DNA from: Cheilinus undulatus
Taxonomy: Eukaryota; Chordata; Actinopteri; Labriformes; Labridae
Assembly (NCBI RefSeq): GCF_018320785.1
Contig: NC_054872.1
Location: 25,688,769-25,752,768 of the forward strand
Direction: 5' to 3'
DNA length: 64,000 nt
Shown here: positions 1-64,000 of the stretch, piece after piece
Layout of the letters: the number at the start of each line of letters is the position of its first letter
Position numbering within the stretch: position 1 is the stretch's first letter
Translations under genes and position numbers: made by a program
Notes under the pieces: generated by a model
Databases searched by the model: none
The model's input: only the letters and a program-made list of their open reading frames with translations
What the model was told of the DNA's origin: nothing

Positions 1-32
1 AGAGCTCTGTCCTGTCTTTGGTTTGATTCCAG

Positions 33-3000
33 ATCTTTAACTCTGTGTTTAAAAAAGCGATGGAGTGCGCAAAATGGGATGAAGACGTGAGGACCCGAGT
101 GAACACCCTCACTGAAGCCATCACCTATTCTGTATTCCTACACACCAGCCAGGGCCTGTTTGAGAGAGACAAGTTAACCTTCTTGTCACACACTGCCTTC
201 CAGGTGAGGGACTGAGGGCCGCCTCAAAGGTGGGGCCCCCTGTCATCCTCATCAATCAAAGTATTTTTCTGCCCCCACATTAACTTCAATTAAAAGCAGT
301 CAGCAGCACCATACGCTGCTATTGATTACCTCTCACAGTGTCCCTCATGGCTGCTGTTCAGACAGTTGGTTCTGACAGGAGGGCTGGTTCTGATGGCATA
401 ATGCAATTATCTGTCATTGGGCCAACTGTTTTCATCTTAGAAATAGTGCTGCTCTGAAGGCTGTCCTTCATACACTTATTTTACATTCACAGGCCATTAT
501 TCAACCTGTAGGAGTTTGCCTAACCTCTCTTCAAGTTTTGTTGCAGTTTTCAATTATTGTGGAAACGATTGAGAAGAAATCAATACAGCTTGGATCATTA
601 CAAACTGCTCTTGGCCCTTCCCCTCAGATTCTGCTCAAGAAGGGCCTGATTGATCCACAGGAGTTTGACTTCCTGCTTCGTTTCCCCGTGGAGGCCAGCA
701 AAGTTAGTCCTGTGCCCTTCCTCTCGTCTCATGCCTGGGGAGCCATTAAGGTAATGATTACAATAAACTTCATTTATGTCTACTCTCTAAACCAGGTTAC
801 AAAATTTACCTGCAACTAAAGGTACAGTCAAATCTAAGCTGTGATAGAACTGTGATATAACTTCTTCAGAAAAAATAATAATAATTTCATCACTTCAGAC
901 AACTTTCTGTTGCTTCCTGGGGTTTTCACATAATATTATGCTTGTATATAGACAATCTCTACTATGGAGAACTTCAATGGACTTGACAGAGAGGTGGAGA
1001 GCTCACCAAAGCGCTGGAGGAAGATCGTTGAATCCAGCTGCCCTGAAAAGGAAAGACTTCCCCAGGACTGGAAGAACAAAACGTCTCTCCAGAGGCTCAT
1101 TATCCTTCGAGCACTTCGTCCTGATAGAATAACATACACATTAAAGTAAGTCATTGCCTCATTTAAATGTTTTGTCAGCCTTTACTTTCACGTTACTTTA
1201 CCACAATATTTTCTTGCAGGAACTTTGTGGAGGAGAGTATGGGGACAAAATATGTGGAGGCTGTCAGACTGGAATTTGACAAGTTGTATGAGGATAGTGG
1301 TCCATCGACCCCTGTGTTCTTCATCCTCTCGCCTGGAGTAGATCCACTCAAAGATGTCGAAAGACTAGGTACTGTGTATATGTTTCATTATTTACACAGT
1401 CTGTGTCTTAATACTGATAAATATTCTTAATTTTCTTTTTGTGCAGGTTTGAATCTCGATTTTTCCATTGACAAGGGTAATCTGCACAACGTATCACTGG
1501 GACAGGGCCAGGAGGAAGTAGCAGAGAGGGTTCTGAAGAGTGCCTCTGAACTTGGACACTGGGTCATCCTGCAGGTGGGAACCTTTGGGATTATGTTAGT
1601 AAATGACTATAGTGATCCCAGGCTACTCTTCCAGAAGATCTGTAATGCATCTAATGATATTATCTCAACCTGTGAGTGAGAGAAATAAACTCAATTTGGT
1701 TCAATAAAAACCATAATTGGCTGGATAGGCTCCATAAATACTTCTTTTAAAGGAGAAGGCTGCAGACAAGAAAGCCACTTATGGTGTTCTTACTTGTTTA
1801 GAACATAAAAAAGATGTTTTATAGATGGTATCTTTCACAAATAAAACACAAATACTGAAAACAGTAAGATATTTTTTGAGCTGTCAATAGATCAAAAACT
1901 TTAATCAGGATTAATCTCAGAATTTCTGTAGTTAAATGTGATTAATCACATTCTTTAGATCACATTTTAAAATTCCACTATTTTGCATTCAGAACTGCTT
2001 CTGTGTCATTTTGGATTTTTTTTTTACTGTCTTAATAGGAATAATTCATAATAATAATGAATTTGTTGATATTAAAGGAAATAAGGTGACAGTAAAAAGG
2101 TACATGTTTGATAACACAAGGTTGGGATGACTTCTGGCTTGTCCACTGAGCTGTCTGTGGGGTTTTAAAAGTAAATTGAGACATTAATCAGCAATCGTAG
2201 ACTTATTTTATATCAATTCTGTGACTGCAGGGAGACGCTGACAAGGCTTAATGTGTGGAAAGGGACATGAAAGCATGAGATATATAGTTATTAAAAAGTT
2301 AGAGCACTAATTGTGAACCTTGTTTAACTGGGATTAACTTGATATATCTTGATGGACCTAGATATTACTCACAAACATCAGGGAATGTTTTGGTGATATT
2401 TTAAATGTGTTTGTTCACTGATGCAGAATACAGAAAGACATGTTTTAATAAAGATTTTCCACATAAACACAAACATAACTATCAACAAAGTGTTATAAAT
2501 TTGTTTTTTTGTAGTCTGCAACATTCTGTGTGAAATGTTTTTTCTTGTAAATTGCATTTGTTCAGAATGTGCACCTGGTGGCTCGCTGGCTGCCCTCTCT
2601 AGATGCTCTGTTGGAGATGGCAGCGATGGACAGTCACCCAAACTTCAGGGTGTTCATTACTGCTGAACCAGCACCCACATCTGAGCAGCATGTGATCCCT
2701 AGAGGCTTACTGGAGAATGCCATCAAAATCACCAATGAACCTCCAACTGGCATGAATGCCAGTTTGCATGCAGCCCTCAATAACTTCAGCCAAGTTTGTT
2801 GACATTTGAATACATTTAAAATTCTTGAAATTTAATAGATTTTTAACTTAGTTTTCACTGTTATCTGCATTTATCTCCTTTTGCTCTTTCAGGAAACTCT
2901 GGATATGTGCTCCAGGGAGCAGGAGTTCAACTCCATGTTCTTCTCTCTCTGCTTTTTTCATGCCTGTGTCACAGAGCGCCGTAAATTTGGTCCCCAAGGG

Positions 3001-6000
3001 TGGAACCACAATTACCCCTTCAGCATTGGAGACCTTAACATTTCTGCCAGTGTCTTGTACAACTACTTAGAGGCCAACAACAAAGTGTGTTGAATACTAT
3101 TTTAAAAATATTTCAGTTTTTAATTCATTTATGGATACAAGTTTTAATTTGTTTTTACTACTAACTTCTTAGGCAGTGTAAATTTATAATGATAATGGTG
3201 TTTGCACTTTGCAGCAGCATTATTGTCAGACTTAAATGCTGAATTACTCCGTGCCTGCTTATTGAAATCTTTTGTTCTAATGTTATTTGTGAAAAATGTC
3301 CATTCCCGTCTTTTCTCACATCTCTTCTCTTATTACCACACAACCTATAATTTAGCTTAATTTCATGAAGACAAAAAATCCATTCTTAGGGTGCTGCACC
3401 CCTCACAACTCCTAATGCATTTCTCCTAGAACTCCTATTACTCTGGTCACAACCAATTATGCCTCTGAGGTATTCTGCCCTCCAAAAACGAATGTCCTTC
3501 ATTATGTTAACCAAACAGTAACCTGTATGTGCGTATACAGAGAATTCATTAAGAGGGCAATGAAGCGTAATCCTAAATGTAATTACATGCAGCCAATGTG
3601 ACAGTTCACAACGCTACATAAGTGATCACTGCAATTAGAGCTGATGAAGGAAGCAATTTGCAAAACAATACAGGTACAAATGATTGTGAACCTCCAGCTT
3701 TTGTAATTTGTTATGAATCACAGTTTCTTTTCATCCTCCTTCACCCTCACGGATCATAATCTCCCACTGTGAGAAAGAGTCTTCTGTCATACATTAGATC
3801 AGTGTGTGTAAAGAAACATAATTCTGTTATATTATCCTACCTTTATCATCATTATAAGAGCTCATTTAGGAAGTGATCACACAGTTACTGCACAAAGTTT
3901 CAAAAGAGGAAAGGATCCATGTAGGAAAAACAATACTTATGAGCTATAAACTTTCTTGTGATATTATCCTGATCTGATATTATTTGTAAACAATTTTCAA
4001 TCCTTGTCTTCAGTTATTAATTCATTATTGTTTTAATGATTGAAATGCTGCATGTTCCTTGAATATTTGCATGGCCATTTAAGATAGTGTCTATTTTAGT
4101 CTATGCAGGTTCCCTGGCAGGACTTGTGTTACCTTTTTGGGGAGATCATGTATGGAGGACACATCACCAATGACTGGGATAGGAGATTGTGTATGACATA
4201 CCTACGGGAGTTCATGCATCCTAAAATGGTAAGCCAGACTTTTTTCATGCTATAAGAGTGAAGTACATATATGTTTGTGTGTGTGAGTTTGGTTTAAAAA
4301 AAAAAAAAATTTTTGAAACTTTTATTTATCAAAATATCGAGAGTCCTAAAAGCACTGCTTGTTTAATTGGATATTAACCAAAGTTCAATTGCATTTAAGT
4401 TTACTATGCCAAGTTATGAATAAAATCTTTAAAGCTGTGTTGAAATTGTCACTGTTGTAGTTCAGTTAAAGGGTGCCCTCTTGGGACGTAAACCTAAACT
4501 GCAACAGTGAGCTTCAATCTTTATCATTGCTGTTTTTTTCCATCTTCAAATTGTAAATGTTACCTCTCTTCTATTTCTTTACATTCTGCTCAACTTCCTT
4601 TATACACAAGCATTATTAAGTTGTTGTTAATGTTCAAAGTTATTTTTATTGTCCCCAAGGGGCAGTAACATACAAAACTTCTCAAAAACTATATGAATGA
4701 CTGGAAAAAAATCAGACACATCAGACAGAAAAACTATAACGGTGGCTAAAAATCACAAATGAATAAGTATTTTATTGAGCTATTCTAAAGGCTAATGGCA
4801 GAAAAACAAAAATCAGAGTCTGTTTGTCCTAAATGGCAGAAGGACATACAGTGACTATAAAAAGTATTTTCCCCCTTGGATGCTTTACTTTTTAACTGAT
4901 TCATCTATTATGGTCAATATAATTTGGCATGTTTGACAAAAAAAGATACAAAAAGCTCTTCATTGTCATAGGGGAAATGGTTTCTACAAAGTGATGTCAA
5001 TTAAACAAAAATATGTAAGGTGAAATAAGTGACTGCATAGATCTTCACCCCCTTTAACCCCCTATTTCAGTCAGATGGAGCTTTATGACTAAATTAACTA
5101 TGACTAATTTCTTTATGAATTCTGGAATGGTGAAGAAGGGATAGTCATATGTCTGAGTGGATATGGAGATATATATGGAACAAGTAGTTGTTTTGGTGGA
5201 AAATCGAAATGAACACATGTAAAAATAAATTGAAACCAGTGAAACTGTCGTTTCTGTTGAAGCCAGTTGAGCGAGTCAAACATAAAGCAGTGGTGTGTTC
5301 TATATGGACATCTCAAAACAGATCTACAGAGGGAGTTATGTAAAGTATTTAAGGGTTTTATGATTTTGTCTCTGAAGTGTTTTGATAAACAATGTCAACA
5401 TAGTATATGATGGGAAAAATAAGTTGTGAAATTAATCTCTTCTTTACTTGAAATGAAAAGCAATTAATTGAGTAATACAGCATACCCGGACACTAATATA
5501 ATCAATATGTGGTTTGAATGAGAGCTCAGGGTCAATCCAGAGTCGCAGATATTTAAAAACATCCACTCTCTCAAGTGGAGACCCATCATTAAAGCTAATT
5601 AACAAAGAGGGAAAACATGACATACTATGTTTGGAGCCAAAAATCATACCACAGGATTTATTTTTGTTGAGAACAAGCTTGTTGTTGGAGAACCAGTTTG
5701 GGTGAGATGGAAATCAGACCGTGAAGAGTTTTGGATTTGTATTATATCTGAATTGGCATAGTACATGACAGTATCATCAGCATAGAGATAGACATGACAA
5801 TTTGAAAATATTTGTGAGAGATCGTTGATAAAAATTGAGAAAAGAAGTGGTCCCAATGTAGAGCCTTGTGGCACCCCTGTATTAACCAAAGTACAACTGG
5901 ACTGAGAGACATTAAAGTGATGAGATGATGAGACCAAAATGGTGCCTTTTGGCAATCGGACAAGATGCTATGTTTGGCTGACACCAAAAACTGTCCATCT

Positions 6001-8401
6001 GCACAAATACACCATCCCCACTGTAAAGCACAGTGGTGGCAGCATCATTCTGTGGGGATGCTTCTCAACAATGGGCCCTGGAAGACTGGTAAAGGTAGAG
6101 GGAAGAATGAATGCAGTAAAATATAGAAAAATCCTGGAGGACAAACTTATTCAGTCTGCAAGAGAACTACAGATTGGGAGAAACTTTATTTTCACCAAGA
6201 CAATTACCTGAAGAAAACAGTGAAAGCTATACAGCAAGGGGATGATTTGATCATCCAGGATTTACTGGGTCTATTTAAGAGTTCTGAGATTGAATTAATC
6301 AACCAGGTCAGTCAGAGGAGTGCAACAAGTTTTTGATTTGGCAAGGCAACCGATTCCTGTTTTTTAAATTAAGTGAACAATAAAAGCAAATAAAGAGAAT
6401 GTAAAAACAGATTCAATGCAAGAACAAAACATTTTCATAAAAACGCATTCGTAGTGTCTCTTCAGTTTACAGATCCTTCAATTGGACTTTTCTGTTTCAA
6501 TCCCCCAGAAAACTGCCTCTATAAACAAGCTAAATGCCACAGTTTTTAAAAGCAGAAGGGATTTAGACGATCAAAAGCTTGTCAGTGTATTTTCATGTCA
6601 TGGTCACACTTGCACTTCTGTCATTCATATGAAATTGTAAAAGACAAACACAGGCCACACTTGCTTAATCAAAGCTTTGCTGTGATTAATGAGGTACTTC
6701 TGGTTGTATGTTTTAGCATTGTGTATTAAATTTTGTGCCGTATGCATTCTTATTTTTGGATCCTCATATTTTCAATCCATAGTTTGAAGGTGAACTCTTC
6801 CTGTGCCCCGGGTTCATGGCTCCTCCATTCATGGACTATAGTGGCTACCACAGTTATATAGACAAACATCTCCCACCTGAGAGCCCTACTCTGTATGGTC
6901 TTCACCCAAATGCTGAGCTGGAATGCCTCACTGTCACCTCAGACAATCTCCTGAGGTCTCTACTGGAACTGCAGCCTCAGGACTCCTCCAGAGGAGAGGG
7001 GGTTGCTCAGAGCACAGAAGAGAGAGTGAGGAGGCACAAAAAACTGTTACAGCGAAAGTAATGGGGAGTACACTAATAAGCAACTTGAACATTTAAATAA
7101 TGTTTTTCAGGTCAAGTCTGTCATTGAAGGAATCCTTGAGAAGCTTCCTGAGGAGTATGACATGGCAGAGATTGCCTCAAAGACGGCAGAGCGAAGCCCC
7201 TATGTTCAAGTTTGTTTGCAGGAGTGTGAGCGCATGAATGTTCTGCTGGCTGAAATTAAAAAATCCCTTAATGAACTTGATCTTGGCCTGAAGGTACTGT
7301 CATTATCATGCATAAATATGCTTTGATCAGCAGTCAGACTGTTGGTATTACCAAGGTTTTATTTATCCACAGGGAGAACTCACCTTCTCCTCTAGAATGG
7401 AGACCCTACAGGCAGCCCTGTTCAGTGACTCCATCCCAGATTCTTGGGCCAGACTGGCTTATCCCTCCACTAAAACACTGGCACACTGGTATCTACTTTT
7501 TTTCCAAAATCATCTTTACTACCAGCCACAATTTATTATTGGCTTTCTAATTTTTTTCTTGTGACACAACAATGTTCATCAATGCAAACTCTCCGTCGTT
7601 GTGGTTGAAAAATGTCTTCATGCATGAAGGGTGTGTCTTCTTGACAAGATTTAAAGCCTGTGTCATACCATACTTTAATTTTTTCCCTTTAGGTTCAGTG
7701 ATCTGATCTGTAGCTGTCGAGAGCTGGACAGCTGGACTCAAGATTTAGTTCTTCCTGCAGTTGTTTGGCTATCAGGACTTTTCAACCCACAGTCTTTCCT
7801 CACTGGTGAAGTCAAATACTCAAAAGCAAAGAGAGATCATTTATATGACATGTGCAACAAAGACATCAGACGTATTAACATGCAGACGTTCTTTCCAGCT
7901 GTGCTGCAGAGTATCGCTCGCAAGAATGAGTGGCCTCTTGACAAGATGACTCTGACTGTGGATGTAACAAAAAAGACAAAAGACGACTTTGGACATCCAC
8001 CACGGGAGGGATCCTACATTCATGGACTCTATATTGAAGGTAAGATAGTATGACTGCTTTAACATTCCTTTTTATACTGCAGTCAAGATTAACTATGTTT
8101 TTTAACTGCATTTTGAATATTGGTAAAAATGAGCATGTCCTGTGCCCGATTAGGAGCTAGCTGGGACACTCAGACTGGACTCATCTCTGAGGCAGTTTTG
8201 AGGGATCTGACTCCAACTATGCCAGTGCTGTATGTGAGAGCTGTGCCGGCAGAGGAGCAAGAGCTGAAGAATACCTATGAGTGTCCGGTGTACGGCACAA
8301 AGCAGCGAGGGACCACATATGTGTGGACCCTTCACCTCAGAACCAAACAGCCTCCTGCAAAATGGATTGTTGCTGGGGTAGCACTACTGCTGTCTGTGTG
8401 A
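33..8401 (+). CDS. dnah11: Axonemal dynein heavy chain (DNAH11-like), C-terminal exons, 5' end outside window
   Basis: This encodes the C-terminal 782 residues of an outer-arm dynein heavy chain, part of the ATP-driven motor of motile cilia. Coding exons: 33-203, 628-750, 952-1145, 1220-1368, 1447-1574, 2566-2793, 2893-3084, 4109-4228, 6783-7025, 7111-7293, 7373-7488, 7693-7805, 7899-8039, 8154-8401. All introns are GT-AG and the phases join to 783 codons with the stop at 8399. The AAA6/C-terminal family motifs are visible: [98 protein letters not shown] and [16 protein letters not shown]. The end ([10 protein letters not shown], then [11 protein letters not shown]) is typical of the DNAH9/11/17 clade and unlike inner-arm chains such as DNAH7. 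I chose DNAH11 because rapgef5 is the neighbour, so the paralogue call is weaker than the family call. The AAA1-4 P-loops lie upstream of the window. Confidence 0.93.
1880..2345. repeat. Degenerate ATTAATC-rich repeat in a dynein intron
   Basis: Within the 991-bp intron 1575-2565, several copies of ATTAATC/GATTAAT words occur near 1905-1950 and again near 2330-2340, partly as inverted copies. Clustering of GATTAATC words is seen in some fish DNA-transposon remnants. The ends are indistinct and no coding sequence is present. Confidence 0.3.
4849..6260 (+). mobile_element. Tc1/mariner-like element remnant, interrupted by a LINE fragment
   Basis: The left terminus at 4849 (CAGTGACTATAAAAAGTATT) follows a TA dinucleotide and matches the end of the element at 27863. 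About 250 bp of subterminal sequence follows. Transposase sequence resumes at about 5928 with DETKMVPFG, then [16 protein letters not shown] and [12 protein letters not shown]; the readable part ends near 6211. Between these pieces lies a reverse-transcriptase fragment in the opposite orientation, so the LINE probably landed in the Tc1 copy. The right terminal repeat is not recognisable and the transposase N-terminal half is missing, so the copy is dead. It sits inside the dynein intron 4229-6782. Confidence 0.75.
5100..5927 (-). mobile_element. Non-LTR retrotransposon (LINE) reverse-transcriptase fragment
   Basis: Read on the minus strand, 5955 to 5444 gives reverse-transcriptase motifs: [20 protein letters not shown] followed by LYADDTVMY, with the catalytic ADD of domain C. 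A second segment, beginning GSKHSMSC, corresponds to the region after the catalytic core. The fragment is broken by frameshifts and has no endonuclease domain. The boundaries are approximate, set by where the surrounding Tc1 sequence stops and restarts. The motif spacing suggests a jockey/L2/Rex1-type LINE; the exact clade needs alignment. Confidence 0.7.
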
Positions 8402-9140
8402 GTCATTCAGAGAATTTCAGTCAGGTCTTTGATAATTCCTAATCATGTTATCTTGCAAATAGTCTAAGTATTACATCATGTGAAGCAACCATTTAACTTT
8501 TTATTAATCATGTTTTCTTGATATTACTAAATCTGGCCTACTCCTTTAATCTTGTATAACCTCCATTGTATCCAGTCTGGTTCAGGCTTGACAATACTGA
8601 CATTGTAGAGCATCAGTGTCTTTTTGTTTTAGATTTAAGATGATAATGTGAACAAAGAGGTGCAGATGCATTTTTAGATACTGCTGAACCTGTTATGTCT
8701 GTGTCCCACACTGTTGAACGTCTCCCTTGAGATGGTTCAGTCTGGCCATGATTTGTTGGGAGCTTATGTCTCCATTTTTGACCATGTAATTCTGGATTGG
8801 GAGCATATTTTATTGGAAGGTCAAGATTGAAAAAGCGCTTCAGGTGCCCTCTACTAACTGAATGATACACAATGCCGTCTGGAGGGATCCCGCACAGAAT
8901 TCCCAGGAGATGATGTGCATGGTCGCTATTGACTTTTAAATGAGGTGCATTTGACATTGACCTTTTGTAGGGCAGAGGCAGAATACTAACAGAGCAGTGT
9001 AATTCATCCCGGCGGGCCTGTTGGAGAAACCTATTCAAAGGCACTGATGGCTTTCTATGAGAAGGAAACACATCAGATTACCCATCCTTTATCTGTCTGT
9101 GCTCTCTGTGAAATTATTAACTTCATACTAACCAAATAAA
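8402..9140 (+). other. Probable 3' UTR of the dynein gene
   Basis: This non-coding sequence follows the dynein stop codon. The first good AATAAA on the plus strand is at 9135-9140, about 735 bp past the stop, and is a candidate polyadenylation signal. A 152-codon open frame runs antisense at 8613-9071 and is discussed under findings. Confidence 0.35.
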
Positions 9141-10639
9141 ACATTTAACTCCAAATGAGTCCAAGAAACAATATCTTATACAAACCGTTATCTGTTTATT
9201 GATGTAAATAGACAAGCTGGAATGTGATTGTGCTGATATATTTAAGATGTGCACAGACAAATTACACATTTAAAATGTCCTGTTTGTCAGAAATACATTA
9301 AAATATACAGAAGGGGCTCCAGAGATAAGGTTGCAATCATGCAGCAGTTTTCCACCTTCCAATAAAATATCCACACAAAGCTTAGGTGTTCACAGGGAAA
9401 TTTGAGCAGACACTAAAGTATTGAATAAAATATGATGCATTTTTTGTGTCAGTACCAGTTATTGTGTGTCAGAAAACAAACTTGATGATGTTTATCATCA
9501 TGTTAAGACAGAAGCACAGCTGGTGTAATATTATCTACTAAGATGAACGTGACCTTTTGATGTAAAATTACAACCCCTGAATCACAGATATTTCTTGTTG
9601 ATAGAAATCAGATCTCTAATCTTCTTAAATGAGATTTTTCTCCAACACTAATAACTGCTGTTGCTCTTAATTTCTCTGGCTGCAGACACATGGTGTATTG
9701 TATCGCATGGGGGAAATGAAGAACCGGTTTCCTGTAGATTCTCTTCATCTGCCCTCTCTTCCTCTCATTAGCACGACACGGCAGCTAGCTACTCATTTGG
9801 TGACAGGGAAATGATACAGTGCTTGCAGTGTTTGGGAGGAAATGGCAGGGTACAGGGCCCATCGCAGCAGGGGTCGTGCCACAGATAGTCATGTTAAAGG
9901 GCAAGCAGGACACCTGGTTAAAGTCAGCAAGGGCATCTGGGACATGGCTCTGCCTCATGGCACTGAGAAAGACATTGTGTACTTATGGCTTTATTACCAC
10001 AATTTTTAAACAAAGATGCACCTTTTTACTCTTTACCTCTTGTTATAAGAGGAAACAGCTCATTAATTAAGATACACGTGCACTGTCAGTGAAATGTAAG
10101 ATATACCAAAGTTAAATATTCTAGATACCAAAACCAAAATTCAAATCTATATTCTCAAAACAAGTTAAGATTCTTTGAGTATGACAAACCTTCAAGAGGG
10201 ACCGTATGGCAAATTATGAAATTATGATCAAATTACTTATTTTCCTCTTTGAAAATAAAATGTTTGTATTGTTCATAAGATTTTGGCAATAGATTTACAA
10301 CAAAGTTTAGTAAAAATAACTCATTCAGGCATTGAAAGCTCATGCTCTTTAATCAAGCTCTTTAATAGTCTTTCACACAAAATACAGAGCTGGAATCCCT
10401 TATTTTTCTGTCTTTGTGCTGTGAAACACCACCTTGATACCAACCTTTAAGTAGCAAGCTTATATTGGAATTGTTTAAACAGTAAGAGTCAGTTAACTCA
10501 CTAATAGTCTTGTTTCCTCAATAGTTTGAATATAAGTCCATTTATGACCTAATAAAGTTTTATAAAAGCTTTACATTTTGTTTTAGCAGTGCACAAGAAT
10601 TGATGAATACTTAAAGGTGTTACTGACTGTTTTGTTTGC
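9141..10639. other. Intergenic, nothing recognised
   Basis: AT-rich sequence between the convergent dynein and rapgef5 genes. I saw no exon-like open frame with splice sites and no recognisable repeat. Confidence 0.5.
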
Positions 10640-11060
10640 CTGCTTGTTTGAATAGTTAACATTGTGATTTTATTTATTCATTGTTTGTATTTATCTATTT
10701 TTTAATGTTATATTTGAAGGCTTGCTGCCCATTGAAGAAGAGATTTTTAATCTCAGCAAGCTTTTCCTTGGTTAAATAAAGGTCAAATAAGATAAATGTA
10801 TTAGAGATATAGGACAGTGGAATTGGCTGGAAACAGGGATAAGAGAGTGGGGAATGTCTGGCAGTGAAAGAGCCACAGGCCAGACTTGAGCCCAGGCCTC
10901 CAAAGTATACGGGCTGCAACCTATCCATGAATTCAAATCGTAACCCCAATTTCCACAATTTTTCATCTGCTAAAATGTGTTTCATAAACAAGATGCAGTT
11001 CATGACCAACTATTGGGTCCTGACCCACCAGTTGAGAACCACTGCACTAGACCATCTGCG
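10640..11060 (+). repeat. Fish interspersed repeat remnants
   Basis: Near 10725-10795 the sequence reads as a 'GAGATTTTTAATCTCAGCAAG...GGTTAAATAAAGGTCAAATAA' tail, a 3' end widespread in fish genomes. Immediately downstream, ending near 11047, is 'CCCACCAGTTGAGAACCACTG', the end of another common fish repeat. Both are short and non-coding. Confidence 0.5.
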
Positions 11061-13229
11061 CCCCAATTTTGTACTTGTAAATGAGCTATATAATGTTAAT
11101 GTTTAAAAAAGGCGAAATGGTGAAATACCCTTTGTAGCCACAGTGAGGCAGCAGTGCCCCCCTGAAGACAGAAAAGGCAGATGAGTCAACATTAGGTTGA
11201 AATTGAGTATAAATATAGTTTATTTCACAAAGAAGTAAATGTTACAGTTGTTGAATGAATATTGAGAAGACTGATTAAGAACAGGGCCAAGCTTGCCTCT
11301 GGTTGCAAATTAGACAATACATTGTTTGTCTTGTTCATGTTTAATGCCTCTCCTCTGTTTTGATTTCTTATGACTGAATCAGTGTTGCTTGTGACCTGCT
11401 ATACACACTATAACAAACTTCTCATCAAGTCTTGTCTGTCCTTTAACTATGTTAATTACCACAGCACCTGAGGAGATTTCTTCATAATAAGTTCAATCAG
11501 CACAGTGTAATTAATGTCTACCTTCATGAAATTCATCTGAGGCATTCATTTTTTTTTACAGCTGTCACTTTGAATTTTTTTCTCTAAAATGCATACATGT
11601 ATGCAAACTATCTTTTACAATGAGCCGTTCATGAGGAAAAAACGTTTGTTACATGCACTGTTGAAAGTGGTGGTCAATCCATGGTTCACCCAATCATGCA
11701 GACCAGCCAAATCCGTGCGTACAAGAGAATAAAAATAAAATCAGTCTAAGTATTCAAAGAGCAAATAAATAATTCTGAACTTAATAAATATCCTTAACCA
11801 GAATTAAACAAATATATACAATATAAACAACTGTACAACGTTGATGATAAAAATGAAAATAAGACAAATACTGTTTTCTGTGTAAAAGTGACTTTGAAAT
11901 CCAAAATATACAAATAAAAATTCAAGAATATAACAATAAAAAAGTCAGTCTACAACACTTTACACAATACTTAATATGACCTATCCTTACTTTGAAGTGA
12001 GAGTTGTCCATCATCCAGATCATTTAATAAATACTTCATCTTCTATGACTACATACTGTACAATAGGCTGACTACCTTTAGTTTGATTTCACAAGGTGCT
12101 GGAGTACTGAATTCTGCTATTGCTCTTTTCTCATAGGAACTGTTAAACCACTTAACAAACAAACGTCCTCTACTGTCTGTTTACCACGATCAGCTGTAGG
12201 TCAGTGGTGACCAAGGATTTGATATGACGAGCAATTTTTCGGTAAAATAACTCCAAGACAGAGACAGAGTGGGTCTGCTGCTTAATTTAACTGATTGTCC
12301 ACAGCACAACTTATACCAAAGTTTTTCAAAATATCAGCTATTAGCATTAGTAACTTTAAATGGCATTCCTATTGTTTGGCACTCAAAACACCTGATTATA
12401 TCTCTCACAGGACACACAAGCATTAACTTTCTGACAAAACATACAAATACTGTGATCTTATCATTTAAACCATCTTACACTGCACTTTAAGGTTAAACAA
12501 CAGAAAAATACATGAAAAGACAACCATGTGAAAACTATATTTAAATAGGCTTAAGATTAACAATCATTTGAAGTTTAGCTTGTTGTGCAAACATGAAGCT
12601 AATTTATAGCTGTGTGGGTGACCTGGTAGAGGAACATCTGGATTAAGTTGAAGTCTGAGGGAACAGATGTGTGTGAACAGTAACTATTGAAATACTCTTT
12701 GGTAAAAACTGATGGAACTACCTCTGAAAATACAAAACATACATGCAACTTTTCCAAGGTCGCACAAAAGTAGCCTGTGTTCAGCACCATGCTTGTTTGC
12801 ATGTTTTCTGTTACATTTTGTTATATGGGCAATTATGCAAACATTCTTCTCTAACTAACCACTGACTCTCCACAAGGGGGAGCTGTTGGGTCTTTGTCAG
12901 AACAGCCATACACCTGCCATACAGTGCAGTTGAAGTGACACTGATGTGCTGCCAAACTGTGTGATGATATTTACTTCAATGTTTTTAACAGTAGTATTGG
13001 ATCTCAGGAGCTGTTCAGGCTTTTTTACTTGTAAGCACTGATCATTTCATTTGCCACATTTTCCATCTCTGTTGTTTCCTGATACAGTGGCTCCCTCCTG
13101 TGGCTAGCTGAGGTCATTAAGTGTCCTGTGATTGCCGCCTTGTGTCCTGAGAGATAGATGAGACAGTGAAAGATTGCTCCTTGGCGATCTGACTCAGTGG
13201 GTATAGTGCAGAGAAAAAAAAGTTGCTCT
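11061..13229 (-). other. Intergenic / probable rapgef5 3' UTR
   Basis: This follows the rapgef5 stop on the minus strand. An AATAAA on that strand lies at 11219-11224, 2 kb past the stop, so much of the stretch may be 3' UTR; the true end is unknown. No other gene or clear repeat was seen. Confidence 0.3.
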
Positions 13230-16200
13230 CTATGCTCGAGGCTCGAGCCTGTGAGAGAGTTCAAACAGAGTCTCCTGATTGTCAATGATATGTAGGTAAT
13301 CAATGTAGCCTCGCACTTCTGAGCTGCTCTTCTGTGTGATGCCATTCCCTGCAGTGAGAGAACATGTTCAAGATAAGAAAGCTGCACACAGGAAGACATT
13401 TAGATCTGTACTGCCCATCAAGCTACACTCTACATGAAAGGCATCTTGTTAATGGTGTGGTAATAAGACATCATATTAAATAATAGCAAATAAAAATGTT
13501 TTTTTTTGTCTTTGGATCACTTTGATCCTAAGCCTTATGTAACAAAATCACCTTTTGAAACATTTGATTAATGTCATTAAGTCATTATTAATTTTGGCAT
13601 CTATTTTAATTAAGCCTTTAAAAAATATTTTTAGTTTTAGTCACATTTTATTCCTTTTTACCCTTTATAGTTTTAGTTTACTTTTAGTCAGGAAAAACTC
13701 AAACATTTTAGTCTAGTTTTAGTCAATAAACGGCCAAACATTTTAGTCTTTACTTTTATTCTAAACATTTTTTTTCCATAAAATAACTTAATCAGACAAA
13801 TTGTACAATATAAACACTCCAATTAATGCATTTTCAGTACTATATATTAAAATATGAAATAACCAGATACAAATACAGACTTTTGGTATGAATATCACTG
13901 ATTTTCATAGATAGTGGTACTCTTATCAATACGCCTTAATTATCTCTGTCTTTATCAGTAACAATAATAGGCCTACTTTTTTATTTGGTGAAAAGATGAG
14001 ATAGCACTCTGTTTGTAACGTGTTTATCTGTTTTACATTGCTGGGACAACAAACATATATCACTCAAACAACTGTATTTAGTTGAGTTTCTTTCCAAAAA
14101 CAGAATTTCATTTAATAGTGTGATACTGGAACACTTTATAATGAGGTTTCAGTTGCCTTCACCTAATAGTCATTTTACTGAGCTCTCCTTGAACACATCA
14201 CAGTGTTACTATACAGGTGCCTCTGAAAAAATAGAAATGTTGATTTTTTTTCCCCCGTGATTTTACTGAAGAAGTGAAACTTCTATAAATCATAGATACT
14301 GCACATCATTACAAAGTGAAATGTTTCCAAACCTCTTTTTTTAATGTTGATTATTATAGCTACAGCTCACCAAAAAATCCAAATGAAATTCAAAATGTAG
14401 TTTTATTTGAAAACAGGACTTTGGACCACTGAGCAACAGTCTGGATCTGTTTATCCTCAGCCGACATGATATGCTAAAGACATTTGTGGTTCAGGATTGG
14501 CATGATGCTGGGAGCACAACACTGTAGCCCATTTCCTGGACCTGCCTGTGTGTGGGGGCCCTTAATCTCTAAATACACTGACACTGCCTGTGTGTACTGA
14601 ACCAGAGTGAGAGAATGAAAGCTCAGGAAAAATTTGAAAATTGGACTTTTCTAAACTATCCCAATATTTTGAGATAGTGGATTTTGATTTTTATGAGCTG
14701 TAAGCCATTAAAAGATAAAAAAAAAAAATCTTGAAATATTTCACTTTGGTTGAGATGAATCTAGAATATGTGGAAATTTAATTTTCTGAAATAAATCACA
14801 GGAAAAAAATTACATATTCTATTTTTTTATGCACCTGTATGTTTCCTTGTTTAGTTTGCCAATAAGCGTCTATCTTGCTGATTTGAACACAGATATTGAC
14901 ATTGGATTTTACTTTTAACCAACCAGACTAACTAAAAAGTTTGCGACAGTGTATTACATCTGCTTAGAGCAAAAATTATGAGGATAACTGTACAGCAACT
15001 TCAGCAGCCAATATCCTGAGTGTACAAGCTACTCACACCGTAAGAGATGTTGTTTCATGGATGAATTTCACATAATGAGGGAGTAAGGCTTGACTTCCTG
15101 GTTCATGCTGCAAGCTACTAGCATTGCATTCTGGGACTGCTCCCCAGATAAATGTAGAAGGCCACATTTAAAAGCTTTTCTTCCCTATTATGTGAGATTA
15201 GTCTGTGAAACATCAATTTTGTTTTACTGTTTAGTAAATCAACCTTATGGAAAGCAGTTTTTAACTGATCAAAGTCCTCAAACAAGGAGTAAGCAGAGGA
15301 GAAGGGTGGAGCTAAGCAGCACATCTCTGCACAATATCTCAGGAGCTGGGGGGGACTAATGAGTCACACATTTCGAAGGTCACATTTTGCACAGCCAGTG
15401 GCAGAGAATAATCTTGGTCCATCACATTAACTTTCTAGTGGCAGTTTAAGCTTTTTATGTAGCAGTCTTTGACATTACATCCAGTGTTCCCACAGTACCG
15501 ATACACATTTAGTGTAATAGCGGCTATGACAAGACACTTACTGTTGCAACTTTAAGATTAAATAATTTCTCTGGCATTGAAAACAGTTGGGAATATTTGA
15601 GGTCGTGAGTACTCAAGTAAAAATATTTCTGAAAAAGATTTAGTCATTTTTAAATTCATTTAAATAGTTTATATTGTAGTTTTGAACCTGTAAGCTGAAA
15701 TTATAAAAACAATGTGAGGATAATGCATTTAACAGCAATAGATAGTTTACAGGTTTAGTTATATTTCTTGCTAAAGTGATCTGTACTTCACACATGGCTG
15801 ATTTTCAGGGAGAAGTTTTAAATTGCCCCTATTGGTTTACAATAGAAGCAAAAACTGTTCGGCGAAAATCTCCTGTTTAAAATTCAGAGATATCACTGCT
15901 TTAAAATCACAAAGAGAACTTCAAGGAGAAGGACTGTGATCTGAATACTGACCCATGTGATCTCTCTGACACTGCCTGATGAGCCTCACTGTCTCTGCTA
16001 TCATGTGCTGGAAAAAAAAACACAAAAACATCATCAAACATCATTTCAAAGCCATCCTCACTGTGCTTGTGTAGAGTAATCTAATATTCTCATGAACTCA
16101 CCAGCTTTTCAAAATTGACAAGGTTGTCATGAAACGTCTTGTTGCCTTCATGAATGAATGTGATATCTAAAACAGACAAACATTTTGTTAGACTCCTTCA

Positions 16201-19200
16201 ACAGGTTATAATCTTTTTGTTTTAAAATGTCAGAGCTGCTTGTTAGAAATGTATTTCACATAACTCTCCCCTCACAGTCGTCACAGAAAGCTGAAATGAC
16301 AGAATAAAGAGTGCACCTTTCAGAAGCAGAGGAATAAAGGGAATCTTTGGCGCCTTCATCTTCTTGAAGGAGTCCCTGTAGGCTTTGTGGTTCAGCGAGG
16401 GATCCTGTGAACACATTGTCAAAACCAATGAGTCCAATCCTCTAGGGGGGGAGCCGTGTGTGCCTGTGCATGCAAGCTTTGTTAAAACTGAAAGACGGCA
16501 GCATTAGAGAGTAATGATCATCCAAAAAGCCTCATGTTTCTCCTTATGCTCACTGGTGAAAACACCTGTTAGTTTCACTTCACACATCACAACGCAGATA
16601 CTTTCATTACCTACAGTGAATTAATGCCACTGTTTTTAGTTTAAAAAAAACAGATAAATATAATATAAACATGCAGATCTGTGAATAATACTTACGGTCA
16701 TGGTTTCTAGCTCTGAAAACAGCTTTTTGAATTTCCCAGGAATTTTCTGCAAAGACATAAAAACTAGTTAGAGTCAGTTCCAGTGATGTAGAGGGGATAC
16801 AGATGAAATGAGCCCTGTCAAAAAGAAGGCCATACTTACATCCCATGTTTGGCTGAGTCTGCTGACTGCTGCAGCGTTCAGGCCCATTATAATGGCAAAG
16901 AAACAGTTGAGATTCCTCTGAGCTTTACAGCTGTTCAAGAACAACAGAGGCACACATGTCAGTCATATCCAAGGTGCAACTTGAAAGGAACACTGCACAT
17001 TAAGACATATTGACCTGATTGGATCAATATTAGTGTCTTTTATATGCACAAAATATAGAACCTAAGTGTAAGTTTGGACATGTGCATGTTTTCAACTGTG
17101 CTATATCACCTTTTCTTTAAACAATACTCTTCAAGCATCTGGGGACTGGAGACACTGATTGTTGAAGTATTGCAAGTGAAATTCTTCACCGTTCTTGCTT
17201 GACATAGATCTTAAGTTGCTCAGCAGTGCAGTGTTTCTGTAATCTGCACTTCATAATGTGCTGTACATTTCAGGAGACAGGTGTGGACTACATTCAGGCC
17301 AGTCTAGAACCTGCATTCTTCAAACGTGAAGCCATGCTGTTGTAACTCGTGCAGAATGTGGCTTGGAATTGTCTTGCTCAAATACGCAGGGACGCCCCTG
17401 AAACATAAATGCAAGTTTCCCATCTTTTGGGCATTAATACACCCCACACCATCACAGTTAACGATATGGATGGCCCTTCTACTCTTTAGCCCTGAGGACT
17501 CAACAGCCAAAAACAATTTGAAATGAGGACTCATCAGACCACAGCGCACTTTTCCACTTTAGGTCAGTCCATCTCAGATGAGCTCAGGACTAGAAAGGTT
17601 GGCAGCACTTCTGGATGTTGTTGACACTTGGCTTTTGCTTTGAATGGTAGTCTTAAGATATATTTGTAGATGCAGCAAAATACTGTGTTGACTGTTAGTG
17701 GTTTTCTGAAATGTTCACAAGCCCATAGTGTGATTTACATCACAGAATGATGTGTGACTTTAATGCAGTTGAAAATACTTTCCTAATATGTAAAAATCTA
17801 TTTTAGTTTTATAACATAAGTGTGAAAGACACCGCTGTCTTTGTATAAGAGTCCTGCACCAGTTCAATTACTTTCAGCTGAGAGGAGAAAATATAGTTGT
17901 ACAATTTCACAGGTGTGGGCATGGGTAAAAAGAGGTAAAAAGCAGAGGCAGGTGACCAAAAAAAAAGAAACTTATAGGCTTAGAGGACAATGGTTACCAC
18001 TATTTTTACATCGAAATAAGTGAATACTGTCAAGAATTTATTCCTTGAAGCTTTGAGGTAATTTTAGGCATATTTTTCACCAGTATTACCTTTTAATTAT
18101 TTCATATAAGAGCTTGTACTTTGGCAAATGCACCGTAGTAGCCTCAGGGAATGACTCTCAAAGTGCCTATGTTGCACACTGTTGTAAGTTTTGAGTTGCA
18201 TTAATTTCTTTAACAGTCTTTAGAAGCGGACAGTCGTTTTAAAAAAAGCAAGTATTAACTAATGCACAGGAGCATGTGTGACTGTGTATTTACATGTGAG
18301 AGTGAAAGAAAAGAGCCCTCTTTTATTTACTTGTTTGGACAGACCTGGGTACTAAATAAGGATAATTGCAGGTCAGGTCTTGGCTCTGAGCACTACAAGT
18401 TTGGGCGGCTACAGGTATTACTAAAACTGGACCCTTGCAGGACTCTGCTTGTATGTCTTTAAAAGCAGAGTTTGAATGGCATGAAAGCTAATGCAGGCCA
18501 CTTATTTGCCACCAGAGGGGGCAGCATTCCCATTCATATCTCAACATCTCACTCTAAAGATGTTCAACCAACAGTATACAGTACACCTACAATGAAAACG
18601 CAGAAGGATGTGATTAGAACTACATACTGTGCGGCAATCTTGATGAACTTCTTGATGAGTTGGACTCTTTTGCACAGCATCGAACACAGCAGCACCTCAG
18701 TCATCACCCACAGCTGGACCTCATCACAGCGCTGCAGCAGCAGCTCCAATGCTACCGTGTGACTGCTGCCACAGTGACGGCTGAAGGTAAAATAAACCAG
18801 CTCTTGCTGTAAAACAACAACATCCAATCAGGAGTTAAGCAAAGCCAAACATGACTGATGTTTAATCTTAAATGTTAAAATCTTCCAACAGGGAGGAAAT
18901 TTAGAGGAAACTGATGATGCATATAAATTCAAATTATGGGACAAACCTCGTGCACTGAGTCAAAGATGGTCCAGTCAAAGTTAGAGAGAGCAACAGCCAC
19001 GTCCCATGTGTTTAAACTGAGCATGCGAGCTGTCCTCTGCTGCAGCTCTGAGTTGTCTGTGAATGGGTTCTGAAGAGATGAAAAAATAACATCAAACAAT
19101 AAAGATCGGTGCTGTTCATTCCTCTAGTCCTTTCTTTAGTCATCAACACATCAAGGATCATTACAAACACTTAAAGACACCTTCATTCATCATTTAATAT

Positions 19201-20721
19201 TAGCTTGTGTCTAGCCTGAATTGTGCATACATGCAGGTATGCTGGTATATACAGCATTTAGACTGTCTTATTTGCTGTTCCTTTGCAGTGTAAATGCATA
19301 TGTATCATCTACAGATGTTTGCAACCTCCCAAGTACTCATTTATATCTTTATTAGATGAGCATTTCACTAAAGGAGCTTGAATTAATTAAATAATGCAAC
19401 AACAAAACGACAACAGTTTAGCTCAGTGTTACATACACCAATGTAAGCTGCATCCAGAAGACGTGATGTCTTAAGTACTTTGACCAAAACGACAACACGC
19501 TGTGCAAGAGATATCATAGAAATACTCCTTCACTGCTTAACCAGATACCCTTTAAATCATAAGGACAAATCAAAGACAGAAAACAGGCAGTCTCTCGTCA
19601 CATAATTCACTAGCCCTGTTAGTAACCATCATTATAATGATACCAGAGCAGGGAAGATATGCCAGCTGATAACAAAAAAGTTGACTGGAATAATTCTCCT
19701 ATTAGGTTTCATGGAAGGTGAAGGTTTCTGTGAGCTGATGGCATTTGTTAACCATTGAACAACAGCTAAACAGGAAAAGATGTGTGCGGAAAGAGTGGCA
19801 GATTTTAGGGCGGATTTGCGTGGTATCAAAAAGTGATTGTTACCACAGACTATTGGACCAATCTAACCAACGAGTCATGTGTTCCAATCACATATCATTT
19901 CATCCAGATCTGGGATTTGAAGACCGCTGTACTAAACATATGTACATGCAGTGTTGATGAGCAGCAGACCACCAACACAGTTTCTAATTCTAAGTATATG
20001 CATGTGTATGTTTTAAGTTGAAAGGACACATTTCCTCACCAACACTTCCCCCAAGTCCTTCCTGCACACATGTAGCCTCCCAACTGGCCGTGAAGAATCA
20101 GAGAAGACTCTGTCATGAGGCTGCAGGAGGAGCCGACCTGCAGAGAGAAAACATATCACAAACAGCAGAATGCCGTTAAAAATCTGTCAGGAAGTGTGAG
20201 CAGCTATCAGTAGTCAGAGATAAGAGCCTGGGTCTGAGGGAGCCAGTCTCTGATAACAAATACTGACTATATATCAGCGAACTGAAAATGCCTCACTCTT
20301 TTAAGTGTTGACACCATGGAGATATGTGGGTCAGTCTTGATTATTTCTAATTTATCTCAGATATTCATGGGTGGGTTCATGAACATCTCAAAATTTGAAG
20401 TATCCAAGCTGCTGGTGGCCTAGTGGTTATGTTTCAGTACCCCATGTATGGAGGCTGTTTTCCTCAACGTGGGCAGCACAGGGCCAAGTTCAGCCTGTGG
20501 CTCCTTTCCTGCATGTCATTCCCCACCTTCTTTCTCTCCAGTTTCTGACAGAATCCACTATCTTATCCCTTAATTCAATCATAGAATCCCCCAAATACTT
20601 TTAAAAATTTTTTAAGGGTTCAGATTTATTTGCTTACAATTTCTTCTAGTCTGATAATTGTGACGGCCTACCTTATGCCTATGAGTGTGGTTGGTTTGGT
20701 TTCCTGGTTCAGCAGCCAATA

Positions 20722-20777
<56 letters not shown>

Positions 20778-23700
20778 AAGCACTTTGAATGAAACCTAAA
20801 TATCCTCAAGATGAGCTGCTGATTTCCTTCACCATTTCCATGGTCTCTAATCAAGGTAAAGGAAGACCATCAGTGGATTGAGCAGTTAACTCTGCACAAC
20901 TGTGTAAATCAGGCCTCAGATTTTTTAAGTAGCTTCTACTCCAACATCTCTCTCTCCTCTCTCCCTCCCAGGCCTCCACCAGCTAGTCGGGTTTCATTTG
21001 CACTCGACAACACTCCACACACATCCATAAATCGCTTCATAACTGATCTTACAGACTTACATAATTATGATTATCTTAACTTTATTTTGCAATAAATTAA
21101 CTTCTTTTAAAACTTGTTCATGTATGACTTCCCTTAATTAGTCAATGGAAAAAGCTGACCACTATAGCATTGTTGTTGCTGGTAAGAGTCATAAAGATGA
21201 GATTCGAAAAACAGTTTTGTTGTCTTTATTTGATCAGGGCGTGTAACCTGAAGGGGAGTTTGAGGCAGAGCCAGTACCAGTTTCAGTTTCTGCACTAGCA
21301 GTTACTCAGGCTACAAGTTTAACTTTTGAGCAACAGAAAGAGTTGTTACTCTTGCAGTATGAGCAGGAGAAGTTTCGTAAAAGCATGGAAAGAGAAGAGA
21401 GAGTAGAGCAGGAGAAGCTTCAAAGAGAGACTGGAGTTAGAGGATGAAGCAACATGCTGAGAGGATGAAGTTAGAGGTTTAAAAGTCCAGGTTGCAGTTG
21501 ATCAGAGAGCTCTGATGCCTCTAGTGGCAGTACATCAGGGTGAGCTGATGTTGTGGCTAACTCACGTTTAGTACCCAAGTTTAACCCTGATTCTTTTTTC
21601 ACTCTTCTGTACATGTTGCAAATGCTAAAAATTGGCCAGATTCAGACCGAGTGCAAATGCTACAATGTGTTCTCACTGGGAGAGCCCGGGAGGCTTATTC
21701 AGCTTTGTGTGGTGATGCTAGTCTGGATTATCAGATAAACAAACTAATGTGGAGTTTGTCCGAGATCTGACTTCCCATTTTCAGCGTTGGTGCTCAGCTG
21801 CTAAAGTTAACACTTTTAATGGTCTTTGTGAGCTGACAATATTGGAACAGTTTAAGAACGCTATCCCTCAGCGCATCGCTACTTATGTAAATGAGCAGAA
21901 GCCCTCTACAGCGCTAAAAGCAGCGGAGTTAGCTGATGACTTTGTGTTAACTCATAAGTCCAGTTTTGTGGAAACATGTTTTTTTTCGGTAAACCTGTTC
22001 ATAATGACAAGAGGTACTGAGCTAGTAGTGTGACAGTCATGAAGCCTGGTTTCTTGCGTGAGCCTGTACTGACAGCAGGTCATGACATCTATAGGTTGTG
22101 TAACAATTGCCCTGAGGAAAGTCACTGGAAAGACAAATGCCTCCTGTTAAAACCAAAAGCCAAGGTTAATTCAGATCTTCACGCTCCTGCAATGCTTTGT
22201 TCCAGAATTTATTAGAAGTCTGTTCATGTAGCCCCTGGTTTTGGTTTGGGTAAAAAATCAGGCAAGGTACTTGACATAATCATTAAAAATTCAGAATTAC
22301 CTCTCATTTTTTTACTTAGAAGTGAACTGCTGAAAGTTAATTAGTGACAAAAGAATTTTCATTCTATGTAAATGTAAAAAATGGTATAAACTGGCATTTT
22401 TCATTTCTGCACAGACTTCCACTACCATGACTGTAGCTGTCAATAGCCACTATTACTTCTGTGATGGTGGATGATGTGTATGGCAGCCAGTTAGTTTAAA
22501 TCATAATTACCCCCGGTGTAAGTGACGGCCACAAGCACCAGTTCACCCTGGGGGACGTCCATTCTGTCTGCTGCCGCCTGCAGCAGCTCCTGGGCCACAA
22601 CACTCACATGAGCCTTCATACTTAAGTATGAGTCCATGGTGATGTAGACATGACACAGCACTGAAACACAAAAGAAACATTACTGAAATAAAATAAGCAG
22701 GATCAACTATCAACACAGCAATATGTCGTTGAGCTGACTCAAGAGAAACAATTACTGTATCACTGTTGCCAAACATCAAAATTTTAGTCTAAAAAATAAG
22801 ATGCTTAATGCTTCTTCATGACTCCTAATGATTGCGTTTTATAACATGAATGAGAATTACATGAACCAAAACTACATGCCAACAGAAGAGAGGACATCGA
22901 GACAAAATGAAGCTAAGAAAGGGAGGTAATGGGGAATATCAGTGAAAAAAAATGAATTAAAAAGCTTCAAAAGAGTTAGACACATGAATGAATTAAAAAA
23001 TTTTATTCATCCTGCACTTCACCATTTTATGGAAAATGTATTATTCTGACGTAAAATTTTAGGATTGGCTTGCAATACACCAGTAATCCAAGAGTTGTTG
23101 TATTGTGATAATACTGTAATCATGCAACACTTATTTGAGTTATATTACAACTAACTAAATAACTAAAACTAAAATGTGAAAATCATTTTAGTTAACTGAA
23201 ACTAAATAAACACTAGGTTTTAACAAAAAAACAAAAACTAACTATAATAAAATAAAAACTGAGACAAAATATCCTTAGCTTTAGTCTCTGACACAACCAT
23301 ACTGACTGGCACCTACATCTAAGCCTGAGGAGAGTAAAATGGTCTGATTTGATTGGTTAAGACTTCACACAGTGGTAGTTTTATATCAGGAGTTGTATTT
23401 AAACATCAGCTTTAAATCAATTAAGTGATAAATGACGAGTAGCCTGTTAGAATATGTTTTAAACAATGTATGAGGCTCACTCAGCCCTGGCATGTATCCG
23501 AAAAAACTAAAACTAACACTAAAGCTAATAAAAACTAAACTAAAACGAAGCATTTTTGCAAAATAAAAACTGAACTAACAGACCAGCAGTAAAAACTAAT
23601 TAAAACTAAACTGAAATTCAACACATAAAGTGAAAACAAAATAAAAATAAAATGGATGAATCTGTGAGCTACTACTAATTCCCACATCTATATAATATCC

Positions 23701-26478
23701 AATATTGCCTAAATGCTTGTCTGTGTCTATCTGTATTAAAAGTAAGGGGCTTCAATGCAAAATAAGCTATACATGATAGCTCATTCATCAAACCACCAAA
23801 ATCAGAGAAAATGAATGTCTTGAAACTAGATTATGTCAGAAAGTCATAATACTAGCTAATAATGAAGGGATCTCCTTGCAGATTTATATTCTTGTGCAAA
23901 TTTCCAAATAATCCACTTCGCTATATTTCCCCAGGGCTTTGAGGACCCTAGTGGGGTCTTAATCAGCTGCCCATTTTTCTAGGACGTCTAGTGTAAAGTG
24001 TTTTGGGCTGAGGGTTACTCCAGAGGAATATCTAACCAGTGTGTGCTGTGGAGTGCAGTGTTACTGCAAGATTGCTTCCTTGATAAAGGCAAGCTTTCGA
24101 ACAATTTAGCTCACCCTCAACCAGAAACAAACTTATCAATTAAATCACCTGAAGTAGGAAGGAAAGGCAATAAAATGGGTTGCCCTTTATTGATAAGGTG
24201 ACCTTGAACAAAGTGAGTGACCCCACAGCACTGCAGTGTACACACTTAGTGAAAAACAAAGCAAGGTTGTTATATAGACCAAGCAGACCCCATAGGTTTG
24301 TCTTGATGAAAGTGAAAACTCAATTTAGTTTATAGATTAAAGTATTTGTGTTTCAAAGTAAAATAAACTTTTACAATATTTATCTCAAAACTTCAGCTAA
24401 TAAATGAAAGAATATCTGTTTGACTAGACTAGATGACTGTTGTCCTTTATTTATTATTGTAATGTTCTTGCTGTTTGGACCTGATATTTAAAACAAAGTA
24501 AAGCATGATCCCAGTCAGACAAAGGGAAATATTAGGTCATATCTCAGGAGTCTGCATTTCTAAACTTCCTCATTCATTCCCTGAAAAGTTGACTATTGTT
24601 CCCTTGTTCAGACTGAACGTCTACTTTGGAAACAGCGTATGATGGAAGAATGTGTGTAGAACGTCATGTTTTATGACTTACCTTCCTTGCTCTCCCTCTG
24701 TGTTCCTCTGGGAGTCAACCCGTTCTCCTTCAGGCTCAATTGGTGGAAAAGCATTTTGCTCTGAACAAGGAGGGAAATACGTGGATTTAGACACATAATC
24801 ACATTCTTTGAAAACACTTTGCAATTTGAATGAACTACAGAACAATGTTTGCAGCAGCAAACAATAGCTCTTACACTTAAATGTATGTTTAAGCCAGTGA
24901 CATTTTCTGTTTGATAAAATAAAGTAAGCAAAAGAGTTAAACTCACCTTTCTCTGAGGGGAGTATTCCTCCGATGTGCTGAAAATAAAGGAGGAAACAAA
25001 TCAGTAAAGCCTCAGATTAGAAAAGAACAAATGTTCAAAATGGATAACAAATTATAACTGCACAGCTTAAGACATTGCACTGTCGTCCTATTTCATCTAT
25101 AATTGACCAAAGTTTATCAACTTGCCTTTTAATACAGACATTTAAGTTTGCAGCCAACCCACTAAATTCCTCCACTGAATTTCTTTTAAATGTTCCTAAT
25201 ATGCCCCATAAATTATATCTTTCATGCCTATAATAAAATGTGGAGCTCACTGCCTCTTGATATTAAAAAATACAGACTGACTACAGACTGAAAAAAATTA
25301 AACTGCCCATCTTTTCATCTCTCTATAAACTGTATTTACATCCAGCTCAGTCTACCCTGGGGTCTCACAGTTAGACTTGCCCAGAAGACCTCCACAGGGA
25401 GGTGACCAAGAGGCTACCCAATCAGATGTCTGAACCACCTCAATTGGCTCTTTTCAAGACAAAGGGTGTCCCTCTGGATGTCTGAGTTCCTTACCCTATC
25501 TCTAAGGCTTAGTCCAATCACCCTCCTAAAGAATTGAATTTCGACCGCTTGAGCCCATGACCTCGATCTTTCGGTCATTACCCAAAGCTCATTATCAAAG
25601 GTGAGGGCTTTGCCTTCCGGTATTATATATCTCATCTAGCCTGGGAACACCTCAGAATCCCCCAAGAGGAACTGTACATTTTGGAGGGATGTCTGGGCTG
25701 ACTAGCTTAACTTGCTGCCACTGTACCTGGATAAGCAGGATGGATGGATGATCTAGATCAGAGGTGGAATTATCACAGTTTTTTACATAAGCTTTAATCT
25801 GGTGTTTACTGTGTGTTACTTAACATTTTACTCATGTAACATTTTACATACTTTCAATCCTCATTTTTTAATTTCACAAATGTACCATTGTGTTGGGACA
25901 CACAGAATTCATAAACAGATACAAGCACTAAGTTTATACCCAAATGACAACAATGATAACAGTAGGCTTGTGCTTAAAAATCGATGTGGAAATATATCAT
26001 CATGCACACCTTAATGATACACATATCGACACAGATTTCACAGAATCGATTTGGCTGTAGATGCTGTGTTAACAAAAAAGCCAACAGACATAGTAGTTAA
26101 TATTAAAAACATGGTGTAAGTGTTTGGCAAAACATTATTTTTTATATACTTTACAAGACAGCTCAACTTTTTTAGGTAATCGGGTTCAACATTTTTGTAG
26201 TCTTTACTGTTCTATTCTTTAACCTTCATATTTTTTTACCTATTATTGTCAACAAAAAGTATAATTAGTTGACAGGGATGCTGGTTTAGCTTGGCCGGTA
26301 GAGAAGGTAACTCATGTACACAGTCCTTGTTGCACTGGTCACAGGTTCAACAGCCAGCTGAACAGGCAATCTATTTCATACACTTCTTCCACTGCTCTCT
26401 CTACACACTTTAGTGTCTCTAAACAGCTATTCAACTGAAAAAAGGGGTTAAGACCCCAAAAAAGTCGTTGACAATATA

Positions 26479-26550
<72 letters not shown>

Positions 26551-29500
26551 AAGAACTTTGAATGAAACCTAAATATACTCAAGATGAGCTGTTGATTTCC
26601 TTCCCCATTTCCATGGTCTCTAATCAAGGTAAAGTACACACTGCTGCATTCATTTCATTACTTAAGATAAACATCAAAGCCAGATTAAAGTGCTTTTGTA
26701 GACTTTTAGACCCTCCAACATGAACTCTTAATTTAATCCCCCTTTTCTCATCAGTAAGTCCAGCTAGCATGACAGATAGCCTTGTGTCCATTATCATCCC
26801 TCAGCTCTCACTGGCCTCTGCATCACAATAGGCATGTTGGCACAAAGCCTGCCCTGAGGGATCCCCACTCACAGTACTAATGAAAAACTTGATCCTCGCT
26901 GTCATGTCACAACAGAGTGTGTGTGATCTAATTCACTCCCCTAGTCCTTAAAAAGTGTGTCAATAAGCTCAGTGAATTATAACGAGAGATCAAGTGGTTT
27001 TATTCCTTTTAGAAACGTAGGACTTGAGCTTTCTCTAGCACAGAGGCCAGATGGAGGTGGACGGCAGCAAAAGGACAAGATGAGTCTTCTTTTATAAAAA
27101 ATGACACCTTTCAGCGCTTCACCCAGCAGCAGATTGCTTCAAAACAGTCAACCTTGTCCTCCTGCAGCGAGAGCCTGATTGTGAAAAGCTCATAAATAGT
27201 GGAGTATGTCAGCGAGTTACACCCACACAGAGTCCACTGCTCTAAAGTAGTGGGTGTTATGGATATAAACATGAATAAGGCAGGCCTGGATAAAGAAAGC
27301 AGAGTCAGGTTGAATGATCTGTGCTGCTTTCTAATGGGCGGCAGGTTGGTGGGTCCCCAGGGAGAGGATCTGATTGGAGGCTGTGGTTGTCGGAGGGGAG
27401 GAGGTGCATGGGTGTGTCGATGTGTCTGGTGATCAGAGGGGGGATTGTTTACATGGTGATGTCAAAGAGTAATGTGATGCTTATCTGTGTTAAACCAAGA
27501 AATGGTAGCTATGGCAACAGAGCCATTTTACCAACATAAACACAGTCAGTATTGACAATGTATTCAGGAAATGTGATGATTGAATGCCACCAATGTGTTA
27601 AAAATACATCAAATACAGACGTACAAGAAGCATGCCATTGCTCATGTCTATGTCATTTATAGAGACACTCTCCCTCTTTCAGTCTCTCTCTCACTACAAA
27701 CTAGACATCTGTGATTAATCTCAGCCCATTTTTGAAGTCATTTCTTTACAATCAGTTTTATGCATCTTTTCTTTTCATTGCGTATTTACTATTTTCTTTT
27801 ATTGGACTTATCTTATTTTTACTGATCAATTTATTTATTTTATTTCTTTATAATTATAGATACAGTGCCTATAAAAATATTTACCTCTTGGATGTTTTAT
27901 CCTTTTGGTGATTTCATAAATTAGTCATGGTCAACATAATTTTGCTTTTTTGACAAAGAAAAACATCTTTGATGTCGAAGTAAAAAATGGATTTTGAAAA
28001 AGTAATTTCATTAAATAAAAATATTTAATGTAAAATAAGCAACTGCATAAATATTCACCCAAATATTAAAGTGTAGCCAAGCAACTCAAAGAACAGGTTA
28101 GAGAAAAGGTTATTGGAAAGTATACTAAATCAGGGGACAGATACAAAAAAAAATTCCAAGTTAAATCTATCATCAAGAAATGGAAGGAACATGGTGCATG
28201 TGTAAATCTGCCTAGATCAGGCTGTCCTCACAAACTGAGTGACTGTGTAAGCAGGAGACTAGTGAAAGAGGCCACCAAGACACCTATGACTACTCTAAAG
28301 GAGTTACAAGTTTCAGCAGCTGAGATGGGAGAGACTCTTTAAACAACAGCTGTTTCCCATGTTCTTCAACAGTCAAAGCTTTATGGGAGAGTGGCAAAGA
28401 TAGAGCCACTGTTGAAGAAAACTCTTGATTAAATCTCCACTAGAGTTCTCCAAAAGGCATGTGGGAGACTCCATGGACAGTTGAAGAAAGTTTTTTGGTT
28501 TGATGAGACCAAAATGGTACCTTTTGGCCATCATATAAGACACTGTGTTTGGCAGACACCAGCAACTGCACATCACCACAAACACACCATCCCCTCTGTG
28601 AAGCACGGTGGTGGCAGCATCATGCTGTGGGGATGCTTCTCAGCAGCCAGCCCTGGAAGGCTTGTGTGGCAAAATATAGAAAATCCTAGAGGACAAACTT
28701 ATTCAGTCTGCAAGAGACCTACGGCTTGGGAGAAGATTTATATTCCAGATGATGAGGATTGATTTATAAAATTAAAAAAAGGGTAAAACATCTATGGGGG
28801 TTTTTATAGGTACTTGGTCATTTGAACTTGTTTTTTACTCCAGGATTGACATGCTTAAGTAAAATGAGATGAATTACTGCCTGAAGGGGTGACTGCATGG
28901 GTATAAAGGAGTGGTCTAGAGGTGTTCTTTTTACCTCCTGTTTATTATACAGATGTTGGACATTATGTAAAAACACTCAGCAGGAAAAAAAATATCATTT
29001 GTGTACACATGAAAAGTTTAAATCTCAACCATTTTGTATCATTTTGTCTTGTTTTGTTTTATTTGTTATTTAATATTTGTACAGCATACAATGAAACACA
29101 TGAGTATAAAGTGGAGCAGTGATGACATATTTTGAAGGCCAACCCAGCAGCTAGCATCATGTGAGTTCCATCAACAAAAGGCCTATGTGTTTTCCATGGT
29201 TATTAGGATTATTGCTGATCATAAGCTCTGCAGCCAAGAGAGTTTATGACATTTACATTAATTTATGACATTTTGTTCATTTTAATCTTCATAGATGAAG
29301 ACTACTTTCACATTTCAAATGTAATCACTGAAAGTAAAAAGCTAATATTAGGCTGTAAAGGAACAAAACAACAGTTGAATGACTTCAAAGTCAACACCAC
29401 TTAGCTTTAAACTTCTATTTGATGCTCTTATCTCTTTTACAAGAGACTTTCTTCTTAGAGTGATGTAATCAGGTTATTGGTCATGGCTGTCTCAATCTTG

Positions 29501-32500
29501 AGTATAAGATTGTTTTTGTATTTACTTGTTCATCGTGATTGTGTTCAATGTCTCTGACTATCACTGTAGTCAAAGGCTTGCTGCACACTAGATGATTTTC
29601 AAGTCTTAAACGATTCTAAAAACATGTAAGACCACAGACATAAGGACAAATTCAAATTATATTTCATTTTATAATCCTCCAAACAGGTTAGATGACTCAG
29701 CCAGACCAACAGCCTCACAGTGATGAGTCCCCACACAGGAAGGTATAAGCGAAGGTGGGTTTATGTTTGTGTGAAAGTTGTGATGCTACCTGGTCTGCTT
29801 GCTCTCATTGATTGTTGTAGGTAAACTGTCAGAGGCATTGTGACCTAGAATCATACATGTCAAACGTGTTTGACCTGTACAGCATGCAAACATCTCTACA
29901 GTTTTCTAAAATCTGCAATACAGTTACACAGGTAAGTATTGTAAGTATTCCTTAATGTTAAGAGGTGTGTTTTATATTTTATATTGTTCCTCAATTTAAC
30001 CATATGCTGTGTTTATTTGAGCTGCTTTAATACAACTTCTAATCTCAGGTAAGCTAACATTAATGCTAAAACCTGAGTGTTGAAACCGGAATGGGCGTGT
30101 CTTGCAAAATCTTGTGGCTGTAAACATGGAATAAGCCTGGATGATTATGTTTGTTTGGATCTACTGAAACCATCCAACACACTGGTCAAGCACATTCCTC
30201 CTCTTTGTTTTTTCCTTTCTGATTACAGATGTTGTTACATAATCACTTTAACACTCAGCCATGTGTGTTACTGGTTTCTGTTTTATTATCATGCTAAACA
30301 TAAAGAACTTGAAAACTTTTCATCAGTTCTTAAAATTCCCGTCTTTCCTCATTTTTGTAATTTTGACATAAAAAGCTTCATGACCTTCATGTTCCAGAGC
30401 AGAAGAGGCAGAACACAGTGATCACTCTTCAGTCTGTGAATGGATTCATTGATGAGAAGCTGCAGAAAACTACAGCGCAAAGAAGGAGCTCATTATGACT
30501 TTGCTGCCAGTGTCTCTTCTTCTGTTTAAGTGTCCAACAGTTTCATAAATGCTGGCTGATGTAAACACTCATACCAGATATCAATATACACACCCCTTAT
30601 TTAATCAGTTCTACTGATAATTTTTAGATGTGCAAGTGTGAATTACCCTATAAAATGCTTAGTTAGCTTTGGTGTGGTCACTTACTGTCTATGCTGCAGC
30701 TGGTACAGTTGCTGCAGCTCCCTCACATCCTTCTCCAGCGCTGGGTGTTCATACAGATCATCCAACACGTATCGACACAAAGTCTGCAAGGAAATGTCAA
30801 TTTTCATTTCTCACATACTACCCTCACCTCCCGCCCAGTCCCCCGCCCTCTTTCTTGTGCAGAACATTTCATACCTTCATGAAGAGTTTGACATGCTCGT
30901 CCTCCCTCAGGAAATCTCTGCAGAGAGACACCCACTGTGACACCAGGTGCAGGACTTTTCGTTTCCTTTCCAGAGCCTCCTTCCTGTCCTCTTTCCCTCT
31001 GTAACGCTTGGAGCAATAGGTGGGATTTGGTTAAGGTTTCGGCACAGATGGAGAGAGAGATCTATTTGCTGACAGCAAATGAAGCATACAAAGTAACAGA
31101 AGTGCGTGTGGGGTGTTGATATGAGGATGAGTGGCTGCTTTGAGCCAATAAAACTTTCATGTTGAGTATAATCATCTACTTCTTTATGTAATATACATAT
31201 GGGGGTTGTGCAGTGTGAATTTACGTAACAATAGTCCTAAATTGAAGGATATTGTCCCAGCAGAGCTTGGCATAAATCACTTGTAGACATGAACACCGGG
31301 TAGGTCAGCAGAAAGTCATCCAACAGCGTATCTGTAAAATATAACAGACAACAATTGGACATTAACATAGGGCGCTAAGGATTCATCACAGGGCTGATGT
31401 GTCACAGCCCAGTGCTGTAAGGGTGAGAAGGGAACTCAGGCAAGGTCAAGTTCAACAATATTTCTTTTGTCCAGACTTTTTCACTGACATGCCCACCCTG
31501 TACGCCACTCTAAGGGTGTAGACTTTGTTATTTTTTCAACAGATTTTTTCCCATGCCTCTGGTAACATGCAAGGTCTTACAAAGCAAGACCTGGGTTGTA
31601 TCAATCCTCCTTCACACCCGATGGTGTCCCCAGGAAGCTTACTCGCCACATCTGCGCCTTACTGCAGCCTCAATCTTTGTCCCAATTATGCCTAAAATTT
31701 ATGCACAGTACAGTCACTATGTGAATACTTTGACTGTTAGAAGCTCTCTTGTTTCATTACATAGACAGAGGGAAAAAAAAAACTTAAGAGAACTTTAAAT
31801 TCATTGCAGGCCATCATATCGTCACTCTACATACTCCCCCTCATTAGATCTGTTAAAGGATGCTGCAGGGCAGCTACACCAGTGACCTTGACAACAGTAT
31901 GATTAATGACTGTTGGGCTGCACAAACAGTAGGTCTGTACTTTCAATTGCCAGAGAGACTTTTTCCTTGTTTATTAATAACCCCAGAGAGAAAGCTCAGT
32001 CTTCAATGAGAGACATTGGTTAAAAATCACTAAGCAGCAACATTACACCAGCATTTTATACTTCATGTTCAGCCTTTAGTCATCAGTGAGAGAATTCTTC
32101 TGTTCAACGAGTTCGAACAAGTCTTTTCTTGCTTTATCAGTCTCATACATTGCAGGCTGTTTCACTGAAGATAAGCTGACAATTTTAATGTGTCCTTTAA
32201 CTTGCTGCGACCTCTGATGATGTCTGTTTTCAGTGTGATTTGCCTGAAAACAGAGAAGCCATCTGATGATACTCAGCCATCACCCTAATGTGTTTACATC
32301 ATTCTCAGCCTCTGTATCCTTGTGTGATTCCTTCCCAAGGTTACACATGAGGAAGTGTGTCAGTAAATGGATTAAACAGAGATGGCCAAATAGATCATCA
32401 GATTACTCAGACACATCCCCATAACATGAACTTCATCTAGCGTATGCATCATCACATCACGTCTTTTACAGCATGATAAAACTTAACATATTTTTTATGA

Positions 32501-35500
32501 TCTCTAATTTTATTAGAAGTCCCTTTCTTGCAAAATATTTCTTAAAATGAGAGCATTTCTGTACAATTTAAAGAAAATCTTCCAAAGCGTTTCTGAACAT
32601 GTCACAAAAGCCTCTAAATCAATTTCTCAGGCATAAAGAAAGAGAGAAGGACAGTAACTCCCAGACGCGATGCCCAGCCGCAAGCGACAAACCTCTACAA
32701 ATCCTATTAGGTCAGCCTCCTCTCAACCCGTCTGTAAGTGTGCCTCACATCCAGAATTGTAAATTCTGCTCTTTAATTTCACACTGGCTTCCCTGGGCCT
32801 TTGTGTGCGTTCTGGTCCACAGGACTCCCTGACATCATTATGTTAATCCTGCTGAGCAGCTGTGCATGCATCAATCCCTGCTTATGAGAGGCTACACATG
32901 TAGCTCCAATACAAATAACACAGCAACACCTTAAAACAAAGCCAGAAAACAACTCAAATAAATCATCCACCCACACGCTCTACTGTACCTCATACACACA
33001 CTGCTGGCTGTTTGTGTTTTTACTCTGAGCTATCTAAACTAAACCACTTTCTCAAGAGTAACAGCTCATGAACCACTCCCCAGGCTGTACTCACTGCAAG
33101 TTTTTTGAAGTTTGAAAACAGAATAAATATTTCATTTATTACCTAAAGTCATATTCTCAAGTTTTTTTTTTTCTCCTAGCAACACAGCAATAAAGGGAAT
33201 CTCCTGCAGTGTGTACTTATTACAATCAATTTAGCAAAAGACATGTTTGTTTCACTGACCCACAAAATACTGATGCTAGACTTGTACGGTATGAACAAAG
33301 TTGCTTTGACCACTTATTGACTCCTACCCAATAACATTTCTTTCTAAGATGCAAAGTCATTATTTAAAGTTGGCCTAGATTTTTGTACAACTGTAAACAA
33401 AAATTGATGCAGCCTGGAATATGCTTTTTAATATTTTTCCAATCACTGTTTTGAGAAATACCATCATTTACCAGAAACTTCTATCTCATTCTCAAGAACA
33501 GTAACCTACAGAGTTGTCATGTAGCTACTGTATAACATTACCAACACAAGCCGTGACACCATCATCCTGGATACACCATGCATTTATAACTGGTAAAATT
33601 TTGATTAAAATAGAACCCTTATAACAGCAGATCCTGTGTTTTAATCTTTACAAATTTCTTTTCTTTTTTTCTGTTCTTCAGTTGCAGTCTTTAGCTGAGT
33701 TCACTCGCCAACATCCTGATAAATAACATCTGAAGGCCGAATTTGAGGAGCGATCAGATAGCACCTTAAACCCCACAGAGCCTACAGGTGGTGGGGTGGT
33801 GGTTTTTCAGTACAGATTCAAGCCTGAACTGCCAATGGCAGAGCAAAGGAGAGACTGGAAATATTGCAGCATTAAACAGACTGCTAAAATGGGAGGATGT
33901 TTGTCAGGTGATTGTATGATGCATGTCAGGAAGGAAATCAGCGTAACTGGAGTTGTCTGTCAGAACGAGCTCGCAGGCACCTCTCCATATGTAGAAAATT
34001 GTTAAATGGAAGATTATGGAGTAAGTATCCTTTAGGAACACCTGAAGTCATAGATGGAGCTCTAATTTAGTGGATTACTTCACTCATGGTGCAAATGTGT
34101 CTCACAGTAGGGCTCACTGTACAACAGACAACATCAAAACACAACTAAACACTCTGCCCTAGGACATGATTGGAAAATTTGCCCATGCATACCCCAGATT
34201 TCAAATCACAGTGTGCAGAGCTTAGATCAGTGACTCCTTCCACAGCTGAACTAACACAGGTGAATCAACACCATCAAATACCTCCAACACTGAAGATCAT
34301 TTCACTCAGAATGGAGTTAAAATGAAACTTTGGGAGCTGAAATCAACTCAGAAACATTACAGTGCATTACTCCTGAATTGCACTTGTGCATATGATCAAC
34401 TCCTAAAACCTCATCTATCTATAAATAAATTGTATTAAGTAAGGTTTTATGGTGAACATTTTAGTAGCAGTTACAACGAGTTGAAGATCGCTGAAAGCTC
34501 CCTTTGGAGCGACTGTGGGTCAGTAGGTAGGGCCAGTTATCTCACAATCAGAAAGCTGTGGGTGCGATCCTCAGCTCCTGCAATCACATGTTAATGTGTT
34601 GATGTGTCCTCCCACTGCTTCATCGTTGGTGTGTAAATGGGTATGGGGTGTCTTGAATGGGATTAGCTAACACTGATGTCCACTTCTCCATAGTAACCTC
34701 TGCAGTCAGTGTGTGAATGTGGAGTGAATGGAGTGAAAGGGTGTCAATGGATAGGTGTAACCTGCAGTGTAAAAGTGCTTTGAGTAGAGTGTGGGGTCAC
34801 TCTTAGCCTAGCCTGCAGCCCGACTCATTGCCCAGCTTTTGCCTTCTCGCACAATGCCGTATCTGCCTCCTCCCCACCTGGCTGTAGGTGTCATGATGCT
34901 TTTGCATCCTCCTCCTTTCAGTCTCCAAAATCCCGTTCTCCGGATAATCTCCATCGGGAAAGATGCAAACTCTGCAGACACACTTCCTTTGCAGTAGTCA
35001 AAGAAGCAGTCTCTTATACACAGAATGTCAGTTCTGGTGTAAATGTAGGGCTTTGTTTTGCTGCTAGTGATGGAGCGCCAGGTCGCTGCGTCAGTACGCG
35101 CCGCCGCCATGCTACCTCAATAGGTAGCATTCAGTAGTCTATTAGCAGTCAGCGTTACCCATAAAGGCTTCTTTGTTATTTGTAATTTAAGTTAAGACAA
35201 TTAAAAGCATTTAAAAACAGAAAAAGTGCCTTCAGTTCTTAATGGATGACAGAAGAGTCTGTGAGCTGAACTAAATCAGGCTGACACTTGCTTAGCTTGT
35301 TTTGGGGTGCTTAGCGTGGATCCCCTTTATGTTTTGTGTCAGATGATTTAACAATGATTGCAATAGTGCAATATTGACACAGGGGGTAGCTGTAAGAAAT
35401 GAAATAGCCAGAGTGTTTGTGCAAGTAAATGTTAGCATCATTATCAAAAAAGCTAAAATATTTTCAGAGCATTTCTACAGAGAAGTGAATGTATGAATAC

Positions 35501-38500
35501 TGTCAGGCACTCAAAAATCTACTCAGTTTCCTTTTAGAGGAAATGCAAAATGGATTCATCGATCTAGCTCATCAATCTACTGTGAAGCAATCATCCTGTC
35601 AGTCAACCTGCCAATCCTTTTTGCATTTCAATAAGAAGTCGTAAAAGTAATCAATGTAACCTTTGAAAACAGAATGTTAATGTGTCACTTATTGGCTCAG
35701 CAACTATCAAGAGCCGACCTCTTGGTGCAGAAACCTTAAATCAACATGATAGTATGGGTTTAGAAATTAAGAATGATATCTGCTGATTTAACACCATGAT
35801 CTGACACATTAAAATAAGCATCAACGCCTCACTGTATATCAAGAGAAAAACACAAATGGTTCACTGCAGGTTTTCCAGGGCAGACAGAATACAGTGGGAG
35901 TCTGTATAGAGCAAAACTGAATGACTGCACTCAGAGCAGGCAACTCAAACACTTGTAAATCCTACCCACAATGCCCACACAAGGAAAGAGAAGCAGCATG
36001 TCAGAGATCTCTATACAGTTTGGTCGATTGCAGTGGTTCAGATTCTACTTTCCCTCTAACACGCCTGTGGTGCTTCCAGAAAAGTGCCATCTCTTGCAGA
36101 AACTCAGAGAGCTCCACTGCATTCTTAATGTTGTGTATTCAGTTTAAAAGGAAGCAAATGATAAAACTAGCTTTTCTAGTGTGCTGTATGTAACTCATAA
36201 ACCCAACAGCAAAAATCTGCTGCAATCATCCATCATGTTGCTGCACAATCTCTCTCATGAGTGAAAGACCCGACACAGCAGATTGGTCCATGTTCATATA
36301 AATCTCTTTTTTGATGAAATCAAGGATCTCATGCTCTTGTGATTCTGCTGAGCTCAACCTCCAAGGACACGATGAGCAGCAGCACCAGAGCATGAGAGGT
36401 TCTGTACTCACACAGAGAGAAGCAGCAAGGCCAGCAGGAGTCAGACTATTAAGCATCACTGAGTGTAGATCAATTGCTACTCAGGACTCAGGTCAGTCCT
36501 TCTCTGCAGGTCTGTGGCTCTTTGACCCTGAGTATCACTCATCATCATGCTAAGGCCTTCAGCTCCCAGCAGAGGTTCATTTCAATGCACTAATTGTGAG
36601 GTGAGCTAATGGTGAATGATTTGCAAACCACAATACAATACAATACAATAAAATACAATACAATAACTTTATTTATCCCCGAAGGGAAATTCATTTGTCT
36701 GGAGTCTCATCTGTTTATGGTAAAATTATATAGTCTTATTGCTGATGGTATGAAAGAGCTTCTATATCTTTCTGTCATGCAGCGAAGAGAGAGGAGCCGT
36801 CCACCACCAAACTAAACACACTGAAAATAAGCTAAAAGATCCAGCACTGATTAGTTTGGCAGGAATGCTCTGAAGAAATTATTTTCATGTTTCAATTCAC
36901 ATCAATATTAAAACTCAATTTTTCTAATAAAAAAAGCAATTCAACATCAAACATCTCTTCTGTGCATGTAAAATGCACCATTTTACATATAAGGCATATC
37001 TCCTGAGAGGACATTTAGATCAATTTCATTCACTCCCTCATCAAAATGAGTAACGATTCCTGGTATGGGGGTAAGCCTGCCTCTATCCCGATGAGAGATC
37101 ATGTGTGACCACCTCTGTCTCCAAGGAAATTAGCATTTCCCATTTCTCCTTTCTCCCCTGAACAAGGAAAGGAAATTCTTCCTCTCTTGTGTTCCTCCTC
37201 TGTTTGTTTGACTATACCACTGCTCTCTTTTATCATCTCCCATTGAACAATCCTTCCAGCTCAATCACGGAGTCTCCTCTGCCTTGGCAACAGTGTCACA
37301 TTATCATGTACCTGCTGGGATAAAAGGAAATGTGTTGATTTGTCGTTGCTGGGCGGCTGGACTGCGTGTCATACAGTCTGCTACAACACTGCTCATAAGA
37401 TATGAACAGCGTTTATCTCTGTCAAAAGCTTTTAAATGAACAGGCTCCAACTTAGTGGCATTCTGGGAATGATATCACATGATTAGCTCGGTAATGTTGC
37501 CCAGAGGGAGCTAATGTCCCAGCTCCTCTGAGAGATCGACGGGTAGGGAGAGAGTAAAAATGAAAGTAATGGGAGTTGTTTCTCGCTTTCTCTTGTCATC
37601 TATATTTCACAAGCATACAGAAACGTCTGCTCACCAGCAACAGAACACCATCTTTACAAAAATGAAGTTAGAAAGTTGTGCAATCACCAACCAATGAGTA
37701 AATATTCTCCTACATTTTATTTTCTGCTCTTGCAAATGCTGAAGAATAGCTTTTAGTAAGGATATTGGTCTGTATTTTTAAAGTAAAAGGTGTGTGCACT
37801 GACCTGACTCTTTGCCCTGTGTCGTCCCCTGCTCCTCGTCCAGTGTCAGGTCATTCAGCAGGTGCTCCAGGATCTTCTCCGGGGTCCCTGATACCACCAC
37901 ATACCTGTCAGACACAGCAGAGTCAGTGGACGAGTCCTCATCAATCGAGGATAAAGAGCGGCTGCTGCTCCATTCCTCCTCTCCTTCTGTCCCCTCATCA
38001 TCTATGTAACGAAAGTAGGGGACGTCAAAGGTTGGCATGGTCAGTGGTTCTGCCCGACTCGTACTGTCACTGCTGCTCTCCTCTGATCCCTCCTCATCGT
38101 CTTCATCGTCCTCCTGCTCCACCAGGGCGGCATGTACCAGCCTGCCCTCTTCTTGCCGCAGGTTTGGAGGCTGTGGCCGAGATCCCATCCTTTTCTGAGA
38201 GTCCCTGTGCCTTTATACACAGGGCAACGTTGCCGTGGTTACAGCTGCATGCCCCCTTCACCTATCCATCGGTCCACCTGCAGCTGTCATAGCCCGGAGT
38301 CCACTGCTGTCAGTCCTTTAGGCACACTGAGGATCCCCCCTGTTTGCTCCCAGCAGATAAAGCTTGTGAATGGGATGCAGCCTGCAGCCTCACAGTCCCA
38401 TACTGATCACTTCTGTGTGTTTAATGTAGTCATTTATGAGCAGGGAGTTGTGATGCAAGCATGCCTGATTGAGTGTGTGATCCACAGAGATGAAGAGGGA

Positions 38501-38520
38501 GAATGATGAGACGGAGAGTG

Positions 38521-38586
<66 letters not shown>

Positions 38587-41500
38587 CTATGAAGGAGGCG
38601 GAGTAGATAGGCTTACCTCCCATTCCTCGTCTCCTCTCTCCCCCCTCCCCTCGCAGATGCAGAGGGGGCTGGCTGCTGTGACGACACTCTCTGGAGGACC
38701 AGCACGTCGTGGCCCCTCTCCCTAACACACACACGGACTGCCTCGTCACTCTGTGGCTGGACAGAAAGAAAAAAGAGGAAGGGATGGGGGAGGAGGGAGC
38801 ATGTTATCACCAAGGAGATTCCCCTGAATTCTCTCCCTCTCACTCACAAATCACCACTGATTTCCATCATAATACGCTGTCCAAAGGCTGAACTGTAAAT
38901 GAAGGAGAATTTCCATATATCATTATTCAGTCCTTATCGGTGGAGCCCATTCAGGGATTAACATAAAAGACTCCTACGAATTTTAATTACTGATTTCTAT
39001 GTAGGGCCTATTAAATTATGGGTGGTGTCTGGGGATGGTCTATTCTCATGTTGTCGTATTAAGGTTCAACTCTGCACAACAACAATGGTTCAGTAGCTCT
39101 GAACTAAGTTAGAACTTCAAATCACATGGTTGGTCCTTGCCCATGTGATTTGGGACTTGTTTTGAATGATAAAAGAAGACTTTGTCCAACTTGTTTAACT
39201 TTCTGTTTCTTTTAATCAGGTGCACAACATCACCACATCTGAGTGTTATTAATGTAAGCTCAGTGCGTAGTCTTCTATTCTAATCCTCAAGTCTTCACTA
39301 AGCTAATAAAAACTCCTCTGATGCATTGATTAAAACTGATCTATTGCAGAGCAGCAAAACAGAGAAGCAATTCAAATGTTTTTTACTCAAAATTCTTTCT
39401 TACTGTTCATTTTTTTGTCAATAAAATGTTTATTATAGGTAAATATTAGTTTAAGTATGGTTTAAATTTTCTTGCAATTAGATTTCCTCATCCCAAAAGA
39501 AATCGAATGTTATGCTGTTGTTATGAATACACACTGGCTTGCACAGGGACTGGTGCCTCAAGCGGTCAGGGGTTCAGTACCCGGCTCACGGGCACTTAAG
39601 CAGAGCTATGTAAGTGAACTGCAAACAGTCACAGTTCCATACTTGGTCTGTACTGGGAGTGGACTGGCAATCTGGCATACAGGGCACTTTCCTGGTGGGC
39701 CGACACACTTTAGGGCATTTTATCTATATTTTATTTGTCTATTCATTTATTTACTTTTCCCCGCTAAGCACCGGCCAGTAGACCAGGGGCAGCAGCCCAT
39801 TGGGTGTTTTCTTTATAAAAACAGTTTGATGGGCCAATTACATCTCCTTAAGGTCTGCATTTTGCCAGTTTTTTTTACATAAGTGTACACTTTTTATGTA
39901 CTTCTACTAGAGATGGGATGATGAGTCCACCATACTTACCTCTGACCACAAGGTAGTCAGTCAAAACAGAGTGAAAACATTATTAGCTATGTAAAGGCGT
40001 GGCAAAATTTTGGTTGCTGTACATGTTAAGGGGGACAAGGGAATGGTTCCGTCATATTAGACTTATTGTGAGGGGGCAGATTTTACCCCAGCCAAAAAAG
40101 TTGGGGTAAAATCTTCTTCCCAGGAAGCCCTGGTATATACCGAAAGTTGAACAGGCCACCCAAATCCTCTACAGACTGAGTTACTGAGTTCATACTGTGG
40201 ATGTCTATAGTTAGTAAAGGATTAATGTATTGCATTTTCAGTTGTTTACTGTGTGTTTTAATTTCATTAATTGGTTTGGGCTTCAGGGTCACCTTTGAAT
40301 TAGAGCATTTAGTAAAAACTTGACTTCACAAAGTTATGAATTTGTGTAAAACATGAATAAAAAAAATATTGATTTGAAATCCATTTCAACCTATATTTAG
40401 CTGAATACAGCACAAAGACAAGACATTTAATGCTCAAACAGATTGATTTTTAAAAAATATTCACAGGAGCGCTCATAAAATCCAAGAGGTTCTCCACTTT
40501 GTGAAAGACTGCACAGTTGATGAACAACGTTCCTCCACATGCAATTGCAAGGTATTTAAAGATCTCACCATCAACAGTTGGTATCATATCATCGAAAGAG
40601 CCAAAAAACCTCAAGAAATCCCTGCATGTGATTGGCGAGGCCAAAAACCAACATTAAATGCATGTGATCTTTGATCCTTAGAAGGCACAGCATCAAAATC
40701 TGGCATTTTTATGTGATGAATTTTACAACCTGGGTTCAGGAACACTTCAGAATACCACTGACTGTTGACACAGTATGTTGCTAGATCTACAAATTTAGGT
40801 TTAGACTCTGCCATGCAAAGCAAGAGCCATATCAACAATTTTCAGAGGGGAGACCAACTTCTCTGAGCCTTAGCTCATCTGAGATGGACTGAACTAAAGT
40901 GGAAAAATGTGTTGTGGTCTGATGAGTCCACATTTAAACAGTTTTTGGAAATACTGGTCACAGAGTCCTCTGCGTTAAAGTGGAAAAGGACCACCCCAAA
41001 TGTTATCTGCACAAAGTTCAAAAACCAGCATCTGTAATGGTGTGGGGGTGTGTCAGTGTCCATGGCATGGGTAACTTGCACATCTATGAAGGCACCAATA
41101 ATCCTGAGAGGTACATCCAGACAATGTCTTTTCTCAGGGACATCCCTTCTTATTTCAGCAAGACAATGCCAAGTCACATTCAGCATGAGTTACAACAGCA
41201 TGTCTTAATAGTACTAGAGTGTGGGTACTGGACCTGTCTCCCTTTAAAATAAATATAATGCACATTTTGAAGTGCAAAACACAAGCAACTTAAGATGCAC
41301 ATCCAGTAGGAATGGAAATGAATTCCACTTTTAATACTTCAACAATTTCTTTTTTTTCAGTCCCTTGATGCCTACAGACTTGTAGAAAAATGTGGTGTAA
41401 CACATTGGTATAGATGCTTCTTTCCCAACCTTTTTAAAACTAATTTCAATAATCATTTTGTTTATTAGTTTGAACAATAAAAGAACTGTCTTTTTTTCTG

Positions 41501-44500
41501 ATTTGCATTATAATGGTAAAAGAAAAACAAATATGGCATGAAAAGGATTAACACTCACATGCACCCTATTTTGACAGCACAGAAGGGTGCTTATTTTATT
41601 TAGTTTTCCAAATAATGTTAAGTGTTTTCTAAAGCTATCATTCTGTACGTCACTGCAGCCTGTTCATTCAATGATTTATCTAAAGAGAACATTTTTATCC
41701 CTATATTTGAGACAAATTGGCTTGTTGCAGCCACTCTTTGTGGTAAAGATTGCTGGGAGCTGCTTGACAAGGAGGGTCTGGATCAGAGATATTGGTCTTA
41801 ATGAGGAGTTCACTGTATAGAGCACGCACATGCATCCTGCATCAGCCCCCACTCTTCACTCCCCCTGACTCCTCAGCCATCAGTCAATGCAACACAAGCT
41901 TCTGTGCATGCAATTAGCCAGGCAGACAGGCTGGAAGTGGCTGCAGTTTTTCTGCACTAATTGCTTTTTGCAGAAAGCATCCAGGACCTTCAGTTAAGCA
42001 GGACTTCCTGGCACATTAACACTAATCTGGAATGTGTGGACATGCATACACAAACAAACATGCTTTATATACACAGCACATAGATGATCCACATATGCAT
42101 TTATTCACATTTAAACACACAGTAACTTGAACAAAGATACATCAATGTGCATCACTGAGTCAGACACATTTTCAGCATAACTGCAACATTAGATAGTCTT
42201 AGACTCACATCCATAAACAAACCAGCACAAAGGACCATTAATGGTAATGCTTGCTGACAGTTCAGTCAAGGCTGTGATTCATGACCCAGAGAATAATTTA
42301 CATATATTTTAAGAGACTACTTAGGAGTTAACCCCTGATCTTATTATAAGCATGTAGAAAAACTGATTTCACATATTTCCTGCCGTGTCCTTTGCAGTAC
42401 CTGCTTGATGTATATTATTAGGCTTGGCAAGGGCTGGGCGATAAGGACCAAAAAGCATATTTAAAGTATTTCAGCTGAATGGTGATACACAATCTATAGC
42501 TTGAAAGGAATAAAAATTTAGTCAGTTGTTTTTGGTCAGAGCCTCATGGGCCAAACGTTAAACTTCACTTTTATAAACAGCCATCCCCAGCATTTAGCCT
42601 GGCATTTTTTTTCCTTGTAAGTATTTTCTTCTAATCAGTTTACTCAATGTTGCACCAACATTGCATGCCATTAGTCAAGTCAGTCAGTTATCTTACCTGT
42701 ACCTCATTCGCAAATATACTAACATATATTAAAAAGTTGATGTAGCCTTAGGCTATGACCATGACAGAAACAGAAACTCAAACTGTATTCATAGCTTTCA
42801 GTCATGAAATAGGTGCATAGGATTTGAAGGGCAAAGAAAGCTAAAGACAGTAGCAGCTACCATTGACCACTGCGTTGAGTAGGGCTAACACCAGGCATTT
42901 TATTTCTCGACTTTTTCAAAACAGCACATGTTTACATCACCTGAAAACTGAGATATGAATTTAAATTGTGATTCTCTTGGACTTCTTCTCAGATAGAGTT
43001 CTTAGAGGTACAACCCAGGCTTTTCTCCTCATCAGCAGCTAAAAAACAACTTTCTTTCGTTCAAAATAACATAAATATAAACTGACCGTGACACACAGAT
43101 TGTCACCAAGACAGTCAACTTCTCTAGTGTACAGCAGTAAGAAGCCATTCCTGCCTGCCAGGAGTTTGTTACGTGATTGCGTGAAGTCACATCATGTATT
43201 CAACTGTATCCTACTGATTGTGAGTTTCTCTGTGATTCCCAACTCTATAGGTAAGAAAATCAGGTCAAGAATAAACAGTCAGAAATTCAAAGAAATTTCC
43301 TAATATATTAAAAAGATCAGAGTTTTTAATAATGAAAGATGTCTTCTATAAGTACTCTATGCTTTTAAAGGGGCTTCAAATTTGAAACTGTTCTCAAGCC
43401 TAATTTCTTCCAAGAGGCTAAGGAAAAGCATAGAGTGAGAAAATTCCCAGAAAGGAAAGCTTCCTGACTGTTGGGAAAAGAAACTGGTGGGTAATGCAAC
43501 ACATGACGTACACTGTGTGTTCCTATTTTTATAAAAGGACAATGTTTTCTCATTATGTCTGACAGACAAGAAGGTTGAATCCTTGCCTATAATTAACAGA
43601 GTGTCTCAGTGTACCGCTACCAGGTCAAACAGCAAACAAACCTTTCCTCGCAATGAATTATTGATCCTGCCCCTGCTGCTGCAGGCCCCTTCTCTGTGCA
43701 AACCCTGCTTTGTGGTTATCATGTCCTTCCACACAAAAACACAAGCTACTAGAGTGGAAGCTTGTATTGAGACAAAGTGCCCGAGCCACACAATACCTAC
43801 ACTGGCCTGGAGGTGACCCTGACTCAGAGCTACATTCAAGACCCCCAACATGGACACAGTGAGTCAGCAGAGGAGTAAACACAACTTTTCTCTACAAAGT
43901 CATGTCTCACTGAATCTTATTCAGTCTCTCACAGGGATCCAGATGTGTTCTGCTGGCTGGAGAAGCTCTTTCTGTCAGTGCAGCTCTGGCATGCACGGTA
44001 TGAAACCTGGAAGCTGTCAGTCCTGACAAGCTGCTGATTTGGAGAACTTATTCGCTCTCATGGAATTGTGTCAAACATACAGGATGGAGAGAAATTTGAG
44101 GAATACATCAGTTGTAATTTCCAAAGAACCCTTTGATGCACTTCATTATCTGACTGTAATTAGCTCAAGTTTCTGGAAATATACTGTAAACAAGATTCTA
44201 TGCATAATATGTTAGATATTCCGCATGCATATGTTTCATGTGCTGGCTGAGAACAGCAGCTCTGTGTGCTGAATGGACATGCAATCAAAGGAAAGGAGAG
44301 TTGATGAAATAATGTTACATAAGGTGTAAGAACGTGTCACATGAAACCTATGATCATGCACAGCACTTCTAAATAACTGATGAAGGAAAAGGACATGCTT
44401 TAAAATTAAAACAAAAAAACTAAAGCAGTTACATTCAAACCTCTTGATTTCTTACTGCTAAATTAATAATGAATGTCTACAGAGTACCAAAGGATAAGAC

Positions 44501-46491
44501 CTAGAAATATGCTTGGATTCAAAAGCAGGAGGTTGCATAACATTCATGATCTCCCTGCACAAGAATCTGAACATTTTTTCACATGAACGTCATGTCGTCT
44601 GCACATTAAGCACTCCTGTTTTAACCAGCCAGGATTTAACAGATTTCTAAGCCCTTTTATGTCTGGCCTTTGACATTTACATGAGTCACATGTGACGCAG
44701 TTATGCATTGTAGCACCATTGGATTACCATAAAACCATTCTGTAATCTGGAAACACTACCTGATAATCTCACATAATGTTGAGGTATCTGTATAATGTGA
44801 AGTATTAAGTATAAAGTCAGCAATCCAACCATTATCCTGTGGATTATTCATTCATACATACACATGTGTTGTTAGCTTTTGGTTACAGATTGCATACTGC
44901 AGGTTATTTGAACAACAGCATGGTTTAAGATGTTATTTTATTCTTAGCAGTAGCATTTGATCATGTGCAGATTGGTTGTTTTGTGCAAATGAAAGGTCAT
45001 TTTTCTGAATAAAAACTTTGATTAAGAGATATCCCTTGTGTTTGCAGAAAAGGTCAGAGACCTGATGCACTGGAATCCACCCTAAAAGCATACAATGTCT
45101 TGGCACGATGGTCTGAACACTTGCGTCAACTTTTCCTGCCATTGTTGTTCAGTTCAGCAGGCAGATACAGCTGGCAGGAAGGGAGAAGCCCACCATGAGG
45201 TCAGCCAATCAGACGTCTCCAGTGCAGTCAAGTAGCACATGATGTCATCTTTTTAAAAAAGGGGCAGACTAGACTGAACATACAGTTACTGTAGCTATGT
45301 TGCAGCAGGGAATATTTAGTCCTGATAACCTACTTTTTATGATTTAATTTAGCCTTTTACACAATTCTTTCACTATTAACATATCCTCCATGTAATATAT
45401 CTTAAGTACAGCAATTCTGTCCTCAATTTCTGATTTGTCACAACTGCTTTTTCTGTTTTATATCCTTTATTTTAAACTTCATTTCTGCCTCCTTCCTTTA
45501 CAATGGAAAAAATTTTCACAAATAAGAAGAAAAGTTGTCAAAAACGACAGATGGTAGTGGTGATGCTGCCAGTTTTGGCCTGTTTTCTAAATCTAGGTTG
45601 AATTTCACTGTGACTCACTGTGATGGACCGAGTCATTGTTGAGTCTTATGAACACATTGGATTTCTAAAGTTATTTTTAATGCATATGGAGCGACTGTTG
45701 GAATAAGAAACAACAGAACTACATCACACTACATCTAATGTCTTGTTTTTTTCTGCAGTATTTTTTGTATATCTAGCTGGAAAGGTTTTTGTTAACAAAA
45801 TCTAATTTACATCATTGATTTTCAGTCAATGCAGAATATCTTTAAAATGTAAGGAAACCATAAAAACAAACAAGAATTTAACAGGTGTGATGAATGAAAC
45901 ACTTAGGGAGGGCAATATAAATTAAACTCACAATAGTCACTAAATTGCAAAATTAATGAATATAGTATAGCCAAGAGTAAAGCAAACTATGTGCTTTCAA
46001 ACGGATTATTAAGGTAACAGTGTGCTGATTGTGTATGGGTTGCATTGACTAAAGAGGAACATCTGATAAGCAGCTTGATTGACAAGGTAACAGCTGTTCA
46101 GAGAAACCCATTAAAGAGCGCTGGATTTCACACAAAAATGATGTCATTATGCATCCATCTGTTTAGTAATACAAATGCTTAGCTGTAAAAAGTTATTTTA
46201 AAAAATTCTCTACAGCAGCGTCATTGTGAATCTCACCTCACTCATCCTCTCCGGGCCCTTGCCCTGGTTCTGCAGAAAGCGGCAACCATCCTTGGCTAGT
46301 CTTTGGACCATCTCCAGTCTGGACAGGTCCTCCTTGTCATGCAGGATGCACATGCTCCCTTGCTGCAGTGCAGGGGACACAGAGAACATGTACCTCAGAC
46401 CACAGTCCCACGACATCTCCGGATCACCAACGATAGACTGTCTCAGTGAGTTCACACTACTCTTTAAAAAGGTGTAAGAGCAGGTGAGAAG
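13230..46491 (-). CDS. rapgef5: Rap guanine-nucleotide exchange factor 5 (18 coding exons; 5' end may lie further upstream)
   Basis: RAPGEF5 activates Rap GTPases by catalysing GDP release. Exons, 5' to 3' on the minus strand: 46237-46491, 38617-38756, 37804-38189, 31253-31331, 30875-31019, 30686-30783, 24947-24977, 24682-24760, 22511-22660, 20040-20137, 18947-19069, 18628-18806, 16840-16930, 16696-16746, 16317-16404, 16102-16166, 15953-16007, 13230-13348. They total 2232 nt, in frame to the stop. Exon 1 resembles a DEP-domain tail. Exon 2 has [12 protein letters not shown], like the EPAC linker. Exon 3 has an acidic run, then [12 protein letters not shown] and [20 protein letters not shown], which opens the REM domain. 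Exons 8-10 cover an RA-like region. Exons 11-18 encode the CDC25-type RasGEF domain: [61 protein letters not shown] and [10 protein letters not shown]. Exons 1, 2 and the start of exon 3 are the least certain. An in-frame Met at 38188 corresponds to the start of a shorter human isoform. Confidence 0.92.
13560..13760. repeat. TTTTAGT-rich low-complexity repeat
   Basis: Irregular copies of TTTTAGTTTTAGTC/ATTTTAGTC run through this block, the reverse complement of the AACTAAAA-rich block near 23150-23660. Such blocks occur in many fish genomes as parts of interspersed repeats. It lies just upstream of the last rapgef5 exon, in the intron. Confidence 0.5.
14214..14837. mobile_element. Non-autonomous DNA transposon (624 bp) with terminal inverted repeats
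   Basis: The left end reads CAGGTGCCTCTGAAAAAATAGAA and the right end, reverse-complemented, CAGGTGCATAAAAAAATAGAA. Both are flanked by TA (14212-14213 and 14838-14839), consistent with a TA target-site duplication. The internal sequence, read on the minus strand, includes 'TGGCTTACAGCTCATAAAAATC', a very common fish repeat motif. There is no transposase. It is in the rapgef5 intron between the last two exons. Confidence 0.7.
17125..17785 (-). mobile_element. Degenerate Tc1-like transposase fragment, family B
   Basis: Minus-strand translation shows broken transposase pieces, including MGNLH and a shifted frame with [16 protein letters not shown]. The nucleotide sequence resembles the element at 40290-41520 in opposite orientation. 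No termini are visible. It lies in a rapgef5 intron and is a relic. Confidence 0.65.
20400..20603 (+). mobile_element. tRNA-derived SINE
   Basis: The copy starts with a degenerate tRNA-like head (GTGGCCTAGTGGTTATG, then a decayed box B). It continues with a body containing TGTGGCTCCTTTCCTGCATG and TCATTCCCCACCTTCTTTCT, and an A-rich end. This is the arrangement of a widespread fish SINE; a minus-strand relative lies at 61680-61845. It is not a functional tRNA gene. Confidence 0.6.
20725..20861. repeat. (AT)25 microsatellite plus 87-bp repeat unit, copy 1
   Basis: (AT)n runs 20725-20774. The adjoining 87 bp (20775-20861) recurs almost identically at 26548-26634, again next to a TA run. The flanks outside the unit differ, so this is a dispersed repeat carrying its own microsatellite. 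Confidence 0.85.
20940..22220 (+). mobile_element. Decayed LTR retrotransposon: possible LTR end and gag fragment
   Basis: A charged, coiled-coil-like stretch at about 21330-21430 (repeated EQE/EKL codons) is followed by a gag-like segment at 21749-21990 ([28 protein letters not shown]) and a CCHC zinc knuckle, [14 protein letters not shown], at about 22098-22139. The order fits gag of a Gypsy-type fish retroelement. Several stops and frameshifts separate the pieces, and no protease, polymerase or integrase was seen. The AT-rich stretch at 20940-21130 upstream may be an LTR remnant. It lies in a rapgef5 intron. Confidence 0.6.
23150..23660. repeat. AACTAAAA-rich repeat block
   Basis: Two clusters of AAAACTAAAACTAA-type words (about 23150-23280 and 23505-23650) flank ordinary sequence. 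They are the complement of the TTTTAGT block at 13560-13760. No coding potential. Confidence 0.5.
25335..25760 (-). mobile_element. LINE 3'-end fragments
   Basis: Minus-strand reading of 25414-25635 gives a post-reverse-transcriptase segment with [37 protein letters not shown] and [10 protein letters not shown], typical of the C-terminal part of fish LINE ORF2. The adjacent 25640-25760 looks like another LINE tail in plus orientation, ending in a GGATGGATGGAT run. The pieces are rearranged and non-coding. Confidence 0.65.
26276..26460 (+). mobile_element. tRNA-derived SINE
   Basis: The head reads GCTTGGCCGGTAGAGAAGG, then a box-B-like CACAGGTTCAACAGCC. The body follows the same plan as other fish tRNA SINEs and ends in a C-rich then A-rich tail (GACCCCAAAAAAG). 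It directly precedes a TA microsatellite. Confidence 0.55.
26487..26634. repeat. (TA)n microsatellite plus 87-bp repeat unit, copy 2
   Basis: The TA run (about 26487-26547, preceded by a short TG run) is followed by the same 87-bp unit seen at 20775-20861, with only a few differences. Confidence 0.85.
27863..28814 (+). mobile_element. Tc1/mariner-like element with truncated transposase, family A
   Basis: The left end reads CAGTGCCTATAAAAATATTTAC after a TA; the right end near 28790-28814 is a degenerate inverted copy (TTTTTATAGGTACTT). The transposase is internally deleted and frameshifted. Readable parts include [20 protein letters not shown] and [16 protein letters not shown]. At about 950 bp it is shorter than intact elements. 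It lies in the rapgef5 intron 24978-30685 and shares its family with 4849-6260. Confidence 0.75.
31020..31252 (-). other. rapgef5: U12-type AT-AC intron of rapgef5
   Basis: On the minus strand the upstream exon ends at 31253 and the intron opens with ATATCCTTC, matching the U12 5' splice site ATATCCTT. It contains CCTTAAC (31036-31030), the core of the U12 branch site, with the branch A 11 nt from the 3' end. It ends in AC at 31020. This junction restores a phase-2 His codon and continues [17 protein letters not shown], matching the family (CQALLRHYSAKKYQGKE in human). Reading through instead hits a TAG ten codons on, and no GT donor occurs before that stop. The intron is 233 bp. Confidence 0.85.
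34495..34800 (+). mobile_element. tRNA-derived SINE
   Basis: A tRNA-like head (GGGTCAGTAGGTAGGGC, then GTGGGTGCGATCCTCAG as a box B) is followed by a body ending GTGTAAAAGTGCTTTGAGTAG, a common fish SINE tail. It sits in a rapgef5 intron. Confidence 0.6.
34808..35110 (-). mobile_element. Possible LINE 5' open-reading-frame remnant
   Basis: A 100-codon frame opens at a strong-context ATG (35110, GCCGCC-rich) with [13 protein letters not shown]. It contains [13 protein letters not shown] and [12 protein letters not shown], resembling the start of L2-type LINE proteins that begin with a Y-[ST]-R-x-[DE]-[LI]-L-x-[LI]-R box before the endonuclease. It stops before any endonuclease domain. It is locally CpG-richer than the surrounding intron. 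A retrotransposon origin is inferred; a short unknown exon cannot be excluded. Confidence 0.4.
36630..36830. repeat. (ACAAT)n pentanucleotide run and LINE-tail-like sequence
   Basis: Pentanucleotide ACAAT repeats (about 36630-36665) abut TTTATTTATCCCCGAAGGGAA, a motif widespread in fish LINE 3' regions. About 130 bp of similar tail follows. Non-coding, in a rapgef5 intron. Confidence 0.5.
38524..38584. repeat. (AG)30 microsatellite next to a rapgef5 splice donor
   Basis: An uninterrupted AG run of about 60 bp. On the rapgef5 sense strand it reads (CT)n and starts about 32 nt inside the intron after the donor at 38616. Confidence 0.95.
39540..39850. repeat. Interspersed fish repeat fragment
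   Basis: Contains a tRNA-head-like piece near 39540-39600 and then GGACTGGCAATCTGGCATAC, GGTGGGCCGACACACTTTAG and CCCATTGGGTGTTTTC, all recalled as parts of a common fish interspersed repeat. No intact coding sequence. Confidence 0.45.
40290..41520 (+). mobile_element. Degenerate Tc1-like element, family B, with transposase pseudogene
   Basis: Plus-strand pieces in successive frames follow a Tc1 transposase: a helix-turn-helix region (about 40540-40640), a DEST-type catalytic region (WSDEST near 40915-40932), [18 protein letters not shown] and [10 protein letters not shown] (about 41011-41100), and a scrambled C-terminal part with [15 protein letters not shown]. Many frameshifts exist. The 3' tail includes TTAGTTTGAACAATAAAAGAAC. 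It lies in the rapgef5 intron 38757-46236. Confidence 0.7.
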
Positions 46492-48395
46492 CTGGAAAAA
46501 AGTGTTACAGATAGAGTGGGTTTGTGTTTATGCTGCTCAGGTGAGTTACTGCGTCCTCTGTCACTGCAGCCAAAGCAAATCCCAGTCCCCAAACGCCTCG
46601 GTCAGCTCTGCAGAAAGACACATGCAGAGAAGTCTGTGTCTGCTGGACTCCAGGTACTCCTCAACGCCTGGCTTTGCTGAGAGGGAATGACACATTCGCC
46701 CTCAGCCGTTCGTCTCCTGCCTTTCACCGCTGAGGAGGGGAGAGTTAGGGACACGGTGTGTTCAGGAAACATCTGGTGAGCCAGACAGCCCCAAAAAAGG
46801 AAGTTTCAAAATCTCCCGAAAGCAGGAGAGAGTCAACATTCAGAACTGGGCAGGGTACATTATACTCAACGGTCAAACACTTGTTAGGGTGGGGATCTAT
46901 TATGTGTGAGAAGGTTTAAGGTCATCCAGGCACAAGCAGTAAACGGCTCTGTTTATGGTCACAATGAATAGAGTAAATGAAAGTCTTAAAGCAGCTGCTC
47001 TCTGAAAGGATACAAGTCATTTTTGTTACAAGTACACTTACCCATGTAAATATTTAAACAAAATAAGATCAAGTGATATGGGGCGCCATATTTTCTGTGT
47101 TAGTTACCTTTTTTTGGAAAACGGGTCAGAATAAAATCTGATATCAGTCTTTTAGTTTCAGTTTGTGTGGGAGTCTGTTTTTGGTGGACATGAAATAAGT
47201 CAAGTACAATTTTGACATCTGATTACTTTTGATAACTGAAAATGGTTGGCTGTTTTGCCGGTGGTCAGACAATATTGGTAAATATCAATAAAACAAGTTT
47301 CAACCAGGACCTTTTTGTCAAGAAATTTGATTGAAGCTATAAATATTTCTTCATTTGCAGCTATAGATTTGCTCTTATGCTGTTATTTATGTTTAGCGAT
47401 GTAGCTGTTCTGGGATCCCCCTGTCCTCTCATGAGCCTACCTGGAAAGCATCAAGCAGGGACAGCACATGTTCCTGCTCTTCTTACGTTGACAAGGAAAG
47501 CCTAAGGCAGGGAGAGAAGCAGCAAATCACCAGTAAAGCAAAGTTTTGCTTCAATTGAGGTTTCATCAAGTATTTTCTGAGAACAGAATGTCAGTTTTAC
47601 TTGGATAAGGATCACCACTCTGTCGGACACTTGCTAATAACATGAAGCTTGTTAGTTGCTCGGTGTAGCTCCAGGGGGATCTGTGTGATCCTACATGTAT
47701 TGAACAGGGTAAAGCAAGGACATTAATTCTCTCTATGAACACTTAATCTATTAGCATTATATCTTTTTCCCCTCTGTCAGCACTGTGATGCTTGACTGGG
47801 TCCTTGCAAAGCCATTCAATTGTGGTGCCTTTCTAAAGTGCTGATAAAGCACATCGCAGAGTGAGAAAAGGTTCTCATCTCAACGCTAGGTAGTGTTCTC
47901 TCTTTCATGTCAGGTTGAGACTCATCATTCCTTTGTATTGCAAGTAACTGATTAAAAAGCTGTGTTAAAATCATGTTTATATCCTAAATAACACATTTCT
48001 GACTTGTTCGTCATTTCTCATAATATGCAACATCCAAGACTTAATTATATAAATTCACTACTACTACAGATGGGATAAAAATCTGGGATAAAAATCTTGA
48101 TTTTGACATTTTAACAGTACATCCTACCACTGCGGTGCATATGTTTCTGCAATCTAGCAGTATGTTATTATATATAATTTAACTATAGGAAGGAAACTAA
48201 GGAAATCATTGGCCTGGAGTATCTAAAAACAACCTCTTCTTCTTTCCTGCTCCTTGTGAATGCTCCTTAGTGAAAACAAAGCCAGGAGGACAACTCTAGC
48301 TCTAATGCACTACCACACTGACCCAGTTTTTCAAGTAAATGAATTGCAAAGTGAGACTGCCTAAAGTCAGACTTGTTAGTGAGCTCGCTCTGTTT
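46492..48395. other. Region upstream of the first recognised rapgef5 exon; no firm gene
   Basis: Further 5' exons of rapgef5 (start codon and DEP domain) should lie here or beyond. I could not place them with confidence. Two splice-flanked stretches (46560-46670 and 47441-47501, minus) were considered and not accepted. No clear repeat was seen. Confidence 0.4.
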
Positions 48396-49717
48396 CTAAC
48401 CAGGGACTACCATGACAACCGTTGGAGGTACACTGTTATTGTAGGCCTGTGGCGCTGCAAAAGAGGAAAAAGTGATGAAATACTGTTAAGCTTGTTGTCC
48501 TTTTTAAAGTAATCCCCTGCACAATATCATGAAAAGAAGACACCAAACAAAGAAACAATAATATTATCATACAGAATATGAACGTATCAGTGTTTCTCTT
48601 TTGGAAATCTGACTTAAATTCTCAAGTATAAATCAAAGTAACACCTCAGAGAAATGTTTTCTCTGATGGCTTTCTTTCAAAGGAGTGTAATTTGTGGGAT
48701 TACATGATAAGGACAAGCAGGGCTAACTAGAACATTGGAGGACTGTAACAATAATATGCTGTCCCCTAAACCTCTCTTTATGAGTAATGAAAATGGGCAA
48801 AAAAATGAGTTTACATTTTTTGGTTCCTACAATCATGAAACCAAGATAATAAAGATTACATACTAGGACATGGTTGGAAAAATATTGGACTTAGCCTATA
48901 TTGGTAAGGTGATAAAAGATACCTCTCTAAATGGATTATACTGTCGCTCTGTAACTGTTGAAGGCGTAAGCTAAACTAGCCACCTAATTTATCCGGCCCT
49001 CTTGTGAAATGACCCATCAATTTTTAACCTGAAAACTTGGTGAGTTTTCGAGGCCTTTGTAATACAAAGTTTGTATTGTTCTTAGGCCTATAAGATTTAG
49101 ATAGGCTTAACGGGGTTAGGTAATTAATAATGAACATCTCGAATGGATTAAAATAACCTACTGTAATTGGGTAAGGCACTAGCAGATTGTTATACCTCGA
49201 TAATGTTGCGTCAACTCCTCTTGGAGAAACAAACTCGACGACTTCCGGTTATCATAACAGTTTAGCAGTGGTATGTTAAAACCGTTTGTACTGTTCAACT
49301 GACAGCAACACCAAGGGGGGTATTTAAGGTTTCAGTTAATTAAACAAAATAGTAATATCTTGCTTTTTTCTAAGCTGATTTTATGGAAAATAAAAAAGCA
49401 TTGTGGGCTGTTCTTTGGTTAGAGAGCTAGCAACGTTAACGTTAGGTCCAGCTGAATGTTTTAGCTAGCTAATGTTAGCTAATGCCTTAAGAAGCTACAG
49501 TTAGCTTGTTTTTTTGTTTGTTTGTTTTTGGGAGGGTTAGCTAGTCAAATAGTGTTATGACAGCACAAATGTAATACCAACTGTTCTGATAAGTGGTTGT
49601 CTTACTTCTTTCCAGCTTTTGGTCCTTAAACTTTGGTTTCCCGGGGTTGTACCACAGTCCGTCTTCTGCCATATGGTTAAGCTTTTTCGCATAAGAGGTG
49701 TAGCCAAAATGTGGCAT
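48396..49717 (-). CDS. Candidate two-exon small protein (56 aa), unrecognised
   Basis: Exon 1, 49606-49717, begins MPHFGYTSYAKKLNHMAEDG and ends KDQKLER at a consensus donor (A|GTAAGA). Exon 2, 48396-48454, follows a strong acceptor (TTTTTCCTCTTTTGCAG) and finishes NNSVPPTVVMVVPG and TAG. The phases match across a 1151-bp intron. The upstream in-frame stop is TGA, 17 codons before the ATG. The product is hydrophilic and basic in its first half, with no signal peptide or membrane segment. I do not recognise a family. The codons look protein-like, which favours this over chance. On the plus strand the exon-1 interval also has an acceptor-like and a donor-like flank, so the strand is not certain. 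It could also be the 3' end of a longer gene. Confidence 0.4.
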
Positions 49718-50259
49718 TGGCGTAGGTAAGGGAAATCCGACTCGTTTTATTGAACCAGACCATTTGGCTCAACTCGACAAGAAAACCCTTCAGACTCTTA
49801 AATGCCTCATTTGGTGCAATTTTGCTTCATACGTCAGTTAAATGTCGTAGTATTTCACACAAATAATATTTGTGTTTTTACTGGGGATGAACAATGAATT
49901 GAAATTTAGATGAAATCGCGATATGTCCTACTGCAATTTTCCCATTGCAGAAGGGGCCATTTCTTTTATGTGAAATGTGTCAAAATACCAGTTTGACAAA
50001 TTTTTTGAAGCAAAGATGTTAGCTCTACACACCATGCAAAAGTTGAACGTCAGTTTTTGTTTAGAATGATTTGCCAAAAATCCTACTTTCCTGACTTCTC
50101 TATATTTTTCTTATTAATACAAGACAAGGTAATCATTCTCTTCTATACAATTCATATAAAATTTGCAATTAATCATAATAATAGCAATTAGAAATGTTTT
50201 CAAAATTGCTCAGTAAATTATTGTGTTCATTATAACAGAATGATTTCTAGCCTGTCTGT

Positions 50260-50511
50260 TGAGAAATACACGGGATAAAGAGCTTAGGGCGTAAAACTTA
50301 AGGCATTTAAAGCCCAATAATAAATCTTTTAAAAAATGGAATGAGATCAAATGGAAAACTGTTCTGTAATCAAAATTTGAAATTCTTTTACATCTAATAT
50401 GTTTCTGTTCTGTTGTGAATAAAAAATAGGCTTAGGAGATTTGCAAATCATTGCATTGTTTTTACTAACATTTTACACAGCGCCCCGACATTTTTGGACT
50501 TGGGGTTGTAC
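50260..50511 (+). mobile_element. Solo right-end fragment of Tc1 family B
   Basis: Contains GAGATTTGCAAATCATTGCA, ACATTTTACACAGCGCCCCG and a GGACTTGGGGTTGTA terminus, the 3' end typical of the family seen at 40290-41520. No transposase remains. Confidence 0.55.
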
Positions 50512-52672
50512 TACTTTAGGCATTGTAATTTATTGTGGATCGGTTGTCTTTTGTCATGTCACCAGAATTCAGTACATCTGTCAAATAGCCACTGTAAATG
50601 TAAATTAAGTGCAAGTTTTTCTTCAATCTAGAGAGGACTGCTGGGAGGAAAAAAAAAATCTGAGTTATATCAAAATTTGAGTTATATCAAGCTTTGTTTT
50701 CAAGATGTAATTTGGAAGTGGGTAGATTCTGAAAAAACAGACAGTGAACGTGACGAATGTCATTTATTAAAAAAAAAAAAAGTGTTTCTGCAACATTAGT
50801 GTGACATTCATTAATTCCTTTAATTTCATAATAGCTTAGTATGCTCCCTAGGTGCACTACACAAATCCAAGACTGATGCAAAGCAGTGAAGGGCAAAGAT
50901 TAACTGACAGATGACTTGTACTGATAAATGTTCATCTTTCTACAGAGCTCCTGCATTAACTGCCACTAGTGAAACAGCCTCCCACTCCAGCAAAAGCTCA
51001 TCCTGGCTTCCCGACTCCCTTTAACAGAAGGTATATAGCTTATGCTCATTACCAAGGTAACTACACACTGCTAGTGACTGTGAATCAATCATTAAACCTT
51101 TATATTGTGTGACAAGTAAATGTTGCACAAGGAAATGGATTTATAGTGGCAGCAGACCTTGGCAGTTAGTATTAACATGGAGTATACACAGCATGTTTGA
51201 AGTGCCGCGACTTGCGTGATGGTAGTATTGCAGGTTGCTTTAATTTTATAGCTTTAGCTAAATACCCAGTTTAGCACAATTTAACCCAAGTTAGTGTTAC
51301 TTACTCAGATGAGAATATCTTGATTACCAGCTTGATTTACACATTTGTCAATTTTTGATGCTTTCCCTCTTGTTTCTCCATTGTTTTTGTCACTCTTAAG
51401 TTCTGTTATCTGGGAGGCTGTGATTGGCATCATAACCGTGGTGCTGACATTTTAGTGGAAATCAAATTAGATCAAAGTGTGAAGATAATGATTGTAGATT
51501 GCCTATTCAATAATGCAGAAAGATTTTCCACACTGGTGTGCCACTAACCATTTAATGTGGTGCTGCCCTCTACTGGCCATGAAGAGCAATTACTAGATAG
51601 ATAGTTAACGTCTTGCATTTCACAGTACATATCAGTTTTTTGCTCTTAGTTTTGAAGGTAGGACTCATGCTCAGAGAACATATTCAGTCATCTTTATTAT
51701 CATAAATATCAGTCTGAAAAATAAGGACAACATACAATACAGAATTTTCACAGGGAAATTATACAAATATATTGAGATGTGTTTCTGTTTGAAAAACAAA
51801 TGGTTCAACTTTGATGTTATTTTCACTGTACATGAAGGAGATATGAAAACATACATTAGCTGAGAGTAAGTCCCGAGGCATATTCCCACTAGTGTCTTGA
51901 TCGAAGTTGAGGTAAGATAATGTTTAGTTCATCTGAACCACAAAAGAAAGAAGCAAGGCATAATAAAACACTGCTGATAACAGTGATCAACATGTAGCTT
52001 ATCACTGATTTCAAACATGTCACAAAAAGAAGATTGCTTTCCTCTTGATACTCTATAAAACTACTATCACTCTCAATATTGGAAGGAAAGAAAGTTTGGA
52101 AACTATTTTATTTTACTAAGTATACAAGCAGATAATTAGTTTAACTTTGAAAGTACATGCCTGATTGAATATTTTTGTTATTGTAATCCATAAGCCAGGT
52201 ATACATGTACAAAAGAAAGGCAAGTGTTTGCTTGATTCATCCACAGAGAAACAAACCAGGGGAAGGACATACCTAGTCCTTTCACTTCTGTCCATTAAAA
52301 GGGGCGGCTGTTTTTCTGATTTTAATTAATCAAACAATCTCACAACAAGTTCCCTTTGTGTTCCTTCATGGACATCCTGGAATATTTCCAAGTGGACGGA
52401 TCAGTAACATCTATGCCACTTGTACAAGTACAGTCTTGTCTGGTTTGTATCACTGTTTTTTTTCTTTCTTAACAACACCAGTTCTGAGTCAAAGTTATAA
52501 AAATATCTCCTTTCATACAGGCTTACTTTCAAAAAACCTACGTTACTTTACAGGTTTGTTTGATAACAGTCTTACAGTAATCCGTCAGGGTTTTGCAAAG
52601 GCTTATGCTGATGCCTTTAGGTCCTGTTGTAAGTAAGATCATGACATTTCTCCTTGAGGTACCATTGCTGCA
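50512..52672. other. Intergenic, nothing recognised
   Basis: AT-rich sequence downstream of the ferroportin gene. Open frames here are short and lack splice context. No repeat was identified with confidence. Confidence 0.5.
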
Positions 52673-52678
52673 TTTATT
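52673..52678 (-). terminator. Candidate polyadenylation signal of the ferroportin gene
   Basis: AATAAA on the minus strand, about 280 nt past the stop codon at 52958. It is the first canonical hexamer met after the coding region. Confidence 0.5.
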
Positions 52679-52957
52679 GTAGCCACCTCAACTTATGTAC
52701 ACAAAGGGAGAGCATGTCTCCCACTCTATTTCACCTGAGTTGTTTGCTGCTTTGGCATGTGGCACTGCAGGAAGAAAGCAACTGAGGTGGGACAGGCACT
52801 TGCTGTGTTGTGCTGAAATGAATGGCTAAGTCTGAAGTGAAGTGTTGCAATAAGTTTGCTGTGGGAACAGGAGGAAGACATTCATTTCACAGGTGCAGAG
52901 TAGAGTCAGTGCTGGTTCAAGCATCTTATAGATGGATATGTGGACCATGTCTGCTCC

Positions 52958-55900
52958 TTATGTGTCGAGGCGGGGTTTTCTCTTGGCTTTGTGTGCATAC
53001 AAGAAGTACATGATGTGCCCAGTGGTGATAAACAACACAGAAATGATAACAAGAATGCCAAAGTGCTGGGGCTGTGGAGCAGAGATGACCATGATGAAGT
53101 GAAGCAGATCCATCAGGTAGTTCATAGAGCTTTGCACTCCGTTTACAACACCTCTCTCGGACTCACAGATGTTCTCCTGTAGGAGCTGGGTCACTGTCAG
53201 GTCGAAGGACCAAAGACCTAAAGCATACATTTTAAATAAGTTTATAAGTTCTCATGTCTATTAAACAAGTCAAAAGTCTCAATAGCTGGTATCTACTCTG
53301 CTCCTCAAACAGCACTGTACTTTTTTACAAGTCGTCCAACATAGGTTATGATGTATTTAAGACGTTCAAACATATCAGTGAGTAGAGCAGGATTTGCTTT
53401 TGACAGGATTTTTATCCGCTGTAATCACATAAAAGACTTAAAACATTTAACGTTGATGTTTGTCTACTCACCAATGCGTGCTGTGATGACACCCAAGAAC
53501 AATAGGATGATAGAGATGTAGGATTCTGGTGCTGTACCAGAGGGCACGTTGTCAAAAAGGAGAGTGTTGTTGGTCCAGTGGATGGAGGAACGGTCTGGTA
53601 GCAGTGGCTGATTACTGCCTCCCCGCAATGGATATGTGTGTTTCTGCCTTTGACTCAACATCCCTCCTAGCTCAGTAGTGGAGTTGGGACTGACAGGAGG
53701 CATCAGCAAGCTAAGGTCCATAGGGCTGCCTGGGGCAAACACAGAGCAGACACACAGTAGCAAGCAGCCAAGGTGAAGGCAGCTCGAGATGATGCCTGTG
53801 TTAACCAGACCGTAGGTCTTCCTCAGTCTGGTGAACATCACAGTGCCCATCAGCCCTGTGATAGCTGAAATACCCATCAGAACACTAAGGAGGGAGCCAC
53901 TAATGCCCTGAGTGTAGGCATACCCAGTGGTGATACAGTCAAAGCCAAGTACTGTGGTGTACAGAAAAGCCAGACCCATTCCTGCCAGGAAGACAGGCTG
54001 GCGGTAGTAGGCCCTCCAGCCATCCTTACAGGTGCTCACCAGCCAGCGAAACCTCCGGAAACACAGTGGCAGGTCTTTGATTTCCTTTAAGTGCAGGCTT
54101 GTGTTGCAGTTACCATCTGTCTGAGGTTGAGGTTGTGCTACATCATCTCCCTCTGATGAAAGAGAAGAATGTCATCCATCATCAGTTCATCAATTTTAAA
54201 GGCCCAAATCCATAGCTGATGTACTTCATCATTTCTACTTCATGTCAAGTTAGAAACCTCTGATCAGTCAGACACAGACCATCCACACTAACCTACAAGA
54301 AAATTTAGTGTTGCTGAAGGTCTTCAGAGTGTGAACAAATTATTTATAAAAGATCTGACTTTTGGAAAAAGAAATAAGCAGTTCTTAAGTATCATATTTG
54401 ACATAAAAGTCCCATTTCTCACAATGTGTGTATTTAATATTGTATTTTACTTCAAATTTGAGTTGATATACTAAAGTGAGCTTTCAAAGATAAGCATTTG
54501 ATGTAACTGGTATGGGAGACATAAGAGAAAAGCATTTCAGTGGGTGCTATGTTACTGAGTCAAATCACCTTACAAAATTTATCGCATACAATAGTAGAAA
54601 ATTTTTGTGGTAAAAAAAAACTTAAAGCTAACTTATTTTTATGTGACTCCAAGTCAATTTTAACACATTTAAATCATAAACTATAACATTAGAGAGAAGT
54701 TATGGAACAAAAAACGTCTATCAGTCTATACCTTGTGACCCTCTTCTCTCCATCCTCTGTAGATAGACCTGAGCCTGATCCTCCTCTGTGAGGGGCGGTT
54801 TGATTGAAAGAGCAGGAACAATGCGATACACTCGCGACAAGAAGAAGAACTCCACGATGAGAGACACAAGGTTCCAGCCCAGGATGAAGCCACAGCCAAC
54901 TACATTGGAAGCCAGGGTCATGACCTGTCCCACCGCTAGTGGGGCCAGGATGTTAGTCACCTGATCTATCCGCCTCATGGTTGCATTCATTCCTTTTGTT
55001 AGGATCAGAGATACAGAGTTTAATGAGCTTTCATCGGAGGACCTTCAACAAGACCAAAAGTGAACACTGTTATCTGAAAGCCAAATATTTATCAGCCACA
55101 ATGCATGTGATAAACATGCACTACCAAAAATTTGAGCAATGTTTGCAACAATTGGTGCATGTGCATTAAAAAAATGGTATCCCCTCACCAGCAAGGTGAC
55201 CTCGGTTGTAGCCTGTGATAACCACAATCCAGTCCCTCTGAATGGCAATGGTTAAGGCTGTGCTTGCAAGGTTTGCCACATCTGCCAGGACGATCACCAC
55301 CGTATAACAAACCACCTTGTGTAAGTTTTGCGATGCAACATGTTACTATGACAGCACAGAGTAGCCACAAGCTCAGAAGCAGAGACAAGAGGGACAAAAG
55401 CAGAAGACACAACAGCAGCAATAATGTCTGTGTAATCATCATGGTGAGTATTCTGAACAGGTATGAAATGTATTTATTTAAATATGTAGTGTCTACTCAC
55501 AGTAAGCCATCCATCCCAGATCTGTTCAATCCTTTTTTTATATAAAAACACCAACATGAGCACAACGCTACATACTGTCACTGAGATGTTCTGAATGAAG
55601 AGAGATGCATGTGCAACTGAAATAGGAGACAGAAGAACAGTTTTAGACCCAGTACATCGATGATATGTTCTATTTTCACGAAAAAGTAATGCCAGCCTTC
55701 ACAGATATGAGTCAGTGGATGTGTATCTCACACCTTGAGTCTTGCTAGTATTGAGTCTTGCTATTAAATCAGGGACTGATTTACACTTCAGACACCAAGG
55801 GAATGCAATAAATCACCTGTCGGGATAGGAAACCAGCAGACTTCTGGGCCCAAGATTCACATCCACTAATCTATATCACTCTTCTTTGATTGATTGCATG

Positions 55901-56493
55901 TTGCATTTTTAAATGGGCGTGAAACTGTTCTGCATACCTTTATTCCTGGGATTACGATCCACCCAGTCTCCAATCAAAGCCCCGAGTAGGAGCACTGACC
56001 CAGCCACTACCAATCCAAACACAGCCGTCAACAGTAGGTTACGGCCATACAGCTCAATCAGGAACACAGAGATTGCAAAGTGCCACATGCGGTCCCCCTG
56101 TCAGGGAAAAAATAGTCACCATTGCGTGTTATTTTGCAAGACTCAGTCAACAGTTAGCAATAGTTTACCTTTATTACCGTTATTCAAGTTCTCAAGTGTC
56201 ATGTATTTCTCTAGTGAATGATCCTTACCCACATTGACAAAGCTCCACTGACATAGATGAGAAACTTGGGACCTTTGAGGTAGATAAGAGCTGAACCTTA
56301 AAGGAAAAGTATGAAGATGGAATAAGCACACATTAAAAAGAGTGTGCTGCAAACAAATTGGAAAATGTCATGATTATTTTTTAGGTTTACCTGGTATACT
56401 TATTCCTTTTTTAACTCTTGCATCCCTGATGTCTTCAGACTCAAACTCAACCACAACCCCACCACACTTAGAGGCATCTGCTCGCTTGGACAT
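52958..56493 (-). CDS. Ferroportin-family iron exporter, divergent (SLC40A1-like)
   Basis: Ferroportin is the plasma-membrane Fe2+ exporter controlled by hepcidin. Coding exons, 5' to 3': 56391-56493, 56229-56296, 55938-56097, 55501-55616, 55189-55315, 54732-54992, 53472-54152, 52958-53217; all GT-AG, 1776 nt, 591 aa (human SLC40A1 is 571). Hallmarks: [77 protein letters not shown] and GHIMYF. The metal and hepcidin residues equivalent to human D39, H43, D325, C326 and H507 are kept (D59, H63, D350, C351, H573). H32 is Gly52 and Y64 is Phe84. The N-terminus is unlike Slc40a1, and the cytosolic loop near 245-320 has few lysines. An acceptor (ACTAG|GCAATG) just before the ATG implies a 5' non-coding exon upstream. 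The family is certain; orthology to slc40a1 is doubtful, so I give no symbol. Confidence 0.93.
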
Positions 56494-58071
56494 TGCCTAG
56501 TGTAGGATCATAGGTCAAAGAAACTGTTGAACTTGTCACACTTGTGTATCAGTGTTGATGGTACAGTATTGCACTATTGTAGACTGCAGGATCATAAAGA
56601 AGTGAAAGACACTACTTTGTTGTCAATGACAGTAAGAAAGCGTGGGGCCCTTGTTAGCATTAACAGGAATAATTCAGTAGATGGCACCAACAATCAACAT
56701 GTAGTAATCTAACATTAATTTAATTCATTTCTCTCAGTCTATGTAAAATTTAAACTAATACCATTTTGGGCCAAAAAAAGTACTGCAGTCTCATCAGTGT
56801 GTTTGTAACACTATTTTATATACTACAACTTATGTACTTTACATCAATTATTTAATTAAAAAAATTTAAGTATAAGAGACTCAAATAATTGCTGCTTACA
56901 TCAAAATGAAAATTATGAAGCATAAAGGATAATTAGATTCCAACAGTTATTTACCTACAGAAGCACTAAAAACAGCATTAGCTTGTCACTTAGCATAGCT
57001 CTAAACTGCAGCCATAAGCTGACAACAGTAAAAGTGCTCACAAGTCAGTGCAGGATCAATCATCACCTTTGTTTTGATGCTGCTCTTAATCCTTGCTGTT
57101 GCTCCTCAGCGATGTATCTTGTGCCATGTATTCTACATTAGGATGTTAGTCTTTCCTGAGAGCTGGAATTCAAGCTGTAGTAGTTTGAAAGGCTTAATAA
57201 CATCACAGTGTTCAAGTGCACCATTGAATGAAAGTGCCAGAAAAGCAGAACGGGCAGAGGGACAACAAAGGCAGCCAGCATATTCCACAGCACGTGACAC
57301 AGGGAGGACAATATCGGCGTCCACCCACACCACAAAAAGCACAACTGTGTAACTCAACTTATGTGCATGGTGACTGAGCTCATGCACGCAACCGTCAGGC
57401 ACACAAGCAGAGTCGTACTATCCACATTCCCACATGCACTGTTGACAGGCTGGAAAGTTACATAGAGGGCACACCATGCAACTCCACATCACTCGTCAAG
57501 CCTGCAGGCAACAGGATAGAGTGCACAAAATACATTACATCACATAAAAAAAGCTGTTCATGTGAATGTGTTATACAAGATGATGCATTTGTTAAAAGAA
57601 TAACAAGCAACAGTGATGCAATTAGTACATTAGCATTGCAACATCTCCTTTTGGCTTTGCTAGAAGAGATGGACAGAGTAATTCTGGATAGATTTTCTTA
57701 GAATTAATAATAGTTTTATGAAGCCATTCAGGGAAGTAATCAGTCAATCATTGACTGTTTAGGTTTAAAACAGCCTCACAGGAAATTAAATGTCTTCCTT
57801 TAAACACATAACACAAACCTCATTTTCATTTCTTGCATTCTGAATTAGTATCAGAGATATTGTCCTCAAATGATTTGATCTGGCTGGTTGTGTTTATATT
57901 TCCTTGTGCAAATTGAGACAATATGAATGTGTTTAAATTCAGAAAATAGTCTCTATCATTTTGCTTTGGTTATGAACATGCTGATTTCATTCATTTAGAA
58001 AAAAATAGAACTCATATCTGTGTTGGAACAATGAACAGGTCCCATAAAGGCATAGGGACTCTCTCTAGATA
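56494..58071. other. Ferroportin 5' flank; no confident gene
   Basis: The 5' UTR exon and promoter of the ferroportin gene should lie here. TGACTGAGC at 57371-57379 fits the short ARE/MARE consensus TGACnnnGC but could be chance. I found no convincing iron-responsive element: the CAGTGC on the minus strand near 57437 lacks a pairing stem. Confidence 0.35.
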
Positions 58072-59958
<1,887 letters not shown>

Positions 59959-59964
59959 TATGCA

Positions 59965-61260
59965 CACACATTACATCAGTTAAAAGCACTGGAAATGTAT
60001 TAACTGAGTCAACAGTTTTAATCCAAATGATCAAAGTAGTAACCATTAATGTAGAAAAAAACATCTTCAGACTGACAATACAAAACTCTGTAGGAACAGT
60101 TTTGCAATAATTAAATCTATCCTAAAGTTACATTAAAGTTTTTAAGAGTTTTGCTTTCTTTTAATGCATTTGTCAGAGACAGTCTGTTTCTAAAATAAAC
60201 AAGAACCAGACCATTAACTTCAAAAAAATATATTGTTAAAATAATCTTATGTAATGAATAAATAAATCACACAAACACATATGTTTACACATTTAAATCC
60301 CCCATTTTAATTTTAGACAAACTACTCATTTACTAAAGTCAAATACATTCACAGTCAGTCAAATTGTGACATGAAGTCTGACAGCTTGGAATTACATAAA
60401 AACAACTGCAAATCTACAGTAATTGCTGTTATATTGTGGAAGTATACTGCTACATATACTGTATAATAGTGATATTGATTAAAAGTGCACATCTATTTTG
60501 CTGTTGTAGTTTATATTCTTGTTTTTATTTTTTACTTTAAGTTAAATACTGGCATAAACAGTATTTGGAACGTACAGTACAGTGATAAGGGGAAGGTATG
60601 ATTGTTCTCATTGCCAACAAATAAGCTATCAATTACACAATTCTTCCTGCAAAGAAAACAAAATTAGGTATGTGTCATTTTACATTTTAAAAATTGTCTT
60701 CATTAGTCCCTCTTTCATGGACGTAAATGTGTTTGAAACATTTTAACCTCTGAGGACTGTAACTGGTTAAAGTAATGTTCCCAATGGACAAATATAGATT
60801 GAAGTAGCATCCAACCAGAACTCTGGGTTTTTGTGGTTATCACTGTGATGAAAGCATTGAGTGTTAGTCAGAAAAGTTATTACAAGTTTGCATGTGTCCA
60901 GCTATATCTAGACAAGAGATTTCTGATTTGTATCCCCTTTTCATGTGTGAACCTGCCAAGAATATGCACTTTTATGCTTGTATCTGAGCCAGAGGATGTT
61001 TATAACGGATAAAAACTCTTGTAGCGTTTCATCAGTGAAGGAAATTGCCATCATGTGTACAAAAGCCACAAGCCACAATAGATGTAAAGCAAAGCTTAAG
61101 CAACAGCTGTAAGAGTCCAATTTCTACCATTTTTATTTTCAGTATTCCACTGTACCAAAAACAGTAAACTGAGGGTCTCTTTGCACGTTCATTTGCACAA
61201 TACAGCATATTCATACCATAGATATTTATGAGCACTTCATATCTACTACTTTGGTTTCAT
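59965..61260. other. Intergenic, nothing recognised
   Basis: AT-rich, with no exon-like frames and no recognised repeats. Confidence 0.5.
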
Positions 61261-61263
61261 ATA

Positions 61264-61660
61264 CAGTGCTTAACAAATTTATTAGACCACCACCCCAAGT
61301 AAGGCTTATGCCACAGCTGCCCTAAATTAACAGCATTGGTAAAAATTGGTAAAACCAAGATCATTTTTTATGTTTCTGCAATAGTTAATACACCAATATG
61401 TCGATGCTCTTTCACCTGAACAGAAAAATGAGTTTCATTAGTTGAATGTCATGCTTGATTCATTTCTGACTTCTCAGAGAAGCCCAGTGAGCCGGCTCAA
61501 ATTTGGGTTTAAAAAGGTGAATTCAGTCTGAAATTCCTCATTCCTGTTCAAAATGGTAAAACGTGGAGAGCTCCCTGAAAATAAAAGAGTCCGCATTAAA
61601 GCACTTCATGATTCTGGATGGTCTCTGAGACAGGTGGTCTAATAAATTTGTTAAGCACTG
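61264..61660 (+). mobile_element. Internally deleted Tc1-like element (397 bp) keeping the transposase N-terminus
   Basis: Near-perfect inverted ends, CAGTGCTTAACAAATTTATT at 61264 and its complement at 61660, are followed inward by AGACCACC. TA flanks both sides (61262-61263 and 61661-61662). Inside, an ATG at 61554 opens MVKRGELPENKRVRIKALHD and continues to SGWSLRQ. This is the first helix-turn-helix of a Tc1-type transposase, and it runs straight into the right repeat. The rest of the gene is deleted. Confidence 0.85.
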
Positions 61661-61679
61661 TATATTTTGCATTCATTTT

Positions 61680-61845
61680 TGGACTCTATGCCTTTATTTG
61701 AGAGACAGGACAGTGGACAGAGAGAAAAAAATCAATGAGAGAGGGAATGGAGAATATAATGCGGGATTGGAGGCACAGTCCACTTGCTTCTATTTCTGCT
61801 CACAGGAGCACATACTCACTGCTAAGCCACTGGCCCCCCAACTTT
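61680..61845 (-). mobile_element. tRNA-derived SINE, minus orientation
   Basis: Reverse-complemented it begins GGGGGGCCAGTGGCTTAGCAG and continues with a body (ATTCCCTCTCTCATTG, TCCACTGTCCTGTCTC, AATAAAGGCA) that parallels the SINE at 20400-20603. Confidence 0.55.
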
Positions 61846-62365
61846 AGTTTAATATTTGCTACTTTTTGTTAAGTTTTATTGCTACTGTGCAATATTACCA
61901 ATAACCTCAAAGTAGAGTTTTGGTGGTTGGTGGTGAAAGGAGTAGAAATGGTTATTAAAGAATAAAGGCAGCGATCATGTGATGCATATATGTAAAAGAC
62001 AAAATGTTTTTAGTTGCAATCTTGGTTAAGTTATTAATGAAAATAGATTAATTGTGTCACAGAAGTAAAAGACATGCAGAAACAATTTAACACAAAAGCA
62101 TGCAGCTCCTTGAGTGGATAATTAAATCACGCCTCAAAATCACCAGATTTTTTAGACAATAGTGACCCCTGCTGGATAAATTTTGGTACTTCTACTTCAT
62201 CCAAGGCACGACCCTCTTTTTAATCTCAAAATGAAACTGGATAATAGTATGCTAGATTCATTTCATCAAATCACATTTCCCTTTGCTGAATGAGAAACCC
62301 ATGATAGGCCTATCTACTCAGTCTTTCATTGTTATTTTAAGAGTCTGTATTTACCAGATCAGGGT

Positions 62366-62990
62366 TCCTGCAGATTCTTGAAAAGTCTTAAATTGTCTTA
62401 AATTGCACATATGAAATTTAAGGCCTTAAAACGTCAGTATTTTTTCTAGTGAGAGGTCATATAATTACATTTTAGAAGGCACTTTGACTGAGACATGTCC
62501 TTATCTAATCTTTATTTTCTAGCCAACTTTAAATGATTTTAATCATCTTCCTCCACAAACTGTGTTATTAATATTCTCCTAAATTCAGTGTTGGATGGTC
62601 TAAATTTTCTTGGGGGACCCCTGCCTGGTTTTATCTGCCTCACTGTGATTTAATATTCTCTGTACTGTTCTGAAATCCTCTAACGTCTGGGAAGGTTGCC
62701 CACTTAAAAATCTTTGACGGGTCTTCCATGAAAAAAAAACATTGTTCTGCTTTTTAACTGATTATATTCATTGGTAATTATAACCAAAAAACATCTTTTG
62801 TCCTGTTATCATTTGACATTTAATAAACAGGACATTGAATCAGGAAAACTGGCCCTGGTCTGGTCTACTGAGAAATATCTCTTGCCTTTCACTTTTGAGC
62901 GTTTACCACGTCAAAAGTGGTGTTAATTTTTCTCAGTTCAGGTCTTTAAAAGACTTAATTTTGATGTTTAAAAGTGTGTAGGAATTCTAA
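62366..62990. mobile_element. Non-autonomous DNA transposon remnant (about 0.6 kb)
   Basis: The left edge AGGGTTCCTGCAGATTCTTG leads into AGTCTTAAATTGTCTTAAATTG and ATTTAAGGCCTTAAAA. The right edge carries the mirrored pattern (CTTTAAAAGACTTAATTTTG, then GTGTGTAGGAATTCT). The same 'GGTTCCT...GTCTTAAA' termini are common in fish as hAT-like repeats. The inverted repeats are imperfect and there is no transposase. Confidence 0.55.
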
Positions 62991-63358
62991 AGGTTTATCT
63001 ACTTTTAATGTCTACAAACTCGTTTGAAACTACCCAGAATTTAAGTTCATAAAAAGGCAAAATGACAATAAATGTTACAGTGGGGTGAGCCTGTATACAT
63101 CCGAGAAGAAAAATGTCAAAAAGGAAATAGATTAGCAGTAAAGCAGAAAATAAGTTTTAAAAAACAATCATGCATGCATGATTCAAATAAATCTTTTGAA
63201 TCCATTCAAAGATACCTGATTCCCAGCTAAGATATGAAAGCTTTACACACGCTTACTGGCTGAGACCCTGTGCAGAAAGTTATACTATGTTTGAAATGTG
63301 CAAGTTTCAAAACATTAAAGCAAGTTTTAGATATTCTTGATATAAGAAAGAGAGAAAA

Positions 63359-63860
63359 TCAGGGATTCTGTGACAAGGCTTGGGATTTGGTGATCGTATT
63401 GTCCATTTGTATGTTGTCAGAGAAGTGTGACTCATTCTTCTTCTTTGTCTTTAAACATTTACAGACTGCAATGAACGGCACAGCAAGACTGGGAATCCCA
63501 GCCAATATAAAGATGATCACATAGACCCAAACTGGATATGGCTTTTCTTCCAGTGTAGGGAATTTCTCCTGAAAATTCAGACAAATAGAGAGATATTTTT
63601 GTTTTTAGCTGTACATGAAATATGGAATTTAATCCATATCAAGTATATTTTCAAAACAACAGTATTCCTAAGTATTGAGAGTTTTATTAGTTTTTACCGA
63701 TTCTGGGTCCCAGGCTTTGTAAAATATCTCTTCAGTAACCTTTGTTACAAAATAAAACACCAAGATGAAAAACATAATGAGTGGACTGATGACCCTCCAT
63801 GATGCCTGCCAGAAAAAGTTGGGTTTGTGTCCAATCATGAACTTAATATCATCGTTGAAC
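63359..63860 (-). CDS. slc6a14: SLC6 family Na+/Cl- coupled transporter, SLC6A14-like, last two coding exons
   Basis: Only the C-terminus is in the window: exons 63698-63860 and 63359-63568, joined in phase 0, with the stop at 63359. The first exon carries [18 protein letters not shown] and a membrane helix ([20 protein letters not shown]11), ending at KAWDPES. The second has [19 protein letters not shown]12 ([19 protein letters not shown]) and a short cytosolic tail of about 35 residues. The IGHKP box, the WDP motif before the last helix, and YPxWVY followed by AGxPSL fit SLC6A14 (the broad neutral and cationic amino-acid transporter) better than glycine or GABA transporters. The substrate-binding helices TM1, TM3, TM6 and TM8 lie beyond the window edge. 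The SLC6 call is firm; the A14 assignment rests on about 120 residues. Confidence 0.8.
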
Positions 63861-64000
63861 CTAGGAGAACAGAGACAGACATACCGCTATGATATATACA
63901 CTTGTTCTTTTCATCATTTTTTAATACATAGAATCTTAAATGCTTGTTTTCGAGTGACTGCATGAAATTCAAGCCTACAAAACATTCATTTTTTTTAATG

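Follow-up and report, generated by a model that had tools for sequence, protein, structure and literature searches.

Ferroportin, encoded by SLC40A1, is the vertebrate iron exporter with which the gene described here has to be compared. Its ubiquitination in response to hepcidin involves a lysine-rich loop that joins the two halves of the protein (PMC8235187). Sea bass slc40a1 encodes 568 residues and carries a predicted 5' IRE. According to the same 2017 paper (PMC5665920), the ferroportin gene is single although hepcidin comes in two types in many fish; judging from its length, the sea bass protein would be of the canonical type. Nevertheless, two ferroportins have been reported from some fishes. 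Some cartilaginous fishes are reported to have a second ferroportin gene with another residue at the position of human C326 (Nemeth and Ganz 2021, PMC8235187), and common carp is said to have two ferroportin genes that differ in expression (Kaminska-Gibas 2023, PMID 37777096, as cited in PMC12897282).

The gene described here resembles that of cartilaginous fishes in that both are additional ferroportin genes of jawed vertebrates, but the cartilaginous one is set apart by its description, since it lacks C326, which is kept in 89 of 90 full-length proteins of the present group. The carp pair likewise places two ferroportins in one fish, and from what is cited of it could be either this paralogue beside slc40a1 or tetraploid copies of slc40a1. 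A literature search covering titles and the starts of abstracts, with subscription journals mostly outside it, returned no description of a C326-bearing second ferroportin found throughout ray-finned fishes. The additional gene of cartilaginous fishes and the carp pair are thus already in print. The ray-finned-wide clade amounts to an ancient, well-kept second ferroportin, for which the databases use the name of the first one.

The wrasse gene and its clade

We analysed a 64,000-nucleotide stretch of the genome of the wrasse Cheilinus undulatus (the window, whose positions are used throughout). An intact ferroportin gene occupies 56493..52958 on its minus strand, where the original prediction had placed one, with 8 coding exons, the number also reported for sea bass slc40a1 (PMC5665920). 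Its 1776 coding bases specify 591 residues, with no internal stop and with GT..AG borders at all seven introns. All exons lie on the minus strand, with limits set by the splice model. Coding exon 1 (56391..56493, 103 bases) holds the start codon and an N-terminus that the clade comparison marks as clade-specific, exon 2 (56229..56296, 68 bases) the start of helix 1, and exon 3 (55938..56097, 160 bases) D59 and H63, equivalent to D39 and H43 of human iron site S1, together with F84 (human Y64). Exons 4 (55501..55616, 116 bases) and 5 (55189..55315, 127 bases) are followed by exon 6 (54732..54992, 261 bases), which encodes helices 5-6 and the start of a lysine-poor cytosolic loop, with I249 at the position of human K229. 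The remainder of this loop, helices 7-9, an extracellular loop and the start of helix 10 lie in exon 7 (53472..54152, 681 bases), which includes the codon of C351 (53935..53937), equivalent to human C326 of both hepcidin binding and iron site S2, and a clade-specific 17-residue extracellular motif (residues 459-475, 53563..53613). Exon 8 (52958..53217, 260 bases) encodes H545 (human H507), helices 11-12 and a short basic C-terminus, and ends with the stop codon.

Residues 44-569 match Pfam FPN1 with 563 bits, which places the protein in the family; human ferroportin matches it with an E value of 1.7e-190, the solved structures closest by sequence are human and tarsier ferroportin, and one database protein of Cheilinus undulatus (P0001) is identical to it. 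An AlphaFold model built from a 41-row family alignment, of modest confidence (mean pLDDT 61), has 12 long membrane helices and, among PDB structures, fits human ferroportin best (TMt 0.83-0.90 for six entries of it). Compared with vertebrate SLC40A1 (human PDB 6w4s and 8dl8; fish P0215 and P0237), the protein thus shares the FPN1 domain, 12 predicted helices, D39, C326, H507 and the hepcidin pocket. Unlike them, it has K229I, Y64F and H32G, fewer loop lysines, an extra extracellular motif and no IRE found, and it differs from fish SLC40A1 in its N- and C-termini at only ~54-57% identity. The differences in the N-terminus and cytosolic loop had been anticipated in the original prediction and are borne out by the clade comparison; beyond them, the C-terminus is shorter and the extracellular loop distinct. 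The bacterial BbFPN (PDB 5aym) has the same fold (Foldseek E 8.5e-11) but only 18% identity.

Homologs were collected from the best 120 of 904 matches to the window protein and from the best 120 of 1020 matches to a zebrafish Slc40a1 query, which returned another group of proteins. Besides the identical protein, the former were fish proteins 77-93% identical to the query. Alignment scores against the two gar proteins divided the 264 proteins listed by these searches and by a third one with a sturgeon query into 144 paralogue and 120 canonical ones; this sorting was used instead of a cruder motif-based one that left 13 of the 264 unplaced. A tree of 28 paralogue and 23 canonical fish sequences with human, tarsier and Bdellovibrio ferroportins separates the two kinds, with SH-aLRT support of 100 for the paralogue clade and 90 for the canonical fish clade; the branch that parts them is 1.5 to 1.9 changes per column long. 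Thus, the wrasse gene stands as a paralogue outside the slc40a1 clade, as had been proposed; its placement inside a single slc40a1 clade, against which the proposal had been set, was tested with this tree and did not occur. It is not peculiar to the species as supposed, since the paralogue occurs across ray-finned fishes, in teleosts, bowfin, gar, sturgeon, paddlefish and reedfish.

Among the matches listed, both genes occur in at least 17 other species: Lepisosteus oculatus (P0095 and P0237, one protein of each kind), Labrus bergylta (likewise P0002 and P0215), Archocentrus centrarchus, Myripristis murdjan, Centroberyx affinis, Lampris incognitus, Polymixia lowei, Nothobranchius furzeri, Synaphobranchus kaupii, Arapaima gigas, Astyanax mexicanus, Salminus brasiliensis, Lota lota, Chanos chanos, Myxocyprinus asiaticus, Pangasianodon hypophthalmus and Conger conger. 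Across 13 species, the window protein is 54.5-57.4% identical to the canonical proteins and 79.2-93.7% identical to the paralogue clade members of the same species, and the two kinds are 53.5-56.8% identical to each other within a species. In addition, 51 alignment columns differ between the clades while being at least 96% constant within either; in 33 of these columns, the difference has no exception among 28 paralogue and 25 canonical sequences. Judged by its sequence, then, the wrasse gene is a second ferroportin and not the slc40a1 orthologue. Contigs are recorded for both genes in 14 of the 17 species, and in each of them the longest contigs carrying the two genes differ in length, which suggests different chromosomes, although this is not proven because one database row can represent several contigs or assemblies.

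Predicted iron transport and response to hepcidin

Residues were compared in the 28 paralogue sequences of the tree at the positions named in a vamifeport/hepcidin structure paper (PMC10030120), where the S2 site (C326/H507) is described as confined to mammalian transporters. Both iron sites, S1 (D39, H43) and S2 (C326, H507), are kept in all 28. At the position of human H43, 119 of the 120 canonical fish proteins (P0121-P0240) have N, whereas 139 of the 144 paralogue proteins have H there and none has N; hence, among the fish proteins seen, only the paralogue has the full mammalian S1 site. Fourteen of the 16 pocket residues, C326 and H507 included, are kept in every one of the 28 proteins, V68 is kept in 27, and Y64 is F throughout; Y333, which is named elsewhere, is also kept in all. 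In man, Y64N reportedly affects the ubiquitination that follows hepcidin binding (PMC13407347), and Y64F is a milder change. A further residue, H32, is G in the paralogue clade.

The cytosolic loop is the region in which the two kinds of ferroportin diverge in lysine content, with 2-8 lysines (mean 4.0) in the paralogue versus 6-12 (mean 8.2) in canonical proteins. K229, which we take to be the lysine for hepcidin-driven ubiquitination, is I in all 28 paralogue proteins; lysine is absent at K247 in all of them and at K240 in 27. K236 is kept throughout, and K253 is a lysine in eight. The loss is uneven: six of the 28 proteins carry 5 to 8 loop lysines, and those of smelt (P0058), sturgeon (P0092) and paddlefish (P0109), with 6 to 8, fall within the canonical range, unlike the other 25. 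Lysine loss may therefore have been stepwise and partly later than the origin of the clade. Because K236 is kept and the loss is uneven, reduced degradation is only a possibility and may fail for the clade as a whole. Binding of hepcidin in the pocket could also be enough to trigger degradation.

The 17-residue motif lies in the extracellular loop joining helices 9 and 10, in a stretch of the AlphaFold model with pLDDT <50. All 17 residues are exact in 20 of the 28 tree sequences, and a 13-residue core occurs in all 28, from reedfish and sturgeon to the wrasse. More broadly, the core is present in 84 of 90 full-length paralogue proteins, three of the other six having it with one change, and in none of the 120 canonical proteins; in 25 canonical sequences the corresponding loop is unconserved. 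Conservation of this kind on the extracellular side suggests that the motif binds a partner. One reedfish isoform (Erpetoichthys calabaricus P0246) is without the motif stretch, which another protein of the same species (P0248) has; the difference may reflect alternative splicing or an error of gene prediction.

Around the gene, whose 5' UTR is undefined, an Rfam search over 52000-63900 returned no IRE, and a loop scan of the gene strand over 52000-63400, run with no positive control, gave three loop matches of which none had a proper IRE stem. An Rfam match to HOTAIR_3 within coding exon 7 scored 23 bits, where the gathering score is 80, and was dismissed as chance.

From these residues we consider it about 60% probable that the paralogue is a second plasma-membrane iron exporter, which hepcidin plugs and marks for degradation less well. 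It would sit in the plasma membrane and move ferrous iron outward via the two-site ferroportin cycle. Hepcidin would plug it at C351 and H545 and act mainly by occlusion, as fewer loop lysines would make for poorer hepcidin-driven removal; without an IRE, translation would be free of IRP control. The extracellular motif could be the place where a partner docks, perhaps a ferroxidase.

Other readings of the gene are less attractive. Its public name suggests a somewhat diverged slc40a1 orthologue, which the fully supported separate clade, the occurrence of both kinds in species such as Lepisosteus oculatus and Labrus bergylta, and the 51 differing columns with their 33 exceptionless ones make very improbable. 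Just as hard to credit is a dying or silent copy: some members of the clade have only partial database rows, and no positive support for this idea was found, while the gene is intact in the wrasse, 90 database proteins are full length and the metal sites are kept in all 28 paralogue sequences of the tree. One may also argue that a ferroportin fold has taken on a changed job, either moving another divalent metal or serving as a hepcidin-binding decoy without transport. The clade differences, H32 to G and Y64 to F among them, and the long branch between the clades would fit this proposal, as would Aspergillus FpnA, which reportedly gives resistance to nickel, cobalt and gallium rather than having an iron role (PMC11890741). 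It is nonetheless unlikely, because all four metal-site residues persist throughout the paralogue sequences of the tree, including the H43 that is absent from the fish Slc40a1 proteins seen.

If the paralogue is instead an iron exporter plugged by hepcidin, a bolder scheme of two-receptor iron export in ray-finned fishes can be drawn, though it is quite doubtful: Slc40a1 would be destroyed by hepcidin, whereas the second ferroportin would be plugged, hardly destroyed, IRP-free and, via its motif, the missing target of those type-2 hepcidins by which Slc40a1 is not regulated. The second ferroportin puts in doubt work on fish that takes hepcidin to have one target. Nature provides in it a variant with the hepcidin pocket intact but without K229 and with about half of the loop lysines, so it could help to separate occlusion from degradation in vivo, and its zebrafish orthologue (P0084) makes these proposals testable.

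Age and origin of the duplication

The presence of reedfish, sturgeon, paddlefish, bowfin and gar in the paralogue clade makes it older than teleosts and the teleost genome duplication. The lineages carrying the second ferroportin split roughly 400 million years ago. Rooting was attempted in several ways, with trees that contained no invertebrate and no shark, coelacanth or tetrapod paralogue sequences. The MAD root of a 14-row tree with no outgroup falls on the branch that separates the two clades (deviation 0.248 vs 0.536 for the next branch). By this root the duplication would predate the divergence of tetrapods, whose copy was then either lost or missed here. With Bdellovibrio as outgroup, primates fall outside both fish clades, but this root was not used because the outgroup branch, at about 10 changes per column, is far too long. 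A non-reversible root of the 14 sequences was unusable, as it fell on paralogue tips, reedfish (61%) or Arapaima (29%); its remaining support went to the between-clade branch (4.8%), the canonical fish branch (0.6%) and the primate branch (0.1%).

On this sequence evidence, the duplication appears to predate the split between ray-finned fishes and tetrapods. Alternatively, it may have happened in the ray-finned stem lineage and been followed by fast change, so that tetrapods never had a copy. That scenario, which we regard as rather unlikely, draws on the Bdellovibrio root, whose branch is too long to trust, and on a search with the sturgeon protein (residues 1-262), which yielded no tetrapod, shark or coelacanth in the best 120 of 861 matches, down to 438 bits; the latter is weak evidence because a lower-scoring shark or tetrapod orthologue could be hidden. 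It sits poorly with the MAD root and with human ferroportin being 75.0% identical to the canonical protein of gar and 56.1% to its paralogue. Moreover, the clade has been slow since the split of reedfish, whose paralogue is 79% identical to the window protein, so the burst of change that a ray-finned origin requires would have to be confined to a short stem.

For the older duplication, the early vertebrate genome duplications are the likely source, which would make the second ferroportin a 2R ohnologue that was subsequently lost in tetrapods. Human SLC40A1 and RAPGEF4 on 2q presumably belong to the HOXD block, and RAPGEF5 and DNAH11 on 7p to the HOXA block. Among the papers listed by a literature search, judged from the listing, none placed both RAPGEF genes in such a paralogous block, and this origin is likely rather than proven.

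Gene neighbourhood

The original prediction had put the paralogue beside rapgef5. A RAPGEF gene does lie in the same block (16246..38212, minus strand, limits approximate), and its exon at 18567-18827 is nearest RAPGEF4 in the PDB (E 2e-17), the other exons having been placed by eye. Its probable identity as rapgef5 rather than rapgef4 is suggested by an N-terminal motif at 37781-38212, a stretch that has no Pfam match. Beyond it, the 3' part of a dynein heavy chain gene (27..8398, plus strand, limits from open frames) has a Dynein_C domain; its C-terminus is nearest DNAH17 and DNAH9 in the PDB, and type and position point to dnah11. Between the dynein and RAPGEF genes, an open reading frame of 154 codons (8616-9077, minus strand) has no Pfam or PDB match.

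The upstream neighbour of the ferroportin gene is the 3' end of an slc6a19-like transporter gene (63362..63886, minus strand). Its segment 63362-63604 was assigned by eye, and 63671-63886 was matched, the evidence for the gene being Pfam SNF, B(0)AT1 (E 3e-20) and Liparis tanakae P0089. The latter is a single annotated protein that runs from an SLC6 transporter into the second ferroportin, and Salmo trutta P0244 joins, also in one annotated protein, an SLC6 transporter, the second ferroportin and a dynein stretch matching window positions 2635-3012. Such fusions are likely gene-prediction errors, and they indicate a neighbourhood shared with trout and Liparis. However, the dynein stretch is on the ferroportin strand in trout and on the opposite strand, beyond the RAPGEF gene, in the window, so the detailed gene order is unlike between trout and wrasse.

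Sequences resembling parts of mobile elements are also present in the window. Just upstream of the ferroportin gene, an open frame of 228 codons (58583-59266, minus strand) resembles a Tc1/Sleeping Beauty transposase, and inspection by eye found transposase-like fragments at 5924-6208 and 28070-28759, both on the plus strand, as well as a reverse-transcriptase-like fragment at 5647-5967 on the minus strand.
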